From: Sycon ciliatum
Taxonomy: Eukaryota > Porifera > Calcarea > Leucosolenida > Sycettidae
Length of the DNA stretch: 64,000 nucleotides
Assembly: GCF_964019385.1 (NCBI RefSeq)
Contig: NC_088655.1
Coordinates: 14,565,731-14,629,730, forward strand
Direction: 5' to 3'
In this document: piece after piece, positions 1 through 64,000 of the stretch
Position numbering within the stretch: position 1 is the first letter of the stretch
Layout: every line of letters begins with the position of its first letter
Position numbers and translations under genes: made by a program
Notes under the pieces: model-generated
What the model saw: the letters and a program-made list of their open reading frames with translations, nothing else
Databases searched by the model: none
Told to the model about the DNA's origin: nothing

Positions 1-3000
1 CCGTGATTCTTCGCTTTGCGACTAAACTATTCACAGCAGTGCCAAATTTCTGGCGTCACTGAATGCGGGTGCTAACGGCCTACAAGCAAACCAAAAATCA
101 AATCAATACGACCACTCACATCACAGCTGGGTCATGTTATAGAGAGGTACGTTGAAAGTGACACGTGGGCACAAATGGTCAAAAAGCGACAATTTCTCAC
201 CTTTCTGCCCGTTCGAAGCTCAAGAACTGACCATCGCCACCCTGATCTCGTTGTATAGCTGGACATAGGGAAGTGCAACAAGAAAAAATTCCACATTTCA
301 ATAAACACTTCGCCCCGGGCTGCTCAAAGCTGACATCAACCGATCTCGAAGTTTTGGGCCTTTTTGCCCGTGATTCTTCACTTTGCGACTAAACTAACCA
401 CAGCAGTGCCAAACTTTAGGTGTCACCGCATGCGGGTGCCAGCGGCCTACCAGCAAAGCAAAAATCAACTCAATGCGACCCCGCACATCACAGCTGGGTC
501 ATGTTATAGAGAGGTACGTTGAAAGTGACACGTGGGCACAAATGGTCAAAAAGCGACAATTTCTCACCTTTCTGCCCGTTCGAAGCTCAACAACTGACCA
601 TCGCCACCCTGATCTCGTTGTATAGCTGGACATAGGGAAGTGCACCAAGAAAAAATTCCACATTTCAATAAACACTTCGCCCAGGGCTGCTCAAAGCTGA
701 CATCAACCGATCTCGAAGTTTTGGGCCTTTTTGCACGTGATTCTTCGCTTTGCGACTAAACTATTCACAGCAGTGCCAAATTTCTGGCGTCACTGAATGC
801 GGGTGCTAGCGGCCTACAAGCAAACCAAAAATCAAATCAATACGACCACTCACATCACAGCTGGGTCATGTTATAGAGAGGTACGTTGAAAGTGACACGT
901 GGGCACAAATGGTCAAAAAGCGACAATTTCTCACCTTTCTGCCCGTTCGAAGCTCAAGAACTGACCATCGCCACCCTGATCTCGTTGTATAGCTGGACAT
1001 AAGGAAGTGCAACAAGAAAAAATTCCACATTTCAATAAACACTTCGCCCCGGGCTGCTCAAAGCTGACATCAACCGATCTCGAAGTTTTGGGCCTTTTTG
1101 CCCGTGATTCTTCACTTTGCGACTAAACTAATCACAGCAGTGCCAAACTTTAGGTGTCACCGCATGCGGGTGCCAGCGGCCTACCAGCAAACCAAAGATC
1201 AACTCAATGCGACCACTCACATCACAGCTGGGTCATGTTATAGAGAGGTACGTTGAAAGTGACACGTGGGCACAAATGGTCAAAAAGCGACAATTTCTCA
1301 CCTTTCTGCCCGTTCGAAGCTCAAGAACTGACCATCGCCACCCTGATCTCGTTGTATAGCTGGACATAGGGAAGTGCACCAAGAAAAAATTCCACATTTC
1401 AATAAACACTTCGCCCAGGGCTGCTCAAAGCTGACATCAACCGATCTCGAAGTTTTGGGCCTTTTTGCCCGTGATTCTTCACTTTGCGACTAAACTAATC
1501 ACAGCAGTGCCAAACTTAAGGTGTCACCGCATGCGGGTGCCAGCGGCCTACCAGCAAACCAAAAATCAACTCAATGCGACCACTCACATCACAGCTGGGT
1601 CATGTTATAGAGAGGTACGTTGAAAGTGACACGTGGGCACAAATGGTCAAAAAGCGACAATTTCTCACCTTTCTGCCCGTTCGAAGCTCAAGAACTGACC
1701 ATCGCCACCCTAATCTCGTTGTATAGCTGGACATAGGGAAGTGCACCAAGAAAAAATTCCACATTTCAATAAACACTTCGCCCAGGGCTGCTCAAAGCTG
1801 ACATCAACTGATCTCGAAGTTTTGGGCCTTTTTGCCCGTGATTCTTCACTTTGCGACTAAACTATTCACAGCAGTGCCAAATTTTTGGCGTCACTTAATG
1901 CGGGTGCCAGCGGCCTACAAGGAAACCAAAAATCAACTCATTGCGACCACTCACATCACAGCTGAGTCACGTTATAGAGAGGTACACAAATGGACAATAA
2001 GCGACAATTTCTCACCGTTCTGCCCGTTCGAAGCTCAAGAACTGACCATCGCCACCCTAATCTCGTTGTATAGCTGGACAAAGGGAAGTGCACCAAGAAA
2101 AAATTCCACATTTCAATAAACACTTTGCCCGCGCTGCTCAAAGCTGACATCCACCGATCTCGAAGTTTTGGACCTTTTTGCCCGTGATTCTTCACTTTGC
2201 GAATAAACTATTCACAGCAGTGCCAAATTTTTGGCGTCACTGAATGCGGTTCCCAGCGGCCTACTAGCAAACCAAAAATCAAATCAATGCGAACACTCAC
2301 ATCACAGCTGGGTCATGTTATAGAGAGGTACGTTGAAAATGACACGTGGGCGCAAATGGTCAAAAAGCGACAATTTCTCACCTTTCTGCCCGTTCGAAGC
2401 TAAAGAACTGACCATCGCCACCCTGATCTTGTTGTATAGCTGGACATAGGGAAGTACACAAAGAAAAAATTCCACATTTCAATAAACACTTCACCCAAAG
2501 CTGCTCAAAGCTGACATCAACCGATCTCGAAGTTTTGGGCCTTTTTGCCCGTGATTCTTCACTTTGCGACTAAACTATTCACAGCTGTGCCAAATTTTTG
2601 GCGTCACTGAATGCGAGTGCCAGCGGCCTACAAGCAAACCAAAAATCAAATCAATACGACCACTCACATCACAGTTGGGTCATGTTATAGAGAGGTACGT
2701 TGAAAGTGACGCGTGGGCACAAATGGTCAAAAAGCGACAATTTCTCACCTTTCTGCCTGTGCGAAGCTCAAGAACTGACCATCGCCACCCTGATCTCGTT
2801 GTATAGCTGGACATAGGGAAGTGCACCAAGAAAAAATTCCACATTTCAATAAACCCTTCGCCCAGGGCTGCTCAAAGCTGACATCAACCGATCTCGAAGT
2901 TTTCGGCCTTTTTGCCCATGATTCTTCACTTTGCGACTAAACTAATCACAGCAGTGCCAAATTTTGGGTTTCACCGCATTCGGGTGCCAGCGGCGTACAA

Positions 3001-6000
3001 GCAAACCAAAAATCAACTCAATGCGACCCACACACATCACAGCTGGGTCATGTTATAGAGAGGTACGTTGAAAGTGACACGTGGGCACAAATGGTCAAAA
3101 AGCGACAATTTCTCACCTTTCTGCCTGTTCGAAGCTCAAGAACTGACCATCGCCACCCTGATCTCGTTGTATAGCTGGACATAGGGAAGTGCACCAAGAA
3201 AAAATTCCACATTTCAATAAACACTTCGCCCAGGGCTGCTCAAAGCTGACATCAACCGATCTCGAAGTTTTGGGCCTTTTTCCCCGTGATTCTTCACTTT
3301 GCGACTAAACTAATCACAGCAGTGCCAAACTTTAGGTGTCACCGCATGCGGGTGCCAGCGGCCTACAAGCAAACCAAAAATCAACTCAATGCGACCACTC
3401 ACATCACAGCTGGGTTATGTTATAGAGAGGTACGTTGAAAGTGACACGTGGGCACAAATGGTCAAAAAGCGACAATTTCTCACCTTTCTGCCCGTTCGAA
3501 GCTCAAGAACTGACCATCGCCACCCTGATCTCGTTGTATAGCTGGACATAGGGAAGTGCACCAAGAAAAAATTCCACATTTCAATAAACACTTCGCCCAG
3601 GGCTGCTCAAAGCTGACATCAACCGATCTCGAATTTTGGGCCTTTTTGCCCGTGATTCTTCACTTTCCGACTAAACTATTCACAGCAGTGCCAAATTTTT
3701 TGCGTCACTCAATGCGGGTGCCAGCGGCCTACAAGCAAACTAAAAATCAAATCAATGCGACCACTCACATCACAGCTGGGTCATGTTATAGAGAGGTACG
3801 TTGAAAGTGACACGTGGGCACAAATGGTCAAAAAGCGACAATTTCTCACCTTTCTGCCCGTTCGAAGCTCAAGAACTGACCATCGCCACCCTGATCTCGT
3901 TCTATAGCTGGACATAGAGAAGTGCACCAAGAAAAAATTCCACATTTCAATAAACACTTCGCCCAGGGCTGCTCAAAGCTGACATCAACCGATCTCGAAG
4001 TTTTGGGCCTTTTTGCCCGTGATTCTTCACTTTGCGACTAAACTATTCACAGCAGTGCCAAATTTTTAGCGTCACTAAATGCGGGTGCCAGCGGTCTACA
4101 AGCAAACCAAAAATCAAATCAATGCGACCACTCACATCACAGCTGGGTCATGTTATAGAGAGGTACGTTGAAAGTGACACGTGGGCACAAATGGTCAAAA
4201 AGCGACAATTTCTCACCTTTCTGCCCGTTCGAAGCTCAAGAACTGACCATCGCCACCCTGATCTCGTTGTATAGCTGAACATAGAGAAGTGCACCAAGAA
4301 AAATTCCACATTTCAGTAAACACTTCGCCCAGGGCTGCTCAAAGCTGACATCAACCGATCTCGAAGTTTTGGGCCTTTTTGCCCGTGATTCTTCACTTTG
4401 CGACTAAACTATTCACAGCAGTGCCAAATTTTTGGCGTCACTGAATGCGGGTGCCAGCGGCCTACTAGCAAACCAAAGATCAACCCAATGCGACCACTCA
4501 CATCACAGCTGGGTCATGTTATAGAGAGGTACGTTGAAAGTGACACTTGGGCACAAATGGTCAAAAAGCGACAATTTCTCACCTTTCTGCCCGTTCGAAG
4601 CTCAAGAACTGACCATCGCCACCCTGATCTCGTTGTATAGCTGGACAAAGGGAAGTGCACCAAGAAAAAATTCCACATTTCAATAAACACTTCGCCCAGG
4701 GCTGCACACTTCGCCCAGGGCTGCTCAAAGCTGACATCAACCGATCTCGAAGTTTTGGGCCTTTTTTCCCGTGATTCTTCACTTTGTGACTAAACTATTC
4801 ACAGCAGTGCCAAATTTTTGGCGTCACTGAATGCGGGTGTCAGCGGCCTACAAGCAAACCAAAAATCAAATTAATGCGACCACTGACATCACAGTTGGGT
4901 CATGTTATAGAGAGGTACGTTGAAAGTGACACGTGGGCACAAATGGTCAAAAAGCGACAATTTCTCATCTTTCTGCCCGTTCGAAGCTCAAGAACTGACC
5001 ATCGCGACCCTGATCTCGTTGTATAGCTGGACATAGGGAAGTGCACCAAGAAAAAATTCCACATTTCAATAAACACTTCGCCCAGGGCTGCTCAAAGCTG
5101 ACATCAACCGATCTCGAAGTTTTGGGCCTTTTTGCCCGTGATTCTTCACTTTGGGACTAAACTATTCACAGCAGTGCCAAATTTTTGGCGTCACTGAATG
5201 CGGGTGGTAGCGGCCTACAAGCAAACCAAAAATCAAATCAATACGACCACTCACATCAAAGCTGGGTCATGTTGTAGAGAGGTACGTTGAAAGTGACACG
5301 TGGGCACAAATGGTCAAAAAGCGACAATTTCTCACCTTTCTGCCTGTTCGAAGCTCAAGAACTGACCATCGCCACCCTGATCTCGTTGTATAGCTGGACA
5401 TAGGATAGTGCACCAAGAAATAATTCCACATTTCAATAAACACTTCGCCCAGGGCTGCTCAAAGCTGACATCAACCGATCTCGAAGCTTTGGGCCTTTTT
5501 GCCCGTGATTCTTCGCTTTGCGACTAAACTATTCACAGCAGTGCCAAATTTTTGCCGTCACTGAATGCGGGTGCTAGCGGCCTACAAGCAAACCAAAAAT
5601 CAAATCAATACGACCACTCACATCACAGCTGCGTCATGTTATAGAGAGGTACGTTGAAAGTGACACGTGGGCACAAATGGTCAAAAAGCGACAATTTCTC
5701 ACCTTTCTGCCCGTTCGAAGCTCAAGAACTGACCATCGCCACCCTAACCCCGTTGTATAGTTGGACATAGGGAAGTGCACCAAGAAAAAATTCCACATTT
5801 CAATAAACACTTCGCCCAGGGCTGCTCAAAGCTGACATCAACCGATCTTGAAGTGTTGGGCCTTTTTGCCCGTGATTCTTCGCCTTGCGACTAAACTATT
5901 CACAGCAGTGCCAAATTTTTGGCGTTACTGAATGCGGGTGCTAGTGGCCTACAAGCAAACCAAAAATCAAATCAATACGACAACTCACATCACAGCTGGG

Positions 6001-6469
6001 TCATGTTATAGAGAGGTACGTTGAAAGTGACACGTGGGCACATATGGTCAAAAAGCGACAATTTCTCACCTTTCTGCCTGTTCGAAGCTCAAGAACTGAC
6101 CATCGCCACCCTAATCTCGTCGTATAGCTGGACAGAGGGAAGATCACGAAGAAAAAATTCCACATTTCAATAAACACTTCGCCCAGGGTTGCTCAAAGCT
6201 GACATCAACCGATCTCGAAGTTTTGGGCCTTTTTGCCCGTGATTCTTCACTTTGTGACTAAACTATTCACAACAGTGCCAAATTTTTGGCGTCACTGAAT
6301 GCGGGTGCCAGCGGTCTACAAGCAAACCAAAAATCAAATCGATACGACTACTAACATTACAGCTGGGTCATGTTATAGAGAGGTACGTTGAAAGTGACAC
6401 GTGGGCACAAATGATCAAAAAGCGACAATTTCTCACCTTTCTGCCCGTTCGAAGCTCAAGAACTGACCA

Positions 6470-9400
6470 TCGCCACCCTGATCTCGTTGTATAGCTGGAC
6501 AAAGGGAAGTGCACCAAGAAAAAATTCCACATTTCAATAAACACTTCGCCCAGGGCTGCACACTTCGCCCAGGGCTGCTCAAAGCTGACATCAACCGATC
6601 TCGAAGTTTTGGGCCTTTTTTCCCGTGATTCTTCACTTTGTGACTAAACTATTCACAGCAGTGCCAAATTTTTGGCGTCACTGAATGCGGGTGTGCGCGG
6701 CCTACAAGCAAACCAAAAATCAAATCAATGCGACCACTGACATCACAGTTGGGTCATGTTATAGAGAGGTACGTTGAAAGTGACACGTGGGCACAAATGG
6801 TCAAAAAGCGACAATTTCTCATCTTTCTGCCCGTTCGAAGCTCAAGAACTGACCATCGCGACCCTGATCTCGTTGTATAGCTGGACATAGGGAAGTGCAC
6901 CAAGAAAAAATTCCACATTTCAATAAACACTTCGCCCAGGGCTGCTCAAAGCTGACATCAACCGATCTCGAAGTTTTGGGCCTTTTTGCCCGTGATTCTT
7001 CACGTTGCGACTAAACTATTCACAGCAGTGCCAAATTTGAGGCGTCACTGAATGCGGGTGGTAGCGGCCTACAAGCAAACCAAAAATCAAATCAATACGA
7101 CCACTCACATCACAGCTGGGTCATGTTATAGAGGTACGTTGAAAGTGACACGTGGGCACAAATGGTCAAAAAGCGACAATTTCTCACCTTTCTGCCCGTT
7201 CGAAGCTCAAGAACTGACCATCGCCACCCTGATCTCGTTGTATAGCTGGACATAGGGAAGTGCACCAAGAAAAAATTCCACATTTCAATAAACACTTCGC
7301 CCAGGGCTGCTCAAAGCTGACATCAACCGTTCTCGAAGTTTTGGGCCTTTTTCCCCGTGATTCTTCACTTTGCGACTAAACTAATCACAGCAGTGCCAAA
7401 CTTTAGGTGTCACCGCATCCGGGTGCCAGCGGCCTACAAGCAAACCAAAAATCAACTCAATGCGACCACTCACATCACAGCTGGGTCATGTTATAGAGAG
7501 GTACGTTGAAAGTGACACGTGGGCACAAATGGTCAAAAGGCGACAATTTCTCACCTTTCTGCCCGTTCGAAGCTCAAGAACTGACCATCGCCACCCTGAT
7601 CTCGTTGTATAGCTGGACATAGGGAAGTGCACCAAGAAAAAATTCCACATTTCAATAAACACTTCGCCCAGGGCTGCTCAAAGCTGACATCAACCGATCT
7701 CGAAGTTTTGGGCCCTTTTGCCCGTGATTCTTCACTTTGCGACTAAACTATTCACAGCAGTGCCAAATGTTTTGCGTCGCTAAATGCGGGTGCCAGCGGC
7801 CTACAAGCAAACCAAAAATCAAATCCATACCACCACTCACATTACAGTTGGGTCATGTTATAGAGAGGTACGTTGAAAGTGACACGTGGGCACAAATGGT
7901 CAAAAAGCGACAATTTCTCACCTTTCCGCCCGTTCGAAGCTCAAGAACTGACCATCGCCACTCTGATCTCGTTGTATAGCTGGACATAGGGAAGTGCACC
8001 AAGAAAAAATTCCACATTTCCATTAACACTTCGCCCAGGGCTGCTCAAAGCTGACATCAACCGATCTCGAAGTTTTGGGCCTTTTTGCCCGTGATTCTTC
8101 ACTTTGCGACTAAACTATTCACAGCAGTGCCAAATTTTTGGCGTCACTAAATGCGGGTGCCAGCGGCCTACAAGCAAACCAAAAATCAAATCGATACGAC
8201 TACTAACATTACAGCTGGGTCATGTTATAGAGAGGTACGTTGAAAGTGACACGTGGGCACAAATGATCAAAAAGCGACAATTTCTCACCATTCTGCCCGT
8301 TCGAAGCTCAAGAACTGACCATCGCCACAATGATCTCGTTGTGCAGCTGGACATAGAGAAGTGTACCAAGAAAAAATTCCACATTTCAATAAACACTTCG
8401 CCCAGGTCTATTCAAAGCTGACATCAACCGATCTCGAAGTTTTGGGCCTTTTTGTCCGTGATTCTTCACTTTGCGACTAAACTATTCACAGCAGTGCCAA
8501 ATTTTTGGCGTCACTGAATGCGGGCGCCAGCGGCCTACAAGCAAACCAAAAATCAAATTAATACGACCACTCACATCACAGCTGGGTCATGTTATAGAGA
8601 GGTACGTTGAAAGTGACACGTGGGCACAAATGGTCAAAAAGCGACAATTTCTCACCTTTCTGCCTGTTCGAAGCTCAAGAACTGACCATCGCCATCCTGA
8701 TCTCGTTGTATAACTGGACATAGGGAAGTGCACCAAGAAAAAATTCCACATTTCAATAAACACTTCGCCCAGGGCTGCTCAAAGCTGACATCAACCGATC
8801 TCGAAGTGTTGGGCCTTTTTGCCCGTGATTCTTCGCCTTGCGACTAAACTATCCACAGCAGTGCCAAATTTTTGGCGTTACTGAATGCGGGTGCTAGTGG
8901 CCTACAAGCAAACCAAAAATCAAATCAATACGACCACTCACATCACAGCTGGGTCATGTTATAGAGAGGTACGTTGAAAGTGACACGTGGGCACATATGG
9001 TCAAAAAGCGACAATTTCTCACCTTTCTGCCTGTTCGAAGCTCAAGAACTGACCATCGCCACCCTAATCTCGTCGTATAGCTGGACAGAGGGAAGATCAC
9101 GAAGAAAAAATTCCACATTTCAATAATCACTTCGCCCAGGGTTGCTCAAAGCTGACATCAACCGATCTCGAAGTTTTGGGCCTTTTTTCCCGTGATTCTT
9201 CACTTTGTGACTAAACTATTCACAACAGTGCCAAATTTTTGGCGTCACTGAATGCGGGTGCCAGCGGTCTACAAGCAAACCAAAAATCAAATCGATACGA
9301 CTACTAACATTACAGCTGGGTCATGTTATAGAGAGGTACGTTGAAAGTGACACGTGGGCACAAATGATCAAAAAGCGACAATTTCTCACCTTTCTGCCCG

Positions 9401-12150
9401 TTCGAAGCTCAAGAACTGACCATCGCCACCCTGATCTCGTTGTACAGCTGGACATAGGGAAGTGCACCAAGAAAAAATTCCACATTTCAATAAACATTTC
9501 GCCCAGGGCTGCTCAAAGCTGACGTCAACCGATCTCGAAGTTTTGGGCCTTTTTGCACGTGATTCTTCGCTTTGCGACTAAACTATTCACAGCAGTGCCA
9601 AATTTTTGGCGTCACTGAATGCGGGTGGTAGCGGCCTACAAGCAAACCAAAAATCAAATCAATACGACCACTCACATCACAGCTTGGTCATGTTATAGAG
9701 AGGTACGTTGAAAGTGACACGTGGGCACAAATGGTCAAAAAGCGACAATTTCTCACCTTTCTGCCTGTTCGAAGCTCAAGAACTGACCATCGCCACCCTG
9801 ATCTCGTTGTATAGCTGGACAAAGGGAAGTGCACGAAGAAAAAATTCCACATTTCAATAAACACTTCGCCCAGGGCTGCACACTTCGCCCAGGGCTGCTC
9901 AAAGCTGACATCAACCGATCTCGAAGTTTTGGGCCTTTTTTCCCGTGATTCTTCACTTTGTGACTAAACTATTCACAGCAGTGCCAAATTTTTGGCGTCA
10001 CTGAATGCGGGTGTGCGCGGCCTACAAGCAAACCAAAAATCAAATCAATGCGACCACTGACATCACAGTTGGGTCATGTTATAGAGAGGTACGTTGAAAG
10101 TGACACGTGGGCACAAATGGTCAAAAAGCGACAATTTCTCATCTTTCTGCCCGTTCGAAGCTCAAGAACTGACCATCGCGACCCTGATCTCGTTGTATAG
10201 CTGGACATAGGGAAGTGCACCAAGAAAAAATTCCACATTTCAATAAACACTTCGCCCAGGGCTGCTCAAAGCTGACATCAACCGATCTCGAAGTTTTGGG
10301 CCTTTTTGCCCGTGATTCTTCACGTTGCGACTAAACTATTCACAGCAGTGCCAAATTTGAGGCGTCACTGAATGCGGGTGGTAGCGGCCTACAAGCAAAC
10401 CAAAAATCAAATCAATACGACCACTCACATCACAGCTGGGTCATGTTATAGAGGTATGTTGAAAGTGACACGTGGGCACAAATGGTCAAAAAGCGACAAT
10501 TTCTCACCTTTCTGCCCGTTCGAAGCTCAAGAACTGACCATCGCCACCCTGATCTCGTTGTATAGCTGGACATAGGGAAGTGCACCAAGAAAAAATTCCA
10601 CATTTCAATAAACACTTCGCCCAGGGCTGCTCAAAGCTGACATCAACCGATCTCGAAGTTTTGGGCCTTTTTCCCCGTGATTCTTCACTTTGCGACTAAA
10701 CTAATCACAGCAGTGCCAAACTTTAGGTGTCACCGCATCCGGGTGCCAGCGGCCTACAAGCAAACCAAAAATCAACTCAATGCGACCACTCACATCACAG
10801 CTGGGTCATGTTATAGAGAGGTACGTTGAAAGTGACACGTGGGCACAAATGGTCAAAAGGCGACAATTTCTCACCTTTCTGCCCGTTCGAAGCTCAAGAA
10901 CTGACCATCGCCACCCTGATCTCGTTGTATAGCTGGACATAGGGAAGTGCACCAAGAAAAAATTCCACATTTCAATAAACACTTCGCCCAGGGCTGCTCA
11001 AAGCTGACATCAACCGATCTCGAAGTTTTGGGCCCTTTTGCCCGTGATTCTTCACTTTGCGACTAAACTATTCACAGCAGTGCCAAATGTTTTGCGTCGC
11101 TAAATGCGGGTGCCAGCGGCCTACAAGCAAACCAAAAATCAAATCCATACCACCACTCACATTACAGTTGGGTCATGTTATAGAGAGGTACGTTGAAAGT
11201 GACACGTGGGCACAAATGGTCAAAAAGCGACAATTTCTCACCTTTCCGCCCGTTCGAAGCTCAAGAACTGACCATCGCCACTCTGATCTCGTTGTATAGC
11301 TGGACATAGGGAAGTGCACCAAGAAAAAATTCCACATTTCCATTAACACTTCGCCCAGGGCTGCTCAAAGCTGACATCAACCGATCTCGAAGTTTTGGGC
11401 CTTTTTGCCCGTGATTCTTCACTTTGCGACTAAACTATTCACAGCAGTGCCAAATTTTTGGCGTCACTAAATGCGGGTGCCAGCGGCCTACAAGCAAACC
11501 AAAAATCAAATCAATGCGGCCACTCACATCAAAGCTGGGTCATGTTATAGAGAGGTATGTTGAAAGTGACACGTGGGCACAAATGGTCAAAAAGCGACAA
11601 TTTCTCACCTTTCTGCCCGTTCGAAGCTCAAGAACTGACCATCGCCACAATGATCTCGTTGTGCAGCTGGACATAGAGAAGTGTACCAAGAAAAAATTCC
11701 ACATTTCAATAAACACTTCGCCCAGGTCTATTCAAAGCTGACATCAACCGATCTCGAAGTTTTGGGCCTTTTTGTCCGTGATTCTTCACTTTGCGACTAA
11801 ACTATTCACAGCAGTGCCAAATTTTTGGCGTCACTGAATGCGGGCGCCAGCGGCCTACAAGCAAACCAAAAATCAAATCAATACGACCACTCACATCACA
11901 GCTGGGTCATGTTATAGAGAGGTACGTTGAAAGTGACACGTGGGCACAAATGGTCAAAAAGCGACAATTTCTCACCTTTCTGCCCGTTCGAAGCTCAAGA
12001 ACTGACCATCGCCATCCTGATCTCGTTGTATAGCTGGACATAGGGAAGTGCACCAAGAAAAAATTCCACATTTCAATAAACACTTCGCCCAGGGCTGCTC
12101 AAAGCTGACATCAACCGATCTCGAAGTTTTGGGCCTTTTTCCCCGTAATT
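6470..12150. repeat. Higher-order duplication in the satellite, 3320 bp offset
   Basis: Nine consecutive monomers starting near 6470 recur almost unchanged 3320 bp downstream; landmark pairs are 7052/10372, 7737/11057 and 8471/11791. The offset equals nine monomers plus a 19 bp internal duplication (CACTTCGCCCAGGGCTG repeated), which marks one monomer near 6557 and its copy near 9877. The same marked monomer also occurs near 4703, 1854 bp (five monomers plus the insert) before 6557. Shared variants such as CACGTTGCGA and the 2 bp loss in GTTATAGAGGTACG support block duplication rather than monomer-by-monomer change. Confidence 0.9.
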
Positions 12151-13559
12151 CTTCACTTTGCGACTAAACTATTCACAGCAGTGCCAAATTTTTGGCGTCA
12201 CTGAATGGGGGTGCCTGCGGCCTACAAGCAAACCAAAAATCAAATTAATACGACCACTCACATCACAGCTGGGTCATGTTATAGAGAGGTACGTTGAAAG
12301 TGACACGTGGGCACAAATGGTCAAAAAGCGACAATTTCTCACCTTTCTGCCCGTTCGAAGCTCAAGACCTGACCATCGCCACCCTGATCTCGCTGAATAG
12401 CTGGACATAGGGAAGTGCACCAAGAAAAAATTCCACATTCAATAAACACTTCACCCAGGGCTGCTCAAAGCTGACATCAACCGATCTCGAAGTTTTGGGC
12501 CTTTTTCCCCGTGATTCTTCACTTTGCGACAAAAGTATTCACAGCAGTGCCAAATTTTAGGTGTCGCCGAATGGGGGTGCCAGCGGCCTACAAGTAAACA
12601 AAAAATCAAATCAATGCGACCACTCACGTCACAGTTGGGTCATGTTATAGAGAGGTACGTTGAAAGTGACACGTGGGCACAAATGGTCAAAAAGCGACAA
12701 TTTCTCACCTTTCTGCCCGTTCGAAGCTCAAGAACTGACCATCGCCACAACGATCTCGTTGTATAGCTGGACATAGGAAACTGCACCAAGAAAAAAGTCC
12801 ACATTTTAATAAACACTTCGCCCAGGGCTGCTCAAACATGACATCAACCGATCTCGAAGTTTTGGGCCTTTTTGCCTGTGATTCTTCACTTTGCGACTAA
12901 AGTATTCGCAGCAGTGCCAAATTTTTGGCGTCACTAAATGCGGGTGCCAGTGGCCTACAAGCAAACCAAAAATCAAATCAATACAACCACTCACATCACA
13001 GCTGGGTTATGTTATAGAGAGGTACGTTGAAAGTGACACGTGGGCACAAATGGTCAAAAAGCGACAATTTCTCACCTTTCCGCCCGTTCGAAGCTCAAGA
13101 ACTGACCATCGCCACCCTGATCTCGTTGTATAGCTGGACATAGGGAAGTGCACCGAGAAAAAATTCCACATTTCCATTAACACTTCGCCCAGGGCTGCTC
13201 AAAGCTGACATGAACTGATCTCGAAGTTTTGGGCCTTTTTGCCTGTGATTCTTCACTTTGCGACTAAACTATTCACAGTAGTGCCAAATTTTTGGCGTCA
13301 CTAAATGCGGGTGCGAGCGGCCTACAAGCAAACCAAAAATCAAATCAATGCGACCACTCACATCACAGCTGGGTCATGTTATAGAGAGGTACGTTGAAAG
13401 TGACACGTGGGCACAAATGGTCAAAAAGCGACAATTTCTCACCTTTCCGCCCGTTCGAAGCTCAAGAACTGACCATCGCCACCCTGATCTCGTTGTATAG
13501 CTGGACATAGGGAAGTGCACCAAGAAAACATTCCACATTTCCATAAACACTTCGCCCAG

Positions 13560-13600
13560 GGCTGCTCAAAGCTGACATCACCTTTCTGCCCGTTCGAAGC
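13560..13600. repeat. Truncated satellite monomer junction
   Basis: At about 13578 the sequence jumps from GCTGACATCA directly to CCTTTCTGCCCGTTCG. It omits most of a monomer (the ATTCTTCACTTTG to TTTCTCA part), leaving a unit of about 130 bp. This is the clearest internal deletion in the array. A smaller one, about 21 bp, lies near 1982 (GAGAGGTACACAAATGG). Confidence 0.8.
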
Positions 13601-16125
13601 TCAAGAACTGACCATCGCCACCCTTATCTCGTTGTATAGCTGGACATAGGGAAGTGCACCAAGAAAAAATTCCACATTTCACTAAAAAATTCACCCAGGG
13701 CTGCTCAAAGCTGACATCAACCGATCTCGAAGTTTTGGGCCTTTTTGTCCGTGATTCTTCACTTTGCGACTAAACTTTTCACAGCAGTGCTAAATTTTTG
13801 GCGTTACTAAATGCGGGCGCCAGCGGCCTACAAGCAAACCAAAAATCTAATCAACGCGACCACTCACATCACAGCTGGGTCATGTTATAGAGAGGTACGT
13901 TGAAAGTGACACATGGGCACAAATGGTCAAAAACCGACAACTTTTCACCTTTCAGCCTGTTCGAAGCTCAAGAACTGACCATCGCCACCCTTATCTCGTT
14001 GTACAGCTGGACATTGGGAAGTGTACCAAGAAAAAATTCCACATTTCAATAATCACTTCGCCCAGGGCTGCTCAAAGCTGACATCAACCGATCTCGAAGT
14101 TTTGAGCCTTTTTGCCCGTGATTCTTCACTTTGAGACTAAACTATTCACAGCAGTGCCAAATTTTTGGCGTCACTGAATGCAGGTGCCAGCGGCCTAAAA
14201 GCAAACCAAAAATCAAATCAATACGACCACTCATATCACAGCTGGGTCATGTTATAGAGAGGTTCGTTGAAAGTGACACGTGGGCACAAATGGTCAAAAA
14301 GCGACAATTTCTCACCTTTCTGCCCGTTCGAAGCTCAAGAACTGACCATCGCCACCCTGATCTCGTTGTATAGCTGGACATAGGGAAGTGCACCAAAAAA
14401 ACATTCCACATTTCCATAAACACTTCGCCCAGGGCTGCTCAAAGCTGACATCAACCGATATCGAAGTTTTGGGCCTTTTTGCCCGTGATTCTTCACTTTG
14501 CGACTAAACTATTCACAGCAGTGCCAAATTGTAGGTGTCAGCGAATGCGGGTGGCAGCGGCCTACAAGCAAACCAAAAATCAAATCAATGCGACCACTCA
14601 CATCACAGCTGGGTCAGGTTATAGGGAGGTACGTTGAAAGTGACATGTGGGCACAAATGGTCAAAAAGCGACAATTTCTCACCTTTCTGCCCGCTCGAAG
14701 CTCAAGAACTGACCATCGCCACCCTGATCTCGTTGTATAGCTGGACATAGGGAAATGCACCAAGAAAAAATTCCACAATTCCATAAATACTTCGCCCAGG
14801 GCTGCTCAAAGCTGACATCAACCGATCTCGAAGTTTTGGGCCTTTTTCCCCGTGATTCTTCACTTTGCGACTAAACTATTCACAGCAGTGCCAAATTTTA
14901 GGTGTCACCGAATGCGGGTGCAAGCGGCCTAAAAGAAAACCAAAAATCAAATCAATGCGACCAATCACATCACAGCTGGGTCATGTTATAGAGAGGTACG
15001 TTGAAAGTGACACGTGGGCACAAATGGTCAAAAAGCGACAATTTCCCACCTTTCTGCCCGTTCGAAGCTCAAGAACTGACCATCGCCACCTTGATCTCGT
15101 TGTATAGCTGGACATAGGGAAGTGCACCAAGAAAAAATGCCACATTTCAATAAACACTTCGCCCAGGGCTGCTCAAAGCTGATATCAACCGATCTCGAAG
15201 TTTTGGGCCTTTTTGCCCGTGATTCTTCACTTTCAGACTAAACTATTCACAGCAGAGCCAAATTTTAGGTGTCACCGAATGCGGGTGCCAGCGGCCTACA
15301 AGCAAACCAAAAATCTAATCAATGCGACCACTCACATCACAGCTGGGTCATGTTATAGAGAGGTACGTTGAAAGTGACAAGGGGGCACAAATGGTCAAAT
15401 AGCGACAATTTCTCACCTTTCTGCCCGTACGAAGCTAAAGAACTGACCATCGCCACCCTAATCTCGTTGTACAGCTGGACATAGGGAAATGCACCAAGAA
15501 AAAATTCCACATTTCAATAAACACTTCGCCCAGGGCTGCTCAAAGCTGACATCAACCGATCTCGAAGTTTTGGGCCTTTTTGCCCGTAATTCTTCACTTT
15601 GCGACTAAACTATTCACAGCAGTGCCAAATTTTTGGTGTCACTGAATGCGGGTGCCAGCGGCCTACAAGCTAACCAAAAATCAAATCAATGCGACCACTC
15701 ATATCACAGCTGGGTCATGTTATAGAGAGGTACGTTGAAAGTGACACGTGGGCACAAATGGTCAAAAAGCGACAATTTCTCCCCTTTCTGCCCGTTCGAA
15801 GCTCAAGAACCGACCATCGCCACCCAGATCTTGTATTATAGCTGGACATAGAGAAGTGCACCAGGAAAAATTTCACATTTCAATAAACACTTCGCCCAGG
15901 GCTGCTCAAAGCTGAAATCAACCGATCTCGAAGTTTTGGGCTTTTTGGTCCGTGATTCTTCACTTTGCACCTAAACTATTCACAGCAGTGCCAAATTTTT
16001 GGTGTCACCGAATGCGGGTGTCAGCGGCTTACAAGAAAACCAAAAATCAAATCAATGGGACCACTCACATCACAGCTGGGTCATGTTATAGAGAGGTACG
16101 TTGAAAGTGACACGTGGGCACAAAT

Positions 16126-16512
16126 CAGTGGCGTGTCCAGGATTTTGCTGAGGGGGGGGGGGTTGCGGCCGGGATCAAGGCGGGATGGGGTGGGGGTAGA
16201 TGACATCATGCTACTGTTCCAGGTCAGCCATTTTGAAAACCGATGTCAAGAAGCTCCTCCTGTAGCCCCCTTCTTCAACAGTTATTCACCCGAACGGCCC
16301 CAGAGACTGTTCCGGAGGATCAGTGCACCACACGGGGACAAGTGTCGAACTTGCTTCAAGTTCCCTTTCTTCGTGGGCCTGCGGGACGATCGACCATGAT
16401 GTTTCGGGGAAGCATTCTCTGGAGCACTCTCCCCTCTGATTTAAGAGTGATACGTGTCCCTGGTCCCTTCCGAAAAGCTCTTTCTGCCATTGATATACTT
16501 ACTTTGTGAATA
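16126..16512 (+). pseudogene. 3' end of a non-LTR retrotransposon ORF (LINE remnant)
   Basis: Directly after the satellite break, the frame ending at 16509 reads LLQVPFLRGP, then a segment with LWSTLPSDLR and PFRKAL, then a stop. The pattern (basic stretch, LWNSLP-like motif, then F-K-x-x-L) is the usual extreme C-terminus of LINE reverse transcriptase ORFs of the CR1/L2/RTE kind. Only the last 80 or so residues are present, and an overlapping frame carries part of the upstream homology, so it is frameshifted as well as 5'-truncated. This truncation is typical of LINE copies. The 16126 junction may be the insertion point into the satellite. The family assignment rests on the motif alone. Confidence 0.5.
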
Positions 16513-16627
16513 TCCTCGTTAAACTTTTATTATCTGCCATAAATTCCAACCTTCTCATCTATGTGTGGCACGTGTTGTGAGCTGCCTTTGGAGTGAAAAA
16601 CCTGTCAGCGCCTTCTAGGTTCAGCCT

Positions 16628-16698
16628 GGTCCCATAGCTCAGTGGTTAGAGCATTGCTCATGACAAGCAGGGTCCCAGGTTCGAGTCCTGGTGGGTCT
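16628..16698 (+). pseudogene. tRNA-like sequence (tRNA-derived repeat)
   Basis: The sequence has a canonical A box (TAGCTCAGTGG) and B box (GGTTCGAGTCC). A cloverleaf can be drawn: acceptor GGTCCCA/TGGGTCT with one mismatch, D arm GCTC/GAGC, anticodon stem TTGCT/AGCAG, T arm CCAGG/CCTGG. The anticodon loop CATGACA lacks the universal T33. A run of six T follows at 16703. This fits a decayed tRNA or SINE head better than a working tRNA gene. Confidence 0.6.
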
Positions 16699-16974
16699 GG
16701 CGTTTTTTCTCTTTTCAGGCAGTTCACTTCCCCGACTGATACTTTGAATTTGAAGTATTAGTTCTCCCAATCCTTTCCAAATTTAATCACTTTCTTTCAC
16801 CTCTATTATTATTATTATTATTAGTCCAATAGCAATTTCAAATTTGGACTTCAGGGAGAATTTCAAAGTTTTAGGAAATTAGAGGCCACATGCCACGTAC
16901 TGCTCTTTTCTCTCCGAAACTCAACAATTGCAAGCCAGATGTGACAGAAAGAAAAAAAAGAAAAAATCATCAGT

Positions 16975-17044
16975 CACACCACCGGGACTCGAACCAGGGA
17001 CCTTGCTAATCGAGCAATGCTCTAACCAACTGAGCTACAGTATG
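16975..17044 (-). pseudogene. tRNA-like sequence, minus strand
   Basis: Read on the minus strand it has A box TAGCTCAGTTGG and B box GGTTCGAGTCC, acceptor CATACTG against TGGTGTG, and T arm CCTGG/CCCGG with one mismatch. The anticodon loop is shortened to five bases, so it is not a functional tRNA. It is the mirror copy of the one at 17190. Confidence 0.6.
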
Positions 17045-17189
17045 GCTCTTATCCACAGTGATGGTAAATCTATCCTTCTTCGATCAATCCATATCTGGCT
17101 TGCATCATAGGTGTGAGTTGCCAGTATGATGCAAGCCAGATATGGATTTATCGAAGAAGGATAAATTTACCATCACTGTGGATAAGAGT

Positions 17190-17261
17190 CATACTGTAGC
17201 TTAGTTGGTTAGAGCATTGCTCGCGATTAGCAAGGTCCCTGGTTCGAGTCCCGGTGGTGTG
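17190..17261 (+). pseudogene. tRNA-like sequence, plus strand
   Basis: The arms match those of the minus-strand copy at 16975, but the anticodon loop here is a full seven bases (CGCGATT) closed by TTGCT/AGCAA. Position 33 is G instead of T and the T stem has a mismatch. A T6 run follows at about 17268, as after Pol III genes. It is most likely a tRNA-derived SINE head. Confidence 0.6.
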
Positions 17262-17369
17262 ACTGATGATTTTTTCTTTCTTTCATATCTGGCTTGCAAT
17301 TGTGGAGTTTCGGAGAGAAAAGAGCAGTACGTGGCATGTGGCCTTTAAATTCCTGAAAATTAGTCCAAT

Positions 17370-18780
17370 ATGCGATATATTTTACCGCTTAGGCCATGGT
17401 AAAAATTATCTTTGATTCTCAAGTACGCGCGCACCGATTTTTGGCGGCGCACCGACGATTGTTTTTATTTCTATGCATGCATATGCGCGCATGAAAACGG
17501 TCAATGTGAAAGGCATGATTCAGGGAGTAGTAAAATACCGGTATTTTTCTACTCCCTGGCCTGAATATATGAACATGTGACAATGTACAGATGTGTGACC
17601 CTATCTTTGGAAATGAAAAATTGTGGGAAATAAAATAAAAAATCGTTCGCTCGCACCGATTTTCACAGGCTCATGACCTGAGGACCAACTTCATTTTTCA
17701 CCATGGCCTTTGGTATCAGGGGAATCAGTGGGGTCAAATACTAAGAATGCGATAATGATTGTTATTGTGTAATAAAATTAATATTAGCGGCGTGTCCAGT
17801 GCTGTACTTGCACGGCTATTCTTCGACCTCCCATTTCTCCCCAAGTCTGAGTCGATAAGGAGCAGACGGGAAATATATCTCTCACCTTGAACGGTTGTGG
17901 CAGTGTAACGTAGAAATAATTGTCAGCTGCTGCATTCCCTGCGTAGCTAAGCTATTTACGGACCATGTGCGCCGCTTGCCACAAACTGCCACAAACTATC
18001 CTGCTCTGACAATATCGTTCAAATCCCATAGATGTAAGTTAGACTTAGAGTCAGAGGCAAATAGTAAGATTGTGCAAATATTCTAACTTGCGTTACGGGG
18101 ACAACACGTGTTGTGTAGATACACAGGAAAATCTAGTCTGGTTGGAGACAGGACACACAACGACAATAATTATACTTTATAATAGTGATTGCAGGCATCA
18201 CCTCTACTCCTTCGGCCACAGTCAGTCTGTGAGAGATTTCTGCATCTACAGAAATACGGACGATCTGCATTATCCTGACTGTACTGTTGTCCGTAGTATA
18301 GTGTAGGCTAGCTAGCTCAGTAGCTGTGCAACTCGAGAATACCATATTCATGGTCATGCATGATGCAGCTGCACGGGAAGGTTTTGCGCGCCAGTGTGTT
18401 TCCTTGCTAGCCACTGACTCTGTACTGTGAGTGCTGCTATGTCGGCGCTCGTGGCCAGATCATGTAGACTCTACTGTAGATGTGGATCTTCTCCATACAG
18501 CCTTGCACTTGCAGGCATATTGGGACTCGGAGTACAGTTCTACTCGCAGTGCTATCTAGTGTAGATCTACACCATGGCATCCGGTAGACAGCTGAGTTCT
18601 GCAAAGACCGGAACTCGGAAGTGTGTTTGGCTACCATAGATCTACCACTTACAGGTGTAACAAGTCATGTACGCACATTTTACTGACGGTGATCTCCTGC
18701 GCGCGTCAAAGAAACGCTTCCGCAGTGCAGTGATCGCCGTGGCAATGGTGACCTAGTAGATCTACCTGGTGACTGGGTCT
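17370..18780. other. No gene recognised
   Basis: Apparently single-copy, AT-moderate sequence with no convincing coding frame, RNA gene or tandem repeat apart from the short palindrome at 17521. Open frames here are short and lack family motifs. Confidence 0.5.
17521..17558. repeat. 38 bp palindrome with CAGGGAGT ends
   Basis: CAGGGAGTAGTAAAATACC is followed immediately by its reverse complement with one mismatch and no spacer. The same CAGGGAGT...TAAAA signature recurs at 57549 and in both arms of the terminal palindrome near 63614-63920, so it may be the tip of one foldback family. Confidence 0.75.
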
Positions 18781-18795
18781 GGAGTCTGAAGCACT

Positions 18796-19184
18796 GGGGG
18801 GGGGGGGGGACCAGCGAGCGCAGATATGCAGTACAGTGTCAGTACATTCGGGGGGGGGGGGGGGGTGTGATTACACAGCGTGCAGCTGCTGGTCCACGGT
18901 AAGACCTGAGATAGCATAGCCCAGGCTACGTGTTTGCCTAGCGAAATGCTGCGGAATGCCATGTACTGATGTAGGCTAGTTGTAGCACTCTGTACTTGTG
19001 ATGATACGACCAAACAGGTGCACAGATGCACCCCCCCCCCCCCCCAAACAAACACCCTTCCTCAACATGGCATTTCCAGTGCAGTGTGAGTCATTAATTT
19101 GTATAGTCTTCACTCAGCAACCTACCAAGTCACATGCACATGCATGCGTGGATGGAGATGCACACACGCACCCAAGAATGCGCA

Positions 19185-19230
<46 letters not shown>

Positions 19231-19343
19231 ATTAATTTGACGCCCATGGCGGAGGCGATGATAGCGATGCTACAGCAGAAGCCATAGCAGCTTGTGCTGG
19301 GATTGCACCATTCAACAGCTTCCAGGGCTGCACACACATACAC

Positions 19344-19403
<60 letters not shown>

Positions 19404-19550
19404 ACACCACCATTGGACCATTGGACGCCCATCGCCGGAGGCGATGATAGCGATGCTACAGCAGAAGCCATAGCAACTTGTGCTGGGATTGCACCATTCA
19501 ACAGCTTGCAAGGCTGAAGAATTGGCCGCCACTACACACACACACACACT
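18796..19550. repeat. G/C homopolymers, CA microsatellites and a duplicated 95 bp unit
   Basis: Poly-G runs near 18799 and 18850 and a poly-C run near 19029 are followed by long CA tracts at about 19183-19229 and 19331-19406 and a short one near 19535. A unit of about 95 bp (GGAGGCGATGATAGCGATGC to CACCATTCAACAGCTT) occurs at about 19250-19325 and again at about 19438-19510, each copy bordered by CA repeats. This suggests duplication between microsatellites. Frames rich in Cys-Val or Thr-His here are translations of the CA tract. Confidence 0.9.
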
Positions 19551-19931
19551 GTACTGTACTGCACTGTACTTGTTGCTCACTGCCAAAACTGGTCACGTGA
19601 GTCTCCCCGGGAGAGGGGAGAGAGACTCAAAAGGAATCTTGGAAAGATGACTCAATTGGTTATTGAACCGCCGAACGGCCAACACCCCCTGAAATCCCCA
19701 AAACTCTGGGTGGACTTGATAATGATCCAACTTATGGGCTCGCCACACCTCAGTAAGTGGGTGAGGACAAGGTGCAGAAGAAGGATTGACGGCATCAGGG
19801 TATCCGTCCCGGGATCCAACTGCAGTTACCCCTGCCCCCAGTGAAGGTAATACTTGCTACTGGTGTGAGTGGCTAAATCAGAGTGGATCTGACAAAAGCT
19901 TCACTAGCACCATTGATTACACAAGAGTTAA

Positions 19932-20792
19932 AGGGGAAGTATACCCTAAAATCAAATTTTCACCAGTTGTAGTCTTCGGGGTGCTGAGTCGAATGGTCTT
20001 GGTCCGAGGAAGCTGAGACGCTCCCTTCCTACTTGAATCCCAATCGAACTCGCGCACTTCCACCGAAACTGGGTGACTGCGCCCTACTAGATGGGGATTT
20101 GTATGCAAAATGTCACTAAAAGCGCCATTTCGTTCTTATAAAAGCACGGATGACCGCGATTGGCCCATATGTTGTAGTCTTTTGGACGCTGAGTCGACTG
20201 GTTTTGGTCCGAAAAGGCTGCGATGCAGCGTTCCTCCTTTATTCCCAATCGAACATGGTTGAACAAGTGGTCACGTGCTCCTGCGTACACCAGTCAGCTG
20301 GTCACCGTGCCTGCAGGGTACAACTTACTAGCCTGTTTGACCTTTTTTGGGTGCAGTCCTGTCACTCGAGTTGAACTCGAGTTGAACCTTGGTGTGAAAG
20401 TTGTCGCCTGCTGGCGCGGTGACCAGGTGATTTGGGCACCCAGGAGCACGTGACCGCTTGTTCAACCATGTTCGATTGGGAATAAAGGAGGAACGCTGCA
20501 TCGCAGCCTTTTCGGACCAAAACCAGTCGACTCAGCGTCCAAAAGACTACAACATATGGGTCAATCGCGGTCATCCGTGCTTTTATAAGAACGAAATGGC
20601 GCTTTTAGTGACATTTTGCATACAAATCCCCATCTCGTGGGGCGCAGTCACCCAGTTTCGGTGGAAGTGCGCGAGTTCGATTGGGATTCAAGTAGGAAGG
20701 GAGCGTCGCAGCTTCCTCGGACCAAGACCATTCGACTCAGCACCCAGAAGACTACAACTGGTGAAAATTTGATTTTAGGGTATACTTCCCCT
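19932..20792. mobile_element. Foldback DNA element, 861 bp, copy 1
   Basis: The element starts AGGGGAAGTATACCC and ends with the mirror CTTCCCCT, and TTAA flanks it on both sides (19928-19931, 20793-20796). The two arms, each about 350 bp, are reverse complements (CTACAACATATGG versus CCATATGTTGTAG, and so on). They surround an asymmetric centre of about 165 bp containing a doubled GAGTTGAACTC. No transposase is encoded; open frames in the two arms are mirror images. Ends and TTAA target fit a nonautonomous element mobilised by a TTAA-specific transposase (piggyBac-like is the obvious candidate), but its ends do not match the piggyBac at 38887. Confidence 0.9.
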
Positions 20793-20796
20793 TTAA

Positions 20797-22090
20797 TCTA
20801 GCCACAAGACACGTTCATTTTTCTTAAGGTGGCTCCTACCCCTCGGGTCCAAATTATTTTAGTTTGAAACGATTGTACTTTGTTCCGTAGGATATCTAGT
20901 GTGCGGAGACAAATTTTTATCAAGTTCTACCGGCCGGTTTCACTCAGGGGAGGGGCCCAAACATAGCATACTCAAAATTGCCAAATTAGGCTAAAAAATA
21001 CAGGAAAAAAACAATTTTTGACCATAGCACTCGTAGTTATCCCGTTTTTCTTGATGTGCAACATCGGGACAGTCATATACTTGCAAAATACCAACACAAG
21101 CTTTAGAAGTAGGTAGAATCCTGCCCGAGAGGTGCCTTTTCCTCTTTTCGGAATAGTACCATTTCAGCGAACGTGTCCTGAATATAAGCCCCACCTGCAT
21201 GTATTTGAAACTGGACTTGGTCAGCATTTGATGGCCATGCCATCAGAACACAATAGTGGTTCCGTGTAGCAAGTTTGAGCAGGTTCTACCGAAGCTAACT
21301 CACGAAATAAAACTTTGAAGTTTCCGAATGTAACCGAAATTGCATGAATAAGCACATTGCATTGAGTTCATCGCCCCAAGATATGAACCACCAACACTCA
21401 CATACAGCAGACAATAGCCTGTAGTTACTCGATTGAGCTCTCATTAGAACATGATAGAATAGTGTTGAACAATTTTGAGCCGATTCAACCGGATCTAACT
21501 CTTCAAATAGAGCTCGAAAGTGTCGAAATTGTATCATAATGAAGAATCGGAATGCATTCCAGAGTGCGTTTCCAATCAAATCGCACGTATGACCAACATT
21601 TATCTTACATAATTGTTTCTGTTTAGGCGCTGCATCTGCGCCTTTGATCCTAGAGGGTGGTGGCGTTCCCACGGCGGATGCGGAAAACTCGGCTTCCAGC
21701 CGAGTCTCACGCGAACCGTGAAATTTAATTTAATCACAACTCAGTATTATTATTATTATACTTCAATGGCTTTGTTCACAGTAGTAAGAACCTAAGCTAA
21801 CTAAGAAAAATATTAGTAATAGCTACAGCAATTCGATGTAACGTATTAGAATAATGTCTGCATACAGGAGCAGGAATGAGTTGAAGCTTAGTAAGCCTTA
21901 GTCTTGATTTAGCTATCATCAAACGCAGAGGCATTGCAATCAAGAAACCATAAATATTATCTGGAGCAGATATACGGAAAGGAATACCTACAGAGTAGGC
22001 ACAATGCATCGCCATAGTAAAACGCTTGAAAACACGTAGTAGCTGTCAATACCTGTACGTGCCCATGCTGTCGTCATGGTCCGCCGGACA
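20797..22090. other. No gene recognised; degenerate dispersed repeat
   Basis: Two diverged copies of a segment about 200 bp apart can be aligned by eye: GAACACAATAGTG...GAGCAGGTTCTACCG near 21245 and GAACATGATAGAATAGTG...GAGCCGATTCAACCG near 21449. A third, weaker match lies near 20895. I see no protein family in any frame. Confidence 0.4.
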
Positions 22091-22092
22091 CT

Positions 22093-23308
22093 CTAGGCTT
22101 GTACACTGCTCAGCCACTTCATAGAAGCAGGATCTGGCAAGTCGTACCCTTCTGCTTTCCGGCAACGATACAATGCTAGAGTGGCCGGTGGCAGCAAAGC
22201 GCTGGCAACAGCACTGACGGTGGAACTTGGGGCGGCACTGACAGTGGCACTTGGCGTAGCAGTGACAGTGGAACTTGGGGCAGCACTGACAGTGGCACTT
22301 GGCGTAGCAGTGATGTCTTCACACTGTGTTGCACTGGCAGCCTGGCCGATGGCTTCCGTCTCAGCAAAGTGCCCCGCCAGCTTTGCTAGAGTCGGTGCAG
22401 ACTTTGTCACCCTTCGCCGACCAGTCGTATCGGGCTCTGCAAGTAGCGCTCTCAGACCAGCTGCACCGTTTCTCCGGAAAGAAACCCTCAAATCCGCAAG
22501 GCTTAGCCCACTGCTGGCAATTTTCATCGCCATGCCATTAGACAGCGCCTTGACGGGGATGCTAGCTTTCATCTCTTCAGGCAATTTCTTGCACCGGAGG
22601 TTGTATGCATGCACATCAAATGACGATTGAGATGTAACACAGCGTGTGAATGCCTTGTCTGAATCTAGGCATTTGTCATAGAGCTCATTCACATCACCAA
22701 TCGCATTGTGCGCATCATACCCTGGGTGCCAACAAACTGGCTGAACAGATGCTCCTGAGTGTAGGAGACACAACCTGGATGCGCATCCTTGAAGGCAGGC
22801 AAAGTGTCGATGAACCCAGCCACCGCAGAGAGAAGGTCTTGTACCATACCTAAACTCTCCAGTTGGTTGAACAAGACTCGGCAATCAAACTTGAGCAAAT
22901 TGTGACCAACCAACACAGTTTGACCGCCGAGCCCTAACCAACGGATGAAGTGGTGATGGCATCATGGAGGGTGACAGATTGCAAAGGCTCCTTGGATCCA
23001 ACGCGCTGTAACCTCCCCTGGCCATTGACCACAGTGACAGTCAGACCGATCTTCTCCGTGGCTTTCGGATGGATGGATTTTTCCGGCACAACGTACTGGC
23101 TGAAGGTGTTGCTGCCAGACTGGGCCGCAAGCTGAACTATCTCGGCACAGTTGCCGAACCCTGTCGTTTCCAGGTCAAAGAACACTAAGTTAGTGTCCTT
23201 TGACGTCTCCAGTGGCTTACATGACACAGGCCCGGATGGTGGTGGCAACACATGGTCATCTGATGGCCGGAGAGCGCATTCACTTCCATACTGTGGACCT
23301 TCTCGTAC
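22093..23308 (-). pseudogene. Exon: DEDDh 3'-5' exonuclease domain and low-complexity tail
   Basis: After acceptor GACTACAG the frame passes through a proline-rich linker into NLVFFDLETTG (ExoI, D and E), LVGHNLLKFD (ExoII, D) and YDAHNAIGD (ExoIII, H-x4-D). This is the full catalytic set of DnaQ-like DEDDh exonucleases, closest in feel to the TREX/PML-type domain. Two single-base losses break it: near 22950, between HDAIT and FIRWLG, and near 22705, between FVGTQG and YDAHNA. After the domain come KLPEEMKASIPVKALSNG and a Thr/Ala/Ser/Pro repeat tail, ending at TAG 22093-22095. If functional it would remove 3' nucleotides. No polyadenylation signal stands out. Confidence 0.75.
22196..22316. 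repeat. 48 bp coding minisatellite, about 2.5 copies
   Basis: GACAGTGGCACTTGGCGTAG alternates with GACAGTGGAACTTGGGGCAG in tandem. On the minus strand it encodes the Thr/Ala/Pro/Ser-rich tail of the exonuclease exon (TATPSATVSAAPSSTV units). The unit length is a multiple of three, so copy changes would keep the frame. Confidence 0.85.
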
Positions 23309-23646
23309 CTGTAGTCAAAAAGCATATGCAAGCAAACAGTGCTTTTCAGAAACTCCCAATCTCCTTCAAACACAGGATACATGAGAATCCACTGCAGGAA
23401 CGCCAGAATAGGCCTCATACCGGTATAGACCTTATAGGCGAATCAGACTACGGCCAAAATCACGTCTGAACTTGAATTTCCATGGTGATGCAGTCATGTT
23501 TCAAAATTTTATGCACAATCCCTGATCAAATCCATCCGAGTCGTAGAAACGTGGTCACATTTGGCCGTAGTCTGAATCGCCTATTATAGACAAATATTTA
23601 GCTTTTCTCAATTCCAAAGTACATGGAGATTGAATAGCCCACGTAC

Positions 23647-23992
23647 CTCAACAGCCGACTGCTTGCTAGATCGGAGTTGACTAAGCTCAAGTCGCCGCCT
23701 CTTCACTGGCTTAGACGACTTCCGGAGTGATTCCCTTTTTCGTTTTCCATCCATCTTCCGTCCCAGCATTTCGGCGTGCCTACTTGGAGAAAGCCCTGCC
23801 TCTGTACACACTTTTGATACATAGGTGTAGCCGATGGTCTGCTGTGCGACTGCTGCACCAACCCGGAAGCTGAAGGAGCCAGATGATGCGTAGCTCCTCG
23901 ACTTGGGCTGCTTGCTAACTACGGTGTTGTTGAAAGACTCGTTGGCTTGAGAGCTTCCGTGGTTAGCTAGCTTGTTCATTTTCGGCATACAC
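23647..23992 (-). pseudogene. Exon: transposase C-terminal block and basic region
   Basis: The translation contains KLANHGSSQANESFNNTVVS, KQPKSRSYASSGSFSFRV, GYTYVSKVCTEAGLSPSRH and then the very basic GRKMDGKRKRESLRKSSK with KRRRLELSQLRSSKQ. The SSQANESFN motif carries the glutamate expected for the last DDE residue of the family, and the lysine/arginine-rich tail could bind DNA or act as a nuclear signal. The donor GTTGAG|GTACGT joins in phase 0 to the exon at 23308, producing SAVE|VREGPQYGSE. The family's REGxxYxSG motif is thereby completed across the splice, which is strong support for the model. The acceptor at 23992 (TGCATAG) is tentative. Confidence 0.75.
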
Positions 23993-24012
23993 CTATGCAC
24001 ACACATAGGGTC

Positions 24013-24045
<33 letters not shown>

Positions 24046-24112
24046 GCACACATGCATACGGTTCATACGCACACTCACACAGGCACATACACGCTCACAC
24101 ACACGCTCACAC

Positions 24113-24181
<69 letters not shown>
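24013..24181. repeat. CA microsatellite in an intron
   Basis: Tracts of CA repeats (24016-24041 and about 24119-24181) with interrupted CACGCTCACA units between them. On the minus strand this becomes a GT-rich run just upstream of the next acceptor. Long Thr-His frames here come from the repeat. Confidence 0.95.
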
Positions 24182-24184
<3 letters not shown>

Positions 24185-24532
24185 CGGCAAAATAACTTTC
24201 ACAAGCTTTCAATTGGGCGTGAAGTGAATGATACTGTCAATACTTTATCAGTAACTCAGTATTGTAAAATTGTTTAGATTCACTGTAGAATACAGTTGAA
24301 GGTTAGGGGTATACTTACATTATGTTTGCACCTTTCCCTCGAACTAATGAATATTATTATAATACTGTGTTGACGTAAACCAGCCAGCTGTTGAGTTCAC
24401 AACATACGGAGAGGTGACCTTCATTTTACCTGACATGGAACAGTAGAAAGAGTCAGTAACGGTATAGTCTGACAGTTTCGTCAAAACTACTGACTGTCGG
24501 TACGGAAAACTTGGATGATACAGGAAACTTAC

Positions 24533-24663
24533 TGTGAAGATTTTCATCAGCTCAGACTTGGTTCTTTCATTGGACAAGTCACGACCATACGGCAAGCTCG
24601 TGTGCTTGTAGTTTGCAGGATCTTTGCAATATGCGCACCAGTCTCCACAACCCTTATGATCAC
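24533..24663 (-). pseudogene. Exon: CGDWC transposase segment
   Basis: Acceptor CCTTGCACAG|GT joins in phase to the upstream exon to give LYG|DHKGCGDWCAYCKDPANYKH, then TSLPYGRDL and ELMKIFT at donor TTCACA|GTAAGT. The CxxWCxxC pattern followed by LPxGxxL is another family block. It leaves in phase 0, whereas the next exon as I see it needs another phase. Either that junction is damaged or I have the next acceptor wrong. Confidence 0.65.
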
Positions 24664-24860
24664 CTGTGCAAGGCGTACAAAGAGGTTGCAATTCATGCTT
24701 GTAATACCTATTTGGAGGCAAATTTCAGAATGTCAATTCGAGTATGTGATACTACAGTATGTCAGCACTTGAACATCACAGCCTATTGGACAATTTTATT
24801 TTTCAGCTTGCGTGAGTTTTAAGTAATGGCATGATTCAGGTGAGGTGTTTCTATCCGTAC

Positions 24861-25016
24861 CATAGAGATGTGGAACGGTTGCCATCAAGGACGCTTTCAA
24901 AGATGGGGCATCATTGTTTGACTGGTGCACGGCGTACATGAAGCATTTCTGAACGCTCTTGATGACCATATCCGATATTTCCTTGTGGCCCTGTTGCTTC
25001 AGCTTGTGTAGAGTGA
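24861..25016 (-). pseudogene. Exon: transposase helical segment
   Basis: The translation is VTLHKLKQQGHKEISDMVIK, then SVQKCFMYAVHQSNNDAP, then SLMATVPHLYG, ending at donor CTATG|GTACGG in phase 1. QxCFxYAxxQN and a later VPHxxG are typical of the region between the DDE blocks of this transposase family. The acceptor (GTAG|GTAAG|TC) is weak in pyrimidines, and I chose it because it alone keeps the phase left by the preceding exon. No stop lies inside. Confidence 0.6.
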
Positions 25017-25157
25017 CTTACCTACACATATTCATAAGGATAGAACCATGGTGGAGTTTTTCATAATAATGGAAATGACAACACTGGTAATACAAGTACT
25101 CTACTCTCAACAGCACGAGTATCATACCACCAATAGGCTGACGTGCCACAGTAGAAC

Positions 25158-26208
25158 TACTTCCTCCGCGTCATCGAAATTGTCGCAGTTTGACTTTTGA
25201 TATAAAACGGGTTTTTTACTCACCAGCACTCGTACCAGAGGCAAGGAATCGGACATAGGCGACGGTCATCAGTATAGGGTGACGGCAAAGTTCTATTTTC
25301 TGTTATTGGAAGCTGGAATTTTTGAACTAGACGCAATTTCTTCGCTGATGTCGCTGCGATGGTAATTTCAACTCGCTGAGATCAGTCAGGCGTTGCAGCC
25401 TGCACATTTCTCGTGCTTATGGCCATTCACTCAAGCCTCATCACTGTTTTACCTTAGCTGGGGTGAGAATGACTTCGTGGAACAAGTGGCAGCGCTTGGA
25501 GAAACATCGAGGGGTCAGCAAACTAAATGCCTTCACCAGCGATAAAATTTGTCGCTCTGGCCGAGACACTCAGTACATGATTGTACCTGCAAGAGCCGTG
25601 TAGACTCTACACGTAGTGCTAGTGTCTGTACTAGTGATGCACACGCAGGTGCCGTACCATGATACCAGTGAATCAGGGCCGGGCCGGCAGTGATGCTGAA
25701 AAAGAGTGTGCGCTGGACGTGATAGTACACTTACCTGCATGAGCTGTGACCACACAGCTAAAATAAATGGGCATGCCGCGGCTAAAAAAAGTTCATTTCA
25801 AGATCGAGGTGATTCCGCCGACGGTAATCAACCGACCTCGCAACGATCGTGTATTCTTACTAGGCTTCGTTGGTGGTGAAGTAGAAATCATCCAGAGCTA
25901 GCAGACGACAAGCATAGCAGCTCTTGTCCTGTGGAGAAAGTCAAAGCGTTTGAGATGAGGCGCGACCAACTTTCAACCTTCCTTGAAATATTTCGGAACG
26001 ATATTTTTGCGTCCATTGACATCAGCGACGACGAGGACTTCATCTCTGCATGAAAACTCTCAGTCCAACTGTCCTGGAACGTTACTCTAGTCTTCAGACT
26101 ATCATACTGTGTAATAAGTTTTGAACAGCTTAGCTTATGGAGTTGTCAGTAACAAGTGACAAGTCACTAGTCAAACTGCGACAATTTCGATGACGCGGAG
26201 GAAGTAGT
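25158..26208. mobile_element. Inverted-repeat DNA element in the transposase intron, 1051 bp
   Basis: A 40 bp inverted repeat (ACTACTTCCTCCGCGTCATC and onward to GCAGTTTGACT) is exact at 25158-25197 and, reversed, at 26169-26208. The element lies wholly between two exons of the Mutator-like pseudogene. I cannot find a convincing target-site duplication. Inside, a plus-strand frame at 25931-26053 reads RRDQLSTFLEIFRNDIF then the acidic tail SIDISDDEDFISA and a stop. This could be the C-terminal end of a lost transposase, but no family is recognised. It is probably an internally deleted DNA transposon. Confidence 0.65.
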
Positions 26209-26319
26209 AATTGCACAGCATCACGTTTTGCATTGACATCAATACTAAGTTAATCTTGCTACTTCGAAGTAAAGTACTAATTTCATCATCAAGACAACTA
26301 ATGTTGGGTTAGCACTTAC

Positions 26320-26641
26320 CAAGATTCTTTTTTACATGGTTCAAGTCTGAGCTCTTCGATGTATTTTCAAACACTTCTGTCCGCAAACGCTTTATGGCCG
26401 ACGAGTCATCATCTCACACCATAACAGCCACGTTCACACCAGAATCCTTCAAGGAGTTGCCAATGTCCACAGCTACGGCACCGTCCATGCTCTTTGAGGA
26501 ACCGGAATGGTTTTTCTTGCAACCATGAGGAGGAACAGCTTTGTGGCGGCGTTCAGCATTGAAGCAAATGGCGCAACGCTTTGAGCAAGTACCATAAAGC
26601 TATAATTTTGCCCGTCTTGGCACCAATGGCATGACCAACAC
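26320..26641 (-). pseudogene. Exon: transposase block with DDDS, broken
   Basis: A strong acceptor (TATGTCTTCAG|GT) joins in phase to the previous exon, giving SLTG|VGHAIGAKTGKII. The exon continues in a shifted frame with CAICFNAERRHK, GCKKNHSGSSKSMDGAVA and VNVAVMV-stop-DDDSSAIKRL, ending NHVKKNL at donor CTTG|GTAAGT. HxCxxNHxGSSKxM followed by a D-rich DS motif is the second catalytic region of this transposase family. There is one single-base frameshift near 26592 and an in-frame TGA at 26414-26416 directly before the DDDS motif. Together they make this copy inactive unless they are assembly errors. Confidence 0.75.
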
Positions 26642-27174
26642 CTGAAGACATAAAGTGTACAACAATATGCACACTAAATCAACAATAGCAACAACACCGT
26701 CCATTAGGAAGCGCAGTTTGGACAAACACATACGTATAGTACGAAATAAAATAGCGCGAGCTCCAGTGTGGGAGCAAACCCATTCCTAAACATACGTATA
26801 GTGCAGAAGTATTTAGTGCCAGGTTTCACTGTGGATTATTGTTGACAATACTAACATTAATCAATGTGCCAAATAGGTTTTTTCATTTGACCCGACGAGA
26901 CCACACGACGCTTGCAGATCACAGCACGCACTGTTCACCAGCCACACTCCACGAAAGCAAGTAGTAGTAGTACTCCTGACAAGTCTTGTTTCGTTCCATA
27001 GAGATATAACGAGGAACTCATCAGAGGAGAAGCAGTTGTTGAATGAAGGGGTTTAGAATTGTTAATCAATGTGCCAAATCAGTCCCCTCTGTCAGATTGG
27101 ACTGCTTATGCAGCCAGCTGCCACAAGAAGCGGGCTACACAACTTTTGCCTGCAATAGTACACTGTCTACTTAC

Positions 27175-27414
27175 CAGTCAGGCTACGTCCTCGCTTCTGC
27201 CATCCCATGTCATAACTCATCATAATGCCTTCACTGCCAGATTGGGCTTTCTCCTTTGATGCAGAATCTTTGCAACTTGAAGCAGCAACACTCTCTGTTT
27301 TAGGTCCAATGGATTTCTCGTGGTTTTGCAGACACTTTTGACTAGCTACTGGAATATTCAGTGTTGCCCTCAAGTTGTTAACGTGTGTTGCGCATATACC
27401 TGCGTGGTCCATAG
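27175..27414 (-). pseudogene. Exon: Mutator-like transposase, first DDE block
   Basis: The acceptor TTTGTGTTCAG|CT opens the exon and CTGACTG|GTAAGT closes it. It is 240 bp, entering and leaving in phase 1. The translation runs from AMDHAGICATHVNNLRATLN through a helical, acidic/basic middle to MMSYDMGWQKRGRSLTG. The (S/T)xDMGWQKRG signature is the strongest marker of the family, and its D is the likely first catalytic aspartate. No damage is visible within this exon. A same-frame ATG at 27463 lies upstream of the acceptor but is preceded closely by a stop, so I prefer the spliced reading. Confidence 0.75.
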
Positions 27415-28403
27415 CTGAACACAAAGTATGAGAAGTAGATCCCACAATCAGTCGGTCGAACATAGTGATGCTTGTCTATCTTAGAGGCACACACCTATGC
27501 CCCCCCCTCTCTCCTCCTCCTCTTCTCACGTCTGTTATTATTGTAATTATGCGCATTCCCGCGGCAGCGTCAACCAAGCAGTTATGCTTGACTGATCCAC
27601 ACTTTCGCTTATGCTGGACATTGAAACAGAGCGGATGTAGATATCTCCTACATGTAGAGAATGTGGCTCTACAAAACCAACGTCTGCTACGCACACAATA
27701 CGGTCATCACAAATTATACCAATCCGGAGATACTAGAATACGGTCAGTGTATAGCAGAATCACTCACAGTGTCACTGTTCTGACACAACATGTGGGATTT
27801 ATGAGGGGGCATGCAGGTTCCCATTCCAAATGCAAGATAGCACACATACACACACACACACCTATATAAATGTGCTCAGCTGCGCACGTATGAACGCATG
27901 CAGACACATGTACACTCATACGTCGGTTATCCGGAGCCTGGAGTTACGGGCACTTCACTGAGCTTTATTGGGCACCCTTTGGGCGTCTTTCAGTGGAAAT
28001 ATTACTACTCTTTTGTCACTTTTTGTGAAAATAGTGACATCATATGCCATGTCTGTGGCATCTCCCCCTTCAAAATGTGTAACGATTCGGAGTTACGGAC
28101 ATTTCAAAGTTACGGGCAGCGTCCAGTCCCGGACCGCCCGGGAAAAGGTGGTATGAGTGTGCTTACATCTACCCAGCCGGCGCCCGTGCATGTTATGTAT
28201 TTTGGTCATTGGCCCTGTATCATATAATTTGTATGAAATACAAGTAAATGGATACTTGTAAATAGATGAACGTGCACGCACTCACGCGCACACATACACA
28301 GATGGACGCATGCATGTCCCTCTCATGGATTGCATGTCTAAATCGTGCAATGGTGTATGGTTAAGCACTATCATTGCAGAAACAGGATGGACGTAGGACA
28401 CAC

Positions 28404-28512
28404 CTAAGGCAAGTTTCGTGTTCACATCATAGCTCCTGCGATTTCCAGACTTGCCGGCATGCGTTTTCGAGGTCTGTACCTGGTTACGGACACCACATGC
28501 ACCGCACTTCAC
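28404..28512 (-). pseudogene. Exon: zinc-ribbon and YDVN segment
   Basis: The minus-strand frame reads KCGACGVRNQVQTSKTHAGK, then RRSYDVNTKLAL, and stops at a donor GCCTTAG|GTGTGT. The CxxC followed by a TSK motif and a YDVN/YEVN motif is the N-terminal region of the Mutator-like transposase family as I recall it. The exon ends in phase 1, which the acceptor at 27414 restores (alanine codon G|CT). The 5' boundary is uncertain. A possible upstream exon in another frame (28773 to about 28540) begins ATG GCG GAG, and a serine/proline-rich frame overlapping it ends FVDSTILEGWR at a GTAAAA donor, but the gap is too short for a normal intron. Confidence 0.6.
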
Positions 28513-28779
28513 CTCATCATGTCAAGTTGAACCACTATTTTACCTCCATCCTTCCAGAATTGTAGAGTCAACAAATAGTTCGACCTCGCTGCGAGCTGCA
28601 GGCGGAACACAAGATTCTCCTGTGGCTGCAGGTACATCAGCTGTTTTGCAGCACGCCGGGGATTGGGTATCGACCTCAGGCAAAGGGCCTGCATCGATAG
28701 GGGCAGCCCGGGCTGAGGCCAGTGATGGAGGCTCGCTTGAGCTGTTCGTCTTCGTCGCTCTGCTCCGCCATGATTAACG

Positions 28780-29390
28780 GCGAGCGATCGCGGATTTCTG
28801 GCAGAACTTTCCACGATACCTGGCGCTGAAGCGGCTTGACGTGCCCATTCCAGGGCTAGGGAGCAGCCACTGCACACTTCGTGCCTTGCTGTACGAGTCC
28901 CTCGCCGAGCGCTACGCCATCGCCTTCAGGAAACAGGATCTACGAAAAGGAAACAGTAAGATGGCAGCTACTACAAAGTCACCTTCAAAAATCAAACTAA
29001 CTTTGCAGTCCGCGGGACTCCGCGTGCTTGTGCTGACGTTTTGAAGTATTTCTGGAAAAAAGGAAAAAATCGATGTTTTTGAAAAGATGCGCGCAGGAGT
29101 CACCTTAACTGCACACATCCGTTTTCACACATCCGTTTTCAACAAAGATATTCGGATAGGCGAGGGAACCGGATAGTCGAACACACATATACGTTATGCA
29201 TGAAGGACATACATGTAGAGTCAACTTCGCTTATAACGACACTCGGCGGGGCATCAAAAGGTGTCTTTATTCCCGTAGCTATGCAGAAGACGTTACTTCA
29301 GTAACGTCTGGCGCTAGCCAGGGTCCACACAGCTTTAATTTGGTATTTGTGTGTTTGTTTGTGTGTTTGTGTCACGCCTGGCGCTATCCC
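28780..29390. other. No gene recognised
   Basis: No protein family or RNA is recognised. There is a short CTGGCGCTA repeat near 29310 and 29380 and a GTACC-rich stretch (CCGTACCGTACCGTACCGTA) at its end. Confidence 0.4.
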
Positions 29391-29393
29391 GTA

Positions 29394-29930
29394 TCTGTCC
29401 CGTACCGTACCGTACCGTACCATCAAACACAGCTGGCCACATACAGCTGGCCGCAATATTCAAATAGGGCTTTCAAACGCAAGATCATAACGTGAAGCAA
29501 CTTGGAAGAATGGGTATGAATGCGAAGTGTACGGGGGAATGCATGTAGGGCGTTAGTGCGGGTTCGAATCCCAGGATATGCCTGAAAAAATAGGAGAATT
29601 GAAAAATTTATAACATCCTTATGCTTTTTTTGCCGTCATCAAGGCGGTAGACGGTGTCGTATTACCCTCGATCGTACCTGTCCCGTACCGTACCATCAAA
29701 GACGGCTGGCCACAATGCATATTCAAATAGGGCTTTCAAATGCAAGATCATAACGTGAAGCAACTTGGAAGAATTAGTGTGTATGCGAAGTGTATCGGGG
29801 GGTGCATGCAGGGCGCGCGATAGTGCGGGTTCGAATCCCAGGTTATGTCTAAAAAAAGGATTTTTTTTAAGAATTTATAACATCCCTATGCTTTTTTTTG
29901 TCTAGGTCATCAGGGCAAAAAAGCATAGCG
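29394..29930 (+). repeat. Tandem pair of about 285 bp repeats with Pol III B boxes
   Basis: Two direct copies start at CTGTCCCGTACCGTACC (about 29394 and 29679). Both contain CAAATAGGGCTTTCAAA, GCAAGATCATAACGTGAAGC and GTGCGGGTTCGAATCCCAGG, then A-rich and T-rich ends and a CCTATGCTTTTTT motif. GGTTCGAATCC is a perfect B box. No convincing A box is placed correctly, so these are tRNA-related SINE fragments rather than tRNA genes. Copy 2 differs by small indels and substitutions. Confidence 0.7.
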
Positions 29931-30609
29931 TAGGGCCCTGAGCTTCCAAGCTCTCTCGTTCGCGAAGTGTCGCTATACCCGAAGTCTCATTATATTATGT
30001 ATTACAGTGGGATGGGACTTTGCTCTGGGCATGGAAATTCTGTCGTTATTTGCGAATTGTCGTTATATCCGCAGTCGTTATTAGCGAAGTTGACTGTATG
30101 CTGTAAATCGGTAACCAACGATTTGCTTCTGGATGGCGCGGGATCTGGATAAAAGAGGAACGGATAAGCGAGGTCTGACTGTATACACATAAAATGGGCA
30201 TCATGCATTTCAAATGGGTAAATGATTTTTTGCGCACGCGCAAAAATATGTTAACACAGAAGGCGCATGCTCTGTTCCCAACAAACTCTCACACGCTCAT
30301 TGTTCTCCGAAGTCCACTGTTCCTGACTTCAGTTCTTGCTTTGTCCGCATTGGCAGTGGATTTCTTTCTCACGGCTCACTCAGCCTCTCAATACGGCTCA
30401 CTCAGCCTCCGCAGCCGGGCCCTGCCCGGCTGCCTCCATACGGCTCACTCAGCCTCCGCAGCAGGGCCCTGCCCAGCTGCCATACACACACATTCACACA
30501 GCTCTAAGCTGTCACTCACTCGGAGCCTGGCAAAGCAATTGACAAACCCTCCTATTCCCCAAACTGGTTGCTCGTTGTGTGAGTGTGGCATGCAGATGCT
30601 TGTGTTAAC

Positions 30610-32800
30610 CATAGATTTCAAATTGACACCATTCATTTCAAACGGGATTCGTACATTTCAAATGGCCACCATACATTTCAAATGGGCATCATGCATTTCA
30701 AATAGACACCATGGGTTCAAATGGGCATCACACTTTTCAAATGGGCTCCATACAATTCAAATCAGCTCCACACCTTTCAAATGGGCACCATACATTTCTC
30801 ATGGGTTCACTACATTTCAAATGGGCTCCATACATTACAAATGGCACCATACATTTCAAAATGGCACCACACATTTCAAATATATATACATTTCAAATGA
30901 GCACCATGCATTCAAATGGGCACCATATTTCTCAAAATCGGCTCCATACATTTCAAATTGGCACTATACTAGGGGTTCCAGGATCTGGCCGACTGGGTTC
31001 GAGGACTTTCTCCACGCGCTACACACAAAAGTTTGGTCGCGCGATGACGGCTCATTCTAGGCCAGTGCGCTGGGATATCGTAAGTTCTTGAGGATTTTTG
31101 AAGTCACCAGTGGCTTCCTGAGGTTTTCAGCTGTCCAATGTGGGGTTTTTGATCGCCGTGCGGCGAAATTAGGCCATTGCGATCAGTCAAAGAAGAAATT
31201 GAAGGCGATTTTCAAGTCTAAAATGGCATCTTAGGGGATTCTTAAACCGATTTTCAGCTTCAGCACCCAAAAACCTTTCGGAATAACCCATGCCGGTGTT
31301 TTTCTCAAGCAAGGTAGAGCAGCGCAACAAAATTTGAGTGCGCCGAGTAGGACTAAAAGCACCTCCGACATGGCGATTTTTCAAGTGCGAGGAAGAAGAG
31401 TAGATCTACACTAGAAACTAGGTGTTACCCCCAGCGCAGTCAGCTGATCGCGAGTATCAAGCAGCACGAAGACCAGGATTGCGCTGTGCCTAGTGAGCAC
31501 GACGTAGTACACGATTCTGTCCTATCTCCTGTTTGCGAGGAACAAGGAGAACAGCCGGCGGCTTGGATTTACGACTCGTGCGCTGGCGGAGAACAGTGAG
31601 CTGCCGTCATTACCGATCGAACTGGTTGGTGTTGGAGCTGATGCAGTATCTCTCACCATGATCAGCCTGATCCCAGCTCCCATCGACAGCGTCTTCTGGA
31701 TTTGGTTCGCAACTTGCAAGCTCTGCAGAGGACGGCATCGACAACATCAACATTGGCGTGTTTGTGACTTGCCGTCCTTGTCGGCAATGGCCAAAGCCGT
31801 GCTGGTGACTTGACGTCCTTGTCGGCCAAAACCGTGTGAAGAAGAGGGGTAGGTTCGCCGAATCGAAGCGTGCATATGTAATCCGCTCAAGGCAAGGATA
31901 AGAGGCCGGCTGTAAACTGTGACAAAATTTCATCTGATTCGTGTGAAAATGTATGTAGCTAGGTGGTGGCTGTGCAGTAGTTTGACCATGTTTTGAGCCG
32001 ATTTCCCATTTGATCGCCAGAGAAAAATACACCCATTTCGCTGTAGAAAAATTGCTATAACTTTCAAATGCCTGGACCGATTTTGATAAAATTGGTACCA
32101 TAGGATTTCTCATTTCCTCGGTGACATTGTCCAAGAACAAGCTAGCTTGAATTATGAATTTGAAATTTCGACTGGAATCCCTAACTATACATTTCAAATA
32201 GACACCATGAAATCAAATGGGCACCATACTTTTCAAATGTGCTCCATACATTTCAAATGAGTGCCATATATTTCTGATGAGCACCATACAATTCAAGTGG
32301 GCACCACACATTTCAAATGGGCTCTATGCATTTCAATTGGGCACCATGCATTCAAATGGGCACCATATTTTTCAAATTGGTTCCATACATTTCAAAGGGG
32401 CTCCATACATTTCAAATGGGCACCATACTTTTCAAATGTGCTCCATGTATTTCAGATTGGCTTCATACATTTCAAATGTGTGCCATGTATTTCTGATGAG
32501 CACCATACAATTCAAGTGGGTGCCACACATTTCAAATGGGCTCTATGCATTTAAATTGGGCACCATACACTCCAAATGGGCACCATACGTTTCAAATGGA
32601 CACCATGCATTTTAAAGGAGCTTAGTACATTTCAAATGGCACCATACATTTAAAATGAGTGCCATATATTTCAAACAAAGCGCCATACAATTCAAGTGGC
32701 CCCAACACATCTCAAATGGGCTCTATGCATTTCAATTGGGCACATACACTTCAAATGTGCACTATACATTTCAAATTGGCTCATACATTTTAAAAATGGC
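30610..32800. repeat. 20 bp minisatellite (ATTTCAAATGGGCACCATAC), interrupted
   Basis: Degenerate tandem copies of a 20 bp unit run from about 30610 to 30969 and resume from 32184 to about 32800, split by the insertion at 30970-32183. A lone pair lies near 30192. Variants include GGCTCCATACA and GAGCACCATAC. Because 20 is not a multiple of three, three frames alternate and produce FKWAPYISNG-like repeats; I do not regard these as protein. Confidence 0.9.
30970..32183. mobile_element. 1214 bp insertion with 12 bp terminal inverted repeats and 7 bp target duplication
   Basis: The element begins TAGGGGTTCCAG and ends CTGGAATCCCTA (one mismatch), flanked on both sides by ACTATAC (30963-30969 and 32184-32190). 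The flanks outside are the same 20 bp minisatellite, so the original target is obvious. No frame encodes a recognisable transposase; interior matches nothing I know. A 7 bp duplication is unusual among cut-and-paste superfamilies (8 bp for hAT, 2 or 4 bp for others), so I leave the superfamily open. The last 200 bp (GGACCGATTTTGATAAAATT) resemble other AT-rich dispersed repeats. Confidence 0.8.
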
Positions 32801-33720
32801 AGCAAAAGAATGAAAACCTGAAAAATTTGGCGATAGGTCTCCCCTACTGACCCATTTAGTGTGCGAATTTTTAATCGTGTAGTATTTTTATTACTTTCCA
32901 AGACTTGTTTTGGGTTTTATAAATAAGTCTGATTTGAGTTAAGTCCCAAATACCCCTTTTCTACCCCTCTCAAGGACAGGTATTCCGTTCCATATTTGTC
33001 AGTCAAGCAATGAACCAAGGAGAGATTTATGGCCGTACATGTAAGTGCAAAGCTATTTTCAACAATATTCTCGATTGAAAAAGGCCACAATTCAATCCTC
33101 AATTCACTGCTGACCAACCCCCGGGGACAGTTTTGTGGCAGGCAGCTGCTGGCGACTCCATGTTGATAGTAGTTACCGTCAACGCGAGATATTGTTTCCG
33201 CTCCGCTGATACTGCATTGTGGACACTCAGGTAGAGCATAGAAACATTGTCAGAAAGCATATTGGGGAAATATGGGTATTCAGGTATTCTGATATCATAA
33301 TGGAATTTCCAAAATTGCATACGACACAAGAACATTTTACTGCGGCACAAACGGGTAGTCTCTCCATTTTCTGTGACTATTCCCAATCTGCAATTCAGGT
33401 AACACGGTCTTTTTCGTTATGGACACAAACAGTGGCTATCTGGTTCGGCCTGAGAGAGTTGGGAGATTTTGCATGCAAACTATGATCCCACTTCACAAGC
33501 ACTATTGGACATGCGTTTGATCAAAATGTCACAACGCAGTTTATTTACCGAAGCACAAGCGTCAAGCGACAAACCCGGAGAAGCCAAGTCGCTGCAAATG
33601 TTCTTCATACTAACAAGTTCCCACCCACAAACAAACAAATTATTTACCAGTACGTGCACCAAGAGTACATAACCCCCAGGAGTGTGCATCTGCCTGCACA
33701 ACCTCTATCCAGTGTTGCGA
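32801..33720. other. No gene recognised
   Basis: Short overlapping frames exist on both strands, none with a family motif or supported splice sites. Confidence 0.4.
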
Positions 33721-33753
33721 CGGCAGAACTTTACATCACATGGCATGGTTTAA

Positions 33754-34614
33754 AGGGGAAATTAAGGCAAAAATCAAAATTTCACCAGTTGTAGTCTTCG
33801 GGGTGCTGAGTCGAATGGTCGTGGTCCGAGGAAGCTGAGACACTCCCTTCCTACTTGAATCCCAATCGAACTCGCGCACTTCCACCGAAACTGGGTGACT
33901 GCACCCTACTAGATGGGGATTTGTATGCAAAATGTCACTAAAAGCGCCATTTCGTTCTTATTAAAGCACAGATGACCGCGATTGGCTCATATGTTGTAGT
34001 CTTTTGGACGCCGAGTCGACTGGTTTTGGTCTGAAAAGGCTGCGAAGCAGCGTTCCTCCTTTATTCCCAATTGAACATGGTTGAACAAGCGGTCACGTGC
34101 TCCTGCGTACACCAGTCACCTGGTCACCGTGCCTGCATGGTACAACTTACTAGGCCTGTTTGATCTTTTTTGGGTGCAGTCCTGTCACTCGAGTTGAACT
34201 CGAGTTGAACCTTGGTGTGAAAGTTGTCGCCTGCTGGCGTGGTGACCAGGTGATTTCGGCACTCAGGAGCACATGACCGCTTGTTCAACCATGTTCAATT
34301 GGGAATAAAGGAGGAACGCTGCTTCGCAGCCTTTTCGGACCAAAACCAGTCGACTCAGCGTCCAAAAGACTACAACATATGGGCCAATCGCGGTCATCCG
34401 TGCTTTAATAAGAACGAAATGGTGCTTTTAGTGACATTTTGCATACAAATCCCCATCTCGTAGGGCGCAGTCACCCAGTTTCGGTGGAAGTGCGCGAGTT
34501 CGATTGGGATTCAAGTAGGAAGGGAACGTCTCAGCTTTCTCGGACCAAGACCATTCGACTGAGCATCCCGAATACAACTGGTGAAATTTTAATTTTTGCC
34601 TTAATTTCCCCTTT
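33754..34614. mobile_element. Foldback DNA element, copy 2
   Basis: Same family and orientation as copy 1: starts AGGGGAAATTAAGGC and ends GCCTTAATTTCCCCT, flanked by TTAA (33750-33753) and TTTTAA. The arms are reverse complements and the centre carries CACTCGAGTTGAACTCGAG. The surrounding sequence (CATCACATGGCATGGTT before, AATAAGTCAAGCTGG after) has an unoccupied relative at about 43695-43730, where CATGGTTCAATAAGTTAAAC is continuous. Copy 2 is therefore an insertion after that duplication or a loss from the other copy. Confidence 0.9.
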
Positions 34615-35436
34615 TTAATAAGTCAAGCTGGCAAAGAGTGCAAAGTGACCGCAAGAGAGTTGAATCCAAAGCAGGGTTGCATAATTATAACCCTGTGTCT
34701 ATCATGCACAGGGTGCAAATAAATTGTATGAGTTTTGTCACGCGATGTGAAGTTGTTCCTAGGTTAGACAGGCAGGGGGGGGGCAAGAACACTACCAAAA
34801 GCCCTGGGCTAGAAAATGAAGCGTTCAATATCGTTTTCTACATATTTACCTGGATTTTATTTGGGGTGGAGGTGCTTCTTTGGATGCCTCCACCCCCGGA
34901 ATGGAGCGGTGTCTGATGTCGATGGCATAGATCGCGGAGAGTGGATGGCGTTGCCTGAAGGAAATGAACAGGTATACAAAATGAAGAACTGGCAAGTGTT
35001 TCCGAAGCAAAATGCACCAGACTGCAGTTCATTCAAGCACATATCAGGGTTGGCAACGAGACTGGAATTTGAAACAAAACTTGTAGCGGTATTCATTGCA
35101 AGTGACAGTGTAGGAGTGATGTGAAGGTAGCAAACACAAAGGGATAAGGAAAGAACGTGAAATAACTACACAGCTGAAAGTTTACTACAATTGGCATTGA
35201 TTACTTCGGCTCAGAATTCATCCGTATTGTGTCAATCACCCATCAGTCCAACATTCCCACTCACAATGAAGAAGTCACACGAGTAGTGCAAGTACACATG
35301 TGCAAGACACAAAATGAAATGCATGGATCATTAACAGCAGTACTTAACTTTTAGCTCCATTGGTTGGGTTGAAGCGTGAGGTAATGACTTCCCGTGGCGG
35401 GCAGTAGAACTGTGATGTGGGGGCATAGCGGCCAAT
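34615..35436. repeat. Segmental duplication, 5' block, copy A
   Basis: Aligns over its length with 43725-44550 (for example GACCGCAAGAGAGTTGAATCC, AACCCTGTGTCTATCATGC, GGTAGCAAACACAAAGGGAT). The last part also matches 38669-38882 continued at 41694, and 43331-43490. It ends with the GCAGTAGAAC segment that always precedes a 38 bp minisatellite. A candidate exon lies within. Confidence 0.9.
34897..35121 (+). CDS. Candidate duplicated exon, copy A (unknown protein)
   Basis: The plus frame reads RNGAVSDVDGIDRGEWMALP, then EGNEQVYKMKNWQVFPKQNA and PDCSSFKHI before a stop at the end. The copy at 44012 keeps the same frame with many conservative changes (GEWM, LPEG, YKM, NWQ/DWQ, FPK, PDC, KHI retained) and a different stop. 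Preservation of the frame in two diverged copies suggests coding descent, and the composition resembles a small extracellular domain. No family is recognised, exon borders are not defined, and a minus-strand frame is also open. A noncoding explanation remains possible. Confidence 0.3.
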
Positions 35437-36625
35437 GCCGGTAGTAGCGTAGCGCTGATCAACCCATCCCGATGCCGGTAGTAGCATAGCGCTGATCAAC
35501 CCATCCCCGATGCCTGTAGTGGTGTAGCGCTGATCAACCCATCCCCGATGCCGGTAGTAGCGTAGCGCTGATCAACCCATCTCCGATGCCGGTAGTAGCG
35601 TAGCGCTGATCAACCCATCCCCGATGCCGGTAGTAGCGGAGCGCTGATCAACCCATCCCTGATGCCGGTAGTAGCGTAGCGCTGATCAACCCATCCTCGA
35701 TGCCGGTAGTAGTTGATCAACCCATCCCCTATGCCTGTAGTAGTGTAGCGCTGATCAACCCATCCCTGATGCCGGTAGTAGCGTAGCGCTGATCAACCCA
35801 TCCTCGATGCCGGTAGTAGTTGATCAACCCATCCCCTATGCCTGTAGTAGTGTAGCGCTGATCAACCCATCCCCCATGCCTGTAGTGGTGTAGCGCTGAT
35901 CAACCCATCCCCGATGCCGGTAGTAGCGTAGCGCTGATCAACCCATCCCCGATGCCGGTAGTAGCGTAGCGCTGATCAACCCATCCCCGATGCCGGTAGT
36001 AGCGTAGCGCTGATCAACCCATCTCCGATGCCGGTAGTAGCGTAGCGCTAATTAACCCATCCCCGATGCCGGTAGTAGCGTAGCGCTGATCAACCCATCC
36101 CCGATGTCGGTAGTAGCGTCGCGCTGATCAACCCATCCCCAATGCCGGTAGTAGCGTAGCGCTGATCAACCCATCCCCGATGTCGGTAGTAGAGTAGCGC
36201 TGATCAACCCATCCCCGATGCCGGTAGTAGCGTAGCGCTGATCAACCCATCCCCGATGCTGGTAGTAGCGTAGCGCTGATCAACCCATCCCCGATGCCGG
36301 TAGTAGCGAAGCGCTGATCAACCCATCCCCGATGCCGGTAGTAGCGTAGCGCTGATCAACTCATCCCCGATGCCAGTAGTAGCGTAGCGCTGATCAACCC
36401 ATCCCCGATGCCGGTAGTAGCGTAGCGCTGATCAACCCATCCCCGATGCCGGTAGTAGCGAAGCGCTGATCAACCCATCCCCGATGCTGGTAGTAGCGTA
36501 GCGCTGATCAACCCATCCCCGATGCCGGTAGTAGCGTAGCGCTGATCAACCCATCCCCGATGCTGGTAGCAGTGGAGCGCTGATCAACCCATCCCCGATG
36601 CTGGTAGTAGCGAAGCGCTGATCAA
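35437..36625. repeat. 38 bp minisatellite array A, about 31 copies
   Basis: Contiguous tandem copies of GCCGGTAGTAGCGTAGCGCT followed by GATCAACCCATCCCCGAT. The unit includes AGCGCT and TGATCA palindromes four bases or fewer apart. There are no spacers between units, so it is not a CRISPR. Some copies lose part of the unit (GGTAGTAGTTGATCAACCC near 35707). Repeated Asp-Gly-Leu-Ile frames are its translation. Confidence 0.97.
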
Positions 36626-38668
36626 CCACCGATGACGGTCATAGTGAAGCATTGGCTGATCTACCGGAGCTGATACTGGTGTAGAGCTGGTTGGCTGGCT
36701 GATGTGGGTAGTAGCGTAGAGCTGGTTGACTGGCTGTTATCGGCGGTAGCATACAGCAGGTTGACCACGCTATACCGGTAGTAGCTGTGAGCTGACAACA
36801 AACTTCGCAAGACACAATCGGTTAGTAGCATACGCCCATGTAATAGCAGCCTGGTAGGACCACTGTCACATGGGGAACCTACCTATGACAACATTACACA
36901 AAATGCCAAACATAGGCAACGTACCGGTATGAGCTGGATGATAGCGATGCCCCAAGACGTCTTGTCGCTAGCTGTGAGGGGTAGGAATTCATCATGACAC
37001 CATTGGTAAGTAGCATACACCCATGCAACAGCAGCCTGCTAGAGCCACTGTCACATGGGGAACCTACCTATGACAACAGTGCATAACCCCACTAAGATAA
37101 TACTATAGTTACCATGGCGATATCGCTGGTTGCCGCGGTGATAGCGTAGCGCTGGGTGTAGAAGAGCTGACCTACAGGGTTTACCTGCCCCTGATCTATA
37201 GGGGGATGTGATATGTGTAGTATTGTGAGAATGGGATGAGTATAAGGATATGTGAGAAAATAATGAAATTGTGAAAGGAAAATGTGAAATTTGATGAATG
37301 ACAAACTGTGAATAGAGTTCTGATGGAATAGTATAGTCATTGTTCTTTGATGTTTGGGCAGCAGCAGTTCCATCCAGCCGCTTCACCGAGTCCAGGGCTG
37401 GGAATTGTTTGAGAGAAGCACTGACTGTCCACAGCGCGGTGAGGTCTGTGTGAGTGATGGGAAAGTGTAATGGAGGGGTCAGTAGAATACCATGCGGTGC
37501 ATCAGATACAGCAATCATCCTGTATGCTAGCACAAAATGACTCACAGTTACATTAGAAATTCAGGTTGTGTCTACATCACTAACCATTTAAAATAAAGAG
37601 AGGAGATATTTACTAGGGATACAGTTCTGATGGTATGCAATGAAAACAGTCATAATTATGTTAACTCTTCTATACCTTCATCAGCCTGTTTTTGACCTTT
37701 TCCTTTGACTGATTCGGGCAAGAGCTGCATTTTTACTCCCCTTCTGGGCGTTTCAACTCACTCACAGACGCCTTCTGGGGATCAACGATATCATAATACA
37801 CGAGCACTCCAACTCTTTACATTCAATGGTCACAACAAATTTGGTGTTTTCACGCGTTTCACTAGCAATGATGTACTTTCGCCGGCTCAAAAAGGAGCTT
37901 TGCTGATCCCCTAAGAGATCAGCAAAAGAACATGGAGTCACCAGCAAGCTGCCTTTCCACTCCCCCCCCCCCCCCCCCCCCACCTCTGTTTAGTTTGTGC
38001 CCAGGGTTGGAACGGAACACCTGTCATTTCCTATTTTCTTAGCAACTACTCAGCAGCAATACTGGATTGCTACTAAGTAGTGCCAACACCCCCTCAAGAA
38101 TAATTTCCAATCGATGCTGGATGATGCAGCCTGCATGATAAGACAAGAAGACACACAGTCATGCGCACACCCACAAGCACCAGGAAGACACAAACAAATA
38201 CATGGGCATCAGCAGGTGCATGACCTGTAAAACTTGTCATAATATGTTCACTGTAGGAAAAGGCAATCCAGTGTGTGGCAAGAATGAGGCATGGGTATGT
38301 GTGATCCCCGGCAGCCGATTCGGTAGGGAATTGTCCCGGAAATACAGGGCTGCTGAGTTTGAATTCCGTTCGTGGGTCCTTCTTTTGCAACAAATGGCAC
38401 AATAAAACCCATAGCAATTGTACATAGCAACAAGATACTTGCTATTCCATCAGCCGCTGACATCGTCATCTTCACCATGACGCTCATCACCGTGATGTGC
38501 GCATTTCCATCCTCTTGTCAACGCGTCAGTGTCGGATGAATTTCCTTTATGAACAACATAAGAAACAAATGGCAGAAATACGACCAATGACATGATGTTT
38601 AGATCCTTGCCGAAAAGAAAGCCACTGTCCAATAATTTTACTGGTATTTCAATAGAACAGACTGACAT
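36626..38668. repeat. Segmental duplication, 3' block, copy A
   Basis: Aligns with 45466-47701 (GCTGATCTACC, GGTAGCATACAGC, GGGGAACCTACCTATGACAAC, CAGCAGCAGTTCCATCCAGC, TTGGTGTTTTCAC, GGCAGCCGATT). Within it, TAGCATACnCCCATG...GGGGAACCTACC occurs twice (near 36826 and 37010). Poly-C at 37965-37981. Candidate frames conserved with the other copy: plus strand THSQTPSGDQRYHNTRALQL after a CACTCACAG acceptor near 37771; plus strand CHNMFTVGKGNPVCGKNEAW near 38237; minus strand LLDSGFLFGKDL and a hydrophobic IASILLLCTIAMGFIVPFVA segment near 38400-38640. The minus frame is broken here by a 2 bp difference near 38500. I cannot decide which strand is coding. Confidence 0.85.
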
Positions 38669-38882
38669 GTGAAGGTAGCAAACACAAAGGGATAAAGAAA
38701 GAACGTGAAATTATTACACAGCTGAAAGTTTACTGCAATTGGAATTGATTACTTCGGCTCAGAATTCATCCGTATTGTGTTAATCACCCATCCACCAGTC
38801 CAACATTCCCACTCACAATGAAGAAGTCACACGAGTAGTGCAAGTACACATGTGCAAGGCACAAAATGAAATGCATGGATCA
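38669..38882. repeat. Segmental duplication, 5' block, partial copy B (left of piggyBac)
   Basis: GTGAAGGTAGCAAACACAAA to GCATGGATCA matches copies A and D. The block is cut by the piggyBac insertion at TTAA 38883-38886 and resumes as CAGCAGTAATTAACTTTTAG at 41694. Confidence 0.9.
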
Positions 38883-38900
38883 TTAACCCCTTTAGCGCGA

Positions 38901-38961
38901 GCGTCGTACTAGTACGACGCACATTAGTTGCATGCCCCACGACCGTCGTACTAGTACGACG
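38901..38961. promoter_or_regulatory. Paired subterminal palindromes in the piggyBac 5' end
   Basis: GCGTCGTACTAGTACGACGC (38901-38920) is a perfect 20 bp palindrome, and its 18 bp core recurs at 38944-38961, with centres 42 bp apart. They lie 15 and 58 bp from the left tip and are absent from the right end. Position and symmetry suggest subterminal transposase binding sites or a promoter element; this is inference. Confidence 0.55.
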
Positions 38962-39148
38962 CTGTAGAGCGAAGCTGCCTATCGTGATCGTGGGGTCCGT
39001 ATCGAGTCCCAGTGGCTCTGTCGTGGACCGCTGGCTGTTCGCGGGCTGCTGGGGGCTGCCTGGAACCGGCACGTGATTCGAGGCGGGAAAAATCGAACGA
39101 AAGGAGACGCACGGGGAATAGTTTCAGGCGAGAACATTTTGGTTGAAA

Positions 39149-41462
39149 ATGCTGCGCCGCGCGAGAGGAAGAACTGTGGACGAAGCGCTCCACGAGCTGT
39201 TTCTGAGTTCAGACAGCGATGTGGAGCCGTCAGTGAGTAGCGACAGCGACGAGGAGGGTCTATGGACGCCAGCAAGGGCCAGAGTTCAGAACGAAACTGC
39301 GCCTGATGTGAGTGGCGGAGCAAGCGCCAGTGTCGATGAGTACGTCGCGGAGCACGCGGACATCGATGTTGCGAATGAAGCGCAGCCGGCGGACGTCCGT
39401 GACAGCAGTAGCAGCAGTAGTACTAGTGGCACGGAGAGCGACGATGATGAACAGGCGTCCGAGAGGTCGCATGTCCACATCCAGGAGCAGCTTGCCGCAG
39501 GAGACGATGGGAGCGAAGGTAATTATCTTTTCAATAGTATTTATTTGTTCGTGTGAATTTGAGTACGCTGTGTTTGCACTTTGAGCTGAGTAAAACTATT
39601 ATACGTGCGTTTGTACCTTTGTTGAAAGTAGTCTTACTGTAATATTCCTGGCCATCGTTCAAGATCTGTTTGGCGTTATGCATAGCGTAACTGGAGAATT
39701 TTCAAACAAAATGTTGCCTAAATTCCAGAGTATTTGAGACGTACATCAGCCTTCCTACACTGTAGGGCATCATGTGGCCTGATATTTCCTACATTATTCG
39801 TGTTGTGATGTATTAGGGCAATGGAAGATGGAAGAAAACCAGCCCTTGCAAGACTCGTTCACTGCCCAGCCCGGTATCAAGGTGCCAGTGCCAGAAAATG
39901 CTGAGCCATATCATTATTTTTGCCTGTTTTTTACTTTACAATTTTGGCAATTGCTCTGCACTGAGACCAATCGATTTGCCCAGCAATATCTAAATGCACA
40001 CCGTGACACACTCCCAGCTCGTAGCAGATTTAGGAAATGGGTAGACGTTAGCGTACAAGAAATGAAAGTGTTCTTTGCTCTATTTTTGCTGATGGGATTT
40101 ATTTGGAAGCCAGAAATCGATCTCTATTGGAACAGGAACCCTCTGATTTTCACCCCTTTATTCCCCGCCTCGATGAAGCGCGACCGATGGATGTGTATTG
40201 CAAGTTTTCTGCACTTTGCAAACAATGAAGACGAGACGGCTAGAACCGACAAGCTTAGGAAAATTCGGCCGTTGATTACATTTTTCCAGGATAAATTTCA
40301 GACCGTGTACATTCCGTATAAACATATCTCTATTGATGAAGAATTAGTGCCATGGAAGGGTAGACTAGATTTTAGGCAGTTTATACCCTCGAAACGAGCA
40401 AGATTTGGTGTCAAGATATATGCTCTGTGTGAGTCTAGTGGTTATATGTCTAACTTTTTTGTTTATGTTGGCCGAGATGATCATGCCTATCAGCCTGGCT
40501 TAGTAGAGAAAGTCGGCAAATCTGGTGCCGTAGTTGTCCATTTATTAGATCCATTATTTTTAGACAAAGGCTACAACGTATACATAGATAACTTTTATTC
40601 TAGTATTGAGCTGGCTGAATACTTGGAGACCAGGAAGACCGGAGTGTGTGGAACAATTAGAAAGAATAGGCGTGGCCTTCCAAAGCGGTTGGTGAACCTC
40701 AAGTTGAAGAAACGCGGATCGTTTGCATATCGTACAATGGGCAGTAAATTATTTGTAAAACTATCGGACACCAAAGAAGTATATTTTCTCACCAATTTGT
40801 TCAAGCCTAATGTTATTGCAACGAATAAACGCGACCGCACCAGGAAACGGGTTCACAAACTCAACCTTGTTCACCAATACAATCAGTACATGGGCGGTGT
40901 GGATCGCAATGATGCTCTTCTGTCGTACTACAGTGCATTGAGAAAATCCATGAAGTGGTACAAAAAAATAGGTGCACATTTTATCGAAGAAGCATTATTG
41001 AATTCATATATATTATATAAAAAGTCCAAGAGTATGCCACACCATGAATATGTTATATCTGTATTATCTGCATTGCTTGCGGATGGCACGGGTCCCGCCG
41101 CTGCTGATGATGTTGCTGTTGCCAACCCTGCTCCTGCGGATGCTGCTGGCCCTGTACCTACCACACCAGTTGTCCCTGCTGCTGCTGCCGCTGCTACTGC
41201 CACACCTGCTACTCCTGCCACTCCTGCCACTGCTCGTGGCCTAGTTGTGTCCTCCAGGCTTGGTGGGCGCAAGGGTCACTACCCCGCACCCGTACCTGCC
41301 TCTTGCGGCAAGCCTGAGGGCAAGTCGCAGCGCCGGTGTGTCGTATGCTCCCACAATGGGGTTAGAAAAATGGTCACAATCTGCTGCCTGGACTGCGTGG
41401 ACATGCCTGGCCTATGTGCCACTCCATGTTTCAGAATTTATCACACATGCGAGAAGTTTTAA
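39149..41462 (+). CDS. piggyBac-type transposase, two exons, 671 residues
   Basis: Exon 1 is 39149-39518 from ATG; exon 2 is 39817-41462. The donor GCGAAG|GTAATT and acceptor TGTATTAG|GG remove a 298 bp intron in phase 1, and the join continues exactly into the long frame. Residues 1-120 are acidic and serine-rich, as in piggyBac N-termini. The DDE_Tnp_1_7 core follows, with aspartates at about 297 (HISIDEE), 381 (YIDNFYSS) and 486 (MGGVDRND). Spacings are close to the D268/D346/D447 triad of the moth enzyme. An Ala/Pro/Thr linker (about 551-597) leads to a C-terminal cysteine-rich zinc finger (Cys 631, 634, 646/647, 650, 657, 661, His 666, Cys 668). It would cut and paste at TTAA. No stop or frameshift is seen. 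AATAAA follows at 41608. A one-exon reading from 39828 would lack the N-terminus. Confidence 0.93.
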
Positions 41463-41607
41463 TTTTTCATTTATTTCTGTCAAAATCTTGAGATTTCGGG
41501 TTTTTTCAATTACTCCCTTTCCGTGTACATATCCCTCTAAATCCTGTAAATATCATTGTTTTCATCGTTTCTGAACCTCATAGGCCTGTGTGATCAGGAC
41601 AGAAGTC

Positions 41608-41613
41608 AATAAA
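41608..41613 (+). terminator. Polyadenylation signal of the piggyBac transposase
   Basis: AATAAA lies 146 bp after the stop codon and about 75 bp before the right terminal repeat, in the right place for the transposase mRNA. Confidence 0.6.
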
Positions 41614-41693
41614 CTGAATTTTCAAAAATCTCAATTTTGCCCAATTTTGACTGCGTGGGGCAGTGTCAAATGCATGCGCGCTAAAGAGGTTAA

Positions 41694-41792
41694 CAGCAGT
41701 AATTAACTTTTAGCTCCGTCGGTTGTTTTGAAGGGTGAGGTGACGACTTCCCGTGGCGGGCAGTAGAACAATGCTGTGGTGGTATAGCGGCC
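41694..41792. repeat. Segmental duplication, 5' block, partial copy B (right of piggyBac)
   Basis: Continues the interrupted host repeat: CAGCAGTAATTAACTTTTAG, CGACTTCCCGTGGCGGGCAG, then the minisatellite. Confidence 0.9.
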
Positions 41793-42625
41793 GATGCCGG
41801 TAGTAGCGTAGCGCTGATCAACCCATCCCCGATGCCGGTAGTAGCGTTGCGCTGATCAACCCATCCCCGATGCCGGTAGTAGCGTAGCGCTGATCAACCC
41901 ATCCCCGATGCCGGTAGTAGCGTAGCGCTGATCAACCCATCCCCGATGCCGGTAGTAGTAGCGTAGTGCTGATCAACCCATCCCCGATGCCGGTAGTAGC
42001 GTAGCGCTGATCAACCCATCCCCGATGCCGGTAGTAGCGTAGCGCTGATCAACCCATCCCCGATGCCGGTAGGAGCGTAGCGCTGATCAACCCATCCCCG
42101 ATGCCGGTAGTAGCGTAGCGCTGATCAACCCATCCCCGATGCCGGTAGTAGCGTTGCGCAGATCAACCCATCCCCGATGCCGGTAGTAGCGTAGCGCTGA
42201 TCAACCCATCCCCGATGCCGGTAGTAGCGTAGCGCTGATCAACCCATCCCCGATGCCGGTAGTAGCGTAGCGCTGATCAACCCATCCCCGATGCCGGTAG
42301 TAGCGTTGCGCAGATCAACCCATCCCCGATGCCGGTAGTAGCGTAGCGCTGATCAACCCATCCCCGATGCCGGTAGTAGCGTAGCGCTGATCAACCCATC
42401 CCCAATGCCGGTAGTAGCGTAGCGCTGATCAACCCATCCTCGATGCCGGTAGTAGCGTAGCACTGATCAACCCATCCCCGATGCCGGTAGTAGCGTAGCG
42501 CTGATCAACCCATCCCCGATGCCGGTAGTAGCGTAGCGCTGATAAACCCATCCCCGATGCTGGTAGTAGCGTAGCGCTGATCAACCCATCCCCGATGCCG
42601 GTAGTAGTAGCGTAGCGCTGATCAA
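41793..42625. repeat. 38 bp minisatellite array B, about 22 copies
   Basis: Same unit as array A and more homogeneous. A triplicated GTAGTAGTAGCG occurs in two units (near 41953 and 42600). Followed by sequence not shared with the other copies. Confidence 0.97.
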
Positions 42626-43330
42626 CGGCAACGGCATGAACGGCTGCTGGTTGCACTTGGTCTGTGTTCTAGCCGGGGCGCGGGCGCTGCTGTGCCGACA
42701 GAGACATAGAAAGTGCGTTAGCCCGGCCAAGGCCCGCACCTGTACCGCGTTGTGGGTTGACAAGATTCGACATGTTCAGATGGTGTGGACGGTACTGTGA
42801 TATAGACGATGACAGACTCGATCCAGAACTACGAACGAGATCAGCGCACAAACGCAACACTGCAAAAAAAATAGAACGGGGTCACCAATGTAGGGTCCTA
42901 GCCCTAGCACAACTCTTAAAACGCACACAAATGGCGTAAATCGAGAGAGTTGTATTATTACTGTAATATTGACAAAGCAATGAAAGAGAGATAGAAAGGC
43001 AACTGCCTTCCATGAAACCAAACTATCTACTGGCCTAAAGCTCTAGGTTGAGAATGTCTTGGCCAGTAAGGAAAAGGGTGTACATGTGTAGTAATGACAT
43101 AGTACAGTGACAGTGTGTATATGTCCTATATACAGATACGCTACGGTATAAATGCCTGGCGAAATACTAGGATGCATGATGGGATATATGCGTACAATCT
43201 GGAATCTGAACCAGAAGTAGCGTACACATTATTATTCCGGGAAATGGCCATAAAAATCAAAGTCACCGCTTACGGAAAACCCAGGAGTGAAAACGGAAAA
43301 GTTACAGGTATGGGAACTGCTAAAGTCACC
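42626..43330. other. No gene recognised, unshared sequence
   Basis: This stretch replaces the 3' block found after arrays A and D. Short frames on both strands are uninformative. Confidence 0.4.
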
Positions 43331-43690
43331 ACAAAGTCACACGAGTAGGGCAAGTACACATGTGCAAAACACAAAATGACATGCATGGATCATTAACAGC
43401 AGTACTTAACTTTTAGCTCCATCGGTTGTTTTGAAGCGTGAGGTGACGACTTCCCGTGGCGGGCAGTAGAACAATGCTGTGGTGGTATAGCGGCCGATGC
43501 CGGTAGTGGCGTAGCGCTGATCAACCCATCCCCGATGCCGGTAGTAGCGTAGCGCTGATCAACCCATCCCGGTGCCGGTAGTAGCGTAGCGCTGATCAAC
43601 CCATCCCGGTGCCGGTAGTAGATTAGCTCTGATCAACCCATCCCCGATGCCGGTAGTAGATTTGCGCTGATCAACCCATCCCCGATGCAG
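43331..43690. repeat. Copy C: short 5' block and five-unit 38 bp array
   Basis: AAAGTCACACGAGTAG to GCATGGATCATTAACAGCAG gives an empty piggyBac site, followed by about five 38 bp units (43495-43690), some with CCGGTGCCGG in place of CCCGATGCCGG. It passes straight into copy D at GATGCAGAACTTCACATCAC. Confidence 0.9.
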
Positions 43691-44552
43691 AACTTCACAT
43701 CACATGGCATGGTTCAATAAGTTAAACTGGAAAAAAAGTATGAAAAATACAAAGTGACCGCAAGACAGTTGAATCCAAAGCGGGGTTGCATATAACCCTG
43801 TGTCTATCATGCACAGGGCACAAATGAAGTTGATGAGTTTTGTCACGTGATGTGAAGTTCTCCCTAGGTTAGGCAGGCAGGAGGGGGGGGGGGGGGGGCA
43901 AGAACACTACTGAAAGCCGTGGGCAAGAAAATGAAGCGTTCAATATCGTTTTCTACATATTTACCTGGATTAAATTTGAGGTGGAAGTGCTTCTTTGGAT
44001 GACTCCACCCCCGGTATGGAGCGGCGTCTGATGTCGATGGCAAAGATTGCGGAGAGTGGATGGTGTTGCCTGAAGGAGATGAACAGGAATACAAAATGAA
44101 TGACTGGCAAATGTTTCCAAAGGAAAGTTTACCAGACTGCAGGTCATTGAAACACATAATTATCAAGGTTGACAATGAGACTGATATGTGAAACAGGAAT
44201 TGTGTCTGCATTCATTGCATGTGACAGTGTAGGAGTGACGTGAAGGTAGCAAACACAAAGGGATAAAGAAAAAACGTGAAATAATTACACAGCTGAAAGT
44301 TTACTGCAATTGGAATTGATTACTTCGGCTCAGAATTCATCCGTATTGTGTCAATCACCCACCCACCAGTCCAATATTCCCACTCACAATGAAGAAGTCA
44401 CATGAGTAGTGCAAGTACACATGTGCAAAACACAAAAGGACATGCATGGATCATTAACAGCAGTACTTAACTTTTAGCTCCATCGGTTGGGTTGAAACGC
44501 GAGGTGACGACTTCCAGTGGCAGGCAGTAGAACCGTGCTGTGGTGGTATAGC
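43691..44552. repeat. Segmental duplication, 5' block, copy D
   Basis: Best match to 33725-33749 plus 34615-35436, without the foldback element. Poly-G at 43882-43898. Contains the second candidate exon and another empty TTAA at about 44452-44455 (GCATGGATCATTAACAGCAG). Confidence 0.9.
44012..44191 (+). CDS. Candidate duplicated exon, copy D (unknown protein)
   Basis: Sixty codons ending TGA: RYGAASDVDGKDCGEWMVLP, EGDEQEYKMNDWQMFPKESL, PDCRSLKHIIIKVDNETDM. It aligns residue by residue with the copy at 34897 over 50 positions without a gap. The region upstream of 44012 is stopped in this frame, where copy A stays open, so a real exon would begin near 44012. Function unknown; see copy A for alternatives. 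Confidence 0.3.
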   Translation, partial: RYGAASDVDGKDCGEWMVLPEGDEQEYKMNDWQMFPKESLPDCRSLKHIIIKVDNETDM

Positions 44553-45465
44553 GGCCGATGCCGGTAGTAGCATAGCGCTGATCAACCCATCCCCGATGCC
44601 GGTAGTAGTGTAGCGCTGATCAACCCATCCCCGATGCCGGTAGTAGCGTAGCGCTGATCAACCCATCCCCGATGCCGGTAGTAGCGTAGCGCTGATCAAC
44701 CCATCCCCAATGCCGGTAGAAGCGTAGCGCTGATCAACCCATCCCCGATGCCGGTAGTAGCGTAGCGCTGATCAACCCATCCCCGATGCCGGTAGTAGCG
44801 TTGCGCTGATCAACCCATCCCCGATGCCGGTAGTAGGGTAGCGCTGATCAACCCATCCCCGATGCCGGTAGTAGCGTAGCGCTGGTCAACCCATCCCCGA
44901 TGCCGGTAGTAGCGTAGCGCTGATCAACCCATCCCCGATGCCGGTAGTAGCGTAGCGCTGATCAACCCATCCCCGATGCCGGTAGTAGCGAAGCGCTGAT
45001 CAACCCATCCCCGATGCCGGTAGTAGCGTAGCGCTGATCAACCCATCCCCGATGCCGGTAGTAGCGTAGCGCTTGATCAACCCATCCCCGATGCCGGTAG
45101 TAGCGTAGCGCTGATCAACCCCATTCCCGATGCCGGTAGTAGCGGAGCGATGATCAACCCATCCTCGATGCCGGTATTAGTGTAGCGCTGATCAACCCAT
45201 CCCCGATGCCGGTAGTAGCGTAGCGCTGATCAACCCATCCCCGATGCCGGCAGTAGTGTAGCGCTGATCAACCCATCCCCGATGCTGGTAGTAGCGTAGC
45301 GCTGATCAACCCATCCCCCGATGCCGGTAGTAGCGTAGCGCTGATCAATCCATCCCCGGTGCCGGCAGTAGCGGAGCGCTGATCAACCCATCCCCGATGC
45401 CGTTCGTCGCGTAGCGCTGACCAACCCATCCCCGATGCCGGTCGTCGCGTAGCGCTGATCAACCA
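44553..45465. repeat. 38 bp minisatellite array D, about 24 copies
   Basis: Same unit; the last units diverge (GTTCGTCGCGTAGCGCTGAC, GGTCGTCGCG) before the unshared flank GATCAACCACCGATGACTG, which parallels the end of array A. Confidence 0.97.
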
Positions 45466-47826
45466 CCGATGACTGTGATAGTGAAGCAGTGGCTGATCTA
45501 CCCGAGCTGATACTAGCATAGAGCTGGTTGGCTGGCTGATGTGAGTAGTAGCGTAGAGCCGGTTGACTGGCTGTTATCGGCGGTAGCATACAGCTGGTTG
45601 ACCACGCTATACTGATAGTAGAGTACGTCAGGCGAAATAGCACGTCATAGTACATTTGAAATCAGTGGGATTCCCCGGAAGATGATGACGTCCACTAATT
45701 TAGTATCTGTGCACACGAATCTGCTGTGTGTGTGACTCTGTGTGTCAGCTATGATATCATCCCCTGTGGTTTCATGCCTAGCATGTACGTCTGAACCATC
45801 CTGCAAAGTTTGAATTACTTAGGTTGAGCGATCGCTCCGCGAAACATACTTTTTGAAATTCTCTTCATAGTGTGTCTTCCACCATTGAAATTTCGGATTT
45901 CTTGCTGAGAGGGGTGGCTTGCAACCTCGATATGGCTTGTTCCAGGCATGCTTTGGAGCCATCTCCTGTTGAAGTAGTGGCGGGGATCTTCCCTGCAACT
46001 GCTTGTCGCTAGCTGTGAGGGGTAGGAATTCATCATGACACAATTGGTTAGTAGCATACACCCATGCCTGCTAGAGCAGCCTGCTAGAGCCACTGTCACA
46101 TGGGGAACCTACCTATGACAACAGTGCATAACCCCACTAAGACTATAGTTACCATGGCGATATCGCTGGTTGCCTCGGTGATAGCGTAGCGCTGGGTGTA
46201 GAAGAGTTGACCTACAGGGTTTACCTGACCCTGATCTTAAGGGGGATGTGATATGTGTAGTATTGTGAGAATGGGATGAGTATAAGGATATCTGAGAAAA
46301 TAGTGAAATTGTGAAGGGAAAATGAGAAATTTGATGAATGACAAACTATGAATAGAGTTCTGATGGCATAATATAGTCATTGTTCTTTGATGTTTGGGCA
46401 GCAGCAGTTTCATCCAGCCGCTTCACCAAGTCCAGGGCTGGGAATTGTTTGAGAGAAGCACTGACTGTCCACAGTGTGGTGGAATCTGTGTGAATGATGG
46501 GAAAGTGTAATGGAGGGGTCAGTAGAATACAATGCGGTGCACAAGATACAGCAATCATCCTCTGTGCTAGCACAAGTGACTCACTGTTACAGGAGAAATT
46601 CAGGTTGTGTCTACATCACTAACCATTTAAAATAAAGAGAGGAGATATTTACTAGGGATACAGTTCTGATGGTATGCAATGAAAACAGTCATAATTATGT
46701 TAACTCTTCTATACCTTCATCAGCCTGTTTTTGACCTTTTCCTTTGACTGATTCGGGCAAGAGCTGCATTTTTACTCCCCTTCTGGGCGTTTCAACTCAC
46801 TCACAGACGCCTTCTGGGGATCAACGATATCATAATACACGAGCACTCCAACTCTTTACATTCAATGGTCACATCAAATTTGGTGTTTTCACACATTTCA
46901 CTAGCAATGATGTACTTACGCCAGCGCAAAAGGAGCTTTGTGTTCCCATAAGAGATCAGCAAAAGAACATGGAGTCACCAGCAAACTGCCTTTCCACCAC
47001 TCTCCTCCCCCCCCCCCCCCCCGGTTAGTTTGTGCCCAGGGTTGGAACGGTACACCTGTCATTTCCTATTTTCTTAGCAACTACTCAGCAGCAATACTGG
47101 ATTGCTACTAAGTAGTGCCAACACCCCCTCAAGAATAATTCCCAATCAATGCTGGATGGTGCAGCCTGCATGATAAGACAAGAAGACACACAGTCATGCG
47201 CACACCCACAAGCACCAGGAAAACACAAACAAATACCTGGACATCAGCAGGTGCATGACCTGTAAAATTTGTCATAATATGTTCACTGTGGGGAAAGGCA
47301 ATCCAGTGTGTGGCAAGAATGAGGCATGGGTATGTGTGACCCCCGGCAGCCGATTTGGTAGGGAATTGTCCCGGAAATACAGGGCTGCTGAGTTTGAATT
47401 CCGTTCGTGGGTCCTTCTTTTGCAACAAATGGCACAATAAAACCCATAGCAATTGTACATAGCAACAAGATACTTGCTATTCCACCAGCCGCTGACATCG
47501 TCATCTTCACCATGACGCTCATCACCGTGATATGCACGCATTTCCATCCTCTTGTCAACGGGTCAGTGTCGGATGAATTTCCTCGATGAACAACATAAGA
47601 AACAAATAGCAGAAATACAACCAATGACATAGCGCCAAGATCCTTGCTGAAAAGAAAGCCACTGTCCAATAATTTTACTGGTAGTTCAATAGGACAGACT
47701 GACATAGGTAGGGATCTCATGAAGGGCTGGCTACATATTACAGACTGTAGAACCACTGCTTGCCTTAACCTGAGAGTTTGTACGGCACATTCAGTCAAGT
47801 ATCCAGACCTTGATTCGGAATGGTGA
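45466..47826. repeat. Segmental duplication, 3' block, copy D
   Basis: Aligns with 36626-38668 but has an extra, unshared segment at about 45620-46003. Poly-C at 47007-47022. Conserved candidate frames: plus strand ALQLFTFNGHIKFGVFTHFT after a CACTCACAG acceptor near 46809; minus strand RMIAVSCAPHCILLTPPLHF with SASLKQFPALDLVKRLDE near 46400-46570; minus strand 171-codon frame 47283-47798 with SLVVFLLFVSYVV and IASILLLCTIAMGFIVPFVA membrane-like segments. In the first, substitutions between the copies are more conservative on the plus strand; in the last, on the minus strand. I therefore list them as candidates only. Confidence 0.8.
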
Positions 47827-47867
47827 AGAACAGTAGGGAGCCCAAAGTATAGCTGAACTGCCTACAG

Positions 47868-48057
47868 ACCCCATACCACGCCCCCACCACCCACCACACA
47901 GAAATCTGTTCGCCGTAAATCACTGTCTGACATTCACCTGCTTCTTGAAAAGGACAACATGTTGGCACACATGTGCCTCAGCTTTGATGGCGCTTTGCCA
48001 AGTAAACCACCGCAAGCTCAACCCCGCAGGGGCTTCACAAGCCCAAAATGCGCATGA
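47868..48057 (+). CDS. Candidate 3' terminal exon (unknown cytoplasmic tail)
   Basis: After an acceptor (ACTGCCTACAG|A) the plus frame reads PHTTPPPPTTQKSVRRKSLS, DIHLLLEKDNMLAHMCLSFD, GALPSKPPQAQPRRGFTSPK and ends at TGA 48055-48057. The upstream frame is stopped within ten codons, which is what a splice acceptor predicts. Two overlapping AATAAA signals at 48169-48178 follow. The proline- and basic-rich composition suits a cytoplasmic tail. It may end a gene whose earlier exons lie in the duplicated 3' block. No family is recognised. Confidence 0.4.
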
Positions 48058-48168
48058 ATAGTTGCGTAAGAACATGGCACCGACATCCGTCCATACTGCT
48101 ACATCATGGCTGGTTAGTGTTAGCTGTTCATTAGCAGGTTAGGAGCCGTTAGTTCAGCAAATCATAAG

Positions 48169-48178
48169 AATAAATAAA
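48169..48178 (+). terminator. Tandem polyadenylation signals
   Basis: AATAAATAAA, two overlapping AATAAA hexamers 112 bp after the stop at 48057. Confidence 0.45.
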
Positions 48179-48519
48179 GATTGAAATCATAAAATCATAG
48201 TTTATTTTCATTTATTACCTATCTGGATGCTGACAGTAGCTTTGGGATATCAGTGCAATGTGCCATCAATTCAGTCACGCATTCGATATTATCGGCAGTT
48301 CAAGAACACGCTGCTTTTCACTGGTGGTTTATCAGGTGATGGTGCCGCGGGTTATACTGAAAATCTCCTCTGACTTGCTTCCATAGTAATGGAAGCAATA
48401 CAATCATGTACGTGTAGTCAAGACTGAAAGAGGATCATGTCCCTTGAAAGCAAGAAGTTGGGCTGAGACGACTCCCAGTTTACTGTGCACGACTGTAATG
48501 CAGCGACTAACATACCCCC

Positions 48520-48905
48520 TCCCCGCAAAGCAGTGACTATTACCCCCCCCCCAGGGGCGTCGCACACGGTACGGTCACTACGGTATTGACCGTACCACTA
48601 TTTGCCCAAAGTACCCCGTAAATCAATAAAATGCACTGATTTGGGCTCTAAATTTCCAATATTTTCGGCTCAGCCACCCCTCCCCCACGAGTAAATTGTG
48701 CTTTCAGATGGCTGACCGTACCACACTAAAATGCCTCCCGACGCCCCTGCCCCCCCCCCTCCCAAAAACAGAGCAGACCACCCCCCCCCCCCCTTTCCCC
48801 AAAGCAGTGACCCCCCCCCCCCCCCCAAAGCAGGGACTATTACCCCACAAAGCAGAGCAATGCCCATCATCCCCCTCCTCCGCAAAGCAGTGCTGCAACC
48901 AGTCT
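48520..48905. repeat. C-rich low-complexity repeat (GCAAAGCAGTGACTATTACCCC)
   Basis: Repeated CAAAGCAGTGACTATTA and poly-C blocks at about 48528, 48797, 48826 and 48881. Proline- and glycine-rich frames here are not genes. One poly-C block holds the MITE below. Confidence 0.85.
48552..48749. mobile_element. hAT-like MITE, 198 bp, in poly-C
   Basis: Starts CAGGGGCGTCG and ends CGACGCCCCTG, an 11 bp perfect terminal inverted repeat of the CAGGGGCG type seen in hAT elements. At least eight C residues flank each side, compatible with an 8 bp target duplication but impossible to delimit in a homopolymer. A second inner inverted repeat (GGTACGGTCA / TGACCGTACC) lies inside. No coding frame. Confidence 0.75.
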
Positions 48906-48989
48906 TCCAATGATAAGGACCACCCATTCCTAGCTACATTGACATGAGTATAAATATAAACGCATGCACACAAATCCAACGTTACTTAC

Positions 48990-49870
48990 CGAGACGACTG
49001 CGATGGTATGCGGCACTGGGCTCCGTGAGCAGTGCTCCTCTCACGGACAAATTGGATGATAGCGGTGTGCTTTCTCCTCCCAAGGAGGGGCTGGTAGCAA
49101 AGGGAAAGGGCAGACACTTTGTCCTTTTTCGACCATGCTTGTGGACGAATCACAATGCGGTGGAAGAAGCTTCAGTGCTTTCCAGAGTTTCCTACAGCAA
49201 ATAGACCGGACAGAGCAGAGAGAAGCTACTGTATAAGTAACACGGGCTAGAGTAGAAGAGAGCACTACATTAGCCAGTGCAGGCTAAATTCTATTTTTCA
49301 AGGAAACCCTTCCGGAAAGGTATCAATCGATTCAGTATGCCATTTTCATTCGTCCTGCCAAGCTTCAGCTGATTTGGAGTCATGACAAGGACGCTATGGC
49401 GATTTGAAGATCGAAAAACCTCAGTTGTGTTTGTCACGAAGAAAGGCCATGATTGCACACAAACGGTACAGCCGGTGTGGCACAATGAAGTCCTCCACGG
49501 ACCCCTTGCTCTGCGCACGCACGCATGCACACAAGTGCTGCAAAGGGGTCTTTTTGAACGCAGATAAGTTTTTTTTTTGATTTTTTCACTTTTCGTACAT
49601 TTTTCGATAGCATGAGCCATGCACGATTTCCGAGATCGTCAAGGCAAAATAATACTTTGTAGCACTACCTGTTCTTCCCTTAGCCCTTACTCTGGGCCTT
49701 GGACAGATAATAAACTTAGGAAGATACTTCCTGTGTGAATACTAATCAAGTTAATGCAGTACAAGGCGTGAAACAATACGAGATGGAAAGAGAGCCGAGA
49801 TTGGAGAATATTATCTTCTCAACATTCATTGGTTAGAGGGAATGATGCAAACGGGAAAAGTTTGAAGAAA
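48990..49870. other. No gene firmly recognised
   Basis: A minus-strand frame open from about 49156 to a good donor (GTCTCG|GTAAGT at 48988) is serine- and leucine-rich (ATSPSLGGESTPLSSNLS) and might be an exon. A plus-strand frame at 48944-49204 overlaps it. Neither shows a family motif. Confidence 0.3.
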
Positions 49871-49880
49871 CAATTGACTA

Positions 49881-50156
49881 TAACCACCAGAACTCGAACC
49901 AGGGACCCTCGCTTATGGTCAGCAATGCTCTAGCCACTGATCTATGGTGTAGTCGTCATGCAAGCAGCGATCATCTTCTCAATATTATTCACTCGTTGAG
50001 GGAATGGAAATGGAAAGTCTGAAGAAAATTTGACTGTCACCACCAGGACTCGAACGAGAAAAGTCTGAAGAGAAAATTGACTGTCACCAACAGGACTCGA
50101 ACCATGGACCTTTGCTTGAGACCAGTGATGCTCTAACCACTGAGCTATGGTGCAGC
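49881..50156 (-). repeat. Tandem tRNA-derived SINE-like units
   Basis: Minus-strand tRNA-like heads at about 49881-49952 and 50085-50156 both carry an A box (TAG[A/C]TCAGTGG) and B box (GGTTCGAGT[T/C]C). Between them lies a truncated unit (CACCAGGACTCGAAC at 50041) joined to GAGAAAAGTCTGAAG. All three share a GAAAAGT(C)TGAAGA...TTGACTGTCACCA tail. Acceptor stems are mispaired, so these are not working tRNAs. Confidence 0.7.
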
Positions 50157-50235
50157 TGTCACACAACGCTCTCTAAGCTGCAATTCCTGGCAGAGAGTGC
50201 TTCTCCAAGTTCTCTCACCACCATCATCTGTTCAT

Positions 50236-51650
50236 GCATGGCGCCTAGTCGATGCATGGCTGGTGACATCAACATAGCTGGCTGTTACATCAGTTAGTGC
50301 ATAAGCGATGACACAGCGACGATTTGGCTCGGATTGCGATGTATGTTTCACCCCTCCCAGACTCCTCAGTCATTCATGAACATCTTCAGGTGAAGCTTGA
50401 TGTAGTAGGATTAAAGGGGAAGTTAAGGCAAAAATTAAAATTTCACCAGTTGTAGTCTTCGGGGTGCTGAGTCGAATGGTCGTGGTCCGAGGAAGCTGAG
50501 ACGCTCCCTTCCTACTTGAATCCCAATCGAACTCGCGCACTTCCACCCAAACTGGGTGACTGCGCCCTACTAGATGGGGATTTGTATGCAAAATGTCACT
50601 AAAAGCGCCCTTTCGTTCTTATAAAAGCACGGATGACCGCGGTTGGCCCATATGTTGTAGTCTTTTGGACGCTCAGTCGACTGGTTTTGGTCCGAAAAGG
50701 CTGCGATGCAGCGTTCCTCCTTTATTCCCAATCGAACATGGTTGAACAAGCGGTCACGTGCTCCTGGGTGCCCAAATCACCTGGTCACCACGCCAGCAGG
50801 TGACAACTTTCACACCAAGGTTCAACTCGAGTTCAACTCGAGTGACAGGACTGCACCCAAAAAAGGTCAAACAGACTAGTAAGTTGTACCCTGCAGGCAC
50901 GGTGACCAGGTGACTGGTGCACGCAGGAGCACGTGACCGCTTCTTCAACCATGTTCGATTGGGAATAAAGGAGGAACGCCGCATCGCAGCCCTTTCGGAC
51001 CAAAACCAATTGACTCAGCGTCCAAAAGACTACAACATATGGGCCAATCGCGGTCATCCGTGCTTTTATAAGAACAAAATGGCGCCTTTAGTGACATTTT
51101 GCATACAAATCCCCATCTAGTAGGGCGCAGTCACCCAGTTTGGGTGGAAGTGCGCGAGTTCGATTGGGATTCAAGTAGGAAGGGAGCGTCTCAGCTTCCT
51201 CGGACCACGACCATTCAACTCAGCACCCCGAAGACTACAACTGGTGAAATTTTCATTTTTGCCTTAACTTCCCCTTTAAGACTCCTACGCAGCATCATTA
51301 TGGAAGAGAAATTACCTGGCGAAATGGTGGTGAGTACACGCCTGCCCCTGCAGCACTCTCTAAGCTACAACGGTCTGGCAACCATTGTAGCTTAGAGAGC
51401 TTTGAGTGGGTATGCGTGTATTTACCACCATTTCGCCAGGTAATTTCTCTTCCATAATGATGCTGCGTAGGAGTCTTAATCCTACTACATCAAGCTTCAC
51501 CTGAAGACGTTCATGAATGACTGAGGAGTCTGGGAGGGGCGAAACATACATCGCAATCCGAGCCAAATCGTCGCTGTGTCATCGCTTATGCACTAACTGA
51601 TGTAACAGCCAGCTATGTTGATGTCACCAGCCATGCATCGACTAGGTGCC
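50236..51650. repeat. Large palindrome, arms about 270 bp, left arm interrupted
   Basis: Ignoring the element at 50415-51275, the left arm (50236-50414 plus 51280-51370) is the near-perfect reverse complement of the right arm (51385 to about 51650) around the 14 bp centre CGGTCTGGCAACCA. Shared marks include CTAGTCGATGCATGGCTGG, GATGTAGTAGGATTAAGACT and CTCTCTAAGCTACAA. It is probably a foldback element of another family. ORFs in the two arms mirror each other. Confidence 0.9.
50415..51275. mobile_element. Foldback DNA element, 861 bp, copy 3, inside a palindrome arm
   Basis: Begins AGGGGAAGTTAAGGC and ends CTTCCCCT with TTAA on each side (50411-50414, 51276-51279). Exactly the same length as copy 1, and the asymmetric centre is in the opposite orientation to copies 1 and 2. 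The right arm of the host palindrome carries the unfilled site (GGAGTCTTAATCCTAC at about 51472), which shows directly that TTAA was duplicated on insertion. Confidence 0.95.
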
Positions 51651-51667
51651 ATGTTTGATGTTCCTGG

Positions 51668-53156
51668 TCACTGCGGAACCATGCCACCATCATCGTCATT
51701 CAGCATGTCGTCCGAATCCGACAGTGCTACATGGTGTGCTGAGGCTGGTGAGAGCTCAAGGAGACGCAGCAGATTCGCTTTCAGCTCGGCGATGGAGAAT
51801 GGCTTGCCGGCTTTCGAGAAGGCAAACAGTGTGTGCGGCGCTTGCTGGACGAGGATTTTCTTCCTGAACTTCAGCTGACACTTCAGAGCGTCTACCTTCG
51901 CCTTGTTTGCAGGAAGCTCAGCCAGTCCCTCAGCTATTCCATCTCCGGTCGTCCAGAGCTCACCAGGAATCCTGGCAAGCTGCTGTGTGATGGTCTCCGC
52001 CTCCGCCACTCGCCGTTGCTCTCTGCTGGTGGGCCTGCTGCTTGGCTTGCACAGTCTTCAGTCGATACTCGTTGATGGCAGACAGCCTGGCTTTCTGGAG
52101 CCTCTTGTGTTCTGGAACCAGCTGCCTGGCAACTTCGAGTATCGCTGATTGCTCCTCTGGTGTGCGGAAGCTCAACCAATCGAGGGGGCGATTGTTCGCG
52201 AGCATAATCTGTGCCTCGATAGCCAGCATGGAAGCATTCGGCTTGCTCCTCAGCAGACGGTCTAGCTGGCCGAAGTCCCGCTCGGACACGACGTTGGTTT
52301 TCGGGACTGTTGCAGTCTGCTCTGGATCCGGTGCACCCTGCTCATACTGCACTTCCCATACTCTGTGGAGATACGTGTTCCATGCTACGGCGAGCAGCTG
52401 CAACAGTCCCTTGACCAAAGCGTCGTCTTGCGTTGGCTCTAGCAGCTTGTCGAGAACAACGTCCGGCTGTGTTATAGTGGCTGCTGCAAATGGCTTCGCA
52501 GTGCCGTCCACGAGCTCACTTGCATCCTCCGACCATCTTGCCAGTTGCGTCTCGACTTCCTGGTACACACTCTGGACAGAGGTGAATGGTGCGTCTGATT
52601 CCAGGAATCGCCACATTGGAGCAGTGACAAATTTGCCGAAAAGCCCTACAGCCCGGCAGCCAGTGACAAATCGTGGGTCGAGGAGGTCCTCTTTGACAGC
52701 AGAAAGCAACCGGTTGCCACAACTAAATGCCAGGTAAGCAGTCATTGTCTCAGCAAGGAAGTAGATTCCAGCAGCGTTGTGGAAAATGATGTTAAACCTG
52801 TTGCCCCTGAACTTGGCAAGCGGGATGTGAGTGAGCCCGTTGGTAGTGGCGAAGGCTTGGAAGCCAGCAGCTTCTCCAACTTGCTCACTCCCATGGCGCT
52901 CGAATGCCTTACACGCAGTTCTGATCAGGCGGTACGTGCCACATTCGTTTGGCTGGTTAGCGCCTGGGCAACTTGCCGAACTCCCACTCTGTGTTGCCTC
53001 CCACTCCTTAATCACGGCACCAGAGTGATCTGCCAGGTTGACCAGTAGATGTAAGCTGCAGAAGAAGTTATTGAGTTAACATGTTTCTTTCTTCTGGGTT
53101 TCGGTGAGGGTGTCCCAATCCTGCTGTATCACGGGCAGCACCGAAGAGCGGTATTC
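51668..53156 (-). pseudogene. Exon 2 of a coiled-coil multicopy gene, broken
   Basis: The acceptor CATACCTCAG|GAA joins in phase 0 to exon 1 (NMLQ|EYRSS). The translation runs VLPVIQQDWDTLTETQKKET, C, a TAA stop (53076-53078), then LNNFFCSLHLLVNLADHSGA, YRLIRTACKAFERHG, FRGNRFNIIFHNAAGIYFLA, SERDFGQLDRLLRSKPNASM and a C-terminal helix. Near 52030 a one-base shift moves the frame to AEAETITQQLARIPGEL, KVDALKCQLKFRKKIL and an acidic end at 51668. I recall proteins of this layout as high-copy, uncharacterised families in cnidarian and other invertebrate genomes. GNRFN and SERDF are conserved blocks there. Function unknown; probable mobile-element origin. One stop and one frameshift in 1.5 kb suggest a young pseudogene or assembly errors. 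Confidence 0.7.
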
Positions 53157-53278
53157 CTGAGGTATGACAGAAAATCAAACGAACAGGAGTGGTCAACATC
53201 ACATGACCATTGCCTTCTATATTGGATACTTCATGCTTCATAGTAGGCTCATAAGGAAGGGTAGACAGATAGACACTG

Positions 53279-53375
53279 TGTGTGTGTCTGTGCATGTGTG
53301 TCTATGTGTATGTGTGTCTGTACCTGTGTGTGTGTGTGTGTGTGTGTATGTGTGTGCGTGTGTGGTTTGTACATG
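53279..53375. repeat. GT microsatellite in the intron
   Basis: TGTGTGTG tracts with ATGTG and CTGTG interruptions, between the two exons of the coiled-coil gene. Confidence 0.95.
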
Positions 53376-53454
53376 TGTTTGGCAACAATAATACTTTGCT
53401 GTGCAGATTGCATTTTAATATGAAAAGAAAAGTGGAACAATTGTGTAGACATAC

Positions 53455-54600
53455 CTGAAGCATGTTGTTGAATTTTGTGTTCACTGCAGCTCTGTCAGAC
53501 ATCGTGTTTTTGAGGGCAGCGATCAGACGGTTACCGGACTGTGCATCACCGAGCTTCTCGCCTGCGGCTCCCAACTGGCCAATAGTGTGGTGCAGTAGTT
53601 CCATGGTGTGCTCAGCGCTGCCGGACAGTGCCCCAGACACGGCCAGCGTGAACTGCCCGTCATCAGTTGTCAGCTGAAAGCTTCCATACTTGTGACCATG
53701 CTTGGTTGTACCGTCAAAGTGCAGCGTGTTGTCTGACCCTGCAAGATGGCCAATGTGCAGTAGACCGACTGCTCGGCCTTCTAGCAACATTGTCCTAACC
53801 GATGTCGCACTGGGTGTACTTGATGGCGTTTTACCGGCCAGAGACAGGACCTCCTTCATGACCGGTCCGACGTGGTGTATGCCGACATTGTGAGTGAGTA
53901 AGTAGATACAACATGTTCTCACTCCGTCTGTGTAGCGCCCGTTGTGCATCGTCTCCAGAACTGTCGGGTCATCTTCATTGTCGTCATGTATGTTGTCATC
54001 ATTGTCTGCCAGTCCTTCCTCTAGCTGATTCACCTCTTGCGTAAGCTTTGCTGCTTCTTCCTGTGCCGTTTCTAATGCATTTTCGGTTCTTACAGAGGAT
54101 TGCACTGCTACAGCTGCTTTTCTCTGCCAGTAGGTGCTCATTCGCTTCGCATTGCGCAAATGCTGAGCAAGCTCAATCTGCTTCTCCTTCAAACTCACTA
54201 AATCCTTACTCGTGTCATCCAACTTTGCTATCAAATCTTGCGCTTCTTGCTCTCTCTCTCCCTGCTGCTCTTGGTGAATGCGTAGTTGTTCGGCTGCGTC
54301 TTCCAGTGCGTGCTCCCGCCGACGTAAACGCTTTGTTATGTTGCGCGTCCTGTTGTAACTAGACAATATTCGTTGCTGCAGGTCATCGCACTGCTTGCTG
54401 TCTCCGACATGGTCATTGTGGAGCTCTTGTGTGGCGGCTTGCGTGATGGATGCGGGTTGTTCAACTTGTTGTGAATCTTGCTCTTGACATGACGTAGAGC
54501 TGCGGCGGCCAGGCAGTTCAAAATCTTCCTTCAGGAACCGCTCAAGCGTGTCCTTTCCACCTGGTTTTCCGATATTTTTTCGTAAGGCCACACTGAAGAA
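53455..54600 (-). CDS. Exon 1 of the coiled-coil multicopy gene
   Basis: The open minus frame reads ALRKNIGKPGGKDTLERFLK, a Gln/Ser-rich segment, a long coiled coil (about 100 residues: RRREHALEDAAEQLRIHQEQ to QLEEGLADNDDN), then the conserved domain (GVRTCCIYLLTHNVGIHHVG, LHFDGTTKHGHKYGSFQL, NTMSDRAAVNTKFNNMLQ) ending at donor CTTCAG|GTATGT. The frame begins at GTG 54591 and is open a little upstream, so the true ATG is in an upstream exon or lost. It is listed as coding because it is uninterrupted, but it belongs to the broken gene above. The DGTxKxGxKYGS block is the family's most conserved piece. Intron 53157-53454 holds a GT microsatellite. Confidence 0.65.
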
Positions 54601-57290
54601 GGTCTGTGGTTCGACTCACCCGACCGACCGTACATTTTTCAGCCCGACCGTAACTTTTTTTCGGCGGGCTGTCGTGTGACTGACGTACGTGGACTGAACA
54701 CGTCCACGTCTACGTGCTGTGCAGCGTGAGTCTGCGGACGCAGGCGGCTTCTTTTGGACTTGACTTGTAGTTGTACTGCAGTGCAGTGCAGTGAGTGGTA
54801 CGACTGCTGCCTTGTGCTGGTAGTAGAGTCTACTCGATACGACCACCGGCGGCAGACTGGCGAGACTTATTATGAAGTGACCGTCCGGTTGAGAGTGATT
54901 GCCTCGTTCCAGATTAAGGACGGCCTTCTGTTTTGGGATGAAGGACAGACGAGATTGCACTTTCCTCGTGTATTGGGAACGATATTTCACCTGTACCGGT
55001 AAGTTGCTGCTCCATGTGTGCAAGCACAGGAAGCGTCGATGGAAAAAGCCCATGTATTCGTGCACGCCGACACCAAACTAGCAATACATGTACCGGTACA
55101 TTGTACAATTTGTACTTCGAAGTAGTTCCCGAACTTACTTTCAACTCGCATCGTTCTTCATTTGCTTGATGATTTGGACAGTCAGAGTCACCGCTTGAAG
55201 TTATTCTCTTCTCGTTCTAGAGCTACACAATGTTTCAAAGTATTAGCCAGTGATCCCTTTATACAACATGTATGGCATAACACTGCGTAATAATGCCGAT
55301 GTACTGGGTGTCTAAAGGCAGTACAGTGTATTTACATGTACTAAAAAATATATTTAAAAAAAAATCCGCCCGCCCGCCCGTAAAAAAAATGTCCATGTTA
55401 GTCGAACCACACACCTTCTTTAGTTTGGCCTCATGCTTATTATTTAAAAATACCACCACATGGTGCGTTCCAGCTTTGAGAAGGTTTACCGGGTACATGA
55501 ACTTTGACCTTGACGCGGGGTCAAATGTATGGAGAGAAGGCGGTGTAAACAGTAGCAAAGACTACGGTGAGTGATGGAAAGTAATTGGAATAATTATTGC
55601 TCACAATGGGCGCGTTCGATTACACACAAATCGGTCAATTCTAGAATTAGATATTGTTGATGCACAGTTCAATTACACAAATTCCGTCGTTAGAATTGAT
55701 TTTATCCAATTCCGTCAATTCTGAAGAGAGGGCGGAATTTCTCTAATTCTGGCGCCAGAATTGCACACTCCGTGTGTTCCGGCCTGATCATCATGCATGA
55801 CTCAAAGTCAAGGAAGAGCCTCCTGGCCGGTGTGGCGGAAGGGCTACAACTGCATGTAGTTGCTACTTTTGTCTTCCCGAAAAGCTAATTGCCACAGTTG
55901 CGTTTCCGCTGAGAGCTGAGATATTAGACCAGATCATTTTGGGTGGTCCTTTCGCACACGCGTTCAGCTTTATCGAAGCCCAATATTGTTGCTGACATAG
56001 AGCCTTCGCCGGGATGGTACACGAAGCTGGGTCGACGCGCGCGCGAGGGTGTACGTTATATCTTTTTACGACCAATTTTGTTTGTGATGTGCCATGAATA
56101 AAATGCGTTGTGAATTCCAGTCGTTCGTTTACATGGCCGGAATTCTTACATTTTGGTCATTCGAGGATTACACCCAACACAACAAAAGCACTCAGCTGGC
56201 AGTTCATACACCAATGGAAGTTACAGAGAAATCAAAACTCAACAATGACGTTCAAACTCACCATGCCTAAGGTGCCGGCAGTCTAAGCTAAATTGCTCGT
56301 GGAGAAACCTGGGCAGGAGGTGGAGGCACAGGGCTTGCTACATGTCCGACGCAACAGGAATAGATCAGGACGATTTGTTGCGGCGACGAAACGCTTCGCA
56401 TTGAACTTCGGTGTCCCCCATCGCTAGGGTGGTACTGCGAGACACAGCGTTCTTCCGTTCTGACGGTTATCGAAAGTTTGTGCTCCTGAGGGGAAGACAA
56501 CGAAAATAGAAGTAGCAAACAGAGGTTTTTCTAAACACTACAATAGTCACCAGCATTCACACGATCGTGTTTTCTGCAACACTGAACTATCGATACATAA
56601 CGTACCATTGAAATACGAACTGCTCAAGGCCCGGCTGGAGGAACAGAGTGTTGTAGCCGCACAAAGCAAATGTTACCGCAAAGAACATTTAGCGCGCCGT
56701 CGTTTCTTCTTGACACACTAGCTGGACGAAGTCTTCTTTCTGTCACACGTGCGTTACCTTTCCGCCACTATGAACTTCATTATGCACTATTTGCCGTAGA
56801 ACCCTACATTGGGCAGCCATTGTACGGAACATTTTTCCAGACGAAGAAGAAAGCCATTCTTCCCAACAAGAACATGTAAACAACTGAAAGCGCGCGCTGG
56901 CGCAACAACAACATTGCCCCATGGACGTGCAAGCAGCTGCATTCCACTACTGGGAACTCCGCTGCGTCGTCCAATCATAACAGAGGTCACGAACTTTGGA
57001 GCACCCCCCTAGCCTAGGCCGGGCCCTCAGCGTCATCCGATCCGGTGCATATCCTGAATGTGTAGGGCTCGCCATGCAGGTAACTGGTTAGTCGTCTGGA
57101 TGTCTCTTGCTCTCCAGACTAGATATCTACGGCTGCAACAGTTACTAGACCTAGCTATCTGTGTCACAGTGTGTGTAGTCTATAGATCTACACGACAGTT
57201 GTCAGTAGATGTGGACGTGACTTCCGCAACACCGCAGACCTAATAGAAGTAAAAAGCTAGACTAGCGGTACGTGCGTCTACATAGTATTA
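54601..57290. other. No gene recognised
   Basis: Short features only: (CCCGACCG) repeats near 54630, a related CCGCCCGCCCGCCCG at 55367, an AATTC-rich stretch of imperfect inverted repeats (AATTCTAGAATT, TAATTCTGGCGCCAGAATT) at about 55640-55770, and an AATAAA at 56098. A minus frame at 54616-55065 has no family match. Confidence 0.4.
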
Positions 57291-57294
57291 GTAC

Positions 57295-57549
57295 ATACCC
57301 AATGCTGTAGACAGCAAGCTGTTTCGGCCATAAAGGCCTCATCAGTACAGCTACGAGCTAAATAGGACGAGCTACCAGCCATGGTGCAAAGGAGGCACCA
57401 CAGACATTAAGGTAGCTCGTCGCTCTAGCGCCAGAGTGCTCAAACTACAAAATGTAGCGAGCATTGCGCGATGCAGCAGCACTAGAGCAGCCTACTGAGA
57501 GTGCTCAACAAGGCGAAAGCCGAGGAGCGTGATACCCAATGCTGTAGAC
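57295..57549 (-). mobile_element. Retrozyme-like unit, 237 bp between cleavage-site repeats
   Basis: The 18 bp ATACCCAATGCTGTAGAC occurs at 57295-57312 (ribozyme cleavage site) and again at 57532-57549. On the minus strand both read GTC then TACAGCATTGGGTAT, so the 237 bp from 57546 down to 57310 correspond to one self-cleaved monomer with a partial second copy. Small hammerhead retrozymes spread as circular RNA copied by other elements' enzymes; this is consistent, not proven. The right copy lacks the ribozyme core and abuts a fragment of the terminal palindrome family. Confidence 0.55.
57304..57351 (-). ncRNA. Hammerhead self-cleaving ribozyme
   Basis: On the minus strand: stem I GCTGTA (57351-57346), core CTGATGA, stem II GGCC-TTTAT-GGCC, core GAA, stem III ACAGC-TT-GCTGT, then C (position 17), followed by TACAGC (57309-57304), which closes stem I with six pairs. 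Every conserved core base is present and all three helices pair perfectly. Predicted cleavage is after GTC, between 57310 and 57309. Stem I is the open helix (type I), and the very short stem III is typical of the hammerheads in metazoan retrozymes and Penelope-like elements, which often act as dimers. Identified by eye; no covariance search was run. Confidence 0.85.
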
Positions 57550-57582
57550 CAGGGAGTCGTAAAAGCCCGGGAGAGGACACGG
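57541..57582 (+). repeat. Fragment of the CAGGGAGT palindrome family
   Basis: GCTGTAGACCAGGGAGTCGT with the next 20 bases (AAAAGCCCGGGAGAGGACAC) is identical to the centre-right of the palindrome at 63762-63800, including the spacer CTGTAGAC, and then diverges. Confidence 0.8.
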
Positions 57583-57860
57583 CACACATTCCCAGAAAAC
57601 ATCTTTGCCTCGCGCTGCCGGGGAACGCTGCCAGGGAACGGTGTTGCGAGGCAAGGAAATTATTATTTTCGAAAATTGTGATGTCTTCTTGAAATACTAA
57701 TTGGGACATTCTCCGATTTCTCTTAGAGCACGGAGACGATTGCTCCGTCGAGTCTTCTGATCTCTATTTTCATCCTCATCTTCCAGCTGCCTCACTCATT
57801 CTCTCTCAGTTTATCGAAGTTAATTTATTCTGAGGCGATGGAAATGCAAGACAAATCCCT

Positions 57861-57895
<35 letters not shown>
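57861..57895. repeat. Poly-T tract, about 34 bp
   Basis: A homopolymer of T directly before the 182 bp tandem repeat; possibly the A tail of a minus-strand retroposon. Confidence 0.9.
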
Positions 57896-57897
<2 letters not shown>

Positions 57898-58009
57898 GAG
57901 AAACCACGAACCTCGAGAACAGAATACTGCATGGTAGAGGTGGTTGCAGACGCAACTGTGGTGGTGAAAACTGGAGCATAATTGTACTTCACTTTTATTT
58001 GAGTTGGGG

Positions 58010-58541
58010 TGAACGAAATGAGATTTGTGGAAAATGACGCCACTTCCCGTGTTAGCCGCTGGTCGTATCATACAGCCCATATTCCATTGCAGGTGATGGG
58101 CCAACGTTCGTGTTGAGATCCGCTGAGTTTCCTCGTACTCGTGGAGTTGAATTTGTGGCAGAAATTGCACTGAATTGCAGTCAAATGGTTGTGAATGAAA
58201 CGAGATTTGTGGAAAATGACGCCACTTCCCGTGTTAGCCGCTGGTCGTAGCATACAGCCCATATTCCATTGCAGGTGATGGGCCAACGTTCGTGTTGAGA
58301 TCCGCTGAGTTTCCTCGTACTCGTGGAGTTGAATTTGTGGCAGAAATTGCACTGAATTGCAGTCAAATGGTTGTGAATGAAACGAGATTTGTGGAAAATG
58401 ACGCCACTTCCCGTGTTAACCACTGGTCGTATCATACAGCCCATATTCCATTGCAGGTGATGGGCGAAAGTTCTTGTGGAGATCCGCTGAGCTTCCTCGG
58501 CGTACTCGTGGATTTATGAATTTGTGTCAGAAATTGCAGTC
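58010..58541. repeat. 182 bp tandem repeat, nearly three copies
   Basis: AGATTTGTGGAAAATGACGC begins at about 58021, 58203 and 58385, an exact 182 bp spacing. Units include GCCGCTGGTCGTAKCATAC and GATCCGCTGAG. Copies 1 and 2 are almost identical and copy 3 diverges. The minus-strand ORFs with RISTRTLAHHLQWNMG-like repeats are its translation. Confidence 0.92.
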
Positions 58542-58730
58542 GAGTGGACTTCTGTGCGTGTGTTGTGAGTAAATCGCGACGGCTCCCTTCCTTCAGCATC
58601 GTCAAAACGCAACATAGAGCATTATTACGCACTCGTTCCATGATTCATGATAATGCCTGGATTCTTTTAAAAACAATCAATGTGTGTTCCCTATCTATCT
58701 ACATTGTACATGGTTGCAGGTCGTTATTTA

Positions 58731-58954
58731 TAATGGTGTACTAGCTGTGCTAGTACTTGTTAGCAACAATCCGAACTAGCGCACACACTGCACTGCATTG
58801 CTTTGTACTGCATTCAAGACTGACGTCATGCGCTTTGTTTTGCTGCGTAATCACAAATGGCACCAGCCCATTTTGCGGAAAAGAAAAACAAATCTTGCTT
58901 GCCCTGTTGTGCTCTTCCAGACAACGGATCGTGCTTCAGCAGTGTTTCTTTTCC
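58731..58954 (+). repeat. Split repeat A1
   Basis: TAATGGTGTACTAGCTGTGC to GTGTTTCTTTTCC, matching A2 except for a base or two (GAACTAGCGC versus GAACTAGTGC). It contains TGACGTCA (a CRE-type palindrome) at about 58832, the strongest promoter-like motif in the element. Confidence 0.92.
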
Positions 58955-59349
58955 TTTCGTAGCTTTGCTGCCAGCCCGAGTGTCACCTCGACACTGTATT
59001 TCTTCAGTATGTCTGACCTAACTGTCGACACTGTCAAGGCAATGCCTTGCCAAGCCCCCGCGGCGAGCCTTCTCAGCGCGGCTTGAATCCGAAAGGAAAC
59101 TTAGTAAAAGTATTTTACAGGACCGTTTGCTGGCACAACTAGCCCTTGGTAGTGAGGTCTGCTCCGGCCAGGAGAACCAGCAACATGACAGTGCGGACAC
59201 GGCTCGCGAGCCCAGAAGCCCGACTTGCACCAATGCCTCCTCCGCCAGCTCAGGTGACGCGGGCTCAACGGATCTCTGCGCTCCCGTAGATCTACGTGAC
59301 GAGGTGTAGTCGGCTTTGTCGGCCGCCATTTTATTATTATCGGAGAGCA

Positions 59350-60146
59350 TTGTGCCGCTCCTCACCCAAGGCAATGCGGCTGCTGCCGCCACTACGCCAG
59401 GCCAAGCCCTTGTAACCCACCCGATCAGCCACCTGCACCAGCTGTGCCCAAGGCTGTGCAAGAACGTATCTTGCGAGGGGAGTTCGTAGATTTTTCAAGT
59501 TGGTTGCCTGAAATTCTTGCACACTTCCGGCCCAACATTCCGGCTGGCGCACAGCCCGAATAACGATAGCCAGCTAAATATCGTTGAGTCGGATGACCGT
59601 ACGCGAAGCAGGTGCGTCGCAAGGTTCACGATAATTATACATGTAACTACCCGGCTCGAGGCATGGACCACATACATGTCTGTTATCACGGCTGCTGCCC
59701 TACACCGCACTGCTGAACTGATTGCGTACCAGCAGTTGATCCTGACTGCTAACCGCCAGTTCTTCCCAAGCGCGTGGCTAGAGTACGACCGCCAGATGCG
59801 GCTGCTCGTGGCCCAGTAACCAGGCACGAAGAGGTTGGACACCATCGACGTGAACCTATGGCAGATAGCTGTCACAGGCCATGCACACCCAAAATGCGCT
59901 CAATGTAAGACGGCCCATCCAGGGGCGGTTTGTGTCCTTTTCGTCCCCAAGCCAGCAGCATTTACCTCCAGTGGTCGCAACCATACCAGCGACAGCCAAG
60001 AAATCTGCCGCAACTTCAATGGAGGTCGCTGTTCTTCGTCGTCGTGCCGCTTCTCCCACACCTGCAGCCAGTGTGGCAAGGACCACCCATGCATCATGTG
60101 CAACCAGCAGCAGCGCGGAGCCAATCGGCCACCCCGCCGCTCCTAG
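59350..60146 (+). pseudogene. DIRS-type ORF1 (gag-like) remnant
   Basis: A first frame carries AVPKAVQERILRGEFVDFSS and ends at TAA 59561-59563. After a frameshift the next frame reads LEAWTTYMSVITAAALHRTA and FFPSAWLEYDRQMRLLVAQ, has a TAA at 59817-59819, and continues in the same frame through LWQIAVTGHAHPKCAQC to ICRNFNGGRCSSSSCRFSHT with CSQCGKDHPCIMC. ERILRGEFVD, the YDRxxR block and the C-x5-C-x4-C-x3-H zinc finger followed by CxxC are characteristic of the nucleocapsid-like ORF of DIRS/Ngaro elements. One frameshift and one stop are seen. Confidence 0.8.
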
Positions 60147-60269
60147 CAGAATGGCTACTGAATAGCTTGACTCGGTACGTAGCTTCTTTCCTATACACTC
60201 TGCAGACACCACACTGCTAGCTGACCACTTTGCCCGCCTGTTACGTAACCACTCATATCAATAATGCGT

Positions 60270-61156
60270 TGCGTATGTTCTCCATGGGCTGCGCCGTGGC
60301 TTTACTCTTGGATCTGCCGGCCAACACGACATTTCGGTTTTCTCTAATAATCTACCCTTGGCTTTCACTCACTCGGCATTTATATCTGAGCAATTAGCTG
60401 CTTCCTGCGCCCGCAGCGAGACCACAGGCCCATTTCCGTCACCTCCATTTCAGTTCATGCGCCGCTCTGGTATTGGTGCCATCCCCAAAAAGAACGGCAA
60501 GCTGCGAATGATCCACCATCTGTCTAGTCCGGAAGGCACCGGCGCGAACGACAGCATTCCTGCCGAGCCGCTCTCTCTGCACTACGCGCGCATTGACAAT
60601 GCGATCAACATCATCATGTCATGCCCACAGCCTGTGTATTTGTCCAAGCTCGATGTACGCAGTGCATTTCGGCAGATCCCAGTCCGCCGTCAGGACTTCG
60701 CTGGGAAGGCTCCTACTACTACGAGCGCTTTCTGCCTTTCGGCCTCCGCTCCAGCCCAGCCGTCTTTGACTCAGTAGCCACAGCAGTCAACTGGATCATG
60801 CAGCACGAGTTTGCTATAGATCACCGGCTTCATTACCTCGATGACTTTCTCGATATCTCCACTGGTTTGGCTGCAGCCAACCAGCAACTCATCACCCCCC
60901 TCCGGGCATTCACGTATCTCGGCACTCCTCTTTGCTCCATCCCAGCTCGAGGGCCATCACCATCATTGACCTTGGTATTTTCCTAGACTGCGGCTACCAG
61001 AGGACAAGCTGTCCGAGATCCGTGCGCCACTCATGGCTACTATCAGCGAGCGCAGCATCGGCCAGCGTCAACTCGAGTCCCTCCTGGGGAAGCTCACTTT
61101 TGCTGCCCGAGTCATCGTTCCTGGACACACATTCATGCGTGAACTATGATCAGCGT
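60270..61156 (+). pseudogene. DIRS-type reverse transcriptase remnant
   Basis: Motifs in order: GPFPSPPFQF, SGIGAIPKKNGKLRMIHHLS, SKLDVRSAFRQIPV (motif A aspartate), then in a shifted frame YYYERFLPFGLRSSPAVFDS and YLDDF at 60834-60848 (motif C), FTYLGTPL, and after another shift RLPEDKLSEIRAPL with SLLGKLTFAARVIVPGHTFM. PKKxGKxRMIHHLS and LPFGLRSSPxxF are the DIRS-clade signatures. There are at least two frameshifts (near 60700 and 60950). The region after the connection domain (RNase H and beyond) is missing, so an internal deletion lies near 61160. Confidence 0.85.
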
Positions 61157-61176
61157 GCCCTGAACTGTATCTGTGT

Positions 61177-61605
61177 ATGCGAGTGCGGTGCATAAAGCCC
61201 ACCTTGAGAATGGGTTTGCCGGCGTTTACTAGTGACATTGGCCCGTCTGTACCGCCGTACTGCCCGGTCCGTGCCATTGTTAGCTACCCATTTGTCACTC
61301 GTCGCGAGGGACCAGAGCAACTCTTGTTCGTACTCTCGAACAGACAGCAGCTGACCAGGCAGTCATTCACAGTAACAGTATGGTCTCTTGTCGCTGCGGC
61401 CGGTGTACCATCCCAGTCGAACTACTCCGGGCATTCGGTCTACATTGGTGCAGCCACCACCGCTGCTATGGCTAGTGCCCCGACTCCTTCTTCCGAGTGG
61501 CAGGTCAGTGGAAAGAGCGATGCGTGTCTATGCTACACCCGGACTACAACAAGCGCTAAGCGCCAGCTATCGTCCCGGCTTGCTGCCGTGCCATGGATGC
61601 CATGA
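61177..61605 (+). pseudogene. Tyrosine recombinase C-terminus
   Basis: The frame reads CPVRAIVSYPFVTRREGPEQ, LFVLSNRQQLTRQSF, NYSGHSVYIGAATTAAMA and near the end CLCYTRT. The GHSxRIGAATTAA block is the H-x-x-R box of DIRS recombinases. Here the arginine position reads tyrosine (HSVYIG), and YTRT would hold the nucleophile. Loss of the arginine alone should inactivate it. The N-terminal half with the first catalytic arginine is not present. Confidence 0.8.
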
Positions 61606-61725
61606 TCCCCAACTCGGGTGAGTAATGAGCTACTGAACTCTAGCTGCGCAATGCTTGCCTGTGCTGACATAAATTGACCCTTGCTGTGCGTCAATAGTGC
61701 TTAGCTAACGGAGTGCTGGTTTCAT

Positions 61726-62340
61726 GGGTCCACTCTCACAACTGGTGTTATCTAGCTATTTGCTGCGGCTCTGCCTTGCGCTATATTACATCCATTTAGC
61801 ATTGCAGCTCTACGTTGAGCTAACAGCAGCTCTACTTTGAGCTAACAGCAGCTCTACTTTGAGCTAACAGCAGCTCTACTTTGAGCTAACAGCAGCTCTA
61901 CTTTGAGCTAACCGCAGCTCTACTTTGAGCTAACAGCAGCTCTACTTTGAGCTAACCGCAGCTCTACTTTGAGCTAACCGCAGCTCTACTTTGAGCTAAC
62001 AGCAGCTCTACTTTGAGCTAACAGCAGCTCTACCTTGAGCTAACAGCAGCTCTACTTTGAGCTAACAGCAGCTCTACTTTGAGCTAACAGCAGCTCTACT
62101 TTGAGCTAACAGCAGCTCTACTTTGAGCTAACCGCAGCTCTACTTTGAGCTAACAGCAGCTCTACTTTGAGCTAACAGCAGCTCTGCTCTGAGCTAACAG
62201 CAGCTCTGCTCTGAGCTAACAGCAGCTCTGCTCTGAGCTAACTCCAGCTCTACTTTGAGCTTCAAACCAGTTGTTTCGAAACCAGCACTCCTCAATCCAA
62301 AGATGCCTCTTTGTTGACTTGTTTGTGTGAGGGATGGGGC
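61726..62340 (+). repeat. Split repeat B1 with 22 bp minisatellite
   Basis: GGGTCCACTCTCACAACTGG to GTGAGGGATGGGGC. From about 61805 to 62260 it consists of about 20 tandem 22 bp units (AGCTCTACTTTGAGCTAACA and GC), with CCGC and CTCTGAGC variants in the same order as in B2. Confidence 0.93.
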
Positions 62341-62564
62341 TAATGGTGTACTAGCTGTGCTAGTACTTGTTAGCAACAATCCGAACTAGTGCACACACTG
62401 CACTGCATTGCTTTGTACTGCATTCAAGACTGACGTCATGCGCTTTGTTTTGCTGCGTAATCACAAATGGCACCAGCCCATTTTGCGGAAAAGAAAAACA
62501 AATCTTGCTTGCCCTGTTGTGCTCTTCCAGACAACGGATCGTGCTTCAGCAGTGTTTCTTTTCC
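62341..62564 (+). repeat. Split repeat A2
   Basis: Second copy of A1, starting at the base after B1 (GGGGC|TAATGGTG) and ending TTTCTTTTCC. A 57 bp segment follows (CACCATCCCTCCCTATCC...) that is not in A1's surroundings. Confidence 0.92.
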
Positions 62565-62621
62565 CACCATCCCTCCCTATCCAACTTATTCACACCATCA
62601 TAATTATCGTACCCACTAATC

Positions 62622-63236
62622 GGGTCCACTCTCACAACTGGTGTTATCTAGCTATTTGCTGCGGCTCTGCCTTGCGCTATATTACATCCATTTAGCATTG
62701 CAGCTCTACGTTGAGCTAACAGCAGCTCTACTTTGAGCTAACAGCAGCTCTACTTTGAGCTAACAGCAGCTCTACTTTGAGCTAACAGCAGCTCTACTTT
62801 GAGCTAACCGCAGCTCTACTTTGAGCTAACAGCAGCTCTACTTTGAGCTAACCGCAGCTCTACTTTGAGCTAACCGCAGCTCTACTTTGAGCTAACAGCA
62901 GCTCTACTTTGAGCTAACAGCAGCTCTACCTTGAGCTAACAGCAGCTCTACTTTGAGCTAACAGCAGCTCTACTTTGAGCTAACAGCAGCTCTACTTTGA
63001 GCTAACAGCAGCTCTACTTTGAGCTAACCGCAGCTCTACTTTGAGCTAACAGCAGCTCTACTTTGAGCTAACAGCAGCTCTGCTCTGAGCTAACAGCAGC
63101 TCTGCTCTGAGCTAACAGCAGCTCTGCTCTGAGCTAACTCCAGCTCTACTTTGAGCTTCAAACCAGTTGTTTCGAAACCAGCACTCCTCAATCCAAAGAT
63201 GCCTCTTTGTTGACTTGTTTGTGTGAGGGATGGGGC
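62622..63236 (+). repeat. Split repeat B2 with 22 bp minisatellite
   Basis: Exactly 896 bp after B1 and of the same length. The sequence of minisatellite variants is the same as in B1, so the whole block was copied as one piece recently. Confidence 0.93.
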
Positions 63237-63536
63237 TAAATCTTGATAATTTCAACACTTTTCTACTCGTATACTGAGTACGCGGTGACTTGAGCCGTTT
63301 AGGAAACGGAAGTCTTGGCGAGTGTACAAAAGGTAAACCTATCATTTGTACTTCATAACGGAATTGTGCACAAAAATGCACACACACGTTCGCGCGCACA
63401 CACACAAGCACACACACAAACACTGTACAAACACACACAAAAGTACAAGCACATGTGCACATACACACGCCTCCCCCCCCCCCCCCCCACACACACACAC
63501 TCAACTCCCCACCCCTGTACTGAGTCTGACAGACAT
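63237..63536. repeat. CA-rich and poly-C low-complexity stretch
   Basis: CA and CGCA repeats at about 63378-63440, poly-C at 63475-63488 and CA again to 63500. No gene seen; flanks are unremarkable. Confidence 0.85.
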
Positions 63537-64000
63537 ACAATCATGTTTATCCTTCCTTCGCCACCAGTTTCGGATAATGGTGTCAACAACGAGTTGTAAA
63601 ATATTGGTATTTTAGGACTCCCTGCCCTGAAGACAAGCACAGCGCCGTGGATCGAGCAGATCCGGCCGCGCCGGCCTAGCGTGCTTCACTTTCTGGCCGA
63701 GGCAAACATCGTCCGCGTGCGCGCATCCCGTGTCCTCTCCCGGGCTTTTACGACTCCCTGCTGTAGACCAGGGAGTCGTAAAAGCCCGGGAGAGGACACG
63801 GGATGCGCGCACGCGGACGATGTTTGCCTCGGCCAGAAAGTGAAGCACGCTAGGCCGGCGCGGCCGGATCTGCTCGATCCACGGCGCTGTGCTCGTCTTC
63901 AGGGCAGGGAGTCCTAAAATACCAATATTTTACAACTCGTTGTTGACACCATATCCGAAACCATGGAAACTGGTGGCGAAGGAAGCATAAACATGATTGT
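63537..64000. repeat. Long palindrome with 8 bp centre, continuing past the window
   Basis: The left arm (63537-63760) and right arm (63769-64000) are nearly exact reverse complements around CTGTAGAC. Differences are about nine bases missing near 63570 and a few substitutions. Arms are GC-rich (GATCCGGCCGCGCCGGCC) and contain CAGGGAGT at three sites. The two arms give mirror-image ORFs of 78 codons. Likely a foldback element; the right end is outside the window. Confidence 0.92.

Follow-up and report, generated by a model that had tools for sequence, protein, structure and literature searches.

According to Cervera and de la Pena (2020, PMC7229834), metazoan non-LTR retrozymes carry type I hammerheads and give rise to RNAs of about 170–400 nt, circles of which were found in coral, mussel and axolotl, the units of the Acropora millepora retrozymes being 220–240 bp long. 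These authors proposed that the circles are copied by target priming or RNA priming and regarded Penelope-like elements as strong candidate helpers (PMC7229834), and a later 2020 review states that retrozyme repeats show no conserved motif pointing to a helper retrotransposon (PMC7761336). Plant LTR retrozymes are described with a type III hammerhead, a length of 600–1000 bp, LTRs, a tRNA primer site and 4-bp duplications (PMC7761336, PMC7229834). In one Penelope-like element, the enzyme begins reverse transcription at an internal position beyond the element's own hammerhead cut (PMC11167929), and target duplications of 8–10 bp are given for rotifer examples of these elements (PMC11167929, PMC3846280). 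The footprint of the family described here bears on how animal retrozymes re-enter the genome, and we consider this mobile-element footprint worth more than the ribozyme itself.

A preliminary description had placed a retrozyme hammerhead on the minus strand of the window, that is, the whole 64,000-nt stretch of Sycon ciliatum DNA analysed. The retrozyme assignment was borne out by a 237-nt unit, dispersed tandem arrays, long target duplications and the lack of a long reading frame; the evidence supports the filing of the family as a new member of an already known kind, the metazoan-type non-LTR retrozymes. We put at about 0.75 the probability that this ribozyme motif processes the RNA of a non-coding, non-autonomous element of this type with 237-nt units, the whole mechanism set out below included. 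Shared with the published class are the type I hammerhead, the short non-coding units in dispersed tandem (237 nt here, about 150–450 bp in the class) and target duplications that, where present, exceed 4 bp; neither LTR nor primer binding site nor polypurine tract was noticed in the 237-nt unit. The GC content of the window unit (52.7%) differs from the value below 50% given for the class (PMC7229834), and the filing was kept since low GC describes the published set and not the mechanism. A fixed 3′ junction and variants private to single arrays, both seen here, find no mention in the available part of PMC7229834, and no fixed internal 3′ junction of metazoan retrozymes appeared in the titles and abstracts searched.

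With Penelope-like elements bearing minimal hammerheads, as far as the available text describes them, the family has in common a hammerhead RNA, an internal start of reverse transcription past the cut, AT-rich targets, 5′ truncation and partial tandems (PMC11167929, PMC3846280). Unlike them, it has no frame for a reverse transcriptase plus GIY-YIG domain, the longest stop-free run in the six frames of a four-unit concatemer being 54 codons, and its junction has TA. The start would lie 12 nt past the cut, compared with about 85–92 nt in the element of PMC11167929 (calculated by us as the distance between the cut at 26 and the starts at 111–118). Like plant LTR retrozymes, the family appears to be non-autonomous and would release circles by means of hammerhead pairs (PMC7761336, PMC7229834), but it differs from them in its type I hammerhead, its 237-nt unit and its longer duplications.

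The hammerhead and its folding

Read on the minus strand from 57351 to 57304, the sequence is GCTGTA-CTGATGA-GGCC(TTTAT)GGCC-GAA-ACAGC(TT)GCTGT-C^TACAGC and contains the complete core of a type I hammerhead (Table 1). Position, motif and the predicted cut agreed with the preliminary description in the descriptor scan, as did the six and four pairs of stems I and II; the five pairs given for stem III stand if the fifth, which closes just two bases, is counted, and become four by a stricter count. The small stem III had been likened to those of both metazoan retrozymes and Penelope-like elements. The former likeness holds, four to five pairs being the canonical retrozyme type, whereas the hammerheads of Penelope-like elements are described as smaller, "minimal" ones (PMC7229834, PMC7761336). 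The scan of the whole window gave three rows, namely this motif, a weaker alternative of type III built on that core (57320–57406, stems of 6, 4 and 3 pairs) and a type I hammerhead at 26973–27029 (−). No hammerhead was detected on either strand of 40 simulated first-order Markov windows at a descriptor cut-off of 4/3/3 pairs. The hammerhead motif is convincing at the level of sequence, and the observation was confirmed as real. The proposed outer stem Ib (CCTA/TGGG) added no calculated stability to the hammerhead and was left out of the covariation count; a related family (family 2, see below) has CTCA/TGAG at this position, as judged by eye.

Table 1. Features of the retrozyme copy and of its hammerhead in the window
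Feature	Position	Strand	Basis or remark
Retrozyme copy of 1.06 units (unit length 237 nt), from 57549 or 57546 (5′ end) to 57298 (3′ end)	57298..57549	−	
18-nt repeat at the unit start, GTC^TACAGCATTGGGTAT; second occurrence 237 nt away	57532..57549	−	repeat family D5
Hammerhead with proposed outer stem Ib, CCTA 57366–57363 with TGGG 57301–57298	57298..57366	−	pairs in the 70-nt minimum-energy fold
Stem I	57351–57346 with 57309–57304	−	sequence, descriptor scan; compensatory changes in related copies
Core CTGATGA	57345–57339	−	sequence, descriptor scan
Stem II	57338–57335 with 57329–57326	−	sequence, descriptor scan; compensatory changes in related copies
GAA	57325–57323	−	sequence, descriptor scan
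Stem III	57322–57318 with 57315–57311	−	sequence, descriptor scan
C17	57310	−	sequence, descriptor scan
Predicted cleavage site, between C57310 and T57309	57309..57310	−	inferred from the motif
18-nt repeat at the 3′ end, which includes the predicted cut as well as the fixed junction	57295..57312	−	
Fixed 3′ junction shared by family members, TTGGG|TA, 12 nt past the predicted cut, where reverse transcription presumably starts	57297..57298	−	

At the gathering threshold, Rfam returned no hammerhead match for the window site. The preliminary description had named a covariance score below threshold, together with no cleavage at 57310/57309, as speaking against the ribozyme, and on the score the outcome was the unfavourable one: in the E-value mode over 56900–57700, RF00008 reached 25.9 bits (E 0.0041), under its gathering value of 48.5 bits. 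RAGATH-1 scored 17.2 bits (E 4.8); the Rfam listing hides the lower-scoring members of one clan, and Hammerhead_1 has no separate score there. We consider the low score outweighed by the letter-identical copies and by the compensatory changes in stems I and II. Over 69 nt, 104 of the 168 pattern matches in the fetched loci were identical letter by letter, the two families being pooled and some copies counted twice because of overlapping loci. In 14 chosen sequences, 96.9% of the cells were paired, compared with 90.3% after shuffling and at most 44.3% with the partners slid, and the cells changed on both sides numbered 14 against a shuffled mean of 4.0, none of 500 shuffles being as high. The compensatory changes in this set fell in stems I and II and none in stem III. 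By stricter measures, four pairs were changed on both sides and eight further pair types occurred, values that do not stand out, being reached by 89 and 321 of the 500 shuffles, respectively. The covariation support for stems I and II is thus real, but few families stand behind it.

The minimum-energy fold of the minus strand is not the hammerhead. For 70 nt, it has −21.9 kcal/mol, keeps stem II and the outer stem and loses stems I and III, compared with −16.1 kcal/mol for the hammerhead fold and −15.7 kcal/mol with the outer stem, tertiary contacts lying outside the calculation; the minimum-energy fold of the 237-nt circle also keeps stem II and loses the other two. Stems I and III have GCTGT/ACAGC in common, which gives rise to competing pairings whose predicted stability exceeds that of the hammerhead, and this alternative pairing may possibly serve as an off state. 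The differing fold and the score under the Rfam gathering value would both suit a chance hammerhead-like sequence in ordinary satellite DNA that has no ribozyme function. Such an origin is hardly credible, given the empty simulated windows, the compensatory changes in two stems, the target duplications borne by dispersed copies and the hundreds of exact copies of the junction.

Copies, their ends and target duplications

The assembly searched comprised 538 Mb in 313 contigs. A eukaryotic SSU rRNA gene, masked in its 3′ part, was read, while COX1 had no match in the assembly. At least 116 matches to the surroundings of the window copy were found (40 of 1,699 candidates scored), the period was 237 nt, and the 255 nt of the window copy were matched elsewhere in the genome at 96–100%. 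An exact 20-mer across the cleavage junction occurred 591 times and its reversed control was absent; in the 40 dispersed tandem arrays examined, up to 6.28 units were found. Family 2 has units of 226–228 nt and 3,867 exact junction words. In an alignment of 142 positions that begins with the 3′ half of the ribozyme, it is about 72% alike to the main family; an apparently fixed 346-nt class within family 2 was dropped as an artefact of BLAST fragmentation. Viral contigs contained no exact match to the 33-nt core. With hundreds of junction words in the main family and thousands in family 2, the start site, the target rule and the putative circular template can be tested by counting.

The post-cleavage sequence recurs at the 5′ end of the window copy, which has a single complete hammerhead. 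Its transcript could therefore be cut once, without release of a unit-length RNA, and the copy is, judged from its predicted ribozyme content, a dead end for circle release. A search of the unit for Pol III boxes with two simple patterns was negative. Three tandem copies of a 182-bp sequence (58009–58554) lie less than 500 bp from the 5′ end of the copy and about 110 bp off a T33 run.

About 80 loci of the main family were read in total, as a similarity-selected set of 40 arrays (8 of the loci L001–L048 were omitted as showing the same arrays, and L026 and L040 have flanks in common) and as a position-ordered sample from one contig (C1). In the 40 selected arrays, the right end was nearly constant, ..CTGTC^TACAGCATTGGG followed by the flank, so that the 3′ end is fixed 12 nt beyond the predicted cut as GTC^TACAGCATTGGG|TA. 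TA followed TTGGG in 37 of 39 arrays (the exceptions being L023 and L028), and one array (L039) stopped one base sooner, at TTGG; the TA found in 40 of 40 rows of the C1 sample is not independent evidence, as the search word includes it. The 5′ ends varied across the unit. Array lengths ranged from 1.06 to 6.28 units in the selected set and from 0.08 to 2.17 units in the C1 sample, where one locus (L095), flanked on either side by TATAGACGCTA, retains no more than about 28 nt from the 3′ end, and another (L082) is alike. Six rows of this sample (L094, L096, L097, L101, L102 and L103) run into unit-like sequence and do not represent true array ends, and two (L083 and L084) have identical flanks. 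The possibility that 5′ termini were made by cleavage was dropped, as the cases were too few: L089 and L094 start at the first base past the cut, and the start of the window copy is at most 3 nt away from it.

Direct repeats with a score of 9 or more flanked 22 of the 39 arrays, compared with a mean of 2.9 and a maximum of 6 for shuffled partners, while 17 arrays, the window copy among them, had no target duplication at the chosen score. The 14 duplications picked by hand were 9–16 bp long, and many of those found sit in AT-rich simple sequence. In the C1 sample, target duplications were present in 12 of 40 rows (shuffled mean 0.38, maximum 2), or in 8 of 36 when four rows were discarded (two repeats of L075, together with L111 and L112, which resemble a local 34-bp tandem duplication). 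The junction of family 2, read by eye at a few places, is apparently located at the matching position, ..CTGTC^CGCAGATTGAG|TA, and in both families the presumed start lies, by eye, where the outer stem I could close. A fixed 3′ end, a variable 5′ end and target duplications are hallmarks of target-primed reverse transcription. The footprint of the copies fits such a process, begun inside an RNA that was uncut or re-joined at the ribozyme site.

Some loci contain more complex arrangements. In one (L010, 950–2250), sequence of family 2 and of the main family is combined with a third sequence that ends with GCATTGGG before TATATA and has, by eye, a 3′ end similar to theirs; this single composite array looks like a possible case of template switching. 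In L034 (1443–2670), retrozyme copies stand head to head with their 3′ ends outward, the second copy being 89% alike and perhaps a separate insertion. Head-to-head copies with outward 3′ ends were also seen in the Penelope-like elements at L073 and L074, and in all three loci it is as if both strands of a break had been primed.

The RNA template and the copying enzyme

Even short insertions cross the predicted ribozyme cut. If copying starts 12 nt past the cut, a linear monomer that begins at the cut could yield only 12 nt, from which we infer that the ribozyme site of the template RNA had to be either uncut or re-joined. In the 20 of the 40 arrays that have at least two full units, there were 27 variants fixed in all full units of their array, where shuffling gave a mean of 4.07 and a maximum of 12. 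Ten of these variants were private among the 20 arrays (shuffled mean 0.05, maximum 2), while partially shared variants numbered 3 compared with 11.66 after shuffling. Eight of the 10 private variants remained fixed when partial units were counted. Single-unit variants amounted to 53 over the 20 arrays; L033 had 20 of them and no shared one, and L034, with four full units, had none and two shared. The private fixed variants look as if one monomer circle had been copied several times, a pattern that later homogenisation in DNA would also leave. We consider a monomer circle the better reading of these data and probably the actual template. The more specific scheme, that is, rolling-circle reverse transcription of one ligated ribozyme circle from a fixed internal priming site at the hammerhead foot, for up to about six rounds in a single event, we regard as evenly balanced between right and wrong. 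If it is true, the ribozyme would serve both as the maker of the circle and as the landmark at which the enzyme starts.

The same retrozyme could instead have been copied from an uncut, linear multimeric transcript with an internal start, as in the lizard Penelope-like element Poseidon_Ac, circles being uninvolved. For the enzyme of that element, the one assayed in print, ribozyme mutants were still inserted and uncut RNA was the dominant substrate in vitro (PMC11167929), which favours linear templates. The 5′ ends of the selected arrays at first point the same way, as 10 of 40 lie at query positions 176–190, where the hammerhead has its 5′ edge and a transcript could begin (binomial p 0.00015, for a range picked after the data were seen and in a sample selected by similarity). 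Nevertheless, the cluster was missing in the position-ordered sample (3 of 40, p 0.74), and a hotspot of transcription start or reverse transcriptase stop at this edge was rejected. A heterogeneous multimer would not be expected to leave private variants fixed in all full units, and fast-cutting ribozymes make uncut hexamers unlikely, which also counts against linear multimers; on the whole, we find this route unlikely.

A rather improbable course of events is that short insertions arose by target-primed reverse transcription and arrays grew later by unequal exchange or slippage in DNA, their homogeneity being due to concerted change. Both ends of an array, the fixed 3′ one and the fractional 5′ one, would survive gains of whole units, as would the target duplication, and the 34-bp duplication at L111/L112 suggests that duplication at the DNA level does occur here. 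Against such growth stand the four full units of L034 with two shared variants and no single-unit one, the occurrence of 20 arrays of at least two full units at separate places, and the insertions of 1.0–1.6 units (9 of 16 with a duplication score of 9 or more), for which a cut linear monomer would already be too short a template.

The reverse transcriptase would be supplied by another element, and we give even chances to a Penelope-like enzyme as this helper. A GIY-YIG search of the genome yielded at least 13 matches (150 of 944 candidates scored), among them elements resembling Penelope and a frame that is bacterial UvrC-like by eye on a small contig (L063), perhaps that of a symbiont or contaminant. 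The 807-codon frame of L074, in which Pfam scored GIY-YIG only (E 3.4e-05), would encode a Penelope-type reverse transcriptase, as suggested by motifs recognised by eye, and seven other Penelope-like loci among those fetched matched this frame in tblastn (listed as L064–L068 and L070–L073). The descriptor found no hammerhead in L063–L074. With a looser pattern, CTGATGA..GCCGAAACGTT was found in 7 of the 11 loci L064–L074, with variants in L068 and L070 and absence from L066 and L069; we take this pattern to resemble the minimal hammerhead of Penelope. In L074, the 3′ end is far more distant from the CTGATGA motif than in the retrozyme copies and the flanking repeat lacks the initial TA, so that its junction appears by eye to be of another kind. 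No helper could be identified by a shared 3′ end among the few Penelope-like loci fetched.

Starting from the observed motif, family, fixed 3′ junction, truncations, target duplications and homogeneity within arrays, we infer a cycle of which cleavage, circularity, ligase and enzyme are the deduced parts. Arrays holding at least two hammerheads would be transcribed, the ribozymes would cut the array RNA into 237-nt monomers, and a host ligase would close these into circles. A reverse transcriptase from another element would then nick TA-containing, mostly AT-rich DNA, and copying would start next to GGG|UA, 12 nt past the rejoined cleavage site, at the foot of the hammerhead. It would proceed back through the ribozyme and either stop early, giving short 5′-truncated insertions, or run more than one turn round the circle, giving arrays.

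Other elements of the window

The type I hammerhead at 26973–27029 (−) has stems of 5, 5 and 4 pairs by the descriptor and no Rfam match up to E 1. It lies inside a different dispersed element at 26872–27056 (−), which has a direct repeat, TGGCACATTGATTAA, on both sides as read by eye. Elsewhere, several copies of this element stand head to head and some continue at the 3′ end with ACTACT.., a possible counterpart of the optional tail found in Penelope-like elements. A satellite with a 367-bp period occupies 1–16125. A transposase frame at 39783–41459 (+) matches PF13843 (DDE_Tnp_1_7, E 5e-86) and is presumably of the piggyBac type. One 38-bp minisatellite, CCGATGCCGGTAGTAGCG.., occurs at 35435–36627, 41791–42626, 43494–43688 and 44555–45464.
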